Below, in pieces: positions 1 to 47,401 of a stretch of DNA of 47,401 nt. A program made the translations under genes and the position numbers. The stretch lies in NCBI GenBank assembly GCA_946536145.1, contig CAMNEA010000015.1, forward strand, positions 1-47,401, read 5' to 3'. This stretch comes from an uncultured Butyrivibrio sp. Its GTDB lineage: Bacteria; Bacillota; Clostridia; Lachnospirales; Lachnospiraceae. Position 1 is the stretch's first letter; each line of letters starts with the position of its first letter. A model generated the notes under the pieces. It did not search any database, had not been told where the DNA came from, and was given only the letters and a program-made list of their open reading frames with translations.

Positions 1-938
1 GGGTTATCAGGGCTCTGGGTCATACACACAATCTTGTAAAGACTCCGGCAAAGGCAGCAACAGAGACATCGCCGGGCAACTCAGAGTACTACTATTGCAA
101 TAAGTGTGGTAAATACTATTCAGATGCACAGGACAAAAATGAAATTCAAAAGAATTCATGGATAATACCTGCCAAGGGTAAAGGAGGTGGCAGCACCAAA
201 ACACCTGTCCCTGCCAAGGCCGGAAAGCAGCTCACTGATCCTGTGACCAAGGCTAAGGTGACTGTTGTTTCCAGCAACAAGAAAAATCCGACCGTTGCCT
301 ATAAAAAGATTTCAAGCAGCAGTGCGAAAACGGTTACCATTCCCGCTACTGTCAAGATTGGCGGAGTAAAGTATAAGGTTACTGAGATCAGCAAGGGCGC
401 ATTCAAGGGAAAAACCAAGATCACCAAGGTGACGATTGGAAAGAACATCACCAAGATTGGGGCAGAGGCATTCTCTGGATGTACAAACCTTACTACAGTC
501 TCGGGCGGTGCAGCAGTGAAGACTATAGGCGCAAAAGCGTTCTATAATTGTAAGAAGCTTAAGGCAGCAAAACTGGGATCCAAGGTTACGAGCATTGGAG
601 CAAGCGCATTCTATAACTGCAAGAAGCTCACCAAGACACCCGTTGGATCAAACGTGACAAGCATAGGTGATAAGGCATTCTTTAATTGTGTATCTCTCGC
701 AACCATGACTTTACCCGCTAAGACGGCCAAACTTGGCAAACAGTTTGCAAAGGGCACAAAGAGTCTTAGGACACTGACTGTCAAGAACAAGAACCTGAAA
801 GCCAAGAACATTGCTGCAGGAGCTTTCGATGGTATGGGCACTAACAAGACTATCGTCAAGGTTCCACAGGGCAAGAAGACCTCGTATACGAAGCTTTTCC
901 GGAACAAGGGTCTGAACAAGAAGATCAAGCTTAAATAG
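1..938 (+). CDS. BspA-like leucine-rich repeat surface protein, C-terminal part (5' truncated by window)
   Basis: The reading frame is open from base 3, so this is the C-terminal part of a longer protein whose start lies outside the window. The first residues read GHTHNLVKTPAKAATETS and then EYYYCNKCGKYYSDA, the H-x-L/CxxCGKxYxDA repeat common in large exported Firmicutes proteins. A Gly/Lys linker follows, then about four LRR_5 (Treponema/BspA-type) repeats of the form VTSIGxxAFxNCxxL (for example near bases 530-700), and a lysine-rich tail. Such proteins are secreted or surface-attached and implicated in adhesion or polymer binding; the ligand here is unknown. No sortase motif is seen, and the C-terminus ends in basic residues. 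The family call is firm; the function is inferred. Confidence 0.85.
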   Translation, partial: VIRALGHTHNLVKTPAKAATETSPGNSEYYYCNKCGKYYSDAQDKNEIQKNSWIIPAKGKGGGSTKTPVPAKAGKQLTDPVTKAKVTVVSSNKKNPTVAYKKISSSSAKTVTIPATVKIGGVKYKVTEISKGAFKGKTKITKVTIGKNITKIGAEAFSGCTNLTTVSGGAAVKTIGAKAFYNCKKLKAAKLGSKVTSIGASAFYNCKKLTKTPVGSNVTSIGDKAFFNCVSLATMTLPAKTAKLGKQFAKGTKSLRTLTVKNKNLKAKNIAAGAFDGMGTNKTIVKVPQGKKTSYTKLFRNKGLNKKIKLK

Positions 939-944
939 TAAATA

Positions 945-995
945 AAAAGGTGCTGTGAAAAAATGAGAGATCATTTCTTCACAGTACCTTTTCTT
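945..995. terminator. Bidirectional intrinsic terminator
   Basis: AAAGGTGCTGTGAA pairs with TTCACAGTACCTTT (one G-U pair) around an AT-rich loop, flanked by A-rich and T-rich tracts. It lies between convergent genes ending at 938 and 998, so it can serve both strands. Confidence 0.8.
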
Positions 996-997
996 TT

Positions 998-2362
998 TCA
1001 GAATAATAATGGAGTCGTATCGGCATATCTGCCATAGACAGCTTCAAACTCATTTTTGGTAATGTTTTCTGCCTTGTCGCCGCGTATCCTTATATAGCCC
1101 TTGTGACTGGAGAAGCTACTTATGGTATTGTCCTCTACGCCGTCTTTTATCACGAGTTTCTTAAGAGAGGGATCCGGCTCATAAAGGTACATGGAATGCT
1201 CGTCAGCAATGTATATTCCGTCAGGGGAGATGGTTATCGGATATTTATCGCTGCCTCCGTTTATCTCTCCAATTGTTTCGAGCTTTCCGTTTTTAAGTAC
1301 CGATACCTTGCAGGACATGGTCTTTACGTTATAACTCTTTTCCTTGTCGCCGATGATGTCCTTCTTATCGGCAGTGATAATAAGGGGCTGTTCAAAATTG
1401 GGATTGACCCAGTCGTAGTATAAATCCTCCGGTGAAAACAGATCTGAGTCATGGTATAAATAATAGGCAGATCTTCGCGTAACCACATCCTCCGGAGTCA
1501 TTTTACCAGCGCCCTCATAGCTGAATGCCTGCCACACAATCATCTCAGAACCATAACAGTACACCTGATTAAACACAGGGCGGCTTCCGACCCAGAGTTT
1601 GCCGTCGAAGATGTCAATTTCCACAAAACTCTCCAAATAAAGTTTGTCTTTTAAATAATCCTCAACATCGGTTTTATAATTTTCAAGTTTAACAGCGTCA
1701 CCCTCTTTTTTGCCATCTACATAGAGAGTTGCTTCACCCCCTGACACCCTCGCTTCAGTGTGCCCTGCTATCTCAGGCATATAGACCATAGGGTTTACGA
1801 TATATACATGCCAGTCACCCTTATTGTCAGTGTCGGCAATATACATCAGATCTTCAGAATAGCCCGTCCCATGAAGAAGGTGCATATTCATTGCAAGCTC
1901 GTTCTCACCATCTTCATCCAGGTCATACTCTGTACACTTCGGACCGACCTCATGAACTGAATAAGCAGCTGAATCCAAGAAAAGGTAATCGCCGCTTTCG
2001 GTCTTCAGGATCATTTTGTTATCAGGACCGACATAGAAGAGCTTAAAACTCTTTGTTTCTGCAATCTGCTGATAATATGTTCCATCAGTTTCAGCATCCG
2101 CTTTAAACCTGACAAAACTCTCATCTATTCCCTTTTTCTCAGCCTGATCGAGCAATGATTTCGTCTTCTGGTCAGGAGTGTATTTGCTTGCTATTTCATC
2201 GGGAATCTTACCGTCAAACAGCCACCAGCCCTCATATCCGTCATAGCTTTTTTCAAGTGTTTCACCTGCGGCAGGAGCTGCATAAGAAATACTGCCTGAA
2301 GTTGTCGCAGCCGCTATTGTAAGAGCTAAAGTAATACTTCTCAACAGGACCTTTAATTTCAT
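998..2362 (-). CDS. Secreted protein of unknown function
   Basis: I do not recognise the family. The 454-aa protein starts at an ATG preceded by AAGGAAGTGAAT and has a clear signal peptide: MKLKVLLRS, a hydrophobic Ala/Thr stretch, then SYAAPAAGE as the likely cleavage region. A longer in-frame reading upstream exists but runs into the preceding gene and lacks a signal sequence. The mature part is acidic and rich in Tyr/Asp, with a motif YDLDEDGENELAM resembling calcium-binding or FG-GAP-like repeats, and segments reminiscent of a beta-propeller (YIADTDNKGDWHVYIV, IYIADEHSMYLYEPD). It lies 2 nt after the Ig-like protein gene, so the two are probably co-transcribed and co-exported. Confidence 0.7.
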   Translation of the reverse strand: MKLKVLLRSITLALTIAAATTSGSISYAAPAAGETLEKSYDGYEGWWLFDGKIPDEIASKYTPDQKTKSLLDQAEKKGIDESFVRFKADAETDGTYYQQIAETKSFKLFYVGPDNKMILKTESGDYLFLDSAAYSVHEVGPKCTEYDLDEDGENELAMNMHLLHGTGYSEDLMYIADTDNKGDWHVYIVNPMVYMPEIAGHTEARVSGGEATLYVDGKKEGDAVKLENYKTDVEDYLKDKLYLESFVEIDIFDGKLWVGSRPVFNQVYCYGSEMIVWQAFSYEGAGKMTPEDVVTRRSAYYLYHDSDLFSPEDLYYDWVNPNFEQPLIITADKKDIIGDKEKSYNVKTMSCKVSVLKNGKLETIGEINGGSDKYPITISPDGIYIADEHSMYLYEPDPSLKKLVIKDGVEDNTISSFSSHKGYIRIRGDKAENITKNEFEAVYGRYADTTPLLF

Positions 2363-2364
2363 AT

Positions 2365-3474
2365 TCACTTCCTTGTCTTTATTGTTTCTGTCTTGGACCA
2401 TTTTCCATAATAGTATACACCGTTTACTTTTGCCCACTCGCGAACGCGAAGCTGGTAGGTAGTGTTCTTGCGAAGAGCTGAAACAGTAAGTGCGGTTGCC
2501 TTGTCTTTGGAGATAAGGCTCCACTTACTTGTGCCTTTCCTTCTGTACTGAATCTGATATTTTGCCCCTTTTACAATAGAGCTGCTCTTAAGAGTCAGTT
2601 TAATAGATGTCTTTGCAGCTGTATGCTTCGATACAACGGGCTTGGAACTCTTTACTTTTTTGATGATTACGGGTTTGATTACTTTTACTTTGCAGGAAGC
2701 GGTAGCCATCTGGTCTGAGCTCCATGCAGTTATTGTGGCCGTTCCTACGCCTGTTGCGGTAATTTTGCCGGTAGCTGAAACAGTAGCGACATCGGCATTA
2801 GTCGTAGTCCAGGTTATTTCCTGAGAAGGAGTAGCAGTAGCTGTGATAGTTTTTGATTTTCCCTGCTCTATAGTTACACTTTTGGAACTGAGACTTACTT
2901 TTGTCTTGGAAAGATTATCTATAACAGACTGGGATGCAGACCTTGCTTCGAATACCAGAGAGCAGGCGGACTTTGGAAGTTTCGAGCTCAGACTTACCCG
3001 GCTGTTAATTGTTGTCACTGAGAGTGAACCACTTTTGGGAGTAACAGTAATAAGATATTGGCCTGGGGTAACATCCATGTGCGTTTGATATGAATATATT
3101 CCAAGTTTGGTATCAAAGTCTAAGCTAGCTGAGAGTGTTCTGTTTTCACCATCAGCGTCAGCTATGCTGATAGTGAAACTATCGCGGATATCTTCAGTTG
3201 ATTGAAGCGTGGAATAAAGAGTGGTAGCTTTGGTGGTTTTAACTCTGAATATCTGGAACCAGCTTTCGTTATAAGGAGAGTTAGGATTGTAACCATAAGT
3301 ATAGTTGTCTACATCAGGTAAATATCTTCCGACATTGGTGTTTAGTGAGACATCCCTGACGGCGTCTATCCATCCGCCGGATGCGCCGGACTCTATAGCA
3401 GGTCCAAATGAGACGGCGGAGATCATGATAGCCATGGTCAGCAGTAGTGACAGAAATCTTTTCTTATTACTCAT
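2365..3474 (-). CDS. Secreted Big_2/Fn3-like domain protein
   Basis: A 369-aa exported protein. The chosen ATG has RBS AAAGGAGC and opens a signal peptide (MSNKKRFLSLLLTMAIMISA). Residues about 30-190 form an unrecognised N-terminal domain. A bacterial Ig-like group 2 (Big_2) domain follows, with the diagnostic pattern VTIEQGKSKTITATATPS, ITWTTTNADVATVSATG and GTATITAW. The C-terminal 90 residues look like an Fn3-type module (KYQIQYRRKGTSKWSLIS, TYQLRVREWAKVNG). Such proteins sit on the cell surface and mediate adhesion or carbohydrate contact. It is first in a two-gene transcript with the exported protein downstream. Confidence 0.8.
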   Translation of the reverse strand: MSNKKRFLSLLLTMAIMISAVSFGPAIESGASGGWIDAVRDVSLNTNVGRYLPDVDNYTYGYNPNSPYNESWFQIFRVKTTKATTLYSTLQSTEDIRDSFTISIADADGENRTLSASLDFDTKLGIYSYQTHMDVTPGQYLITVTPKSGSLSVTTINSRVSLSSKLPKSACSLVFEARSASQSVIDNLSKTKVSLSSKSVTIEQGKSKTITATATPSQEITWTTTNADVATVSATGKITATGVGTATITAWSSDQMATASCKVKVIKPVIIKKVKSSKPVVSKHTAAKTSIKLTLKSSSIVKGAKYQIQYRRKGTSKWSLISKDKATALTVSALRKNTTYQLRVREWAKVNGVYYYGKWSKTETIKTRK

Positions 3475-3598
3475 AACACAATTGCTCCTTTGTTTTCGGA
3501 AAAATTCCGATTTTTTTATAAATATTTTACAATTCTGCACAGGTGGAGTCAATATGCTTTGTTGATTATGACAAGAAGCGGTATTATGGAATTTTTTT

Positions 3599-3629
3599 AT
3601 GACATGGCGTGGCCAAGCTGTGGTATTAT
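3599..3629 (+). promoter_or_regulatory. Candidate promoter for the PurF-like gene
   Basis: ATGACA (5/6 to the -35 consensus) is followed after 19 nt by TATTAT preceded by TG (extended -10, TGGTATTAT). The spacing is long, so the extended -10 carries most of the support. It is 43 nt upstream of the start codon. Confidence 0.4.
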
Positions 3630-3672
3630 ATTTTCCGTAATCGCATATTCAGGACTTATACAGGAGGTTTCC

Positions 3673-5094
3673 ATGGGAGGATTTTTTGGAGTTGCATCTC
3701 GTGAAAGTGCAGTTTTTGATCTGTTTTACGGAACTGACTATCACTCGCATTTAGGGACCCGTCGCGCCGGAATGGCAGTTTATGACAGGAAGAAGGGATT
3801 TGACCGCTCTATTCACAATATAGAGAGATCGTATTTCAGACCCAAATTTGAGGACGACATGTTGAAGATGGAGGGGCATCTTGGGATAGGCTGCATCTCA
3901 GACTTTGAGCCACAGCCGCTTATAGTCCGTTCTCATCATGGAACCTTTGCCATCACCACAGTTGGCAAGATCAACAATATTGAAGAGATCACCAGCCAGC
4001 TCTTTAAGGACAACCATTCTCATTTCCTTGAGATGAGCGGCGGCGATATCAATCCGACAGAGCTTGTTGCATCTATCATCAATCAGAAATCCACTATAGT
4101 TGAGGGCATACGCTATGCCCAGGAAGTAATTAAGGGATCAATGTCTTTACTGCTCATGACCCCGGACGGGATCTATGCTGCAAGAGACCGCTACGGCCGT
4201 ACTCCCGTGCAGATAGGTCAGAAGGACGATGGATTCTGTGTCTGCTTTGAGAGCTTTTCTTACCTTAATCTAGGCTATATTTCATATAAAGAACTTGAAC
4301 CGGGAGAGATCGCATTTATCACACCCGAATCTGTAGAGATAGTAGCCCCCGGATTTGCGGAGATGCGCATCTGCACTTTCCTTTGGATCTATTATGGCTT
4401 CCCGGCATCGACATACGAGGGACTAAACGTTGAGAAGGTCCGCTATGGGTGCGGCGGCAAGCTGGCTCAGAGGGATATGCAAAGAGGCATCCACCCGGAT
4501 CTTGTAGCAGGAGTTCCGGACTCTGGAGTTGCACATGCCATAGGATATTCCAACACATCAGGCATTCCATACTCAAGACCTTTTGTAAAATACACGCCCA
4601 CATGGCCGAGGTCCTTTATGCCAACAGTCCAGTCAAGGCGTGACCTTATTGCCAGGATGAAGCTCATCCCTATAAATCAGCTGATCAGGAACAAGAGCCT
4701 TCTTCTTATAGATGACTCAATAGTAAGGGGAACGCAGCTTCGGGAGACCACAGAGTTTCTATATAAGAGCGGAGCCAGTGAAGTCCACATAAGACCTGCC
4801 TGTCCGCCACTTATATATGGCTGTAAATACCTCAACTTCTCAAGATCTAACTCTGAGATGGAGCTCATAACAAGGCGTGTGATCGAGAAACTCGAGGGAT
4901 ATCCGTCACCCGATGAAGATACTGTGAGAAAGTACACGGATCCTGACTCACCCCAGTACGAGGCAATGCTCGATGAGATAAGGAAGGAACTCAACTTTAC
5001 ATCCCTTCATTACCACAGACTGGATGACATGGTAGAGGCGATTCCGCTTGAGCCCTGCAATCTGTGCACATACTGCTGGAGCGGTAAAGAGTAA
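3673..5094 (+). CDS. Amidophosphoribosyltransferase-like protein lacking the catalytic cysteine
   Basis: A 473-aa PurF homologue. PurF makes 5-phosphoribosylamine from PRPP and glutamine in purine synthesis. The start is set by AGGAGG placed 6 nt before the ATG; the frame is open further upstream but without an RBS. The N-terminus reads MGGFFGVAS where true PurF has Met-Cys-Gly, so the Ntn-glutaminase nucleophile is Gly. The PRTase domain is intact: PRPP loop LLIDDSIVRGTQ near residue 345 and the flexible-loop region RSFMPTVQSRRDLIARMKL. Cys at about 234, 384, 462 and 465 match the [4Fe-4S] ligands of Bacillus PurF, as I recall that family. It is probably an ammonia-dependent or non-purine PRTase, or a regulatory paralogue. 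It stands alone, convergent with the next gene, outside any purine cluster. Confidence 0.8.
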   Translation: MGGFFGVASRESAVFDLFYGTDYHSHLGTRRAGMAVYDRKKGFDRSIHNIERSYFRPKFEDDMLKMEGHLGIGCISDFEPQPLIVRSHHGTFAITTVGKINNIEEITSQLFKDNHSHFLEMSGGDINPTELVASIINQKSTIVEGIRYAQEVIKGSMSLLLMTPDGIYAARDRYGRTPVQIGQKDDGFCVCFESFSYLNLGYISYKELEPGEIAFITPESVEIVAPGFAEMRICTFLWIYYGFPASTYEGLNVEKVRYGCGGKLAQRDMQRGIHPDLVAGVPDSGVAHAIGYSNTSGIPYSRPFVKYTPTWPRSFMPTVQSRRDLIARMKLIPINQLIRNKSLLLIDDSIVRGTQLRETTEFLYKSGASEVHIRPACPPLIYGCKYLNFSRSNSEMELITRRVIEKLEGYPSPDEDTVRKYTDPDSPQYEAMLDEIRKELNFTSLHYHRLDDMVEAIPLEPCNLCTYCWSGKE

Positions 5095-5103
5095 GATGAC
5101 GGA

Positions 5104-6021
5104 TCAGGGCATCTTTGACAGGATGCCCCGTAAGTCAAACTCAGGGATGAAGCTCTCCTTAGCGGTATCGCCGACCTGGATGAAACAGTTTTTTATCCCG
5201 AGATTTTCTGCATAGCTTACAAGGCTTTTGTATTCGTAGCCAGTAACTTTCCTGTCAATCTCAGGAAAAGAGTTAAGCTCAACATTTGGCGTGTACTGGT
5301 TCATGAGACTTAAATAGATGCGCTCGCCATATTTTTGGCAGAGATATTTAATAATAATTTTGGCCTGGATCAGCATTCCGGGCATGAGAAGGTGCCGTAC
5401 AACGACACCTTTTTTCATTATCATTTCAGAGTTGAATTCTAAGGAGGGGCACTGACGGACCATCTCGTCAATGGCAGCCTTTGCGGCCGCAGGATATCCC
5501 GGAGCACTGCTGTATCTGACGGCGTCTTCTTCCCTTATGTATTTAAAATCAGGAAGATATATGTCGATCAGACCGTCAAGGCTCTTAACAGCTTCAACAT
5601 TCAGGTAAGAAGATGTATTCAGAAGAAAGGGAATCTTTATGCCCAGGCTTTTGGCCTGCTCAATTGCAGTGCGGATTGATGGGATGAACATGTCCCCGGT
5701 TACCAGATTGATATTATTGGCACCCTTGTCCTCAAGTTCAAGGAAAATCTCAGAAAGTCTTTCCACTGAAATGTTTTCTCCGACTTCGCCCCTGCTTATC
5801 GCCCTGTTCTGGCAAAAGACACATCCCATGTTGCAGCCTGAAAAGAACACGGTACCTGAGCCGCTCCTTCCGGAAATACAGGGCTCCTCCCACATGTGGA
5901 GAGCAGCCCTTGCAACATGAAGCGTATTTAGTTCTCTGCAGTAGCCTTTCGTCTTATATCTGTTGACGCTACAGCTCCTTGGGCATAACCTGCAGGATTC
6001 GTATTCTTTATATGAGGTCAT
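5104..6021 (-). CDS. Radical SAM protein, PflX/COG1313-like
   Basis: A 305-aa radical SAM protein of the type annotated as putative pyruvate formate-lyase activating enzyme. The SAM cluster motif is CNMGCVFC (Cys 63, 67, 70). An N-terminal Cys group (CRLCPRSCSVNR, then GYC; Cys 10, 13, 17, 28) suggests an extra Fe-S or zinc site, typical of COG1313. Further recognisable elements are NINLVTGDMFIPSI and the C-terminal FIQVGDTAKESFIPEFDLRG. The substrate of this family is not established. The gene converges on the PurF-like gene (9 nt gap) and follows the flavin reductase-like gene at 12 nt, so the latter two are probably co-transcribed. The ribosome site before the ATG is weak (AGAAAGAAA). Confidence 0.85.
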   Translation of the reverse strand: MTSYKEYESCRLCPRSCSVNRYKTKGYCRELNTLHVARAALHMWEEPCISGRSGSGTVFFSGCNMGCVFCQNRAISRGEVGENISVERLSEIFLELEDKGANNINLVTGDMFIPSIRTAIEQAKSLGIKIPFLLNTSSYLNVEAVKSLDGLIDIYLPDFKYIREEDAVRYSSAPGYPAAAKAAIDEMVRQCPSLEFNSEMIMKKGVVVRHLLMPGMLIQAKIIIKYLCQKYGERIYLSLMNQYTPNVELNSFPEIDRKVTGYEYKSLVSYAENLGIKNCFIQVGDTAKESFIPEFDLRGILSKMP

Positions 6022-6033
6022 AGCTGTTTCTTT

Positions 6034-6672
6034 CTATTGCGCCTTATCGTTAGTTGTGTCATGCCTGCGGTCCTTTACTGCTTTGGGTGTTCTCTTTTTG
6101 CTCTTTTGTGGTTTTTTGGCCACACTGTACCCGAACTTCCCGAGTTTTTTGCCAAGAGAATAATACTCTCCGTGGGAATAGGCGATCGGGTCGGCTTTTG
6201 AAAGATCGAACCTGCCGTTTTCATCCATGTACCTGTCATCAGCAGTTACGCACACAACCTCTGCCACAAACATATCATGCGTTCCGAGCTCAAGTATCTC
6301 TTTTACCCGGCACTCAATATTGACGGGGCTTTCAGCAATTCCGGGAGCGGATATTTTCTGTGACTTCTGGGGTGTGAGGTTCATTTCTTTAAACTTGTCG
6401 TGGTCTCTTCCGGACCTTACGCCGCACCAGTCAGTTGCCCTTACAAGTTCTGAATTTGTGAGATTTACAACAAACTCTCCGGTTTCTTTTATTATGTCAT
6501 AGGAATATCTGCTTTTTCTGACAGATATGGACAGCATGGCAGGCGAGCTGCAAACATTGCCTGCCCAGGCCACAGTGATGATATTTGGTTTTTCGCCTTC
6601 TCTCTGGCAGCTCACCATAACCGCGGGGATCGGGTAGAGCATGTTGCCGGGCTGCCATATTTCTTTTGCCAT
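6034..6672 (-). CDS. Flavin reductase-like (flavoredoxin-type) FMN-binding protein
   Basis: A 212-aa protein of the flavin reductase-like domain family. Visible markers are the N-terminal PxPAVMVSCQREGEKPNIITVAWAG region, SPAMLSISVRKSRYSYDIIKETGEFVVN, and WCGVRSGRDHDKF. Family members bind FMN and transfer electrons between NAD(P)H or Fe-S proteins and acceptors; the partner is unknown. The start chosen is the ATG following AAGGAG at 6-nt spacing; a GTG two codons upstream would overlap the RBS. The last 35 residues are a Lys/Arg/Thr-rich extension beyond the normal fold. It is first gene of a pair with the radical SAM protein. Confidence 0.82.
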   Translation of the reverse strand: MAKEIWQPGNMLYPIPAVMVSCQREGEKPNIITVAWAGNVCSSPAMLSISVRKSRYSYDIIKETGEFVVNLTNSELVRATDWCGVRSGRDHDKFKEMNLTPQKSQKISAPGIAESPVNIECRVKEILELGTHDMFVAEVVCVTADDRYMDENGRFDLSKADPIAYSHGEYYSLGKKLGKFGYSVAKKPQKSKKRTPKAVKDRRHDTTNDKAQ

Positions 6673-6813
6673 AAGCACTCCTTGTACACTTCGTGATAAT
6701 AATATTTCGGATTACTTCCACATAACTATAATAACATAGATTATAATAATCCAATTTGAAGAGACTATCAGGAGGTTGACAAGAATAAGGAAAATGCAAT
6801 CAGCAGGATATGC

Positions 6814-6882
6814 ATGGTATTTGCGTGTATAGGACTTGTGGGTACACTTATAGGAGTAGTTGTTCTTTTGATCTTGCCTTAG
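6814..6882 (+). other. Possible degenerate small hydrophobic ORF
   Basis: This lies in the 363-nt gap between divergent genes. The ORF reads MVFACIGLVGTLIGVVVLLILP, a single membrane span. The same frame continues upstream as DKNKENAISRIC with no usable start. An AGGAGG sits at about 6770-6775, at the position expected for a start just before DKNKE, but the codon there is GTT. It could be a small membrane protein whose start codon was lost, or chance. Nothing else is evident in the gap apart from a possible extended -10 (TGATATGAT, 6955-6963) before the phosphoglucomutase gene. Confidence 0.25.
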
Positions 6883-7035
6883 GATCTTTTCACACTAACT
6901 CTGTGCTTTGATCTAAATCTTACGACAATACTTGTTCTTGTTAGAAACAGAACATGATATGATTTACTTGATATATTTGCCCGGCTGGTAAATAATTAAT
7001 AATAGCGTTGAACTTTAAATTACGGAGGTGGCTCT

Positions 7036-8730
7036 ATGGATTATCAGTCAAGGTATGATGAGTGGCTAAGCAGACTATCAGATCAGGATCCTTTAAAGGA
7101 TGAGCTCAAGGCTATTGCCGGTGATGAGAAGGAAAAAGAGGAGAGATTCTATCAGGATCTTGCCTTTGGAACGGCAGGACTTCGCGGCAAGGTAGGCGCA
7201 GGTACTAACCGAATGAACTTCTTAACTGTTGGTAAGGCAAGTCAGGGCGTTGCTGATTACATTGTCTCAAAAGGGCAGGAAGCCATGGACAAGGGTGTTG
7301 TCATTGCCCACGACCCAAGGCACTTCTCAAGGGAGTTCTCTGAACTGGCAGCAGGCATATTTGCGGCTAATGGCATCAGGGTATACACCTTCCCGAGCCT
7401 TCGCCCTACACCGGAGCTTGCATTCATGATAAGGCGCCTTGGCACTGTATCAGGCATCAATATAACTGCGTCGCATAATCCCAAGGATTACAATGGCTAC
7501 AAGGCATACTGGGATGACGGATGCCAGGTTTCGGCAGAGGTTGCCGACGGCATGACGGAGTGCATCAATGCAGTGGATATATGGACAGGAATCAAGAAGT
7601 CAGACTATGAAGAGGGCGTTACGTCCGGCAAGATAACCGTACTTGGAGAAGAGTATGACAGGGAGTACCTCGATAAGGTCGAGGGACTTGCGATCCACGA
7701 GGGAGATGAGCTTGACCTGTCGATACCTCTTGTATATACACCTCTTAACGGCTGCGGATCCATTCCATTCAGGCAGATGCTCACAGACAGGGGATTTACC
7801 AACTGGAAGATTGTTCCCGAGCAGGAGAACCCGGATCCTGATTTCACAACCGTAGGATATCCCAACCCCGAGGATCCCAAGGCATTTGCTCTTTCTGAGA
7901 AGTACGGAAGAGAGTTTGGCGCTGAGCTCCTCATGGCAACAGACCCTGATTCAGACAGGTTTGCAATTGAGATAAGAGATGACAACGGCAACTATATCCC
8001 GCTAAACGGCAATCAGACAGGATACCTTCTTGTAAACTATGTTCTTGAAGGCCACAAGAGTGCAGGTACGCTTCCCTCAAAGGGCGCAATGGTCAAGTCC
8101 ATTGTTACATCGACGCTCTCAACCATTATGGCCAGGGCCTACGGAGTTGAGATGTTTGAGACTCTTACAGGATTTAAGAATATCTGCGGCAAGATTCCAT
8201 ACCTCCATGAGAATGGCTATACATACCTCTTTGGCTATGAAGAGTCTGTCGGCTATGCCGCATGCGAGGACATCCGTGACAAAGACGGAATCTCTGCAGG
8301 AATGCTCGTTGCCGAGGCAGCAGCTTACTACAGGAAGCAGGGCAAGACGCTCTGGGATGTGCTAAATGAGATATATGACAAGTACGGTGCATTTGCTGAG
8401 GATGAGCCAAACCTCGTGCTTGAGGGAATTGCAGGTTCACAGCGCATACAGCGCATGATGAAGTTCTTCAGGGAGAATATTCCTTCGGAAGTTGCCGGCG
8501 TTAAGGTTGACAAGGTTATAGATTATATAAACGGCTATGAGGATATCCCTCCTCAGAATGCGATAAGACTGTTCCTTGAGAACGGCTCATGGTTTGCGGT
8601 AAGGCCTTCCGGAACAGAGCCCAAGATCAAGTTCTACTTCTATTCAAACCAGGCTACAAGAGAAGATGCACTCAGGGTAAATGGCGAGATCAAGGATGAT
8701 ATTCTTGGCCTTATCAATTCGGTTGAGTGA
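7036..8730 (+). CDS. pgcA: Alpha-phosphoglucomutase / phosphomannomutase
   Basis: A 564-aa cytoplasmic alpha-D-phosphohexomutase that interconverts glucose-1-P and glucose-6-P (possibly also mannose phosphates). The active-site phosphoserine loop is TASHNPKDYNGYK (Ser about 145). The metal-binding loop is DPDSDRFAIE (about 304-309), the sugar-binding loop is GYEESVGY, and the phosphate-binding loop near the C-terminus is RPSGTEPKIKFY. All four loops are intact and the length matches the Firmicutes PgcA type. GGAGG 8 nt before the ATG fixes the start. It is followed at 15 nt by the histidine-rich protein gene, with a shared terminator downstream. It supplies glucose-1-P for glycogen and cell-surface polysaccharide. 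Confidence 0.93.
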   Translation: MDYQSRYDEWLSRLSDQDPLKDELKAIAGDEKEKEERFYQDLAFGTAGLRGKVGAGTNRMNFLTVGKASQGVADYIVSKGQEAMDKGVVIAHDPRHFSREFSELAAGIFAANGIRVYTFPSLRPTPELAFMIRRLGTVSGINITASHNPKDYNGYKAYWDDGCQVSAEVADGMTECINAVDIWTGIKKSDYEEGVTSGKITVLGEEYDREYLDKVEGLAIHEGDELDLSIPLVYTPLNGCGSIPFRQMLTDRGFTNWKIVPEQENPDPDFTTVGYPNPEDPKAFALSEKYGREFGAELLMATDPDSDRFAIEIRDDNGNYIPLNGNQTGYLLVNYVLEGHKSAGTLPSKGAMVKSIVTSTLSTIMARAYGVEMFETLTGFKNICGKIPYLHENGYTYLFGYEESVGYAACEDIRDKDGISAGMLVAEAAAYYRKQGKTLWDVLNEIYDKYGAFAEDEPNLVLEGIAGSQRIQRMMKFFRENIPSEVAGVKVDKVIDYINGYEDIPPQNAIRLFLENGSWFAVRPSGTEPKIKFYFYSNQATREDALRVNGEIKDDILGLINSVE

Positions 8731-8745
8731 TTAAAGAGGCAGGAT

Positions 8746-9078
8746 ATGAGCGAGCATACACATACATACACACATGACCATGAAGGTGGGGACAGTGAAC
8801 ATACCCATGACCATGAGCACGATCATCATGGTCATGAGCACCATGAGCACAGCAACGATATTCCGGGAAGCAGAGACAAGATTGTCGCACTCCTTGACTA
8901 TACGCTAGGGCACAACAGAAGCCATGAAGATGAACTCTTAAGGCTTAAAGATAAACTAAGAGACATTGGAGAGGACGAAGCGGCATCCAGGGTGGAAGAG
9001 GCAGCAGACAGCTTTTCCAGGGGCAATGAGCTGCTGGATAGCGCATTGAAGCTTATAAAAGAAAATCACCGCGGCTAG
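8746..9078 (+). CDS. Histidine-rich metal-binding protein with helical C-terminus
   Basis: A 110-aa protein. The first ~36 residues hold 14 histidines in HTH/HDH/HEH runs, an obvious Ni/Zn/Co-binding tail. Residues 45-110 are charged and predicted helical (LLRLKDKLRDIGEDEAASRV), a plausible coiled coil. A His-rich tail plus coiled coil at about 110 aa resembles in design the nickel chaperone CooJ, although there the His-rich part is C-terminal; homology is not shown. It lies 15 nt after pgcA in an apparent operon. It converges on the CooT-like gene 85 nt away, which makes a nickel role attractive but unproven. Zinc storage is the main alternative. Confidence 0.65.
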   Translation: MSEHTHTYTHDHEGGDSEHTHDHEHDHHGHEHHEHSNDIPGSRDKIVALLDYTLGHNRSHEDELLRLKDKLRDIGEDEAASRVEEAADSFSRGNELLDSALKLIKENHRG

Positions 9079-9120
9079 TCCCGGAAAGACAACAGTAACC
9101 GGATAAAATTCAAATAGAAG

Positions 9121-9140
9121 AGGCGGCCGTAAGGCCGCCT
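9121..9140. terminator. GC-rich hairpin between convergent genes
   Basis: A perfect 8-bp stem AGGCGGCC/GGCCGCCT closes a GTAA (GNRA-type) loop. T-tracts on both sides are weak, so termination is inferred mainly from the position between genes ending at 9078 (+) and 9164 (-). Confidence 0.6.
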
Positions 9141-9163
9141 CCGGTACTTTAGAATAACGAATT

Positions 9164-9346
9164 TTAACAGTCTATGCGGATGACAGCGCCGGTAAGGTCT
9201 GCATGAGTCAGGCTTCCCTTGAACGTCTTCTTTTCACCCATCAGATCGGTCAGTGTAATATTCTCGCCATTAATGTCTATGGCGCTGACATACTCCATAA
9301 GAACTTCATCGGGATCAGATTCCCTGTATGCTGTAGAAAGACACAT
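9164..9346 (-). CDS. CooT-family-like nickel-binding small protein
   Basis: A 60-aa protein beginning MCLSTAY. The CooT family (small SH3-like nickel-binding proteins, about 60-70 aa) characteristically starts MC, with Cys2 as nickel ligand. The rest fits: a beta-rich stretch VSAIDINGENITLTDLMGEKK, then an apolar ending ADLTGAVIRID. The ATG was chosen over a GTG three codons upstream because GGAAGGTGG then has normal spacing and because it exposes Cys2. It is the last gene of the leftward operon, 15 nt after the small membrane protein gene and downstream of dehydratase-like subunits. CooT normally assists nickel insertion into carbon monoxide dehydrogenase, which is not in this window. Confidence 0.72.
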   Translation of the reverse strand: MCLSTAYRESDPDEVLMEYVSAIDINGENITLTDLMGEKKTFKGSLTHADLTGAVIRIDC

Positions 9347-9361
9347 TTTTGCCACCTTCCT

Positions 9362-9565
9362 CTACTCAACATTCTCCGTCATCGAATACGGAGTTGTGGT
9401 AGTATCAGCTCTCTTCATATTGTCAAACCGCTTTACCATAAATGGTTCCCAGATGTAGTACAAAAACTTGCCATCGAGGTCGTAGTAGAAAACAATAAAA
9501 AGTATCCCGTAGATGATGGCAGCAAGCTTAAGCAGTTTAAAGAAAAATTTGCATAGTATCTTCAT
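9362..9565 (-). CDS. Small single-span membrane protein (module paralogue 1)
   Basis: A 67-aa protein with basic N-terminus MKILCKFFFKLLK, one hydrophobic span (AAIIYGILFIVFYY), then DLDGKF and a soluble tail containing KRFDNMKRADT. It is clearly homologous to the 55-aa protein at 17312-17479: both have the pattern K-L/I-K-L/I before GILF, an aromatic-rich DLD/NLD-x-K after the span, and FD-x-x-K-x-AD near the end. AAGGAG precedes the ATG. It sits 15 nt after the large dehydratase-like subunit gene. Function is unknown; its pairing with each dehydratase module suggests a membrane tether or subunit. The family is not one I can name. Confidence 0.7.
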   Translation of the reverse strand: MKILCKFFFKLLKLAAIIYGILFIVFYYDLDGKFLYYIWEPFMVKRFDNMKRADTTTTPYSMTENVE

Positions 9566-9580
9566 TTTTTATCTCCTTAA

Positions 9581-11272
9581 TTACCAGCTCATTGAATCGT
9601 CGAAGTCAAGAAGCGACGGATCGAGAGGCTCTTCGCGCATTACTGTGGTCATGTAATCGTTTATGATGCCGCGGATCTCGGCTCGTGAAACGGTTCTCTT
9701 ATCGGGCAGTGCATGAGGAACCCAGATTGCATGTATGTTGCGCTTTCTGAATTCATCTTCAAATATTCCGTGTATTCCCTGCATCCCCTTGCACTGAAGC
9801 TGGTCATACATGATTACCATGTCGCAGTTGAACCTCTCCATGTAATCAAACAGTGACAGGATATGCTCGTGTCCGCCGACAGCCATTGCCCGCATGGGAG
9901 CTTTCTCATTGAACCATGAGAGATCCTCAAGCGCATGCTCATAAGTATCGGTGCGAAGGTACTGGTCAAACATCAGCGAGTCCATATTTATCACGCAGTT
10001 GATACCCCAGCAGTTGTAAGCCCAGGTGCACCAGTGCGAGTAGTACAAAGGAGCGCAGCTCCAGGCGATGGCGCGGTGCCTGGTCTTGGGGAAGGTCTCT
10101 ATTTTATTCCCGACAGTCTTGTTCATGATCCGCCTTACCCGGTCATCAACTTCGTGCCAGATTGGTCTGTCCCCTGCCTGTGAGTAGTAGATCCTATAGA
10201 GCGCCTGGGCAACTCCTGTTATCGGGTAGGAAGGAGTGTTCGCTGCGACATCCCATTTCTCCCATTCAAATTCGGTGAGTTTGTTGAAACTCTCGGCGTA
10301 TTTTACATACAGATCCCAGTCCATCTTAACGCCGAACTGTTCCTCTACAAATTTCCAGGCCCCCTCAATCTCCTTCTGACAGTGCTTCTGGACAAGCGGA
10401 TCGTCGTATCTCATTGGCTGAGGCATAGCATAGAGCGGTCTGTTGAGAAACCAGTCCTGTAGTACCGAGGTGGCTACCGAGCCGTCGCACGCCTCATTGG
10501 ATGTCAGCATCACAGGGCTGTAATCCGGGTAATCGTCGTGGACAAACAGACCATACTCAGCCTGGCACATAGGGCACGGATCGGCAGGAAGCCCAAGGGA
10601 CTGTGCTGCATCTATGTAGTTGAGGACAGTGTGGTTGTTTACATGAACAGATACAAAGTAGGGCACCATCTCAAGAGGGACATCGTCAAGATTGTCCCTG
10701 AACCCATAGAATATATTGCCGCTGAGGGTCTCGTTGTGGGCAATTGTTTTGTTCCACTTCTCGGGGATCTCGCCATTATGGATCTTTTTGTCACACTGGA
10801 ACATTCTGGTGATCTGGCGGACGGTCTCGCTTACCATAGCGCGGTAATGCCAGGCGGAAGCACGAAGGGTTTCACCTCTTGATCCCTCAAGCCCTCTGTC
10901 AAACCAGTGCATGGCTGTGAGGTAGGTCTGTCCCATCCAGCGGTACCTCATTGTTCCCTTTAAAAAGTCCACAAGAGCGCCGGGACCCTCACCGTACTTT
11001 ATTATGTCACTGACCATGTGCCCGTAGTTGTAGAGCCATATCATATTGAAGTAATACATGGTATCAACAAAACCGCGCCACTCGCGGTGCTTGTAAAGAC
11101 CTGTGTTTCCGACATAAAGATCGCCAAGACGCCTCTCTTCATGCGGCTTGCCATACCAGAAATCATGTACTGTCTTTTTCAGATCGCGGGCCTTATCCTT
11201 TTCGTTCCTTGGCTTTTCTACTACAAACAGCTCACGGTATTTTGATTTGATGTCCTTAAATGAAAATCCCAT
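9581..11272 (-). CDS. 2-hydroxyacyl-CoA dehydratase/benzoyl-CoA reductase-like large subunit (module 1)
   Basis: A 563-aa protein of the HgdA/HgdB/BcrB/BcrC superfamily, which bind a [4Fe-4S] or double-cubane cluster and carry out radical dehydration or low-potential reduction after ATP-driven electron injection. It is longer than classical HgdA (about 480 aa). Compared with its paralogue at 14636-16411, four cysteines are conserved: DPCP (Cys 233), ACDGS (262), NCWG (421) and QCKGM (494). The C-termini match (DPSLLDFDD...W). Start and stop overlap the small-subunit gene by 1 nt (TAATG), so the two are translationally coupled. N-terminal charged residues replace any targeting signal; it is cytoplasmic. 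Substrate unknown; no obvious acyl-CoA genes adjoin. Confidence 0.8.
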   Translation of the reverse strand: MGFSFKDIKSKYRELFVVEKPRNEKDKARDLKKTVHDFWYGKPHEERRLGDLYVGNTGLYKHREWRGFVDTMYYFNMIWLYNYGHMVSDIIKYGEGPGALVDFLKGTMRYRWMGQTYLTAMHWFDRGLEGSRGETLRASAWHYRAMVSETVRQITRMFQCDKKIHNGEIPEKWNKTIAHNETLSGNIFYGFRDNLDDVPLEMVPYFVSVHVNNHTVLNYIDAAQSLGLPADPCPMCQAEYGLFVHDDYPDYSPVMLTSNEACDGSVATSVLQDWFLNRPLYAMPQPMRYDDPLVQKHCQKEIEGAWKFVEEQFGVKMDWDLYVKYAESFNKLTEFEWEKWDVAANTPSYPITGVAQALYRIYYSQAGDRPIWHEVDDRVRRIMNKTVGNKIETFPKTRHRAIAWSCAPLYYSHWCTWAYNCWGINCVINMDSLMFDQYLRTDTYEHALEDLSWFNEKAPMRAMAVGGHEHILSLFDYMERFNCDMVIMYDQLQCKGMQGIHGIFEDEFRKRNIHAIWVPHALPDKRTVSRAEIRGIINDYMTTVMREEPLDPSLLDFDDSMSW

Positions 11273-12465
11273 TATGTCCGGCCTCCCTTCTGAAGCTTTT
11301 TGAGTTCTATGCTCTCAACAAATGCCTGGAAGCGTGTCCTTAGCTGTCCTACAGCATTATTGACATACTCTTTTTCAATTGAGCATACAGGAAGTCCGAA
11401 GTCTCTCTGGATGATCAGAGTGTCAATCGTTCTCTCGTAGCTCCAGTATTCGCAGAATTTCATCTGTGAGATTATGACTCCATCGGCCTTATACTCTTTT
11501 GCCACATCGGCAATGTACTGCTTTCTCTGCCTCATGACATGCTGGTCCATAAAGCGTGGACATTCACTTGTCTCAAGGTAGTGACGAGCGATGGCTCTAA
11601 GAGGAGTCTCACCTTCTTTAACGATGATCTCTTCCCTTCCCGGAAGGGATCCGTAGCAGTGCCTGTCGGCAACTACCAGTGCACCGCACTCCTCGATGAG
11701 CTTTATGAAATCCGGGTCATCTTCCTCGGAACCAGTCAGCACCACTTTGCATCGGTAAGTCTTTTTGACGTCAGGTGTTCTTGTCTTTAGCTCATTAGCT
11801 ATATCCCGAAGCTTGTCGATGATCAGATACTTGGGGCAGACCAGAGTGCACAGCTGTATGACAGAAAATTCCCATCCGGTGATCGTGGGCTCGTCAAGTT
11901 TTCTGTAGCTTCCTATCTCGCTGATAAGACGGCATATCTCGTTGTGCTGCCGGATTGCCGTTAAAATGGCATCATCACTTGTATCAATACCAAAGCTGTC
12001 ACTTAGCTTATCAAGGACATGGGCACGAAGCTGTGTCTCATAGTGCTCTATGGAGTTTTCATTCTTTTTAAAGGGAACGTCGGTGAACTCACAGAAAAAG
12101 TCAGGGTTCTTTATCACATCAAGGAGCTGCAGATGCTCCTGAAATCTGCAGGTGACTGCGCAGGTCTCTGTGGCCATCTGGGCATCGAGGAAATTATAGC
12201 CGCCTTCAAGGGCTCTCTCAAGGAGGCATCTTCCGTACATGCAGGTGCGGCCTGACATATAGTAGGTCGCCATGTCAGGGAAGCTGCTCCTGGGAGCTCT
12301 CAGCCGAACAGAAAAACATCCCGGAAGATCCAGCAGGACCTCCGGCATAAAGTAACAGGTGTAACCAAGCGCACGAAGTCCATCATCCCTGGCTCTTCGA
12401 ACCAAAGGATTGTAGGCCTCCTGCAAAAGGTCTTCGAGCTCAAAGATGTGCACGAGATCTTTCAT
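11272..12465 (-). CDS. 2-hydroxyacyl-CoA dehydratase-like small subunit (module 1)
   Basis: A 397-aa HgdB/BcrC-like protein with Rossmann-like halves. The PEVLL(D)LPGCFSVRLRAP segment corresponds to the PEELIxAAGxxP region of 2-hydroxyglutaryl-CoA dehydratase. Likely cluster ligands, conserved in the paralogue at 13428-14639, are Cys75 (RTCMYGR), Cys102 (TETCAVT) and Cys338 (MKFCEYWSYE, equivalent to the C-x-P-x-x-x-E region of the family). The first gene of the leftward operon, it is translated from an ATG with RBS GGGGGAG. It pairs with the large subunit immediately downstream. As the cluster ligands are retained it is probably an active subunit rather than a scaffold. Confidence 0.82.
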   Translation of the reverse strand: MKDLVHIFELEDLLQEAYNPLVRRARDDGLRALGYTCYFMPEVLLDLPGCFSVRLRAPRSSFPDMATYYMSGRTCMYGRCLLERALEGGYNFLDAQMATETCAVTCRFQEHLQLLDVIKNPDFFCEFTDVPFKKNENSIEHYETQLRAHVLDKLSDSFGIDTSDDAILTAIRQHNEICRLISEIGSYRKLDEPTITGWEFSVIQLCTLVCPKYLIIDKLRDIANELKTRTPDVKKTYRCKVVLTGSEEDDPDFIKLIEECGALVVADRHCYGSLPGREEIIVKEGETPLRAIARHYLETSECPRFMDQHVMRQRKQYIADVAKEYKADGVIISQMKFCEYWSYERTIDTLIIQRDFGLPVCSIEKEYVNNAVGQLRTRFQAFVESIELKKLQKGGRT

Positions 12466-12498
12466 TATTTTATCTCCCCCTACTCCTTAAATACTGAT

Positions 12499-12509
12499 GG
12501 CAATTTGCC
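12499..12509. promoter_or_regulatory. Small palindrome in the divergent control region
   Basis: GGCAATTTGCC is a perfect inverted repeat around a central base. It lies 34 nt upstream of the leftward operon start, where an operator or 5'-UTR element could act. The leftward strand also carries TGATATGAT (about 12530-12545), an extended -10 candidate with no convincing -35. Confidence 0.3.
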
Positions 12510-12580
12510 GAAAAAATAACAAAAATTACTTCTAAATCATATCATATATCACGAAATTATAAAAGAATACATCAATATAC

Positions 12581-12608
12581 TTGTTAGAATTTCACAAATA
12601 ATTATAAT
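12581..12608 (+). promoter_or_regulatory. Promoter of the rightward CooC/dehydratase operon with overlapping inverted repeat
   Basis: TTGTTA and TATAAT are separated by 16 nt, 30 nt upstream of the cooC-like start. An imperfect inverted repeat TTGTTA-N5-TCACAA (12581-12597) covers the -35. It resembles a Rex-type redox operator (TTGTGA-N6-TCACAA) but is one base short, so the regulator is uncertain. Confidence 0.6.
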
Positions 12609-12638
12609 ATATATAGGAAGATTTGGTTAGGGGGATTT

Positions 12639-13400
12639 ATGGCAGATAGCACTGTAGTGATCGCACTGGCAGGTAAGGGAGGCGTTGGCAAGACGTCTCT
12701 TTCTGCTGCAATAGTAAGGATTCTTTCAGAAAAAAGACCTGACGCCAAGATCCTGGCAATTGATGCGGATCCGGCGGTAGGTCTTTCTGTTGCTCTGGGA
12801 GTGGAGGTGACAGAGACACTCGACCGGATAAGAAAGAGGGTTGCCGAAGACATCACAGGGAAACTTCGGGACACACAGGACATTTTGGCGGAGGCAAAGT
12901 TCAGGATATATGAGGCCATGGAGGAGGAGAAGGGATTCGCCTTCCTTGCAATAGGCAGACCCGAGGCAGCAGGATGCTACTGCGCAATCAATACCTATCT
13001 CAAGAAAGTGATAGAGATGCTGGTTGACGACTTTGACTTTGTGGTCATTGACGGTGAAGCCGGGATAGAGCAGATCAACAGAAGAGTCCTTGAGAAGGTT
13101 ACGCATCTTATCTGCGTTTCTGATCAGAGCATGAAAGGCCTTAAGATAATTGAGACGATACGTGAGGTTGCAGATGACCTGGTCATGTACGATGATATCG
13201 GTCTTGTCATAAACAGAGCGCCTTTGCCTGAGCGGATCACAGAGGACGAGATCGGAGGGGTGAGGATCATATCCGTAATACCGCAGGACGATGTTATGAC
13301 TGAGAATGATATTGAGGGCAGGAGCGTCTTTGACCTGCCCGATGATGCAAAGATATTAAAAGGTGCTGCTGTAGCGCTTGAGAATCTGTTAGGTGACTAA
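12639..13400 (+). CDS. cooC: CooC-type nickel-insertion ATPase
   Basis: A 253-aa MinD/SIMIBI-class ATPase. The deviant Walker A motif GKGGVGKT is at residues 12-19, switch region IDADPAVGLS follows, and VVIDGEAGIE is Walker B-like. The CooC hallmark Cys-x-Cys is present (GCYC, Cys113 and Cys115), which in CooC binds metal at the dimer interface. CooC uses ATP to insert nickel into the C-cluster of carbon monoxide dehydrogenase and related sites in acetyl-CoA synthase maturation (AcsF). It is the first gene of the rightward operon, with AGGGGGA before the ATG and 27 nt before the small dehydratase-like subunit. No CODH is encoded nearby, so its client is probably a protein of this operon. Confidence 0.85.
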   Translation: MADSTVVIALAGKGGVGKTSLSAAIVRILSEKRPDAKILAIDADPAVGLSVALGVEVTETLDRIRKRVAEDITGKLRDTQDILAEAKFRIYEAMEEEKGFAFLAIGRPEAAGCYCAINTYLKKVIEMLVDDFDFVVIDGEAGIEQINRRVLEKVTHLICVSDQSMKGLKIIETIREVADDLVMYDDIGLVINRAPLPERITEDEIGGVRIISVIPQDDVMTENDIEGRSVFDLPDDAKILKGAAVALENLLGD

Positions 13401-13427
13401 AATAAGGAAAACGGAAAGGAGGTAGCT

Positions 13428-14639
13428 GTGCAGGATTTAAAACATATGATCAGGTTTGAAAATCTTTTAAATGATGCTGCGAATGATCTGATCAAGGAAG
13501 CACTGGCTGAGGGGCAGTATGCCATAGGGTATACCTGTTATCATATGCCGGAGGTGCTGCTTAATGTGGATAACTGCTTTTCTGCCCGCATGCGCGCGCC
13601 AAGGACAGGATCCATAGATATTTCTACATATTATATGTCCAATTACACCTGCGAGTTTGCGAGAGCTCTTTTAGAGAGAGGTATAGAGGGGGGATATGGA
13701 TTCCTTGATGCTGTCGCAGGTGTTGATGCATGTTCTGCAATGAACAGGTGCTATGAGCATATCGAGATACTTGGATGCAATACCAAGCCGCATTTTTTTG
13801 TAACTCACACCGATGTACCCTATAAGGTCGAGGACTACAATGTGGATCAGGTCGCGACGCAGATGAGACTGCGGCTTCTTGATGTTATGCACGAAAAGCT
13901 TGGAACTGACATATCGGACGATGCCATCAGAAGGGCTGTTGAGGAGCACAACGAGCTTTGCAGGGTTATCACCGAGATTGGGAATTACAGAAAGCTTGAG
14001 AATCCGCCTGTTACCGGATATGAATTTCATGTGATATGCCTTGTCAGCTACTGCTGTCCGACAGCAAAGATATTGCCGCTTCTTAAAGAGACTCTTGAGG
14101 AGATAAAGACAAGAAAGCCGGATCCCAAGCCTTGGTTCAGGGCAAGGGTTGCTGTAGTCGGATCAGAAGTTGATGACCTTGATTTTACAAGGCTGCTTGA
14201 AGAGTCAGGGGCCATGGTTGTCGCGGACAGATACTGCTATGGCTCATTCCCTGGAAGAGAGGTCATTGAGCTAAATGACAATGAGGATGTTGTGAGACAG
14301 ATAGCAAGACACTATATGCTCACATCCGAGTGCCCAAGATACATGGCGCAGGAAAAGATAGAACAGAGAAGAAATACTGCTGACCGTCTGGCAAGGGAGT
14401 TTGGCGCGGACGGCATAATCTACGAGCAGATGAAGTACTGTGACTTCTGGGCGTTTGAAAGACCTCTTGCAAGCCATATCCTCACAGAGGAATATGGATG
14501 GCCGACTCTTTCCATCGACAGATCCTACAGTGTCCATAACTCGGGACAGCTCAGGACCCGCTTCCAGGCATTTGTCGAAGCGCTCGAGATCAAGCGGATC
14601 AAAAAGAATAAACCTCTTGGACAGGAGGTGACTGCATGA
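13428..14639 (+). CDS. 2-hydroxyacyl-CoA dehydratase-like small subunit (module 2)
   Basis: A 403-aa paralogue of the 11272-12465 product: both share GYTCYxMPEVLL at residues 34-45, Cys75 (NYTCEFA), Cys102 (DACSAM), ADRxCYGSxPGRE, MKYCDFW and the C-terminal GQLRTRFQAFVE. These cysteines are the likely Fe-S cluster ligands. The start is GTG with AAAGGAGG at about 6 nt; an ATG six codons in is possible, but the GTG start aligns exactly with the paralogue's N-terminus. It overlaps the large subunit by ATGA (4 nt). The reaction is expected to involve electron uptake from the ASKHA activator encoded downstream. Substrate unknown. Confidence 0.83.
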   Translation: MQDLKHMIRFENLLNDAANDLIKEALAEGQYAIGYTCYHMPEVLLNVDNCFSARMRAPRTGSIDISTYYMSNYTCEFARALLERGIEGGYGFLDAVAGVDACSAMNRCYEHIEILGCNTKPHFFVTHTDVPYKVEDYNVDQVATQMRLRLLDVMHEKLGTDISDDAIRRAVEEHNELCRVITEIGNYRKLENPPVTGYEFHVICLVSYCCPTAKILPLLKETLEEIKTRKPDPKPWFRARVAVVGSEVDDLDFTRLLEESGAMVVADRYCYGSFPGREVIELNDNEDVVRQIARHYMLTSECPRYMAQEKIEQRRNTADRLAREFGADGIIYEQMKYCDFWAFERPLASHILTEEYGWPTLSIDRSYSVHNSGQLRTRFQAFVEALEIKRIKKNKPLGQEVTA

Positions 14640-16411
14640 AATACATAGACCCCAAGAATTTCAGACTTAAGGACGAGATAGACTGGAAGAGCCAGGCGGC
14701 CAACATGAAGGAGATAGCAGGGATTGTCTCCGAGCTCATAAAAGAGACTAATTGGAAGGATGTAGCCGGGGCTGTAGGAAAGGACGCCAGGGGATTAAAA
14801 AAACGCCTCGCCTATGAAGCATCTCTTTTAAAAGAAATGTCACCGGACGAGATAAAAGACCTGATCATCAATGGTGAGAAGCATCTCGGCAAACTGTATG
14901 CCTCGGGCAAGATGGCCACAGTGCGCAGGGAGTGGAGAGGAATAAAGGATACGGGCGCAGACTTTTATGAATGGGCAAGGATGTGGGCGATGCTCCTTGC
15001 GACATTCTCCAAGGATCTGGTCCCGGCCATGATGGGAGCTGTGCACTACAGATGGATGATCTCCTATTTCTGCTGCCACTCCTTTATGGACAAAAACACG
15101 ATCGGTCTTAGGGGACGAGCGCTCAAGATGCATCATGAGCTGATCTATGCGATCTTCAGATATGTGGCGGAGAACCTTGTGCTTTTGATGAAGGCAGACA
15201 GGAAGGTTGGAAACAGTACGGCTCTTTCAAAGAAGATAGTGCTGTTTGATGAAATGACCATGTCGCAGATCATGGCAGGCTTCCCGGATCTTATAGGAAT
15301 TCCTTACCAGCTTATGCCGGTATTTCTTTTGTCAGAGATAGATCAGCTTGCCTGTATGCCATACATAGATGCGATAGAGTCCTACGGACTTCCTTCGGAC
15401 ACCTGCCCGGTTCCTTCGTCAGAGTGCGGCTCTGTTGTGGTAGATGCACTTCCGCACATGGGAGCTTGCTTTATATCGAGTTCCATGCCCTGTGACGGTT
15501 CGGTCATGGCGTCATCTTATACAAGCAGACGGTTTAAGGATCTCCCGACCTACCATCTGGCATTCCCTGTGAGATATGAGGACGAATCCATAATGGATGC
15601 GGCAGTAAAAGACGTGGAGGGATGCATCAGGTTCATTGAAGAAAACACGGGCGCAAAGTGGAACTGGGATGCCTACTTCGCCGCCATGAAGAGATTCAAT
15701 GAGGAGACAAAATACGAACTTCAGAAGTGGGAGATCAATCAGACGCCTTATCCGCAGCTCATAGGTCCGTGCTACGAGCTCTTCAGAAAATGGAACTACG
15801 AGATGGACGGAGGTCTTGATCCCAGGATCATCTCAACCTTCAAAAAAGTCGACAAGCTGATGCTTAAAGCCTATGAAAAGAGGGATGAAGCCTGGCGCGG
15901 CAAGATGAAGTACAGGGCAATAGTGTGGTCGATACCGGCTCACTACTACGCGAATTTCTCGAACTGGATGGCGAACTGCTGGGGAGTTGACATACTTGTC
16001 GAGATGGAGTCACTTAATTTCACAAAGCCACTTGAGACCGAGAATAAGGAAGAGGCTTTAAAGGACCTCTCAAGGCTGTATGAGAGGATGGTTATGAGAC
16101 GGCACACCAACGGCGGATATGAGCACGTGGTGACAGAACTCTGGAGACAGTGCGAACTCTGGAACGTCGACTTTGTACTTATGTACCAGCATGTATCCTG
16201 TAAGAATATGGCGACTGTCCAGGGACTGTTTGAGGATCAGGCAAGGGAGAGAGGGATCAAGCTTCTGTGGTGCAGCCACGACCTTATGGATCCAAGAACC
16301 GTATCCCGCAAGGATATGCGATCGACCGTCAATGAATTTATGAGAACAGTCATGAGGGCAGAGCCTGTAGATCCGTCGCTTCTTGACTTTGAAGACGACA
16401 CAACGTGGTGA
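14636..16411 (+). CDS. 2-hydroxyacyl-CoA dehydratase-like large subunit (module 2)
   Basis: A 591-aa paralogue of the 9581-11272 product, with a 25-30 residue longer N-terminus. The cysteines shared with module 1 are Cys257 (DTCP), Cys286 (PCDGS), Cys448 (NCWG) and Cys522 (SCKNM). Additional cysteines (264, 278) replace Cys236 of module 1. The conserved C-terminal block runs from DPRTVSRKDMRS through DPSLLDFEDDTTW. Translationally coupled to the small subunit. Together the four subunits may form two separate heterodimers or one four-subunit complex. The sequence does not decide between dehydratase and reductase chemistry; the larger-than-usual size sets both large subunits apart from classical HgdA. 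Confidence 0.8.
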   Translation: MKYIDPKNFRLKDEIDWKSQAANMKEIAGIVSELIKETNWKDVAGAVGKDARGLKKRLAYEASLLKEMSPDEIKDLIINGEKHLGKLYASGKMATVRREWRGIKDTGADFYEWARMWAMLLATFSKDLVPAMMGAVHYRWMISYFCCHSFMDKNTIGLRGRALKMHHELIYAIFRYVAENLVLLMKADRKVGNSTALSKKIVLFDEMTMSQIMAGFPDLIGIPYQLMPVFLLSEIDQLACMPYIDAIESYGLPSDTCPVPSSECGSVVVDALPHMGACFISSSMPCDGSVMASSYTSRRFKDLPTYHLAFPVRYEDESIMDAAVKDVEGCIRFIEENTGAKWNWDAYFAAMKRFNEETKYELQKWEINQTPYPQLIGPCYELFRKWNYEMDGGLDPRIISTFKKVDKLMLKAYEKRDEAWRGKMKYRAIVWSIPAHYYANFSNWMANCWGVDILVEMESLNFTKPLETENKEEALKDLSRLYERMVMRRHTNGGYEHVVTELWRQCELWNVDFVLMYQHVSCKNMATVQGLFEDQARERGIKLLWCSHDLMDPRTVSRKDMRSTVNEFMRTVMRAEPVDPSLLDFEDDTTW

Positions 16412-16420
16412 TATAGGGAT

Positions 16421-16468
16421 GCAAAGTCACAATGAGTTGTGCTGGCACAAAACTCATTGTGACCTTGC
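16421..16468 (+). other. Long intra-operon hairpin between dehydratase-like and activator genes
   Basis: An 18-nt arm (16421-16438) pairs with 16451-16468 with a single A-C mismatch. The intervening GTGC/GCAC extends the stem with a 2-nt bulge to about 22 bp. No T-run follows, so it is not a standard terminator. It sits in a 92-nt gap inside an otherwise tightly packed operon, suggesting RNA processing, transcript stability or stoichiometry control. Confidence 0.75.
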
Positions 16469-16503
16469 AGGAATTTAATACAAATAAGGAGGAATCTGGA
16501 ATA

Positions 16504-17304
16504 ATGAAATATTTTGGCGGGTGTGATGTGGGATCGACATATACAAAAGCTGTAATCGTTGATGAGAATGGCAAGATGGTTGCCTCCACCACCTTAAAGA
16601 GTAAGATCATAGCTCAGGAGTCTGCTGAGCTTGCAATGAAAGAGGTAATAGATCAGGTGGATGGACTGACCAGTTCCAAGGATCTTGAGTACCTTATTGG
16701 AACAGGATATGGACGAAACAAGGTGCCTTTTGCGGATGAGAATATTTCTGAGATATCATGCCATGCAATGGGAGTACATGTTACCAACCCTTCTGTAAAG
16801 GCGATCATCGATATCGGCGGACAGGATGTAAAGGGCATATCCATCGATACAGACGGAACCGTTAAAAATTTTGCCATGAATGACAAGTGTGCAGCCGGAA
16901 CAGGGCGATTCTTTGAGGCTATGGCAAGGTCATTTGAGATGTCCCTTGAGCAGTTCTCAAATCTGTCACTGTCAGCGAAAAATGTGATCCCTATCACGGC
17001 CCAGTGCACGGTTTTTGCAGAGTCGGAGGTTATCACTCTTGTAGGCGAAGGCAAGCCTATGGACGAGATTGCTGCAGGCATTGAGATGGCCGTTGCCAAG
17101 AGATGCTTCGTTATGTCCAAGAAAGCAGGAGCTACCGATTCTATAACTCTTACAGGCGGCTGTGCCAAGAATGCCGGACTTAAAGCTGCTATAGAGCAGG
17201 TTCTTAAACTGAAGGTAGTGGAGCTTTCCACAGACCCGCAGCTCATGGGAGCCCTTGGAGCTGCAGAGTACGCAAGAGCAAAGGGGCTTGCCGGAAAGGA
17301 CTGA
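16504..17304 (+). CDS. ASKHA-type activator ATPase (HgdC/BadF family)
   Basis: A 266-aa activator of 2-hydroxyacyl-CoA dehydratases. It hydrolyses ATP to push one electron from ferredoxin to the dehydratase at very low potential. The phosphate-1 motif is GCDVGSTYTKAVI. The bridging [4Fe-4S] ligands of the homodimer are in DKCAAGTGRF (about Cys129) and QCTVFAESEV (about Cys168). IDIGGQDVKG and LTGGCAKNAG complete the ASKHA fold. The start is the ATG 11 nt after AAGGAGG; an in-frame upstream extension runs through the hairpin and is rejected. It is the only activator in the window, so it probably serves both dehydratase-like pairs. A small membrane protein gene follows at 7 nt. Confidence 0.92.
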   Translation: MKYFGGCDVGSTYTKAVIVDENGKMVASTTLKSKIIAQESAELAMKEVIDQVDGLTSSKDLEYLIGTGYGRNKVPFADENISEISCHAMGVHVTNPSVKAIIDIGGQDVKGISIDTDGTVKNFAMNDKCAAGTGRFFEAMARSFEMSLEQFSNLSLSAKNVIPITAQCTVFAESEVITLVGEGKPMDEIAAGIEMAVAKRCFVMSKKAGATDSITLTGGCAKNAGLKAAIEQVLKLKVVELSTDPQLMGALGAAEYARAKGLAGKD

Positions 17305-17311
17305 GCAAGGG

Positions 17312-17479
17312 ATGAGCAGAACAGTAAAGATCATTCTTAAAATCATAAAGATCCTGACAGTAGTGACAGGAATTCTCTTTGTCATATATTTCTGGAATCT
17401 TGACCAGAAGCTTATGGCATGGGCATACACCCAGGTGAACAGGATATTTGACCGCAAGAAAGCAGATATAAAATTCTGA
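17312..17479 (+). CDS. Small single-span membrane protein (module paralogue 2)
   Basis: A 55-aa paralogue of the 9362-9565 product. Basic/hydrophobic N-terminus (MSRTVKIILKIIKILTVV), span ending GILFVIYFW, then NLDQKL and the soluble end FDRKKADIKF. The ATG follows CAAGG closely, 7 nt after the activator stop. Its location between the activator and the ACS-like gene, with a counterpart in the opposite operon, argues for a specific role in the system, such as membrane anchoring. No known domain recognised. Confidence 0.7.
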   Translation: MSRTVKIILKIIKILTVVTGILFVIYFWNLDQKLMAWAYTQVNRIFDRKKADIKF

Positions 17480-17493
17480 TCAGAGGTGAATGT

Positions 17494-18210
17494 ATGAGGC
17501 TGTATGACAATCTGATCGCTGAGACGCTGAAAGCTATCGCTGATTCGGGGAACGTAAGATCTTTTCCCGTGCGGGGAAATGCCTGGAAGTGCAATGCAAG
17601 CAGTGAATTTATTATGGCAAGGGATGCGGCCCTGGAACTTGGCGGATCCGGAGAGCCCTCTGTGAACTATACCTGCCCTACAACTTCGGGCAAGGTGGGT
17701 AAAGATGAGATACTCATTTGCGGAAGGGACATAAATGAGATCAAAGGTGACACCGCTTTTGCAAGGATCGTGCTCCTTGAGACCGAGGACCTCGGCGAAG
17801 ATACAGACAGTGAGAGGGCATTCAGAGCCATAAGAGAACTGGACTTTGTCAGATACCATGTATTTCCGAAAGGATATATGGTCAGGGTTTCCGCACAGAG
17901 CAATCAGGAGCAGGTGAGGATAAGCCGTGATGCTCTGAATGCAGGTATGGACTTTGAACGGATCGGAGCAGCGTATGCTGCAAAATATAAAGCTGTGAAT
18001 CTTGTAAAACATGTAAGGATCATATTTATCACAGACAGAAAACTGGTAGAAGCACTTAGGCCAAACGCTGATAAGGTTGATTCCATCACTAAGACCCTTA
18101 CACACATACTGGACGGACTTCCCACAGACTGTGGACACTGCAGCATGAAGAGCGTATGCGATGAGGTTGATGGAATGAGGGAACTTCATCTTGGAAAGAG
18201 CAAAAATTAA
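17494..18210 (+). CDS. Acetyl-CoA synthase beta-subunit (CdhC/AcsB)-like protein without the complete A-cluster domain
   Basis: A 238-aa protein. By recall of CdhC/AcsB sequences it aligns along the domain preceding the A-cluster: ALELGG (CdhC VELGG), DEILICGRDINEIKGD (DKVTIVGPDLKEMEEG), YMVRVSAQSNQEQVRISRDA (RYDVWMRVSK), GMDFERIGAAYAAKYK and HVRIIFITD (KMQVTFYTD). Near the end, DCGHCSMKSVC (Cys213, 216, 222) corresponds to the first Fe-S ligands of the A-cluster (C-x2-C-x8-C). The later ligands, including the Cys-Gly-Cys nickel site, are absent. It may be a CO/corrinoid-independent scaffold, an electron-transfer or metal-handling subunit. Position 15 nt after the small membrane protein and 16 nt before the flavoprotein supports co-function with the CooC and dehydratase-like proteins. 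Assignment by eye only. Confidence 0.6.
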   Translation: MRLYDNLIAETLKAIADSGNVRSFPVRGNAWKCNASSEFIMARDAALELGGSGEPSVNYTCPTTSGKVGKDEILICGRDINEIKGDTAFARIVLLETEDLGEDTDSERAFRAIRELDFVRYHVFPKGYMVRVSAQSNQEQVRISRDALNAGMDFERIGAAYAAKYKAVNLVKHVRIIFITDRKLVEALRPNADKVDSITKTLTHILDGLPTDCGHCSMKSVCDEVDGMRELHLGKSKN

Positions 18211-18226
18211 TCAGAAAGGAAGACTA

Positions 18227-20290
18227 ATGAAACAGGAATATGAATCACTTTTTACGCCCTGGAAGATCGGAAATCTTGAGATCAAAAACCGCATAGTTCT
18301 GGCACCAATGGGCGGGACATGTATATTCGGCTGGATGGAGCCGGGGGGAAGCCATTTTGACAAAGAGGCGGCAAAGCTGCTCCTTAAGATAGCAAGGCAC
18401 GACTGCGGACTGATTATTCCGGGAATAGCTCCGGTAAAAGACATGCTTGGCGGTAAGTGGCTTTATCAGAATAAGAAAAAGTTTGAAGAGCTTGCAGATT
18501 TTATGGATGAGCTCCATGCGACGGGAGCAAAGATGTTTGTCCAGATGACAGCAGGCTTTGGCAGGTCTTTTGCCCTGACTGCCCCTCTTGCCCTTCTTGC
18601 CAAAAACAAGGCACTTGGCACAATAGCAAGGCCATATATCGATGCGGAGTATCTTACCGCAGCACCTTCTGTGCTTCCAAACAGGTGGGCTGAGGACGTT
18701 ACTACGAGAGAGATAACCGAAAAAGAGATAAAGGACATTATATTTGCTTTCGGTGAGACAGCAAGACTGTGCAAGGAGGCCGGCGTTGACGGCGTGGAAG
18801 TGCATGCGGTCCATGAAGGCTATCTGCTCGATCAGTTTACTCTAAAGTATACCAACAAGAGGACGGACGATTACGGCGGATCTTTTGAGAACCGCTACAG
18901 GTTTGCTGCAGAGATAGTTAAAGAGATCAAGAAGACATGCGGAGAGGATTATCCGGTGTCACTTCGCTATTCAGTAAGATCAATGACCAAGGACTTTTGC
19001 TATGGCGCCATGCCGGGCGAGATCTTTGAAGAAATCGGAAGAGATATGGAGGAGTCTGAGAAAGCCGCCAGATTCCTACAGGATGCGGGTTATGATATGC
19101 TAAACTGCGACAACGGCACTTACGATGCCTGGTACTGGGCACATCCGCCGCAGTATATGCCGCAAAACTGCAACCTGAAGGATGTGGAGCATATAAAGAG
19201 ATTTGTTGATATTCCTGTTGTCTGTGCAGGCAAGATGGAGCCGGGAGCCGGTGCGACGGCTATCAGAGAAGGCGGCATCGATGCCATGGCAGTTGGAAGA
19301 CAGTTCCTGGCTGATCCCAAGTGGGTCACCAAGTTAAAGAGAGGAAGAGAAGAGGAGATACGTCCCTGCATCTGCTGTCACTCAGCGTGCTTTAATCTTA
19401 CAAAACACAACGGATCCGCCAATGACCAGGATCTTAGCGAGTCTGCCGGAATGTGCAGGTGCGCTGTAAATCCAAGGAGTATGCAGTCAGGTAAGTACAA
19501 AGTCAAAAAGACAGACAGGCCAAAGAGAGTAGCTATTATAGGCGGAGGCATCGGAGGCATGGAAGCAGCAAGAATCCTGGCTCTTAGAGGTCATATTCCG
19601 CAGATCTATGAGAAGACAAGCGAACTTGGCGGAGTGTTTATAGCTGCCGCAGCCCCGGCTTTTAAGGAGAAGGACAGGGAGTACCTTGCATGGCAGAAGC
19701 ATCAGCTTAAAAAGCTCGGCGTTAAGGTTCATTACAACTATGAGGTAAGACCGGACAGTCTTCCGGACGCAGATGAATATATTATCGCTACAGGGGCAGC
19801 TCCCAACAGGATTCCGATCCCCGGAGCCTCAGAATACGCAATGGATGCCACGGACTACCTTCTCGGTAAGAAGCAGACCGGAGAAAACGTCGTTATCATA
19901 GGCGGAGGCCTCACAGGCTGCGAGATAGCTCTTGATCTATTCAGAAAGGGGAAGAATCCTTCGATCGTCGAGATGAAGGATGACCTTATTGCTGTAAAGA
20001 ATATGTGCCTTGCCAATACAAGCTACCTTCGTGACTGCTTTAGGACCAACAAGGTTCCGGTATACCTGAATGCATCTGTAGCAGAGATTACTGAGGATCA
20101 CGTGGATATATCCACGCAGGATGCCAGAGCACTGTCGCTTCCTGCTGACAGCGTTATCATGTCAGTCGGATACCATCCGATGCCGCTTCTTTTTGAGTCA
20201 AAGAGCATACATCTGCTCGGGGACTGCAAAGATGTCGGAAATGTACGATCGGCGATCTGGGGAGCCTGGGACATAGCCATGAAGATCTGA
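18227..20290 (+). CDS. Old-yellow-enzyme-type NADH:flavin oxidoreductase (2,4-dienoyl-CoA reductase/BaiCD-like)
   Basis: A 687-aa FMN/FAD/[4Fe-4S] enoate reductase. Residues 1-360 are the FMN TIM barrel (SLFTPWKIGNLEIKNRIV at the start, VDGVEVHAVHEGYLLDQF, YGGSFENRYRF, DAMAVGRQFLADP). Near residue 380, CICCHSAC with later CRCAVNP gives the C-x2-C-x3-C...C cluster ligands. The C-terminal half has two dinucleotide folds: VAIIGGGIGGMEAARIL and VVIIGGGLTGCEIALDL. Family members reduce activated C=C bonds (dienoyl-CoA, bile-acid or cinnamate-type substrates) with NAD(P)H. The ATG was chosen because AGAAAGGA precedes it; an upstream in-frame ATG lies inside the previous gene. It is last in the operon and may act on the product of the dehydratase-like enzymes. 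Confidence 0.88.
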   Translation: MKQEYESLFTPWKIGNLEIKNRIVLAPMGGTCIFGWMEPGGSHFDKEAAKLLLKIARHDCGLIIPGIAPVKDMLGGKWLYQNKKKFEELADFMDELHATGAKMFVQMTAGFGRSFALTAPLALLAKNKALGTIARPYIDAEYLTAAPSVLPNRWAEDVTTREITEKEIKDIIFAFGETARLCKEAGVDGVEVHAVHEGYLLDQFTLKYTNKRTDDYGGSFENRYRFAAEIVKEIKKTCGEDYPVSLRYSVRSMTKDFCYGAMPGEIFEEIGRDMEESEKAARFLQDAGYDMLNCDNGTYDAWYWAHPPQYMPQNCNLKDVEHIKRFVDIPVVCAGKMEPGAGATAIREGGIDAMAVGRQFLADPKWVTKLKRGREEEIRPCICCHSACFNLTKHNGSANDQDLSESAGMCRCAVNPRSMQSGKYKVKKTDRPKRVAIIGGGIGGMEAARILALRGHIPQIYEKTSELGGVFIAAAAPAFKEKDREYLAWQKHQLKKLGVKVHYNYEVRPDSLPDADEYIIATGAAPNRIPIPGASEYAMDATDYLLGKKQTGENVVIIGGGLTGCEIALDLFRKGKNPSIVEMKDDLIAVKNMCLANTSYLRDCFRTNKVPVYLNASVAEITEDHVDISTQDARALSLPADSVIMSVGYHPMPLLFESKSIHLLGDCKDVGNVRSAIWGAWDIAMKI

Positions 20291-20315
20291 TAAAGCGGGA
20301 AAAATGAATAATCTA

Positions 20316-20346
20316 AAAAGGGGATGGCAGAAGCGTCATCCCCTTT
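20316..20346. terminator. Bidirectional intrinsic terminator
   Basis: AAAGGGGATG and CATCCCCTTT form a stem around GCAGAAGCGT, flanked by A-rich and T-rich ends. It lies between the convergent flavoprotein (ends 20290) and GGDEF (ends 20348) genes. Confidence 0.8.
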
Positions 20347-20347
20347 A

Positions 20348-22042
20348 TTACAATCTGTTATGAATGCCGAGTTCTTCGTGCATTCGCCTCTTATTCTCAT
20401 ACATTCGTTCATCGGCAAGAAGATATACTTCATGGGGCGGGGTGCCCTCTGCAAGCTCATGACGATATGCATAGCCTGTAGCAACGCTGCGCTGATACTC
20501 AGAGTAGAGCGCGTTCATTACATTAAGTGCGCTTGTCATCCTTCCGATGAGCGCGTCGATGTCTTTTCCATTTGAATCTTCAATTATTACAAGGAACTCA
20601 TCGCCTCCGATTCTTGAGACAAATCCCACATTTTCAAAGGTTGTGGACAAAACCTTTGAAAAATCCTTGATATATTTATCACCTGAGGGATGACCGAACT
20701 TGTCGTTTACAAATTTAAGCCCATTGAGATCAATACTGATAATGCAGTAGTCACTGTCAGTATTGGCAAGGTCATCCAGCATCTTGTCCGAGCGCGCTCT
20801 GTTTGGAAGATCGGTGAGACCATCAGCATAGGCAAGGTGGGTAAGGGAAGAGTTCTCCTTCTTCTGGGCATAGGATTCTGTAACATAAAGCATATAATTG
20901 GACAGCTGGCACATTACATAGATAAGGCATCCTGAATCGATTATGACCATGCTGAGCATATCATCGATGGTGATATGGGCATATGCAAGAAGATATATTG
21001 CCAGGTGGATTATTTCTGCCAGGGAAAGCGCAAAAACGCCTGACATCTGTATCATACCTGAAGCAGAGATATCCTTTTTGGTGATGTTTCTTATAAAGAA
21101 GTACACGATCAGTATGAAGCCCAGGAGCCCTGATGCGTGATATATGGGCAGGGTTGTGCGAAGATGTACGTTAAATACAAAATGCAGCATATACTGAAAT
21201 AGCGTCAGAAGGACGGTAATGATCAAAGCTGTAAGATACAGACGTCTTTTCTCAATCTTTTGGACAAGGTACATAACCAGATAACAGAAAGGAATGATCA
21301 TATAAAGTGTGAAGTATTCAATAGCTGTCTCATGCGGGGTATAGAAAAAGGGCGAGAGGACATTATAGTAGCTCGTTATCCAGGCGCCGAGATTGATACA
21401 GAACAAAGACCCGACAAGAAAGCTTTTTACATCCGGAACTGCGGTGACGAAAAAGAGATTGATGCAGAAAAACGCAATTCCGAAAACAAAGAGAAACATT
21501 CCGGTTGCAATTATCATCATGTGCTTATGAATGAATATTCCTTCGATATCAGGCTGGCTGCCCAGCTGCGGGGCATGAAGGGTTTCAAAAGCTGCATATT
21601 CGCCTACTTTCATCTTCATCGTTAGTGTTTTCCCTGCATAATCAGTCGGCAGAGAGATAAAGTGGTACATCTTACCGATGAATTTTCTGCGATAGTAAGC
21701 ATCGTGCCCAAAATCATAGATGACTTTGTCACCTAAAAAACACTGCAGTGTTGTGTATCTGCTTCTGAAGAGGACTGCGGGAAATGGGATATTTCCAAGA
21801 TCAGGCAGAGGAACAGACATAGTGATATCATCGCCGTGCTCCAATTTGGAATCCATTATCTCGTAAAATTTTGAAAGAGATACGTTGCGGTGGATATTGC
21901 CGTTTATTGATACAGTCCAGCCGTTATCAAGCTCTGCAACCGGGTACTGGGGACTGGAAGTAATGCAGGTGCCTATGAGCCAGCTTATGAATACAGAAAT
22001 AGCAAGCGCGCAGCATATGGAGAGTAAACGCTTATTTTTCAT
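20348..22042 (-). CDS. Membrane diguanylate cyclase (GGDEF), tandem copy 2
   Basis: A 564-aa membrane protein. An N-terminal span is followed by an extracytoplasmic beta-rich domain (about 35-185; jelly-roll-like, with LDNGWTVSINGN and GKTLTMKMKVGEY), then about seven membrane segments (190-400), then a GGDEF domain with intact SRIGGDEFLVI near residue 480 and substrate-binding DLNGLKFVND. This architecture resembles 7TMR-DISM receptors coupled to c-di-GMP synthesis. No RxxD inhibitory site is seen five residues upstream of GGDEF. AAGGAGG precedes the ATG. It starts 6 nt after its paralogue, so the two are co-transcribed. The sensed ligand is unknown. Confidence 0.88.
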   Translation of the reverse strand: MKNKRLLSICCALAISVFISWLIGTCITSSPQYPVAELDNGWTVSINGNIHRNVSLSKFYEIMDSKLEHGDDITMSVPLPDLGNIPFPAVLFRSRYTTLQCFLGDKVIYDFGHDAYYRRKFIGKMYHFISLPTDYAGKTLTMKMKVGEYAAFETLHAPQLGSQPDIEGIFIHKHMMIIATGMFLFVFGIAFFCINLFFVTAVPDVKSFLVGSLFCINLGAWITSYYNVLSPFFYTPHETAIEYFTLYMIIPFCYLVMYLVQKIEKRRLYLTALIITVLLTLFQYMLHFVFNVHLRTTLPIYHASGLLGFILIVYFFIRNITKKDISASGMIQMSGVFALSLAEIIHLAIYLLAYAHITIDDMLSMVIIDSGCLIYVMCQLSNYMLYVTESYAQKKENSSLTHLAYADGLTDLPNRARSDKMLDDLANTDSDYCIISIDLNGLKFVNDKFGHPSGDKYIKDFSKVLSTTFENVGFVSRIGGDEFLVIIEDSNGKDIDALIGRMTSALNVMNALYSEYQRSVATGYAYRHELAEGTPPHEVYLLADERMYENKRRMHEELGIHNRL

Positions 22043-22048
22043 GAGAGT

Positions 22049-23800
22049 TTACCTCCTTTCTGCCAGTTTGTTCAGAAGGTCGTCGTAAAGCCTTCCCAGG
22101 GACTGCTTGTGATGCTTGTTTTTCATTGTATACATACGGTTGTCGGCAAGAAGGTATATATTCTGAGCCTTGAGAGAGGATCCCGGCTCAGCTTCATTAC
22201 TGGAGGCATAGCCCCAGGAAGCGGAGTAGCGAAGAGATGTATCCAGTGTGTTTCTGTAGGAGAGCAGGTCAGAAAAACCGTTTAAGTCTCTCTCGGTTCT
22301 CTCGGTGTCTACAAAGGGCAGTATGACTATAAACTCGTCACCGCCCATCCTTCCTACGAGAGACGCGTCAGTAAAGCTGTTTTTAAGGATGTCTCCGAAG
22401 CCGCTTATGAGCTGGTCACCCTTGTCGTGGCCGTAGTTGTCATTTGTGTATTTAAGATAATCGAGGTCAAGGCTGATAATGGTGTAATCACCCTTTAATC
22501 TGGCGAGCATCTGTTCGCAGTGAGCCCGGTTCGAAAGACCGGTAAGGGCATCCGTATATGCAATACCCTCAAGCTGAATCCTTACTGTGGATTCGTTGGA
22601 GTACTCTATGCAGTGGAAGAAATAGTTGAGGAGCAGGCACATGATAAAGAACAGGGCACCGACTGTCATAAGGCCTATGTGGGCATTGATCTCGCCTGCT
22701 TGAGAGTATTTGAGCACGTTAAACTTTATGATATCAATCACTGAGCATGCGAGGAATATAACGAGACCAAGTACGAGTATGTGTGTCGATGTGACCATGC
22801 TTTGTAAACTCTTATCTGAACGACCTGCCATGACTGCTGATATGATAAGAGAAGCAATCAGCGCGATTCCCTCAAGAACAGAGATGAGATGAAATGCTGT
22901 GACGAAATTGCAGATATGAACAGCGTTTGTCAGATGAAGAATCATTACAATGACAAGCGCTGAGAGATTCATGCAGAATACTCCCGTAAGGATTTTGTTG
23001 AAATTGGTGTTGCCTGATGTGATAACAAATCCAAGAATCACTTCCGGGATCATGAATAGCACAATATATTCAACAATGGTATAAAAGTATGGGTTGTCAC
23101 TCAGATACCAGAAAATATCATAGTAGCAGAGAATATATACGCCAAGTGCAAGAGAAGTAAGAGCACTGAAGAGAATGCTGTAATCATGATTTTCTGCAAA
23201 GGCAAGAAAGGGTGAGAGAATCATCAGCATAAAACCAAGATGACACAGATAGATCCCAATGATCATTGAAAAACGATTGTTTTGAAGTATGCGGTTTTTG
23301 ATGTCGTTATAGTTGCCAAAGTAGATGGGAGTCAATCCTGAAAAGGCATCATCCTCCCTTGCGGTTATTATTATCCGCAGCTCTTTGTCCGGATAATAAT
23401 CCGGAAGAGCTACAAAGTTCTCCATTTTGGGAAGCATTTTTCCGGATGACAGATAGTTTCCCCCAAAGGTATAGATCAGCTCGTCATCAAGGTATACATC
23501 TACGCTGGAGAGGATAGTATGAAAAAATATCGTAGCCGGGAATATGTCAGACCTGGGAAGCCTTCTTTTGAGTATCAGGCTGTCACCGTTTTTTGTAAGA
23601 GCCAGAGTTGCGTTTCTGATGCTCTCAATCTCCTTTGTTTTTCCGTCACGACTAATAGTCCAGCCATTATCTAGCTGGACACATCCGTAATGCATAGGTG
23701 AACGAAAACTGGTTGTGCCAAGAAACAGCAGGGATAAAAAACCTGTCATAACTGCCATCATTGACAACAAAGCTGCTCGGATTCTTACAGTATTTATCAC
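22049..23800 (-). CDS. Membrane diguanylate cyclase (GGDEF), tandem copy 1
   Basis: A 583-aa paralogue of the downstream protein with the same layout: N-terminal span, extracytoplasmic domain containing LDNGWTISRDGK and DVYLDDELIYTFGGN, about seven spans, and GGDEF (GRMGGDEFIVILP near residue 487; DLDYLKYTNDNYGHDKGD). No RxxD I-site. The start is GTG at 23800 with AGGAGG 9 nt upstream; no better ATG precedes the first span. Both copies keep the catalytic motif, so both probably make c-di-GMP in response to different signals. Confidence 0.87.
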   Translation of the reverse strand: MINTVRIRAALLSMMAVMTGFLSLLFLGTTSFRSPMHYGCVQLDNGWTISRDGKTKEIESIRNATLALTKNGDSLILKRRLPRSDIFPATIFFHTILSSVDVYLDDELIYTFGGNYLSSGKMLPKMENFVALPDYYPDKELRIIITAREDDAFSGLTPIYFGNYNDIKNRILQNNRFSMIIGIYLCHLGFMLMILSPFLAFAENHDYSILFSALTSLALGVYILCYYDIFWYLSDNPYFYTIVEYIVLFMIPEVILGFVITSGNTNFNKILTGVFCMNLSALVIVMILHLTNAVHICNFVTAFHLISVLEGIALIASLIISAVMAGRSDKSLQSMVTSTHILVLGLVIFLACSVIDIIKFNVLKYSQAGEINAHIGLMTVGALFFIMCLLLNYFFHCIEYSNESTVRIQLEGIAYTDALTGLSNRAHCEQMLARLKGDYTIISLDLDYLKYTNDNYGHDKGDQLISGFGDILKNSFTDASLVGRMGGDEFIVILPFVDTERTERDLNGFSDLLSYRNTLDTSLRYSASWGYASSNEAEPGSSLKAQNIYLLADNRMYTMKNKHHKQSLGRLYDDLLNKLAERR

Positions 23801-23864
23801 TGAATCAATCCTCCTGCTTTATCAAATGTTTATCCGGGAGATGATGATCCTACCCGGTATTTCC

Positions 23865-24734
23865 CTAAAAATGCCCGTGGCTGCCGCCGTGCGAGTGACC
23901 GGAGCTGGAAGTGTGCAGAGTGCTTCCGCCTGAAGACCCACCCCTGCTTTCGGTTTCCTTTGGTCTTGCAGTCTTGGTGAGAGTCTTATTTATGAAGAGA
24001 TCCTCTTTTACATTAAGCTGTACACCGCCCCTGGAATAACCTGCGGCGCCACTTGCCATCTTGACATTGTTAAGGCCGGACTTCATGACGAGAATCGGTA
24101 TGGCGCCTGCAATGATTCCGATGACAATGCTTATAAGTGCATAGCGCCTGTAGTCAGAAGCAGTCTTTGGCGGTTCATAGCCTACGTCGTATGGTGTACC
24201 CTTGGAGTACAGATCAAGGAAGTAGTCACAGGTACCGGCGTAGGAGCAGAACGCGTCATAATAAGCGCCCTCCATTAAGTAGGGGAGCATTCTCTCCGTC
24301 ATGTATTCCTGTCCGTAATCCGTTACCGCATACTGCGCGTCACCGGATGTACTAATAGCCCATTCGCGGTCTTCCATGCTGAGCATGAACAGGATACCGT
24401 TGTCGTTATACTCACTGCAGAATCCGTTGTAATCGAAGTAGTCGTCTGCGTACTCCTGGATTGACCCGTTGTGAGAGTCTGTAGTAAGTATGGCAATGCT
24501 GCATTTGTACTGCTTGCTGAGAGTATCCAGAGTCAGTGTGACAGAGCTCTCTTCATCGTCTGTAAGAAGGTCGGCACAATCGTATACGCGCGGTTTCTGG
24601 CGCGTTGAGGGAATCTCATAGCTGTCCCACAGTACATCGGCTGCAGATGCGGCTAAGGGAAACGCAAGTGTAAAAGTATTAATAAGCAGCATGAAGGATG
24701 CTATTTTTTTGGTTCGTCTGATGATGTTAGTCAT
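23865..24734 (-). CDS. ydjH: TPM-domain membrane protein, YdjH-like
   Basis: A 289-aa protein with a signal peptide (ends near SAAD), then a TPM domain: VYDCADLLTDDEE at its start, YKCSIAILTTDS, ADDYFDYNGFCSEYNDNGILFMLSMEDREWAISTSG. A membrane span around 200-220 (ALISIVIGIIAGAIPILVM) precedes a cytoplasmic or surface tail rich in Gly/Ser/His ending SGHSHGGSHGHF. Together with the two genes upstream it matches the Bacillus YdjG-YdjH-YdjI set involved in membrane stress and PspA-like complexes. The His/Gly tail could bind metal. It is 25 nt downstream of the zinc-ribbon gene; the ribosome site is weak. Confidence 0.82.
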   Translation of the reverse strand: MTNIIRRTKKIASFMLLINTFTLAFPLAASAADVLWDSYEIPSTRQKPRVYDCADLLTDDEESSVTLTLDTLSKQYKCSIAILTTDSHNGSIQEYADDYFDYNGFCSEYNDNGILFMLSMEDREWAISTSGDAQYAVTDYGQEYMTERMLPYLMEGAYYDAFCSYAGTCDYFLDLYSKGTPYDVGYEPPKTASDYRRYALISIVIGIIAGAIPILVMKSGLNNVKMASGAAGYSRGGVQLNVKEDLFINKTLTKTARPKETESRGGSSGGSTLHTSSSGHSHGGSHGHF

Positions 24735-24759
24735 ATCTTTTTCCAGATTGGGTGAATTA

Positions 24760-25821
24760 TTAAAGTATGAATGCCATTACAGCGTATGATATCGCTGCAG
24801 CAATAGCTGCAACAGGCAGGAAATACTTCATGGCCTGAGACTTGCTGAATGGGAGATTACCTATAAACTTCCCGGTCTGACCGTTCATGGCAAAGAGATA
24901 GCCCTTGTCATTCCAGGTAGTATTGAGCATATAAATAGGATAAAGTACGTATTTCACAGATTCTTTGGCTGTGGTACAGGACTCGGAGACGGGATTAAAG
25001 GTATTGTAACCCTTAATGGTACTGTGGAAGTCCGCAATGGCAGAAGCTTTCATCCTCTGAACAGCCCTGTCGTGATTCTGCTCTGCGCTGACATTGTATT
25101 TGTTGGCGAGAAATCCTGCCAGGTATCCCATATTGAAGGGAACCATTGCCCCGGTGTCAAAAGGCTCCAGGGATTCCATTAGATCATCGGGCATCTCTTT
25201 GGAACCGTCGACAGGAATGTTTTCAAACTTTTCTGTGCCGCCTCTGCGAACCCTGAAGTGGCTGGTCTCCGTATAGTTGTAGTCGGAATCGTGCCAGGTT
25301 CTTATCTTGGTGGCATTAAACTCGCCTGAATAATTCTCTGTTCCGTCATACAACCAGAAAGGCACATATACACCCTTGAGCTCATCTATGTGGTTCTGGT
25401 CATAAAAGACTTTGGGAACCAGTTTTTTGGATTTAACATAACCCGAATAAGCCTTCATTGCATCCTCCCTTGTCTTGGTGAAAGGGATTATGTAATCAGG
25501 CTTGAACTGGCCGATAAATATTTCGCTTACAACAATATTGTTGCTGCAAAAAGGACACTTCATGGAGCCAAGCGACTCTGTGGCGAGAATCTCTCCCCCG
25601 CAGGAACCGCAGCTGTAGATGTACATGGGTTCATTGGAGGCATTTGAAGAATCTGTGTTATAGTTTTCGGCAGATTCTCCGGCAGAGTTTGAATTGTGAT
25701 TGGCTACATAGTCCTTTACATCAAATTCGGAGTCGCAGAAAGGGCATTTTAGCTTCTGCGTCTTGGGATTAAATTCCATTGCCCCGCCACAGGCGGGGCA
25801 TTCATATTCGTGTAAGGCCAT
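24760..25821 (-). CDS. ydjG: Zinc-ribbon membrane-anchored protein, YdjG-like
   Basis: A 353-aa protein with two N-terminal zinc ribbons: ECPACGG...LKCPFC (Cys 8, 11, 26, 29) and SCGSCGG...MKCPFC about 45 residues later. A central domain follows (DYIIPFTKTREDAMKAY, GVYVPFWLYDG, FNMGYLAGFLANKYNV), often labelled as PriA/primosomal-like zinc ribbon in annotations but unrelated to helicase activity. A single C-terminal membrane span (YFLPVAAIAAAISYAVMAFI) anchors it. In Bacillus the YdjG, YdjH and YdjI products act together; the order here is ydjI-ydjG-ydjH. AGAGGA precedes the ATG. Confidence 0.83.
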   Translation of the reverse strand: MALHEYECPACGGAMEFNPKTQKLKCPFCDSEFDVKDYVANHNSNSAGESAENYNTDSSNASNEPMYIYSCGSCGGEILATESLGSMKCPFCSNNIVVSEIFIGQFKPDYIIPFTKTREDAMKAYSGYVKSKKLVPKVFYDQNHIDELKGVYVPFWLYDGTENYSGEFNATKIRTWHDSDYNYTETSHFRVRRGGTEKFENIPVDGSKEMPDDLMESLEPFDTGAMVPFNMGYLAGFLANKYNVSAEQNHDRAVQRMKASAIADFHSTIKGYNTFNPVSESCTTAKESVKYVLYPIYMLNTTWNDKGYLFAMNGQTGKFIGNLPFSKSQAMKYFLPVAAIAAAISYAVMAFIL

Positions 25822-25847
25822 AATATCCTCTAAAGATGTCAGACTTA

Positions 25848-27047
25848 TCAGTTAGGTCTCGGTGATCCGCAGTTTGTGCAGAAGTTGCCGGTGTTCACAT
25901 TGCCGCAACTGCATGTCCAGCCTGCTGCAGGTCTCTGACTGCCGCAGTTAGGGCAGAAGTTACCCGTATTGACATTGCCGCACTGGCACTTCCATGATCC
26001 GGCCGGCGCCATCTGAGGTGCTGCCTGAGGCTGCGGCTGGGCCTGTGCCTGCTGCTGGGCACCCATGGCAAAGAGCTGCTGAGCGTTCATGCCGCCTGCC
26101 TGCTGAGCCATGTTCATTCCGGCAAATGCCATCATGGGACCTGCTGCGGTATTCTTGGCTGCGTCCTGCATAGCCTGAGCCTGTGCGCTGGCAAGAGTTG
26201 CTGCTGCCATGTTGGGATTCTTGAGAGCTCCTGCTCTCTGAAGCTCCTTGATGGTCTTCTCGTCCTCTTCGGAGGCGTTTACTGAGCTGACACCAAAGGT
26301 ACTGATCTTAATTCCGTAGGTCTGTGTCCACTTCTTGGAAAGAACTTCGTTAAGCGCGTCAGCGATGTCATCTGTGTGGCCAGGAAGAGAGCTGTAGCGG
26401 ATGCCCATATCTGAAATCTTGGCAAATGCCGGCTGAAGAGCTGTGAGAAGTTCGCTCTTAAGCTGTGAATCAATTCTGTCTCTTGTGAAGTCGCCGGATA
26501 CATTGCCGACAATATTCTTGTAGAAGAGCACGGGATCTACGATGCGGTAGCTGTACTCTCCATGGCAGCGGATATCGATATCCATGTCGAGACCGACATT
26601 GGTGTCAACAACGCGGAAAGGAACAGGATTGACTGTGCCGTACTTGTTGCCCATGATCTCCTTGGTGTTGATGAAATAGACTCTCTGATCCTTGGGAACT
26701 ACGCCGCCAAAGCCGAATCTCTTGCCGAACTGCTTGAAGGAATTGACGATGTTCTCTCCCAGATCCCCATAGAAAATTGATGGCTCGGTTGAGGTATCAT
26801 ATACGAATTCGCCGGGCTCGGCGCAGATCTCGGTAATCTGTCCCTGATCCACCAGGATCATGCACTGACCTTCGTTCACAGACACGATTGAGCCGTTGGA
26901 AATGATATTTTCATTCCCCTTACCCTGTTTTTTCTTTGCTTTTGTTAGAAGCACGTCTGAAGTAAGTGATTCGCAGTAAAAATAGTCTCTCCACTGATCA
27001 GAGAGAACGCTGCCACCTGCTGTAAGTGCTGCTGAAATAAGCCCCAT
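25848..27047 (-). CDS. ydjI: SPFH-domain protein with C-terminal zinc ribbons, YdjI-like
   Basis: A 399-aa SPFH/band-7 (virion-core-like) protein. The SPFH body spans about 30-270 (SIVSVNEGQCMILVDQGQI, VYFINTKEIMGNKYGT, RCHGEYSYRIVDPVLFY). A low-complexity Ala/Gln/Met stretch (about 290-345) follows, then two near-identical double-CxxC ribbons (WKCQCGNVNTGNFCPNCGS and WTCSCGNVNTGNFCTNCGS), an internal duplication. In the Bacillus system YdjI recruits PspA-like protein to membranes; no PspA gene is present here. First gene of the operon; AAAGGAG precedes the ATG. Confidence 0.88.
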   Translation of the reverse strand: MGLISAALTAGGSVLSDQWRDYFYCESLTSDVLLTKAKKKQGKGNENIISNGSIVSVNEGQCMILVDQGQITEICAEPGEFVYDTSTEPSIFYGDLGENIVNSFKQFGKRFGFGGVVPKDQRVYFINTKEIMGNKYGTVNPVPFRVVDTNVGLDMDIDIRCHGEYSYRIVDPVLFYKNIVGNVSGDFTRDRIDSQLKSELLTALQPAFAKISDMGIRYSSLPGHTDDIADALNEVLSKKWTQTYGIKISTFGVSSVNASEEDEKTIKELQRAGALKNPNMAAATLASAQAQAMQDAAKNTAAGPMMAFAGMNMAQQAGGMNAQQLFAMGAQQQAQAQPQPQAAPQMAPAGSWKCQCGNVNTGNFCPNCGSQRPAAGWTCSCGNVNTGNFCTNCGSPRPN

Positions 27048-27143
27048 AACTATCTCCTTTCATACAACAAAACATTTATCGATACTATTTATTTTCGCAT
27101 ACTTAAGGCAAAAATTCAAAGTTTTTATGATAAACTGAGTTGT

Positions 27144-28715
27144 ATGAAAAAAGATATTACTGTGACAGTAAAAGATGGAGAAAAAACGATCTGTATAAAG
27201 GCGGCAGAGGGTGAGTTTCTTAAGGAGATTCTGCGAAGGAGCGGCATTTACTTTGAGCTGCCCTGCGGCGGGATGGCGCGCTGCGGCAGATGCAGGATAT
27301 ACTTTACCGGCGAAGCTCCGGATCCGACTTCTTTTGATGAGAGATTTCTTTCCGAAAAAGAGCTCAGAGACGGGGCGAGACTTCTGTGCAGATGCATTGT
27401 GCGAAGCGACTGTAAGATCATGCTGACGCGGAGTCTTTGTGACATGGACATGGTAATAACAAAGAGCTCAGGTAAAGAACATAGAGAGGGAAACTTTACG
27501 AAATATGCTGTTGCCGTTGACATAGGCACCACTACGATAGCTTCTTCGCTTATCGGGATTATCGAAAACGGATCAGATCACTCTTTTGACGTGATATCAG
27601 GTATTGGTGCTGTCAACAGCCAGAGGAAATATGGCGCAGATGTCATATCAAGAATTTCTGCCGCTGCCGACCCGGCAGTAAGGGATGATCTGCACCACCT
27701 CATGATATCAGACGTAGAGTCCCTGATAGGTAAACTTAAGGAAAGAGCAGGGGGCGCGGATATAAGTCTTGCAGTTGTCACGGGCAATACGACCATGCTG
27801 CATTTTTTTACCGGCAAAGACACCGCGGGACTTGGAACTTATCCGTATACCCCGGTCTTTACTGAGTGCAAAGAGCAGGATCCGGATGCGCTGTTTTCCC
27901 GTAAACTGTGCGAAAGACTGATCGTAATGCCGGGAATATCTGCCTTTGTGGGAGCGGATATCGTATCGGGGCTGTACAGCATTGATATTGCCCGCGAGGA
28001 GAAAAAGTTACTGTTTGCGGATCTGGGAACGAACGGAGAGCTTGCGTTCTGGGATGGGGAGCACCTCAGAGTTACAAGCACGGCTGCGGGTCCTGTGTTC
28101 GAGGCAGGAAACATCTCATGCGGAATGGCATCTGTCCCGGGGGCTATTGCCCACGTTGCGATCGATGACCGGGACAGAGCCGTAATTACAACAATAGGAG
28201 GAGCAGATCCAAGAGGTCTGTGCGGAAGCGGCGTTCTGGAGACCGCATCTGAACTTGTAAGAAGAGGCATTGCAGATAGTACCGGTCTGTTTCGAGATGA
28301 GTTTTTTGAACGGGGGTTTCCTCTTGATGACGGGGGCAGGATATATTTTACCCAGCAGGATATGCGGCAGGTTCAGCTTGCGAAGGCGGCAGTGGCTGCC
28401 GGAATAGATGCGCTGCTTGACCGCGATATGCCGGACAGTGTTTTTATATCGGGCGGACTTGGCAGCAATATGGAAATTTTCAAGGTTAAAAATGTGCGGA
28501 TGTTTCCGGAAAGCTTTAATGATAAAATTACTTTGGCAGGCAATACAGCACTTGCCGGGGCGGAAAAGTTTGCGGCTATGTGTCTCTTCGGAAATGAAGA
28601 AGAAGCAAAAAGAAGCCTTGATGCAATAAGAAAAAACGCGAAGGTGATCGAACTTGCCGACCTGGATGCATTTGATGAGGGCTATATTGCAGCGATGAAT
28701 TTCAGGGAAAGATAA
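27144..28715 (+). CDS. Corrinoid-protein reductive activase (RACE, ASKHA + 2Fe-2S)
   Basis: A 523-aa protein of the RACo/RamA-like family (COG3894). An N-terminal plant-type [2Fe-2S] ferredoxin domain has Cys41, 47, 50 and 82 (PCGGMARCGRC...LLCRC). A linker leads to an ASKHA ATPase domain (AVDIGTTTIASSLIG, VVTGNTTMLHFFTG, LFADLGTNGELAFWDG, SGGLGSNMEIF). Such enzymes use ATP to reduce inactive Co(II) corrinoid to Co(I) in methyltransferases or the corrinoid Fe-S protein. No corrinoid protein is encoded in this window. The ribosome site is weak. Divergent from the ydjI operon; it overlaps the cupin gene region downstream. Confidence 0.88.
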   Translation: MKKDITVTVKDGEKTICIKAAEGEFLKEILRRSGIYFELPCGGMARCGRCRIYFTGEAPDPTSFDERFLSEKELRDGARLLCRCIVRSDCKIMLTRSLCDMDMVITKSSGKEHREGNFTKYAVAVDIGTTTIASSLIGIIENGSDHSFDVISGIGAVNSQRKYGADVISRISAAADPAVRDDLHHLMISDVESLIGKLKERAGGADISLAVVTGNTTMLHFFTGKDTAGLGTYPYTPVFTECKEQDPDALFSRKLCERLIVMPGISAFVGADIVSGLYSIDIAREEKKLLFADLGTNGELAFWDGEHLRVTSTAAGPVFEAGNISCGMASVPGAIAHVAIDDRDRAVITTIGGADPRGLCGSGVLETASELVRRGIADSTGLFRDEFFERGFPLDDGGRIYFTQQDMRQVQLAKAAVAAGIDALLDRDMPDSVFISGGLGSNMEIFKVKNVRMFPESFNDKITLAGNTALAGAEKFAAMCLFGNEEEAKRSLDAIRKNAKVIELADLDAFDEGYIAAMNFRER

Positions 28716-28729
28716 TGGAGGATAAGAAA

Positions 28730-29062
28730 ATGATTGATGAGAGATGGGTGTTTCATAAGGATGTTAAGGCTGAGGATCAGGGCAACGGAGTAGTAAGGCG
28801 CGTGCTGGCTTACAGCAAGGATCTGATGTGTGTTGAGAATACATTTGAGAAGGGCGCCGTGGGAGCGCTGCATCACCATCCCCACACACAGATAACCTAT
28901 ATTGTCAGCGGCAAGTTCGAATTTGAAATAGACGGTGTTAAGAAGGTTGTTGAAGCCGGTGACACCATGCTCAAGATGAATGATGTGGTACACGGCTGCG
29001 TTTGTCTTGAGGCAGGCATACTTCTTGACATCTTCAATCCCATGAGAGAGGACTTTGTATGA
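28730..29062 (+). CDS. Small cupin-domain protein
   Basis: A 110-aa single-domain cupin. Motif 1 is ALHHHPHTQITYIVSGKFEFEID with the metal-binding His cluster; motif 2 includes AGDTMLKMNDVVHGC. It probably binds a divalent metal; the substrate is not inferable. The chosen ATG lies 8 nt after GGAGG; an ATG 15 nt earlier overlaps the stop of the activase gene by one base and is the alternative. Co-transcribed with the activase and the small Cys-rich protein. Confidence 0.85.
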   Translation: MIDERWVFHKDVKAEDQGNGVVRRVLAYSKDLMCVENTFEKGAVGALHHHPHTQITYIVSGKFEFEIDGVKKVVEAGDTMLKMNDVVHGCVCLEAGILLDIFNPMREDFV

Positions 29063-29229
29063 TATGTGACACCTGTGCCAACTATGTGTACGATGATGAC
29101 TGGGAGTGCTACACCTGCATGGTCAATATGGATGAGGACGACTACTACAGGGCGATGAGCTCCGGGATGAAAGAATGTCCCTACTACCAGGACAATGACG
29201 AATACAAGGTTGTCAGACATCAGATGTAG
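29059..29229 (+). CDS. Small Cys/Asp/Tyr-rich protein (DUF6472-like)
   Basis: A 56-aa acidic protein: MICDTCANYVYDDDWEC, then YTCMVNMDEDDYY, KECPYYQDNDEYKVVRHQM. Five cysteines (CDTC, ECYTC, ECPYY) suggest a zinc or Fe-S site. It resembles a small conserved Lachnospiraceae family I know as DUF6472. The start overlaps the cupin stop (ATGA), a clear translational coupling. Function unknown. Confidence 0.75.
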   Translation: MICDTCANYVYDDDWECYTCMVNMDEDDYYRAMSSGMKECPYYQDNDEYKVVRHQM

Positions 29230-29321
29230 ATTTATTCATATTTTTTTCCGCAGGGTATCAAGCTTTTTATAAAGAAATCCGATATAAGAATATATGAACG
29301 ATCAGGGCATATTATGTATTT

Positions 29322-29435
29322 ATGAGGATGAGGTTTAAGGAAATAAAAAGCAGGGATGCTGACGGGCTTTTTGCCCGTGAAAAGGAGGGAACCATGGGTA
29401 ATATTTCTGAAATAGCTGCAACCCAAAATGCATGA
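29322..29435 (+). other. Possible small ORF ahead of the LytTR regulator
   Basis: This is in the 236-nt gap after the DUF6472-like gene. A 37-codon frame contains an internal ATG at 29394 preceded by AAAAGGAGGGAACC, an excellent ribosome site, giving a 13-aa peptide MGNISEIAATQNA. A short hairpin ACGGGC-TTTTT-GCCCGT (about 29361-29378) lies just before that ribosome site and may control it. It could be a leader peptide for the regulator operon or chance. Confidence 0.35.
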
Positions 29436-29465
29436 CAGACCATAGACTTCAAGGGATAAGACTTT

Positions 29466-30167
29466 ATGTACAGGATTGCAATATGTGATGATGAGAAAAG
29501 CTCTGCTGCAGAGGCGGCAGGGCTTTTAGAAAAATATGCAAATAAGCACGGGAACATGGAATATGAAGCAGAGCAGTTCTACACATCGCTGGATCTGCTT
29601 GAAGCGCTTGAGAACAGATCTTTTGACATATTTCTCCTCGATATTTACATAGACAGGATAAACGGCATTGAACTGGCAAAGAGCATAAAAGCCGTAAATG
29701 AAAATGCCGGAATAATTTTCATGACCTCTTCAAATGCCTTTTACAAGGATGCTTTCAGAGTGCAGGCAGTGCACTATCTGGAGAAACCGATTCTTGAAGA
29801 GGATTTTTTTGATGCAATGGACAGGGTGTGCAAAACAAATGAGGAAGTGCACTATATCTCCTTCAAGGACAGAGGTGAAGTTCACCGCGTTGCGGTTGAT
29901 GACATTATGTATATAGAGTCGGAGGATCACTACAAGAGGATCGTGGTCCTTGAAAGCAGCTTCCTTATAAGAAGCACAATGCAGGCGCTTCTGGACGAAT
30001 TTGATTATCCCTACTTCTACGTGCTTGGTGTAAAGTGCGTCATAAATCTAAAGAGGGTTCTCAAGATCACAAAGGACAGCATCTTAATGGAAGATGGAAA
30101 GAGCTTTTCGGTTCCGAGGGGAACGTACAGGAATCTGAGCGAACTTGTTTTAAAATACAGTTTCTGA
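29466..30167 (+). CDS. LytTR-family response regulator
   Basis: A 233-aa regulator. The receiver domain (1-120) has acidic pocket ICDDE, phosphoacceptor Asp59 (FLLDIYI), Thr/Ser at MTSS, and Lys in LEKP. The LytTR DNA-binding domain (about 130-233) shows VHYISFKDRGEVHRVAVDDIMYIESEDHYKRIVV and FYVLGVKCVINLKRVLKI. LytTR regulators bind direct repeats upstream of target genes. It is followed at 15 nt by a hybrid histidine kinase, the presumed partner. That pairing is unusual, because LytTR regulators mostly pair with HATPase_5-type kinases. Confidence 0.9.
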   Translation: MYRIAICDDEKSSAAEAAGLLEKYANKHGNMEYEAEQFYTSLDLLEALENRSFDIFLLDIYIDRINGIELAKSIKAVNENAGIIFMTSSNAFYKDAFRVQAVHYLEKPILEEDFFDAMDRVCKTNEEVHYISFKDRGEVHRVAVDDIMYIESEDHYKRIVVLESSFLIRSTMQALLDEFDYPYFYVLGVKCVINLKRVLKITKDSILMEDGKSFSVPRGTYRNLSELVLKYSF

Positions 30168-30182
30168 TCATGAGGGTTTTCT

Positions 30183-33179
30183 ATGGAGACTAACAAGCAG
30201 ATCACTGATAATGCGAAAAAGAAGACTGTAAGGATAATATGGATGATAGTCCGCACACTGGTCTGGTTGGGGCTTACAAGACTGTGTATCCATGCAGCTC
30301 TTCACGGAGAGAGATTTTCTTTTGATGCCTGGGACTATATGAAGATTACCTTTTTTATATTCCCATACCTTCTTCTTGGGGGGCTATATGGATATGTACT
30401 GGCCTATGCCTCTTTTGTTATGACATTTCTGACGGCGCTTTTTATGGGAATGGGGACGCCGTATGATATGTCAATTTATCTCGTGGCTACGACCTGCTTT
30501 GCACTGTTCGCCCAGTATTTCTTTTTCGGGACATGGAAAAAGACACTTATCGCCGCAGCCGGTACGCTTTTATGCACTTCTGTCATTGAGTTTGCATGTC
30601 TTACGGTTCTTGCGAGCGACGCTTATAATTTTTCTATGCTGCAAAATCTTGGAATGTATGTCTCAAGAGATGCTTTTGTCATATTTGTAATGGCATTCTT
30701 CTTATTTTTTTTCTTTAACAAAACTCCTGACATAATAAAGCTTATCTTTCCGATAGGAACAGGGTATACAAAAGCATTTCAGGAGAATGAACTGATCCAC
30801 AGAAAGCTGAGGAAGACCCGGGTCAGTGCTAAGATCACAGGGATCATTATCGGAATTGAACTGATCCTTGGGTTATTTGTAGCAGTCTTTGTGATAGCTC
30901 TTTTCCCCGACATGAAGCACATGATGGCCAAAAATATTGCAGGGAACAACAGACCGGAGCAGGTGCAGACAAAAGATGGCGAAGAAGAGTTTGATGAAGA
31001 GGCACTTGCCGGAAAGATCCAGGAACTTGAATATGTAATGGACAACACAGCCATTGCCTATGATATAAAAATGGTTCTCCTTATGCTCTGTATCGGAGTT
31101 CCGCTCGGAGGATTTGCCAACTTCTACACCAAGATGACGATCGGGGGACCTCTGGGTGATCTGTCTGATTTTATGTATGAATTTGCCAATGCAGACGATG
31201 ACAAAAAGAAGGGCTACGGAGAAAGCGTAGACAGCCTCAGGGTGAGAACCAGGGACGAGATAGGCGTCGTATATGAGTCGGCACGGACCATGGTACACTC
31301 GATCGAGGAATACATCGGGAGAATGGAGGAGGAACAGAAGCTTCAGACAGAGCTTGAAGTTGCCAAAAAGGCCAGTGAAGCCAAGAGCAGCTTCCTTTCC
31401 AATATGTCCCATGAGATAAGGACGCCCATAAATGCGGTCCTTGGCATGAATGAGATGATCATAAGAGAGAGCACCGATCCGAAGATAGAAGAGTATGCCC
31501 AGAATGTCAAGAATGCCGGTAATTCGCTGCTGGGAATTGTAAATGACATACTTGATTTCTCCAAGATCGAGGCGGGCAAGATGGACATCATTACAGCGGA
31601 GTATCACTTAAGCTCAGTTGTAAACGACCTTGTGAACATGGTCTCATCCAAGGCCAGGGACAAGGGACTTGAGCTGGAAGTCAACGTTGACAGAAAAATC
31701 CCGGGAAGGCTCATTGGTGATGAGATAAGGATCAAGCAGTGCGTGACGAACGTGCTGTCAAATGCGGTAAAGTATACCGAGACCGGCAAGGTCACCATGG
31801 ATGTGTCTTACAGGAAAGATGAGGGTGATTATATTTACCTTGGATTCCGGGTTAAGGACACCGGGATCGGGATAAAGCAGGAGGACCTTCAGAAGCTCTT
31901 TTCACCCTTTGAGAGGATCGAGGAGATAAGGAACAGGTCGATCGAGGGGACGGGTCTTGGCATGAGTATTGTCAAGAAGCTCCTTGCCCTTATGGATACA
32001 AAGCTTGAAGTTAAAAGCGTTTATGGTGAGGGCTCAGACTTTTTCTTTGAGGTGAGGCAGCAGGTGGCCGACTGGGAAGAGATCGGCGATTTCAAGGAAA
32101 AGTACAGGGAGTACCTAAACAGCCTTAAGAAGTACCATGAGAGCTTCAGGGCACCTGATGCGGAGATTCTTGTGGTAGACGATACGGCGATCAACCTTAG
32201 CGTTGTAAAGGGGCTTCTTAAGAGTACACAGATAAAAGTTGACACTGCTGACAGTGGAAGACAGACTCTTGAAAAGGTGACAAAAAAGAAATACGATGCG
32301 ATCTTTATTGACCACAGGATGCCGGATATGGACGGTCTGCAGACGCTTGCGGCGATGAAGAGTCTTGACGGAAATCTAAACGAGGGGGTTCCGTGCATCG
32401 CCCTTACTGCAAATGCCGGTGCGGGTGCAAGGGATGAATACATTGCAGCCGGTTTTGATGACTATCTGTCAAAGCCGGTGGATGGGCAGAAACTTGAAGA
32501 ACTTCTGATGGCCTGCCTTCCTGAGGATAAGATCAATAAGTCCATTGAACCTTCAGATGATGAAATTGATAAGGACAAGGATGCCGCTCATGAAAATGAA
32601 GAATATGGAGATTTTCTTGACACACTTGAGGGGATTGACCTTGATGAGGCAATAAAAAACTGCGGAAGCAGGGAAGTCTTAAGAGACGTGGTAAGAGAAT
32701 TTCTGACGACAATAGATAATAAGGCAGATGACATTGAGAAATTTGCGGCTGAGAGAGACTACGTCAATTATACGATAGCAGTGCATGCTCTTAAGAGTTC
32801 GGCCCGCATTGTTGGGGCAATGGAGCTTTCAAAGGATGCTGCATATCTTGAAAAGTGCGGCGAAGCTGAGGATGAGAGCACGATAAGGGAAAAGACACCA
32901 CCGCTACTTGCACTGCTTAGAAGCTATAAGGACAAATTAAGAAATGCTGCCGAAAAGGAAGATGATGATGCCGGTCGTCCGGAGATACCGGGCGATGAGC
33001 TTGACAGCGCTTTTTCAGATATGAAGGAGCTCTTAAGTGCCTTTGATTACGACTCGGCGAAAGGTATTCTTGACATGCTCTCATCCTACAGGATACCGGA
33101 AAGTCATAAAGAGAAATATAATAAGGTAAAAGAGATGATGGCGAAGGTTGACAGAGAGGGACTTTTGGAAATTTTGTGA
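30183..33179 (+). CDS. Hybrid sensor histidine kinase (TM-HAMP-like-HisKA-HATPase-REC-HPt)
   Basis: A 998-aa membrane kinase. About six N-terminal spans (20-185) and two more flanking an acidic extracytoplasmic stretch (around 225-310) precede a HAMP-like/coiled segment. HisKA has NMSHEIRTPINAVLGMNEMI (His410). The ATPase shows VLSNAVKYTETGKV, VKDTGIGI and GTGLGMSIVKKL. The receiver domain has phosphoacceptor Asp710 (IFIDHRMPDMDG). An HPt domain contains HALKSSARIVGA (His868). A further 65-residue helical C-terminal extension follows. It can run a complete phosphorelay ending on the LytTR regulator or another receiver. Confidence 0.92.
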   Translation: METNKQITDNAKKKTVRIIWMIVRTLVWLGLTRLCIHAALHGERFSFDAWDYMKITFFIFPYLLLGGLYGYVLAYASFVMTFLTALFMGMGTPYDMSIYLVATTCFALFAQYFFFGTWKKTLIAAAGTLLCTSVIEFACLTVLASDAYNFSMLQNLGMYVSRDAFVIFVMAFFLFFFFNKTPDIIKLIFPIGTGYTKAFQENELIHRKLRKTRVSAKITGIIIGIELILGLFVAVFVIALFPDMKHMMAKNIAGNNRPEQVQTKDGEEEFDEEALAGKIQELEYVMDNTAIAYDIKMVLLMLCIGVPLGGFANFYTKMTIGGPLGDLSDFMYEFANADDDKKKGYGESVDSLRVRTRDEIGVVYESARTMVHSIEEYIGRMEEEQKLQTELEVAKKASEAKSSFLSNMSHEIRTPINAVLGMNEMIIRESTDPKIEEYAQNVKNAGNSLLGIVNDILDFSKIEAGKMDIITAEYHLSSVVNDLVNMVSSKARDKGLELEVNVDRKIPGRLIGDEIRIKQCVTNVLSNAVKYTETGKVTMDVSYRKDEGDYIYLGFRVKDTGIGIKQEDLQKLFSPFERIEEIRNRSIEGTGLGMSIVKKLLALMDTKLEVKSVYGEGSDFFFEVRQQVADWEEIGDFKEKYREYLNSLKKYHESFRAPDAEILVVDDTAINLSVVKGLLKSTQIKVDTADSGRQTLEKVTKKKYDAIFIDHRMPDMDGLQTLAAMKSLDGNLNEGVPCIALTANAGAGARDEYIAAGFDDYLSKPVDGQKLEELLMACLPEDKINKSIEPSDDEIDKDKDAAHENEEYGDFLDTLEGIDLDEAIKNCGSREVLRDVVREFLTTIDNKADDIEKFAAERDYVNYTIAVHALKSSARIVGAMELSKDAAYLEKCGEAEDESTIREKTPPLLALLRSYKDKLRNAAEKEDDDAGRPEIPGDELDSAFSDMKELLSAFDYDSAKGILDMLSSYRIPESHKEKYNKVKEMMAKVDREGLLEIL

Positions 33180-33246
33180 CATTTACCCGCATCAATCGTA
33201 TAAATAAACAGGAAACTTTGATTACTAATGGAAAAGGAGATATGTT

Positions 33247-33459
33247 ATGACAGATGATATAAAGAATGTACTTGCGGAAGAAGAGCTCGAGAAGGTAAGT
33301 GGCGGAGTCATCGAATCTGCGAAAGAAAGAGGAACGAACAGCCAGGACAAGAGCAATGCCTACGAGAAACACGAATGCAGCACCTGCAAAAAAATAACTG
33401 TTTTTAAGATGTATTCAGGCGTACGCGGGGTATGTACCGAGTGCAATAACCCGCTTTAA
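33247..33459 (+). CDS. Double-glycine leader peptide with zinc-ribbon-like core
   Basis: A 70-aa peptide. The N-terminus MTDDIKNVLAEEELEKVSGG is a typical GG-leader (E-L-x-x-V-S-G-G) of class II bacteriocins, pheromones and Nif11-type RiPP precursors, cut by C39-peptidase ABC exporters. The core (about 50 aa) has HECSTCKKI and VCTECNN, a CxxC...CxxC knuckle. AAAAGGAG precedes the ATG. It sits 67 nt after the hybrid kinase gene and before the trp T-box promoter. No exporter or modification enzyme is encoded in the window. The leader pattern is clear; secretion and function are inferred. An intracellular zinc-ribbon protein is the alternative. Confidence 0.75.
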   Translation: MTDDIKNVLAEEELEKVSGGVIESAKERGTNSQDKSNAYEKHECSTCKKITVFKMYSGVRGVCTECNNPL

Positions 33460-33466
33460 AAAAGTG

Positions 33467-33493
33467 TTGACATATTGCCGGGGGCAGTATAAT
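33467..33493 (+). promoter_or_regulatory. Promoter of the trp operon
   Basis: Consensus TTGACA and consensus TATAAT, separated by 15 nt (short of the usual 17), directly upstream of the T-box leader. Confidence 0.75.
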
Positions 33494-33499
33494 ATTTTA

Positions 33500-33805
33500 A
33501 CAACTTAATAGTTTAAACCGATGAAGCGGAGATAAAGGCAATAATGCCAGCACAGAGAGCCCGGGTAGGTGGGAGCCGGACGTGAAACAGGTTGTCAAAT
33601 GGACCGCGGAGGGTGCAGTGAAATGCCGCAGATCATGAGGCTTAGTATTCTGCAACGTAAGGCATGCGTCAATTGCCGGGGATATGGAGGTATCCTGCTA
33701 AGAGCACGGATCATACCGTGAATTCAAGGTGGCACCGCGGAGTGCGTCAGACAGACCAATTCGTCCTTGATAGAAATCATTGTATTTCTATCAGGGATTT
33801 TTTTA
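33500..33805 (+). promoter_or_regulatory. T-box leader, Trp-specific
   Basis: A tRNA-sensing riboswitch leader. Stem I shows the GAGAGCCCGGG...GGUGGGAGCCGG region. The specifier loop near its base reads AAATGGACCGC, with codon UGG (33600-33602) followed by a purine. The invariant T-box sequence AAGGTGGCACCGCGG lies at about 33725-33740, where uncharged tRNA acceptor ends pair. A terminator hairpin follows. Low charged tRNA-Trp should favour the antiterminator and read-through into trpD. UGG specificity agrees with the downstream genes. Confidence 0.95.
33763..33805 (+). terminator. T-box-controlled intrinsic terminator
   Basis: TCCTTGATAGAAAT pairs with ATTTCTATCAGGGA around CATTGT, followed by TTTTTTT. 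This is the conditional terminator of the T-box. Confidence 0.93.
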
Positions 33806-33824
33806 TTTCACAGGAGATTTTCTT

Positions 33825-33875
33825 ATGAAACAAAAACGATCCGCTCCCATTGGGCCCACGGATCCAAATTCCTGA
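33825..33875 (+). other. Tiny ORF between T-box and trpD
   Basis: MKQKRSAPIGPTDPNS (16 codons) follows CACAGGAG at good spacing, where trpE would normally start in a T-box trp operon. It contains no Trp codon. It may be a scar left by loss of trpE/trpG or a spacer peptide. Confidence 0.3.
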
Positions 33876-33905
33876 TAGAACCTTAATCAAAAAAGGAGGC
33901 ACAGG

Positions 33906-34925
33906 ATGATAAGAGAAGCAATTGAGAAGATCGTAAACAAAGAGGACCTGACATATGATGAGGCCTACACCGTCATGAATGAAATCATGAGCGGAGAGAG
34001 CTCTGCTACTCAGAACGCAGCTTTTTTGTCAGCTCTTTCGACCAAGAGCGCCAAGGCCGAGACCACTGACGAGATAGCCGGATGTGCTGCGGCAATGAGG
34101 GAGCACGCAACCAGAGTTAATACGGGGATGGAAGTGTTTGAGATAGTCGGAACCGGCGGAGACAAGGCGGGAAGTTTTAACATCTCCACTACTTCGGCGC
34201 TTGTTGCGGCAGCGGGCGGGATGAAAGTGGCCAAGCACGGAAACCGCGCAGCGTCTTCTCTCTGCGGCACGGCAGACTGCCTTGAGGCTCTTGGCGTCAA
34301 CATACAGCAGGATCCGGAGAAATGCAAAGAGCTGCTTGATGAAGTGGGAATGTGCTTCTTCTTTGCACAGAAGTACCACACCTCGATGAAATATGTGGGG
34401 CCTATCAGGAAGGAACTGGGGTTCAGGACGGTATTCAACATCCTTGGACCGCTTACAAATCCCGCAACACCTTCGATGCAGCTTCTTGGGGTATATGATG
34501 AATATCTGGTAGAGCCCCTTGCACAGGTACTTATACAGCTCGGAGTAAAAAGGGGCATGGTTGTCTATGGTATGGACAAGCTCGACGAGATCTCAATGAG
34601 CGCACCGACAAGAGTCTGCGAGATCAAGGACGGATGGTTCAAGAGCTATGTCATAGAGCCTGAGGACTTCGGCTTTACAAAGTGTGCAAAGGATGAACTT
34701 AAAGGCGGATCTCCGCAGGATAATGCCGGGATCACAAGGGATATCCTGAGCGGAGCAAAGGGACCAAAGAGGGATGCGGTTCTTTTGAATGCAGGTGCAT
34801 CACTTTATATAGGAGGAAAGGCATCAAGCTTTGAGGATGGAATCAAACTTGCATCTGAGCTGATCGATTCGGGGGCGGCTATGCAGACGCTTGACAAATT
34901 CATTGAGGTGAGCAACAGAGCCTGA
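33906..34925 (+). CDS. trpD: Anthranilate phosphoribosyltransferase
   Basis: A 339-aa enzyme that joins anthranilate and PRPP in tryptophan synthesis. The PRPP/Mg loop is [19 protein letters not shown] near residue 80; [21 protein letters not shown], with the conserved N-R-A, follows. [29 protein letters not shown] is the anthranilate-binding region. Full length. AAAAGGAGG precedes the ATG. It is first gene after the T-box, because trpE and trpG are missing. Confidence 0.96.
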
Positions 34926-34937
34926 GAAGGAGAAAGA

Positions 34938-35726
34938 ATGGATATACTATTGCAGCTGGCTGACCATGCAGGATTAAGAGTACAAGAGGCCAAGAGAATA
35001 AATTCGCTTAAGGAGATAAAAGAAAGGGCGTTCGCTCTTAAAAAGGGAACCTTCGAATTTGAAGAGGCGCTGCGCCGGGATGGTATGTCTTTTATCTGTG
35101 AGTGCAAAAAAGCATCTCCTTCAAAGGGCATTATTGCAGAGGAATTTGATTACCTTGAAATAGCGAAAGAATATGAGGCGGCGGGAGCGGACTGCATTTC
35201 GGTTCTCACTGAGCCAAAGTGGTTTCTTGGAAGCAACAGATACCTTGAGGAAATCGCAAAGGCGGTAAATATCCCGTGTATCCGCAAGGACTTCACAGTT
35301 GATGAGTACATGATCTATGAGGCAAAGCTCCTCGGGGCAAAGGCGGTTCTTCTTATCTGTTCAATCCTTGATGAGGGCAGGTTAAGGGAGTACATAGATA
35401 TATGCGATGAACTTGGGATGAGCGCACTCGTGGAAGCCCATGACGCAAAAGAGATAGAAAAAGCCCTGGAGAGCGGCGCCAGAATAGTCGGAGTAAACAA
35501 CAGGAACCTTCGGGACTTTACGGTTGATACTTCAAACAGCATTAATCTTAGAAAGATGGTTCCCGGGGACGTGATATTTGTCTCCGAGAGCGGGATAAAA
35601 ACTCCGGAGGATGTGGCGCAGCTTCGCAGTTTCGGAGTAAATGCGGTGCTTATCGGAGAGACGCTCATGAGGGCTGAGGATAAGAAGGCGCTGCTGTCAG
35701 AGCTTAGAGGCGCGGCAGGGTGTTGA
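34938..35726 (+). CDS. trpC: Indole-3-glycerol phosphate synthase
   Basis: A 262-aa TIM-barrel enzyme that converts CdRP to indole-3-glycerol phosphate. Visible motifs are FICECKKASPSKGII (catalytic Lys), SVLTEPKWFLGS, PCIRKDFTVDEYMIYEA, VGVNNRNLRDFTVD and VSESGIKTPEDV. All usual catalytic Lys/Glu/Asn positions are present. It starts 12 nt after trpD with GAAGGAG. Confidence 0.96.
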   Translation: MDILLQLADHAGLRVQEAKRINSLKEIKERAFALKKGTFEFEEALRRDGMSFICECKKASPSKGIIAEEFDYLEIAKEYEAAGADCISVLTEPKWFLGSNRYLEEIAKAVNIPCIRKDFTVDEYMIYEAKLLGAKAVLLICSILDEGRLREYIDICDELGMSALVEAHDAKEIEKALESGARIVGVNNRNLRDFTVDTSNSINLRKMVPGDVIFVSESGIKTPEDVAQLRSFGVNAVLIGETLMRAEDKKALLSELRGAAGC

Positions 35727-35750
35727 TGTGATTATTAAAAAGGAGAGCAC

Positions 35751-37538
35751 ATGACAGCGATCAAACTTTGCGGGATGATGTCTGAGTCTGATATCCGAAA
35801 GGCCAATGAGCTGATGCCTGAATACGCAGGCTTTGTCTTTTTTGAAAAGAGCTCAAGAAATCTGTCGCCGGAAAGAGCCCTGGAGCTTAAGGAGAAGCTA
35901 AGCGGCAGCATAAAGGCAGTCGGAGTTTTTGTGGATGCCGATGAGTCTTTTGTAAAAGAGCTGATCGATAATGGAACGATTGACGCGGCGCAGCTTCATG
36001 GCAATGAGGAAGATGATTATATAAGACGACTTAAGGATGCAGGTATTTATGTTATCAAAGCCATAAGGGTCAGGGATGATGAGAGCCTTAAAAAAGCCGA
36101 GACCTCGCCTGCAGACATGATACTGCTCGATGCCGGAATGGGAGGAGGAGAGCGTTTTAACTGGGAGATGCTAAGAGATTTTAAAAGAAAATATTTCCTG
36201 GCAGGAGGACTCGATCCGGAAAATGTGCGTCAGGCTATAGAAAGCCTTCATCCCTATGGGGTTGATGTCAGCAGCGGTATAGAGACCGGTGGAAGAAAGG
36301 ATAGTGGTAAGATGGAAAAATTTGTTGAGAATGTCAGAGGAACAGCTGGTCAGGAGAAGGCCGGAAGGTTTGGAATCCACGGCGGACAGTATATCCCCGA
36401 GACCCTTATGAACGCGGTAATAGAACTTGAGAAAGCTTACAATCACTACAAGAACGATCCCGAGTTTAACAGGGAGCTGTCAGATCTTCTAAATGATTAC
36501 GCGGGAAGGCCGTCAAGACTTTACTATGCTGAGAAGATGACAAAGGACCTCGGCGGGGCAAAGATATACCTTAAGAGGGAGGATTTAAATCATACGGGAT
36601 CCCATAAGATCAACAATGTCCTCGGTCAGGCGCTTCTTGCCAAAAAGATGGGTAAGACAAGGCTCATAGCCGAGACCGGTGCAGGCCAGCACGGAGTTGC
36701 AACGGCGACGGCAGCAGCGCTTCTTGGGATGGAATGCGTGGTCTTTATGGGCAAGGAGGACACTGAGCGCCAGGCACTTAATGTGTACAGGATGAAGCTT
36801 CTTGGCGCTGACGTTATCCCGGTGACTACAGGGACAGCCACACTCAAGGATGCGGTTTCGGAGTGCATGAGAGAGTGGACCAAGAGGATTGATGACACCC
36901 ACTACTGTCTCGGGTCTGTGATGGGGCCACACCCTTTTCCGACTATCGTAAGGGATTTCCAGTCGGTCATATCAAGAGAGATAAAAGAGCAGATACTTGA
37001 AAGGGAAGGAAGACTTCCGAGTGCCGTCATCGCCTGCGTCGGAGGCGGAAGCAATGCGATAGGGAGCTTCTATAATTTCATAGAAGATAAGGAAGTAAGG
37101 CTCATCGGCTGTGAGGCGGCAGGCAGAGGGATCGACACCTTCGAAACCGCAGCCACGGTCAACACCGGTAAACTGGGAATCTTTCACGGTATGAAATCGT
37201 ACTTCTGTCAGGATGAGTACGGTCAGATTGCGCCGGTCTACTCGATTTCAGCGGGGCTTGATTATCCGGGCATAGGGCCTGAGCATGCACATCTCCACGA
37301 CATAGGGAGGGCACAGTATGTGCCGGTGACGGATGATGAGGCAGTCGAGGCTTTTGAGTATCTCTCAAGGACCGAGGGCATCATTCCTGCGATAGAGAGC
37401 GCACATGCAGTTTCCTATGCGATAAAGCTGGCGCCTTCAATGAGCAGTGATGACATTATCGTTGTGACCATCTCCGGAAGGGGAGACAAGGACTGCGCAA
37501 GCATAGCGCGCTACAGAGGAGAGAATATCAATGAGTAA
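35751..37538 (+). CDS. trpFB: Phosphoribosylanthranilate isomerase / tryptophan synthase beta fusion
   Basis: A 595-aa fusion. Residues 1-195 are Trp[13 protein letters not shown] with the catalytic Cys, [47 protein letters not shown]. Residues about 200-595 are Trp[14 protein letters not shown] at its normal N-terminus, PLP lysine in [36 protein letters not shown], and GRGDKD at the end. There is no stop or frameshift at the junction ([15 protein letters not shown]). It catalyses non-consecutive steps (third and fifth). Overlaps trpA by 8 nt. Confidence 0.96.
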
Positions 37539-38307
37539 GATTTATAAAGCATTTCTGGATAAAAAGGCATTTATCCCGTTCATTACCTGCGGTGACCCTG
37601 ATCTTGATACAACAAAAGAGATTATAAGGGAGCTTGAAAAAAACGGAGCAGACCTTATTGAGCTTGGCATTCCCTTTTCCGATCCCACTGCGGAAGGACC
37701 GGTGATACAGGGGGCCAATATAAGAGCTCTAAGCAACGGGATAACTACCGATGACATTTTTGAGATGGTAAGAGAGATAAGAGCCGAAGTGACAGTGCCG
37801 ATGGTGTTTATGACCTATGCAAATGTTGTTTTTTCCTACGGCATTGACAGCTTCTTTGCACGATGTGCCAAGGCCGGGATGGATGGAATAATCCTTCCGG
37901 ATGTGCCTTTTGAAGAAAAGACAGAGTTTGAGTGCTACGCTGAAAGACATGGGATTGATTTTGTCTCGATGGTGGCTCCGACATCAGAGGAGAGGATAGA
38001 GCGCATAGCGCAAAATGCAAAAGGATTTATTTATATAGTCTCTTCTCTTGGAGTAACAGGAGAGCGCAGCAGCATAAACAGCAGTGTTAAAGAGCTTGTC
38101 GGGAAAGTTAAGAAAAGCGCAAAGGTTCCCTGTGCCGTTGGTTTTGGTATTTCGACGCCTCAGCAGGCAGCAGAGATGGCGCAGATTGCTGATGGCGCGA
38201 TCGTCGGTTCGGCAATAGTGCGGATAATCGGACAGTACGGAAAAGATGCTCCTTATCATGTCGGTGAATTTGTCAGGAGCATCAAGAGCGCCTATCCGTC
38301 ATTTTGA
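37531..38307 (+). CDS. trpA: Tryptophan synthase alpha subunit
   Basis: A 258-aa TIM barrel that cleaves indole-3-glycerol phosphate to indole for TrpB. The catalytic Glu and Asp lie in [30 protein letters not shown] and [13 protein letters not shown] follow. The start overlaps trpFB by 8 nt, implying coupled synthesis. Its last 16 nt overlap the 3' end of the convergent regulator gene. Confidence 0.96.
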
Positions 38308-39638
38308 CTCTCACAGGATATAAACTCATACAGGAATTCCACATGAAGTGACCTGCTTATGTCTTTTGTGCAGTCTTTGCCGAAACTGTTTGCAACGGAT
38401 ATCATTTCCTGTCTGTCGAATATGGGTATCAAAACCATGATCTGATCTGATTTTATCTGTACTATGACATCGCTGCTTGTGAGTTTTTGGCGCAAAAAAC
38501 CGATAAAGGCATCTGCGAGTTCTGAAATGTTTTCATCGGGATCGTCGCTTGAGAGTAAAAACAGTACTTTGACGGCATTTTTGTGGTATTTTGTGAAGTA
38601 GCGTATTGCGAAACGGTAAATCTGGGCAAAAGCCTCTTTTCCGACGACCATTGCTCCTTCCGTATTGTTTCGTTCCTCAATGATAATATTGATCCTTGAC
38701 ATATCGGTATGGATATCGGTTTCATGATTTGTATCATCTGAAAAGATTTCTTCGTATACCCATGCGCCGTGTTTGCCGTTTTGCTTAACCCTGTACATCG
38801 CCGCATCGGCACATTTAAAGAGGATGTGATAATCCCTTGAGTAATCGGGAACAAGCACTGCGCCTACTGATATCCCAAAGGGCAGATCAAAGTCATCTCC
38901 CATAAGCTGAAGGCATTCACCAATGAGCTGCGCATTCAGTCTGTCTGAGAGAGCCTGGATTGCTGTCCTGGAGCGCAGATTGACAAAAAATGCAAGGAAT
39001 TCATCTCCGCCGATCCTTGATACCAGGTCCTGCGACCTGATATTATGCCTGAGAATGTTGGAGAAGGCGATCAGAACTTTATCGCCCATATCATGCCCGA
39101 AAATATCATTTATAAGTTTAAAATTATCCAGGTCGAGCATCATAAGAGCACCGGTGCTCGTCCTGCACATATCCGCGATCTGTTCTGCTCCGCTGGATTT
39201 ATTAAGAAATCCGGTAAGTTTGTCATAAGAAGCATTTTTTTTAAGCTGCTCTATGGCCTTGTTGCTCTCAATGGTATTGCCGATGCGGCTTAAGAGAATT
39301 TCCTTATCGAGAGGCTTCCTCAAAAAGTCTGAAGCACCATCCTTAAGTCCGCGTCTCTCAGTATCCTTGTCATCATCGCCTGTCAGGAAAAACACCGGGG
39401 TTTTGCTCTTGCCCGTGCTATCTTCCAAAACTCTGAGGGCATGGAACGTCTCAAATCCGTCCATTTGGGGCATGAGAACGTCAAGAAGCACAAGGTCCGG
39501 AGTGTTGTGCTCCATAAACTTCAGAAGATCGGCTCCTGAGCGCAAACAACTGATCCGCAATCCTTCATCTTTCAAGAGATTTTTCGCATATTTAAGTTCT
39601 ATTGGGTCGTCATCGACGACAACTATCCAATAACCCAA
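38292..39638 (-). CDS. REC-GGDEF response regulator (diguanylate cyclase)
   Basis: A 448-aa protein. Receiver domain 1-120: VVVDDDP, phosphoacceptor Asp53 (LVLLDVLMPQMDG), FLTGDDD, RKPLD. GGDEF domain about 135-300: DKLTGFLNK, LDLDNFKLINDIFGHDMGD, SRIGGDEFLAF. An RxxD inhibitory site (RSQD) lies five residues before GGDEF, so product inhibition is expected, unlike the two membrane cyclases in this window. The C-terminal 140 residues are an extra domain I cannot name. The start is TTG at 39638, with GGTGGAGG 6 nt before it; no other start precedes the receiver domain. Confidence 0.9.
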   Translation of the reverse strand: MGYWIVVVDDDPIELKYAKNLLKDEGLRISCLRSGADLLKFMEHNTPDLVLLDVLMPQMDGFETFHALRVLEDSTGKSKTPVFFLTGDDDKDTERRGLKDGASDFLRKPLDKEILLSRIGNTIESNKAIEQLKKNASYDKLTGFLNKSSGAEQIADMCRTSTGALMMLDLDNFKLINDIFGHDMGDKVLIAFSNILRHNIRSQDLVSRIGGDEFLAFFVNLRSRTAIQALSDRLNAQLIGECLQLMGDDFDLPFGISVGAVLVPDYSRDYHILFKCADAAMYRVKQNGKHGAWVYEEIFSDDTNHETDIHTDMSRINIIIEERNNTEGAMVVGKEAFAQIYRFAIRYFTKYHKNAVKVLFLLSSDDPDENISELADAFIGFLRQKLTSSDVIVQIKSDQIMVLIPIFDRQEMISVANSFGKDCTKDISRSLHVEFLYEFISCESQNDG

Positions 39639-39753
39639 CTATTACCTCCACCTTGTCAATTTCCATAAAATGATGTGCGTTATACTCCATATTGATTCTC
39701 TCATACAACAGACTGCGGTTTCAAGTGGATGTTTAACAATGAAACATTAATAT

Positions 39754-39782
39754 TTGATTTAGATCGCGTAAACTACTATCAT
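39754..39782 (+). promoter_or_regulatory. Promoter for the membrane sensor-like gene
   Basis: TTGATT and TATCAT with a 17-nt spacer, 30 nt upstream of the start codon, in the divergent gap with the REC-GGDEF gene. Confidence 0.6.
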
Positions 39783-39812
39783 TAAATTAAATAAAGAAAA
39801 TGGGAGAACGGA

Positions 39813-40532
39813 ATGGTGAAAGCAGTTGATGTTGCCAATTTTTGCATTGCATCTTCGGGACTTACGGTTTCGGTGATAGGGCTTTTATTTGCGCGCCATG
39901 CGAGATTTCTGGAGGATTGGCATAAAAAATATTTCAATGTTACCTTTGCGATAGTCATAGTGTATGTCTTATCTGACCTGATATCACAGCTTTCGTTCGG
40001 ATTCATGGGGGAGTCTTTTGGCGCGGTTTCTGCAACTGCAGTGTTTTTTGAATCCTTTTTTTCCTCGGTGCTGATGCCGCTTCTTAGTGTTATGATCCTG
40101 CATGCCTGCAAGAAAGATTTGAAAAGTCCATTTCTTTTTATAAACATCTGTCTGTGGACAGTATATGTGATCATACTGGTATTCACCCAGTTTACAAACT
40201 CTATTTACTACATCACTTATAACAATGTATATCACAGAGGTCCGCTCTATCCCCTTCTGCTGATACCTCCGGTTTTACTTATGCTGTCCAATCTCATCGG
40301 GCTGTTTGTCTGGAAAAAAGATATTTCTGAGAAGCAGTTCTTTTCAATGCTTTTGTATATCATTATTCCGATGATATCAATGATCATTCAGATGTTTTTC
40401 TACGGACTGCTCCTTATAGTGCTTGGAAGTTCCATATCGGCAATGATCCTGTTTATTTACATAATGAATGAGCAGATTGAAGAAAGGATTGCGCAGGCCA
40501 AAGAAGCGGCAATAAAGACACCTAAGGTATAA
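39813..40532 (+). CDS. Orphan multi-span membrane protein resembling a receptor sensory module
   Basis: A 239-aa protein with about seven hydrophobic spans, separated by short loops (HARFLEDWHKKYFN; HACKKDLKSP; YNNVYHRGP). The last span ends FIYIMNEQIEERIAQAKEAAI, a coiled linker like those joining 7TM sensor modules to HisKA or GGDEF domains in Lachnospiraceae. Here the protein stops instead (TAA 40530). It could be a truncated receptor, or a stand-alone module working with the divergent REC-GGDEF regulator. Start supported by GGGAG and an upstream promoter. Confidence 0.75.
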   Translation: MVKAVDVANFCIASSGLTVSVIGLLFARHARFLEDWHKKYFNVTFAIVIVYVLSDLISQLSFGFMGESFGAVSATAVFFESFFSSVLMPLLSVMILHACKKDLKSPFLFINICLWTVYVIILVFTQFTNSIYYITYNNVYHRGPLYPLLLIPPVLLMLSNLIGLFVWKKDISEKQFFSMLLYIIIPMISMIIQMFFYGLLLIVLGSSISAMILFIYIMNEQIEERIAQAKEAAIKTPKV

Positions 40533-40540
40533 AAAATAAG

Positions 40541-40567
40541 GGGACGGCTTTCGTAAAAAGCCGTCCC
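40541..40567 (-). terminator. Terminator of tRNA-Ser, shared with the convergent gene
   Basis: GGGACGGCTTT/AAAGCCGTCCC stem. On the minus strand it is followed by TTATTTTTT, so it terminates the tRNA; on the plus strand it lies 9 nt after the membrane protein gene. Confidence 0.85.
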
Positions 40568-40578
40568 ACATTAAAGAG

Positions 40579-40665
40579 CGGAGTCGGAGGGATTCGAACC
40601 CTCGTGCCCAAAAAGGACAAACGCATTTCGAGTGCGCCTCATTACGACCACTTTGATACGACTCC
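40579..40665 (-). tRNA. tRNA-Ser (anticodon CGA)
   Basis: An 87-nt cloverleaf on the minus strand: acceptor GGAGTCG/CGACTCC with discriminator G. The anticodon stem GCGCA/TGCGT encloses loop CTCGAAA (anticodon CGA, plus-strand 40628-40630, decoding UCG). A long variable arm TGTCC-TTTTT-GGGCA is typical of serine tRNAs, and the T-arm is GAGGG-TTCGAAT-CCCTC. CCA is not encoded. Confidence 0.96.
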
Positions 40666-40676
40666 AAAGCTTTTTT

Positions 40677-40705
40677 ATTATACTTATTTAATCTTTTCAA
40701 GTCAA
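40677..40705 (-). promoter_or_regulatory. Promoter of tRNA-Ser
   Basis: On the minus strand TTGACT and TATAAT with a 17-nt spacer, ending 12 nt before the tRNA 5' end. Confidence 0.85.
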
Positions 40706-40714
40706 CAGGGTTAC

Positions 40715-40743
40715 TTGGCATAAAGAATTATATTATGTATAAT
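40715..40743 (+). promoter_or_regulatory. Promoter of pfkA
   Basis: TTGGCA and perfect TATAAT with a 17-nt spacer, 77 nt upstream of the pfkA start. Confidence 0.85.
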
Positions 40744-40820
40744 TACTAGTAGTGTGCGTTAATAATGACTATTCAGAGTAAAGACTAGGGATAGAACATA
40801 TTCAAAGGAGGCCTTTTCAC

Positions 40821-41894
40821 ATGATGAGAATTGGTATGTTGACTAGTGGTGGTGACTGTCAGGCTTTGAATGCAGCAATGCGCGGCGTTGTTAAGTGTAT
40901 TGCGCACAGCGGTCAGGAAGTGGAGTTTTACGGATTTAAGAATGGCTACAGAGGCCTTATCTACAGTGATTTCCGTATGCTTACCTCCAAGGATTTTTCG
41001 GGTATTCTTACCAAAGGCGGAACAATCCTTGGCAGTTCAAGAACTCCCTTTAAGACCATAAGAGAGCCCGATGAGAACGGACTTGATAAGGTTGAGGCTA
41101 TGAAGCAGAATTATCATAAGCTCCAGCTTGACTGCCTTGTGGTTCTCGGGGGCAACGGTTCCCAGAAGACTGCCAATCTTTTAAGCGAAGAGGGACTCAA
41201 TATTGTATCTCTTCCCAAGACAATTGACAATGACCTCTGGGGAACAGACATGACCTTTGGTTTCCAGAGTGCTGTAGATGTTGCGACCAACGTTATCGAC
41301 AATATCCACACAACCGCGGATTCTCACGGCCGTGTATTTATTATTGAAGTTATGGGACACAAGGTTGGATGGCTCACCCTCAATGCAGGACTTGCGGGCG
41401 GCGCCGACGTTATCCTTATTCCTGAGATTCCTTACGATATTGGCAGGATCTGTGAAGCGATCGAGGCAAGGGATGAGAGAGGCAGCAGGTTTACCATCAT
41501 TGCTGTCGCTGAGGGTGCAATTTCCAAGAAGGATGCCAAGCTCTCCAAGAAGGAATACAAGGAGAAGATGGCCAATTACAAATATCCTTCGGTATCTTAT
41601 GAGATAGCAGAGGCAATCCAGAAGAAGACCGGACATGAAGTGCGTGTAACCGTTCCCGGCCACATGCAGAGGGGCGGAGCTCCGGATCCCTACGACAGGG
41701 TATTTGCGTCAAGACTTGGGGCAGAGGCCGGACAGCTCATCCTCAATAAGGAATACGGATTTATGGTTGCCTACAAGAACCGCGAGATCGTCAAGGTTCC
41801 GCTTAAAGATATTGCAGGCAAGTTAAAATATGTGTCTCCTGATGCGAGCATCATCAAGGAGGCAAAAATGCTGGGAGTATGCTTTGGGGATTAA
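40821..41894 (+). CDS. pfkA: 6-phosphofructokinase
   Basis: A 357-aa phosphofructokinase phosphorylating fructose-6-P in glycolysis. N-terminal MLTSGGDCQALNAAMRGVV is the nucleotide-binding region. At the phosphoryl-donor positions it has GGNGS (about 110) and PKTIDND (about 132): the Gly suggests ATP use whereas the Lys is seen in PPi-dependent enzymes. That combination is known in the actinobacterial-type ATP-PFK group, so ATP is favoured. VMGHKVGWLTLNAGLAGGAD and PGHMQRGGAPDPYDRVFASRLG complete the site. AAAGGAGG sets the start. Confidence 0.93.
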   Translation: MMRIGMLTSGGDCQALNAAMRGVVKCIAHSGQEVEFYGFKNGYRGLIYSDFRMLTSKDFSGILTKGGTILGSSRTPFKTIREPDENGLDKVEAMKQNYHKLQLDCLVVLGGNGSQKTANLLSEEGLNIVSLPKTIDNDLWGTDMTFGFQSAVDVATNVIDNIHTTADSHGRVFIIEVMGHKVGWLTLNAGLAGGADVILIPEIPYDIGRICEAIEARDERGSRFTIIAVAEGAISKKDAKLSKKEYKEKMANYKYPSVSYEIAEAIQKKTGHEVRVTVPGHMQRGGAPDPYDRVFASRLGAEAGQLILNKEYGFMVAYKNREIVKVPLKDIAGKLKYVSPDASIIKEAKMLGVCFGD

Positions 41895-41936
41895 GCTTAA
41901 TGCCTGGCATGATCATAGTTTTGTTGGAGTTTTTTA

Positions 41937-43529
41937 ATGGGTTATGTAGCACTGTACAGGAAGTTCAGACCCCCGGTCTTTGAAGATGTCAAAGGCCAGG
42001 ATCATATAATTACAACGCTCAGGAATCAGATAAGATCAGACAGAGTCGGACATGCTTACCTGTTCTGCGGAACACGCGGAACAGGTAAGACTTCTGTTGC
42101 GAAAATTTTGGCAAAAGCAGTGAACTGCGAGAACCCCGTGGATGGAAGTCCGTGCGGGGAGTGCGAGATGTGCAGGGAGATTGCGGCCGGCAGCAGCATG
42201 AATGTCATAGAGATCGACGCCGCGTCTAACAACGGTGTTGAAAATGTCAGAGAGATTATCGACGAGGTCTCATATTCCCCCACAAAAGGCAAGAGGAAGG
42301 TATACATCATCGACGAGGTGCACATGCTCTCGACCGGTGCTTTTAACGCGCTCCTTAAGACTCTTGAGGAACCACCTTCCTATGTGATGTTTATACTTGC
42401 GACGACTGAGGTGCACAAGATTCCCATCACAATTCTGTCAAGGTGCCAGAGATACGATTTCCATAGAATAACCATTGATACAATCGAGGCAAGGCTCAGG
42501 CAGGTCGTTGATGCCGAGGGCATTGATGTCGAAGAACGGGCCCTGCGTTATATAGCCAAGACGGCCGACGGATCCATGCGTGATTCACTGAGCCTTCTTG
42601 ATCAGTGCATTGCCTTTAACTACGGCGAGGAGCTGACTTATGACAAGGTTCTCGGAGTGCTTGGCGCAGTTGACACCGAGGTGTTTAAAAGACTGTTTGA
42701 TGCGGTATACACAAGAAATGTGAAAGATGCGCTCAAGATCCTTTCAGAGGTCGTCATCCAGGGCAGAGAGCTTACGCAGTTTGTGAACGACTTTGTCTGG
42801 TACCTGCGCAATCTTATGCTTGTCCAGGCATCAGACCAGATGGAAGATGTCGTGGATATATCTACGGACAACCTTAGAACTCTGAAGGAACAGGCGCAGG
42901 GCGCTGATACGGATACCATACTTCGCTTCATAAGGATCTTTTCCGAGCTCTCTTCTGATATAAGATATGCTACTCAGAAGAGGATACTGATCGAGATCAC
43001 GCTGATCAGGCTCTGCAAACCTCAGATGGACAAAGATGCGGAATCCTTTGAGGACAGGCTTAAGGCACTCGAAGACAGGAGCGAAGAAAACTCTAAGATT
43101 GTTGACAGAATACGAAACGGAGAGATATCGGTTTCTTCAGATGCCCCGCAGCAGATGGCAGGCAGCCCTAAGGCAAAAAAGGTACTTGATCGGGCAGTTC
43201 CTGAAGATATTCAGAAAATCGTCAGCAATTGGAAGGCTGCCTTGGGCAGGATGGAAAACCCGATGAAGGCTTATATGCAGCGGGCAAACCTTAGTCTTGG
43301 GAACGGTGATACGCTTCAGATAGTTTTTAATAGCAAAGCTCTGGCAGACAAGTACGCACAGGGAGAGTCGGCACAGGAACTGCAGGATTTTTTGGACAAT
43401 CTGACAGGCAGACATGTAACCTTTGAGACGAGGTTCCTGCCACCGCAGGAGGTCTTTGAAGAGAATTATATAAATCTGGAATCCATAAATTTTGACATAG
43501 TTACAGAAGATGAAAGTGAGGAACAATAA
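41937..43529 (+). CDS. dnaX: DNA polymerase III subunit gamma/tau
   Basis: A 530-aa clamp-loader ATPase. Walker A is FCGTRGTGKTSVAKI; the zinc module is CENPVDGSPCGECEMC; Walker B is IDEVHML; sensor region ILATTEVHKIPITILSRCQRY follows. Domain III and a shorter tau-specific tail end in an acidic segment. GGAG precedes the ATG. An in-frame A AAA AAG heptamer at codons 413-415, followed in the -1 frame by GGT ACT TGA, could give a 417-aa gamma product. First gene of dnaX-ebfC-recR. Confidence 0.96.
   Translation: MGYVALYRKFRPPVFEDVKGQDHIITTLRNQIRSDRVGHAYLFCGTRGTGKTSVAKILAKAVNCENPVDGSPCGECEMCREIAAGSSMNVIEIDAASNNGVENVREIIDEVSYSPTKGKRKVYIIDEVHMLSTGAFNALLKTLEEPPSYVMFILATTEVHKIPITILSRCQRYDFHRITIDTIEARLRQVVDAEGIDVEERALRYIAKTADGSMRDSLSLLDQCIAFNYGEELTYDKVLGVLGAVDTEVFKRLFDAVYTRNVKDALKILSEVVIQGRELTQFVNDFVWYLRNLMLVQASDQMEDVVDISTDNLRTLKEQAQGADTDTILRFIRIFSELSSDIRYATQKRILIEITLIRLCKPQMDKDAESFEDRLKALEDRSEENSKIVDRIRNGEISVSSDAPQQMAGSPKAKKVLDRAVPEDIQKIVSNWKAALGRMENPMKAYMQRANLSLGNGDTLQIVFNSKALADKYAQGESAQELQDFLDNLTGRHVTFETRFLPPQEVFEENYINLESINFDIVTEDESEEQ
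43175..43189 (+). promoter_or_regulatory. Candidate programmed -1 frameshift site in dnaX
   Basis: A slippery heptamer A-AAA-AAG is in the correct phase (codons GCA AAA AAG). After slipping, the next codons are GGT ACT TGA. Same heptamer, phase and rapid stop as in E. coli dnaX, where gamma is made this way. A clear upstream SD-like stimulator or strong downstream stem is not evident. Confidence 0.5.
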
Positions 43530-43873
43530 TGGCAAAACGTGGAGGATTTCCCGGAGGAATGCCGGGCAACATGAACAATCTGATGAAACAGGCGCAGAGA
43601 ATGCAGCGCCAGATGGAAGAGAATCAGAAGGAACTTGAGACAAAAGAGTTTACTGCAAAGGCAGGAGGCGGGGCTGTTGAGATAACAGTCTTTGGCAACA
43701 AGAACGTAAAGAGTGTTACAATATCTCCTGAAGCTGTAGATCCCGACGATGTTGAGACCCTTCAGGACATGATCGTTGCTGCTTTTAACGAGGCAATGAA
43801 GCAGGCTGATGAAGCAAACGAGGCTATGATGGGCAAGATGACTGGTGGTTTGGGCGGAGGCTTTCCTTTCTGA
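43529..43873 (+). CDS. ebfC: YbaB/EbfC nucleoid-associated protein
   Basis: A 114-aa DNA-binding dimer. N-terminal Gly/Met-rich start (MAKRGGFPGGMPGNMNN), LMKQAQRMQRQMEENQKELE helix, beta core with AGGGAVEITVFGNKNVKSV, and a Gly/Phe-rich end. It overlaps the dnaX stop by 1 nt and the recR start by 1 nt, the conserved dnaX-ebfC-recR arrangement. Confidence 0.95.
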   Translation: MAKRGGFPGGMPGNMNNLMKQAQRMQRQMEENQKELETKEFTAKAGGGAVEITVFGNKNVKSVTISPEAVDPDDVETLQDMIVAAFNEAMKQADEANEAMMGKMTGGLGGGFPF

Positions 43874-44472
43874 TGGAATTATACAGCGGACATATAAACC
43901 GTTTAATTGATGAGCTGGCGAGCCTTCCGGGCATCGGCGGGAAATCGGCGCAGAGACTGGCCTTTTACATAATCAATATGCCCAGGGACAGGGTAAAGAG
44001 ACTTGCTGATTCGATAACAGATGCCAGAGAGAACGTTCATTACTGCAGTGTGTGCTGCACTCTTACCGATGAGGACATATGCCCTATCTGCAGCAATGAA
44101 AGCAGGGATCACCGCACAATAATGGTAGTGGAGAACGCAAGAGACCTGGCTGCCTATGAGAAGACAGGCAAGTACGAGGGCGTGTATCATGTTCTGCACG
44201 GAGCTATTTCTCCGATGATGGGTATCGGCCCCGGAGATATCAGGCTGACAGAGCTGATGCAAAGGCTCCAGTCTCAGGAAGTGGATGAAGTGATCGTCGC
44301 GACAAACTCCAGCCTTGAGGGCGAGACCACCGCAATGTATATAAGCAAACTCATCAAGCCCACAGGGGTTAAGGTCACAAGGATAGCGAGCGGAGTGCCG
44401 GTTGGCGGCGATCTGGAATATATTGACGAGGTGACTCTTTTGAGAGCACTCGAGGGAAGAACTGAACTGTAA
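43873..44472 (+). CDS. recR: Recombination protein RecR
   Basis: A 199-aa recombination mediator that loads RecA with RecFO at gaps. N-terminal helix-hairpin-helix LASLPGIGGKSAQRLAF; zinc finger CSVCCTLTDEDICPIC; Toprim domain with VVENARDLAAYEKTG and VIVATNSSLEGETTAMYI; C-terminal Walker-like ASGVPVGGDLEYIDEVTL. Translationally coupled to ebfC. Confidence 0.97.
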   Translation: MELYSGHINRLIDELASLPGIGGKSAQRLAFYIINMPRDRVKRLADSITDARENVHYCSVCCTLTDEDICPICSNESRDHRTIMVVENARDLAAYEKTGKYEGVYHVLHGAISPMMGIGPGDIRLTELMQRLQSQEVDEVIVATNSSLEGETTAMYISKLIKPTGVKVTRIASGVPVGGDLEYIDEVTLLRALEGRTEL

Positions 44473-44507
44473 TTTTATAATTTATAATAACTAAGGAGGA
44501 AGCAGGC

Positions 44508-45551
44508 ATGGCGGTTAAAAGAGAGTTTTGTGGAGAATCACAGACCGGAGCACCAATTTATGTTTATCATCTCTCCAACAATTCCGGGATGGAAGTGGAT
44601 ATTTTGAATTATGGCTGCATAGTCAGAAATGTTTTTGTCCCCGACAAGGATGGCAACAGGGTAGATGTTGTGCTTGGATATGATGATTACAAGGATTATT
44701 TTGTAAATGACGTTTTCTTTGGAGCAGCAGTTGGACCTTCTGCCAACAGGATAGCCAACGCTAAGTACAGTATTGATGGAAAAGAGTTTATCCTGCCCAT
44801 AAATGATGGCCCGAACAATCTTCATACCGATATCAACAACGGTTTCCACAAACGTGTATGGGATGCGGAAGAGGGAGAGAACTTTGTGAAGTTTACTCTT
44901 AAAGCTGAGGATGGAGATCTTGGATTCTCCGGAAACAGAGTGTTTGAGCTTACATATACATTGAGCGAGGAGAATGCTCTTTCTCTCCATTATCATGCAA
45001 CAAGCGATGCAAGGACGCTTATCAACATGACCAATCACTCCTATTTTAATCTCAGCGGACAGGACTACGGCAGCTGCCTTGACCACACTCTGAAGCTTAA
45101 CTGCTCAAGGTACACTCCTGTAATAGACTCCGCTTCAATACCGACGGGAGAGATTGCAAGTGTTGAGGGAACTCCTTTTGACTTTACACAGGAAAAGACA
45201 ATAGGAAGAGACATAGAGGCTGACAATGAGCAGCTTAAGTTTGTCGGCGGCTATGACCATAACTTTGTTGTGGACAATGCTGATGGAACAAGGAGGTCTT
45301 TTGCAACCGCATCTTCACCGGTAACAGGAATAACGATGCACTGCTCGACTACACTTCCGGGTGTTCAGCTCTACACGGGCAATTTCCTTAACCACAACAA
45401 GGGCAAGGGCGGAAGAGAGTACATGAAGAGGGATGGATTCTGCCTTGAGACTCAGTTCTTCCCGAATTCCATTAACCAGGAAGGATTCCCGGATAGCGTA
45501 TTCGGGCCTGACAGAGAGTATGATGCAATCACGGTTTATCAGTTTTCATAA
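44508..45551 (+). CDS. galM: Aldose 1-epimerase (galactose mutarotase)
   Basis: A 347-aa mutarotase interconverting alpha and beta anomers of galactose/glucose. Motifs: GAAVGPSANRIANAKYSI, the NLHTDINNGFHKRVWDA region with a substrate-binding His, TNHSYFNLSGQD with the catalytic His, VGGYDHNFVVD, and LETQFFPNSINQ containing the catalytic Glu. AAGGAGG precedes the ATG. It is not near other gal genes here, so its role may be general. Confidence 0.93.
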   Translation: MAVKREFCGESQTGAPIYVYHLSNNSGMEVDILNYGCIVRNVFVPDKDGNRVDVVLGYDDYKDYFVNDVFFGAAVGPSANRIANAKYSIDGKEFILPINDGPNNLHTDINNGFHKRVWDAEEGENFVKFTLKAEDGDLGFSGNRVFELTYTLSEENALSLHYHATSDARTLINMTNHSYFNLSGQDYGSCLDHTLKLNCSRYTPVIDSASIPTGEIASVEGTPFDFTQEKTIGRDIEADNEQLKFVGGYDHNFVVDNADGTRRSFATASSPVTGITMHCSTTLPGVQLYTGNFLNHNKGKGGREYMKRDGFCLETQFFPNSINQEGFPDSVFGPDREYDAITVYQFS

Positions 45552-45575
45552 ATATTTATTTCGGGAGGCATAGAT

Positions 45576-46802
45576 TTGGCTGAAGTAAGGGATTTTAATT
45601 CCTACGTGGGAAAATTAAATAATTCAGACGACAGCGAGCAGCCTTCCGGAACAGAACCCTCTTATCAGGAAAAAATCAGAAACCACAGACTGGCGGTTGT
45701 CTTCAGGACAGTTGCGATAGTGAGTTTTTCGGTGATCTTTATTTTTCTGGTTTATGTAGGCTGGAGAGACAAAGAGTATTCCGAGGCGGTCATCACAGAT
45801 GGCGCTGCGATAACAAACGGCATCGACTCAAAGGTGATCGGGCTTGACGGATTTATTGTACAGTACAGTAAAGATGGTATAAGCTGCATAAACGCAAGCG
45901 GGCAGTCACTGTGGAATCAGACTTACGAGATGCAGAACCCGATAGCACATACAAGTGGGAATGTGGTTGCTGTCGGAGATTACAATGGACACAATATCTA
46001 TGTGAGCGATACATCCGGCAACCTTGGGCAGGTTGACACCAATCTGCCCATAAGGGATTTCTGTGTTTCTTCACAGGGAGTTGTCGCTGCAGTGCTGGAT
46101 GGAACGGATGTCACCTGGATATACCTGTATGATGCCCAGGGTAATGCTCTGGCAAACTTTAAGACAACCATGAAGGACAGCGGGTATCCGGTTTCAATCA
46201 GCATTTCGCCAAATGGCGAGCTGGTGTGTGTGTCATACCTGTATCCTGATGAGGGAACACTCAAGACGAGTGTGGCATTTTTTAACTTTGGTTCAGTGGG
46301 GCAGAACTCAATCGACAACTATGCAAGCGGTTATGATTATCCCGGAGTCGTGGTTCCCTATGTTCAGTTCATGAATGCCGGTGCGGCTTTTGGCGTGTCG
46401 GATGACAGGATCATGTTCTACTCCGGCAATCAGAAGCCTGTAAGTCAGGCGGAGATCCTTACAGGACAGGAGCAGATAAAATCCATATATTTTAATGACA
46501 GACATGTTGGAGTTGTGTTCCCTAACAGTACAGAAGACGGCGCATACAGACTGCAGGTTTACAATGATCGCGGAACTTCGGAGCTGAGTGCGGTCTTTGA
46601 CATTGAATATTCGGATATACTTTTCAATAATGACCAGATAATCATATACAACGAGGATGAGTGTCTGATCATGGACATGAACGGGCGTACCAAATACCGC
46701 GGCGAGTTTCAGGTGCCTGTAAGAGTGATGGTTCCGACATCTCTTCGGAGCAGGTTCGTGCTTGTTACAAAAGACAATATTCAGTCGATGAATCTAAAAT
46801 AG
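45576..46802 (+). CDS. DUF5711-like membrane-anchored beta-propeller protein
   Basis: A 408-aa protein with a cytoplasmic N-terminus of about 45 residues, one span (VAIVSFSVIFIFLVYVGW), and a large extracytoplasmic domain of repeats resembling WD/PQQ propeller blades (for example SKVIGLDGFIVQYSKDGISCINASG, VVAVGDYNGHNIYVSD). It resembles the DUF5711 family. Start is TTG with GGGAGG 7 nt upstream. It overlaps in operon with the CvpA-like gene 9 nt downstream. Function unknown; probably an envelope-associated protein. Confidence 0.75.
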   Translation: MAEVRDFNSYVGKLNNSDDSEQPSGTEPSYQEKIRNHRLAVVFRTVAIVSFSVIFIFLVYVGWRDKEYSEAVITDGAAITNGIDSKVIGLDGFIVQYSKDGISCINASGQSLWNQTYEMQNPIAHTSGNVVAVGDYNGHNIYVSDTSGNLGQVDTNLPIRDFCVSSQGVVAAVLDGTDVTWIYLYDAQGNALANFKTTMKDSGYPVSISISPNGELVCVSYLYPDEGTLKTSVAFFNFGSVGQNSIDNYASGYDYPGVVVPYVQFMNAGAAFGVSDDRIMFYSGNQKPVSQAEILTGQEQIKSIYFNDRHVGVVFPNSTEDGAYRLQVYNDRGTSELSAVFDIEYSDILFNNDQIIIYNEDECLIMDMNGRTKYRGEFQVPVRVMVPTSLRSRFVLVTKDNIQSMNLK

Positions 46803-46811
46803 GATTAAGTG

Positions 46812-47270
46812 ATGAGTTTTGAGATTTCACATATCGTAATTGCAACTGTAGTTGTGTGCCTGCTATTATGGCGCGTGTCATATGGGACAGAAAATGGCCT
46901 GTTTGCGGAAGCAACAGGCCTTGTTGCTGTAATAGCGGCATTTGCTGCGGTCTACTATATAACGAATATTGCCGGCGGGATGCTGACAAAGAGCTTTGGC
47001 GCAGTGCTGCCTAAGGTAGGATATCTGGTGGTGGCGTTTACCATATACAGGGTCATGAATGCACTTGGCAGGGCACTTCGGGGCATAAAAGAGGTACCTG
47101 TACTTGGGGCGATGAACAGACTGCTCGGAGGACTGATGGGAGTTGCTGAAACAATCCTGATAATCCTTCTGGTCGAGTTTGTGACGGGAATAGAGATAAT
47201 TGTGCCGATGGCAAGCCTTGGAAACAGGCTTTGGAACTACGTTCTGAGCAATATTCAAAAAACTTTATAA
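46812..47270 (+). CDS. CvpA-family membrane protein
   Basis: A 152-aa protein with about four spans (IVIATVVVCLLLWRV, ATGLVAVIAAFAAVYYI, a segment around VGYLVVAFTIYRVM, and VAETILIILLVEFV), with the internal GAMNRLLGGLMGV turn characteristic of CvpA/colicin V production proteins. The ATG is preferred over an adjacent GTG because AGGA is then 7 nt away. No toxin gene is nearby; the family is widely present without colicins. Confidence 0.7.
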   Translation: MSFEISHIVIATVVVCLLLWRVSYGTENGLFAEATGLVAVIAAFAAVYYITNIAGGMLTKSFGAVLPKVGYLVVAFTIYRVMNALGRALRGIKEVPVLGAMNRLLGGLMGVAETILIILLVEFVTGIEIIVPMASLGNRLWNYVLSNIQKTL

Positions 47271-47287
47271 ACAATTTAAAAAAGTTG

Positions 47288-47316
47288 TTGACATACTATT
47301 GTCACTATGATATTCT
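47288..47316 (+). promoter_or_regulatory. Strong promoter, probably of an rRNA operon
   Basis: Perfect TTGACA and TATTCT with a 17-nt spacer, close to the window end and followed by rrn-leader-like sequence. Confidence 0.8.
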
Positions 47317-47322
47317 AAGTAA

Positions 47323-47371
47323 GCTGTCGCTGAGGACAGCAAGAACAAAGCACCTTGACAAATAAACAGTA
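47323..47371 (+). promoter_or_regulatory. rRNA-operon leader with hairpin and boxA-like antitermination element
   Basis: A GCTGTC/GACAGC hairpin (47323-47340) precedes GCACCTTGACAAATAAACAG (47350-47369), which resembles the Gram-positive boxA of rRNA leaders (TGCTCTTTGAAAACTAAACA). The 16S gene probably begins just beyond the window; none is visible inside it. Confidence 0.6.
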
Positions 47372-47401
47372 ATGCAACCCTGAAAAATTCCAAAAAGCAT
47401 T

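Follow-up and report, generated by a model that had tools for sequence, protein, structure and literature searches.

The double-cubane cluster protein (DCCP) is a homodimer of the HGD-D family. BzdNO, MbdNO, HadBC and HgdAB are built from paired HGD-D subunits and are served by an ASKHA activase, and nickel insertion into carbon monoxide dehydrogenase (CODH) employs CooC, CooT and CooJ. For the archaeal activation complex of methyl-coenzyme M reductase (MCR), which contains an ABC-type A2 component and McrC/Mmp7, an ATP-driven machine with complex Fe-S clusters is proposed to reduce the nickel (PMC12176620); the main text of that paper uses neither "dehydratase" nor "benzoyl-CoA". In the five-gene putative isoprene reductase operon of Acetobacterium wieringae, a flavoprotein is proposed to hydrogenate a non-carbonyl C=C bond, and the nickel chaperones are HypA/HypB (PMC10134865); "dehydratase" is likewise absent from its main text. 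Among the titles and abstract openings of the literature searched, a combination of nickel maturation with the double-cubane/dehydratase superfamily was not described.

Here, we analysed a 47,401-nt stretch of Butyrivibrio DNA (the window; all coordinates refer to it in full) from a genome estimated to be 73% complete, and computed the gene content, synteny, homology, conserved cysteines and co-occurrence of a gene cluster that has paired HGD-D subunits, an ASKHA activase, CooC with its CYC motif, CooT and a His-rich CooJ-like protein. The locus differs from DCCP in having a separate L subunit of 563–591 aa, a membrane protein and nickel chaperones. It differs from BzdNO, MbdNO, HadBC and HgdAB in the missed equivalog cut-offs, the lack of a CoA ligase or transferase gene, the long N-terminal part of L, the nickel genes and the membrane protein, and from the A. 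wieringae operon in having CooC/CooT/CooJ in place of HypA/HypB. Substrate left aside, the cluster very probably encodes an undescribed nickel-linked, ATP-driven, membrane-tethered reductase of the HGD-D/double-cubane superfamily, as judged from sequence comparison.

Results

All open reading frames were found at the positions given by a sequence-only reading of this DNA, and the Pfam families obtained in profile searches matched its labels. The features are as follows.

8746..9078, + strand: His-rich CooJ-like putative nickel-binding protein, 110 aa (sequence; alignment A7)
9164..9355, - strand: CooT-like nickel protein, 63 aa (PF10133, 1.3e-15)
9362..9565, - strand: small membrane protein TM1, one hydrophobic stretch by eye (homologous to TM2)
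9581..11272, - strand: large subunit L-, 563 aa, long N-terminal part and C-terminal HGD-D (PF06050, 9.3e-25, residues 215-518; alignment A2)
11272..12465, - strand: small subunit S-, 397 aa, full-length HGD-D, six conserved Cys (PF06050, 6.5e-85; alignment A1)
12466..12638, no strand: divergent intergenic region, 173 bp, AT-rich (promoter-like matches on both strands)
12639..13400, + strand: CooC-type ATPase, 253 aa, CYC motif at residue 113 (3kje CooC, E=1.8e-17)
13428..14639, + strand: small subunit S+, 403 aa, GTG start, full-length HGD-D, six conserved Cys (PF06050, 1.4e-90; BzdN, 6eno and 3o3m_B structures)
14636..16411, + strand: large subunit L+, 591 aa, N-terminal part and HGD-D, four conserved Cys (PF06050, 8.7e-33, residues 243-569; alignments A2, A4)
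16432..17304, likely start ~16504, + strand: ASKHA (BcrAD/HgdC-type) activase (TIGR00241, 213 bits; relatives mostly 264 aa)
17312..17479, + strand: small membrane protein TM2, 55 aa, one hydrophobic stretch by eye (homologues at other loci; alignment with TM1)
17494..18210, + strand: truncated ACS-beta (CdhC)-like protein (PF03598, 1.1e-9; 1oao residues 331-475, E=0.0033; alignment A3)
18191..20290, likely start ~18227, + strand: OYE/enoate-reductase-type flavoprotein (PF00724 and Pyr_redox_2; structures 6qkg, 1ps9)

The two S-L pairs run divergently, each ending in a small homologous membrane protein, and one ASKHA activase, CooC, CooT, the truncated ACS-beta-like protein and the OYE flavoprotein are common to both; ORF positions, Pfam matches and the TM alignment agree with the two paralogous, divergent pairs described in the sequence-only reading. 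The His-rich CooJ-like gene is a member of the set that had been overlooked there. Because of the lengths of their relatives, the activase and the flavoprotein were assigned the later start sites as the likely ones. Promoter-like sites numbered 21 in the 11.9 kb region, compared with 15.4 expected, indicating a weak signal, and no clear conserved operator was found in the divergent intergenic region.

With PF06050, S-, S+, L+ and L- scored 286, 305, 115 and 88 bits, respectively, against a gathering cut-off of 28.4, indicating that all four belong to the HGD-D superfamily, and these four genes were the only HGD-D matches in the 73%-complete genome. Among the NCBIfam models matched, no equivalog cut-off was reached by S or L. 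The best NCBIfam match of S was the double-cubane model NF040772, with 128.0 and 126.8 bits for S- and S+ (26.3 and 21.3 bits for L- and L+) against a cut-off of 350 bits. The cut-offs of the class I benzoyl-CoA reductase models TIGR03190 and TIGR02263 (453.8 and 421.15 bits) were missed, with 85.5 and 93.8 bits for BzdN and 57 and 55.1 bits for subunit C, as was that of the 2-hydroxyacyl-CoA dehydratase model NF052456 (700 bits), with 72.7 and 69.9 bits. These profile searches do not place the pairs in an established acyl-CoA dehydratase clade, the outcome that would have spoken against the sequence-only reading. Six cysteines are invariant in S, and all six aligned with cysteines of 6eno/7yyl, which we take to be DCCP and in which these residues are presumably the ligands of the [8Fe-9S] double-cubane cluster. 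On this alignment, S would probably hold a double-cubane-type [8Fe-9S] cluster on its six cysteines.

The fold family, the activase and the two-subunit logic are typical of the superfamily, and would suit an ordinary enzyme of amino-acid or aromatic fermentation, be it a 2-hydroxyacyl-CoA dehydratase or a class I benzoyl-CoA reductase, beside which the nickel genes would be unrelated neighbours. We consider this very improbable, as the matching equivalog models scored far under their cut-offs, the S cysteines align with those of 6eno, L carries a long extra N-terminal part, the cluster has no CoA-transferase, and CooT occurs in none of the surveyed Butyrivibrio genomes without L.

In a survey of 79 genomes of the genus, L was present in 28 and absent from 51. 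Among 17 same-genus stretches examined, 8 were main-cluster loci, and the remaining 9 represented a third S-L set. TM1, L-, S-, CooC, S+, L+, ASKHA, TM2, CdhC and OYE occurred together at all 8 main-cluster loci, with CooT at 6 of them, and since these ten genes stay together throughout, their clustering is not due to chance. The core CooC-S-L-ASKHA-TM-CdhC was also found in other Lachnospiraceae and in Oscillospiraceae; the neighbourhood survey suggested in the sequence-only reading thus revealed neighbours conserved across genera and families. Genomes carried up to three S-L sets, and the titles of at least 26 of 80 records mention a ruminant. The doubled, mirror-image layout emphasised in that reading is present at this locus but is not essential, because every gene of locus L035 lies on one strand and the second S-L pair was absent from the stretch covered at 10 of the 34 loci with room for it; the doubling is a trait of some lineages, outside the core. 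No flanking family occurred at more than 8 of 92 loci. As previously stated, no CoA transferase or ligase was present among the cluster genes, and none was recognised among the 20 flanking proteins of the window (two without a family match). Next to the cluster, fatty-acid genes were recognised neither among these 20 proteins nor among those flanking genes of the 92 loci that were identified.

CooT matched PF10133 at 57.9 bits (cut-off 27), and CooC, with its Cys motif in place, matched the solved structure 3kje, indicating homology to the CODH nickel-insertion proteins and bearing out both earlier assignments. The His-rich protein had no Pfam match, and we liken it to CooJ by architecture, without a sequence match; 11 such proteins beside clusters were aligned, all with a His-rich N-terminus and a conserved C-terminal part. 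CooT was found in 25 of the 28 L-holding Butyrivibrio genomes and in 0 of the 51 non-holders (Fisher p=1.3e-17, kinship ignored). Of the 28 holders, 16 were tested for PF03063, the CODH or hybrid-cluster family, and one of these had it. No PF03063 gene was found in the 73%-complete source genome or in B. proteoclasticus B316, and strain P18, a cluster holder, had one PF03063 gene and no CooT match. With a CODH-family gene in 1 of 16 tested holders, the nickel chaperones probably serve this S-L complex, a client different from CODH. We infer that the complex would contain nickel, which the sequence-only reading had raised as a possibility and which the CooJ-like protein, the distribution of CooT and the 15 of 16 tested holders without PF03063 have strengthened.

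CooC, CooT and the ACS-like fragment are assembly-type proteins, and the complex Fe-S clusters of the machine proposed to reduce MCR nickel (PMC12176620) would be compatible with a role in reductively activating or maturing a different nickel enzyme. This role appears improbable, as no further nickel enzyme could be recognised within the cluster, PF03063 is missing from nearly all tested holders of the genus, and up to three S-L sets per genome suggest substrate specialisation over maturation.

The activase scored 190 bits with PF01869 and 213 bits with TIGR00241 (cut-off 125.4), confirming the one ASKHA activator, and its Cys153 in CAAGTG and Cys244 in GGCAKN are presumably the bridging-cluster cysteines of the HgdC/BcrAD type. 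TM1 and TM2 are homologous, with an NLD/DLD-x-K motif common to both; judged by eye, they would be single-helix membrane proteins. TM2 homologues were present at 50 of 51 loci with room downstream. The CdhC-like protein (238 aa in total) matched PF03598 at 38.8 bits (cut-off 24) over profile positions 12-154 of 155 and matched residues 331-475 of ACS alpha, so the ACS-beta-like label holds for domain 2 only; the A-cluster domain that follows is absent and the ACS equivalog cut-offs were missed. Its C-terminal part carries CX2CX5C and an invariant His (alignment A3), and the predicted model had a mean pLDDT of 84, low beyond residue 203. The flavoprotein had been called enoate-reductase-type, which PF00724 and Pyr_redox_2 corroborated; its nearest structures were 6qkg, which we take to be naphthoyl-CoA reductase (NCR), and 1ps9 (2,4-dienoyl-CoA reductase).

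We know of no gene for the reductase that converts vaccenate to stearate. The cluster is carried by B. proteoclasticus B316 and by strains P18 and Su6, both presumably stearate formers; B316 and P18/Su6 fall into two separate holder subgroups with non-holders between them. B. proteoclasticus is described as the only known clade taking vaccenate fully to stearate, via membrane-associated reductases (PMC4478896). Biohydrogenation is reported to require a free carboxyl group (PMC7667790), which fits a cluster without a CoA-transferase or ligase gene, and the 18:1 reductase is thought to be different from the CLA reductase (PMC9626764). A study in goats found 18:0 to be correlated only weakly with the numbers of B. 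proteoclasticus (R2=0.14; PMC4823909).

An exact match to the published stearate-group 16S primer pair was found in 7 genomes, 5 of them holders and 2 non-holders (G705, 99% complete; G685, 88%), and the association with the cluster was not significant (p=0.09 over 79 genomes; p=0.13 over the 16 in which the forward primer matched with no more than 1 mismatch). This test is weak because 63 of the 79 genomes, including 21 of the 28 holders and P18 among these, showed no forward-primer site. In the B316 chromosome as deposited, a frame break near codon 72 divides L+, indicating either an error of the record or an L+ that is dispensable there. Oscillospiraceae and further gut records carry the core too, and we know of no stearate formation in these.

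Considering these results, we put at roughly 0.4 the probability of the whole reading, in which such a reductase would act on isolated C=C bonds in free long-chain (C18) fatty acids, converting vaccenate to stearate. It is quite possible that the same type of reductase acts on another hydrophobic or aromatic gut substrate, such as plant isoprenoids (e.g. phytol), aromatic acids or small unsaturated molecules: BzdN, of a benzoyl-CoA reductase, is the closest solved structure to S by sequence, the flavoprotein is nearest to NCR and 2,4-dienoyl-CoA reductase, and the core occurs in many gut Clostridia beyond stearate formers. The absence of a CoA ligase from the cluster, with none recognised in the window flanks, argues against such substrates, and the agreement of B316, P18 and Su6 with the stearate phenotype, presumed for the latter two, would then be coincidence.

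Discussion

The earlier interpretation of the locus as a multi-subunit Fe-S, possibly nickel-containing, reductase is supported by these comparisons, which also suggest a cluster type, a membrane tether, an electron path and a substrate. In the fatty-acid reading, ATP hydrolysis by the single activase would drive single low-potential electrons into S, from which they would pass to L, where a four-cysteine site probably binds the substrate or carries nickel. Electron delivery may fall to the truncated ACS-beta protein and the flavoprotein, the small protein behind each S-L pair may anchor the complex to the membrane, and nickel would be loaded by CooC, CooT and the CooJ-like protein. The likeliest reaction would be trans-vaccenate (18:1) to stearate (18:0), the final step of biohydrogenation in the rumen, and individual S-L pairs may serve different isomers. 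That the enzyme is in full the fatty-acid hydrogenase long sought in the rumen, a nickel-containing, ATP-driven, membrane-bound enzyme of double-cubane type that saturates free fatty acids at isolated C=C bonds, is, as a specific proposal, rather doubtful.

If the class is right, nickel maturation would be coupled to the ATP-driven double-cubane/dehydratase superfamily. If the proposal is true, this would be, to our knowledge, the first HGD-D-superfamily enzyme needing nickel and the first acting on a lipid without a CoA thioester. If the substrate is right as well, genes would be named for the step behind the saturation of ruminant fat, for which reviews, where they treat this step, speak of reductases and name no gene (PMC9626764, PMC4478896). 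This would permit gene-based surveys, cultivation tests and control of the fatty-acid composition of milk and meat, and would provide a natural catalyst for the hydrogenation of unactivated alkenes.

Gene content of the cluster

An ORF check and family profile searches bore out all of the open reading frames, coordinates and family labels of the sequence-only reading. The leftward genes encode the small membrane protein TM1 and the large and small HGD-D (PF06050) subunits L- and S-, with CooT at the far left end; the rightward order is CooC, S+, L+, the shared ASKHA activase, TM2 (a homolog of TM1), a truncated ACS-beta-like (CdhC-like) protein and an enoate-reductase-type (OYE) flavoprotein. 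The genome is 2.89 Mb in size and 73% complete, and all four of its HGD-D matches are located on this contig, C15. The genome was assigned to Butyrivibrio on the strength of named records in which the cluster recurs at about 90% identity. An extra member of the set was found:

8746-9078, histidine-rich protein of 110 aa

Similar proteins, rich in His at the N-terminus and conserved over the C-terminal part, adjoin the cluster in other loci, including that of the B. proteoclasticus strain B316. Such a composition is typical of CooJ, and the set therefore includes a CooJ-like protein alongside CooC and CooT. A His-rich ORF was flagged in 23 of 98 loci; in two of these, L117 and L146, the frame seems to be spurious.

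The flavoprotein gene is immediately followed by two reverse-strand genes in tandem (20348-22042 and 22049-23800), whose products are membrane proteins of similar appearance that carry GGDEF domains; a related GGDEF-type gene was seen at seven more loci of the main cluster and at one of the third set. Further along, a RACo-like ASKHA protein (27144-28715, forward strand) carries the RACo middle and C-terminal domains and is a possible corrinoid-protein reactivase. The Rfam search of the window returned one tRNA and nothing else, and hence no riboswitch in the control region. When 11 regions between the divergent operons were aligned with hand-chosen ends, only AT-rich sequence and ribosome-binding-like edges were seen, and no conserved operator.

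Conserved cysteines and protein families

Six cysteines of S (C37, C75, C102, C270, C302 and C338) were invariant across 17 diverse sequences, and in a profile alignment all six matched cysteines of 6eno/7yyl, which we take to be the double-cubane protein DCCP with its [8Fe-9S] cluster. L carries a long N-terminal part ahead of the HGD-D domain, and four of its cysteines (C257, C286, C448 and C522) are conserved across 19 sequences. For C257 and C286 the aligned residues of 6eno are also cysteines, and C522 aligns with a BzdO cysteine solely in a negative-score match. C448, nearly invariant in a larger set of 35, had no clear counterpart. Both cysteines expected for a bridging cluster, presumably their role, were present in the activase. 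In the CdhC-like protein, ACS domain 2 was the sole matching part, and the C-terminal end bears CX2CX5C and an invariant His; its model was confident to about residue 200 and low beyond. The flavoprotein resembles NCR and 2,4-dienoyl-CoA reductase, and CooT matched nothing in the PDB at E 0.01. PMC10134865 describes the reduction of acetylene by double-cubane enzymes.

Neither S nor L reached the cut-off of any NCBIfam equivalog, and the profile searches placed neither pair in an established acyl-CoA dehydratase clade. As these cut-offs were missed and the cluster contains no CoA-transferase, a dehydratase of ordinary amino-acid fermentation, against which the sequence-only reading had argued, is unlikely.

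Conservation of the cluster

All ten main genes were kept in the eight same-genus main-cluster loci and CooT in six of them, one of the eight having every gene on one strand. With L+ as the query, 84,980 species genomes were scanned by pattern, and the best 80 of the 104 relatives obtained were retained. Counting loci with room in the record, S adjoined L+ in 70 of 71 and CooC was found in 67 of 71; the activase and TM2 were each detected in 50 of 51 and a CdhC-like gene in 48 of 51. The missing activase of L112 is an artefact of the coordinate rule, since an activase is listed there. The neighborhood is thus conserved in other genomes, and its constant core is CooC-S-L-ASKHA-TM-CdhC.

The remaining genes were more variable. 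Inside the retrieved stretches, a second S-L pair and a flavoprotein at an identity of at least 45% were each found in 24 of 34 loci, and CooT in 25 of 34. Because stretches with a single pair exist, the mirror-image doubling noted from the sequence does not define the system. More distant versions, with one pair, were seen both in other genera within the family and in a single further family of the same order (L084-L086, L089 and L090). At L089, a dihydropyrimidine-dehydrogenase-like Fe-S flavoprotein stands in place of the OYE flavoprotein, which suggests an electron-input role for the flavoprotein.

No flanking family was widely common, the two commonest, the His-rich and the GGDEF-type genes, each reaching 8 of 92 loci. 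A gene that we take from its sequence to be an HtpG-like chaperone lies between the TM1 gene of the second pair and CooC (L133:5884-7773, L145:5901-7793 and L159:5826-7739), and is also seen at L132, L136 and L141. In L087 and L088 (genus g33 of the same family), S-L pairs were found, and the retrieved stretch gave no match to CooC, the activase or CdhC; these pairs are a further orphan branch of the L family.

Distribution and the probable client of the nickel proteins

Full-length L is limited to a few lineages. A sample of 246 genomes of the order yielded 13 with it, the window genome included; in a sample of 398 from the phylum the window genome alone had it, the other matches there covering all or part of the HGD-D domain. 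Within the genus, 28 of 79 genomes were holders of L. CooT was present in 25 of the 28 holders and a third S-L-TM set in 21, and neither was found in any of the 51 non-holders (Fisher values of 1.3e-17 and 1.6e-13, respectively, both inflated by kinship). The third-set S shares about 54% identity with S+, and the third-set L about 39% with L+ (L043-L051). No CooC, activase or CdhC was found nearby in these nine retrieved stretches; the third set probably relies on the main-cluster proteins. No third S-L copy was detected in B316, in strain P18 or in the 73% complete window genome.

A phosphoglucomutase tree was built from the 49 of 79 genomes with an orthologue (identity of at least 84%, or about 71% as outgroup); the 30 genomes left out, holder G689 among them, gave no match, a weak one or just the distant paralogue. 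On this tree the cluster must have been gained or lost seven times, with three of these events required by well-supported branches, against a shuffled mean of 16.5, so the holders do not form one clade.

Nickel chaperones might also mark an accessory island of CODH/ACS. PF03063 (CODH or hybrid-cluster family) was present in two of four L-bearing genomes of other genera. Among the 16 of 28 genus holders searched, it was found in one (P18), and it was absent from B316 and from the window genome, at 73% completeness; the accessory-island explanation was rejected on these counts. In most searched Butyrivibrio holders the nickel chaperones are therefore without a CODH client, and the S-L complex is likely to be their client.

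Proposed mechanism

From the directly observed gene content, homology, cysteines and co-occurrence, we infer each step of a mechanism. Electrons from NAD(P)H or ferredoxin would enter at the flavoprotein, and perhaps also at the CdhC-like protein. The activase would raise them by ATP hydrolysis and hand them singly to S, then to L, while L and the small membrane protein may hold the substrate at the membrane. L or the CdhC-like protein could be the site of the nickel, which the CooC, CooT and CooJ-like proteins would load. With a probability of about 0.8, we consider the cluster to encode an undescribed nickel-linked, ATP-driven, membrane-tethered reductase. Within the HGD-D/double-cubane kind, it is set apart by the nickel chaperones, the membrane protein, the extended L and the ACS-like fragment. 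Its parts are known individually. The combination did not come up among the literature titles and abstract openings listed, with subscription journals thinly covered, and none of these described the cluster or gave a gene for vaccenate reduction.

A possible fatty-acid substrate

PMC4478896 describes B. proteoclasticus as the only known clade in which membrane-associated reductases convert vaccenate completely to stearate; in the clades of B. fibrisolvens, Pseudobutyrivibrio and B. hungatei the pathway ends at vaccenate. As a counter-example, a B. hungatei strain that forms stearate is reported in the title of a 2003 study. According to statements in PMC9626764 and PMC7667790, respectively, the 18:1 reductase is thought to be distinct from the CLA reductase, and hydrogenation requires a free carboxyl group. 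B316 (genome G671, identified by a 100% match to plasmid pCY360 over 7,501 bases) holds the cluster. Strains P18 (L097) and Su6 (L095), both presumably stearate formers, hold it as well; on the tree, non-holders separate the holder subgroup of B316 from that of P18/Su6. Further sequenced holders include MC2021 and INlla14. Together with the literature on vaccenate reduction, the presence in B316, P18 and Su6 fits an alkene hydrogenase whose substrates are free fatty acids.

Other observations temper this fit. The stearate-group 16S primer pair was exact in seven genomes, five with and two without the cluster, a suggestive but not significant association (p = 0.09) that is weakened by the absence of the forward-primer site in 63 of 79 genomes. 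The deposited L+ of B316 (L175:9463-11240) is broken into two overlapping frames near codon 72, unlike the other detected cluster genes of this strain, which are full length. The core occurs in many gut Clostridia for which we know of no stearate formation, and no lipid gene was recognized beside the cluster, either among the flanking families of the loci or in the window flanks. According to PMC4823909, the abundance of B. proteoclasticus in goats was only weakly related to 18:0. For these reasons we propose tentatively, at somewhat under even odds, that the system may hydrogenate the alkene bonds of free fatty acids, as a membrane-bound enzyme dependent on nickel and ATP.
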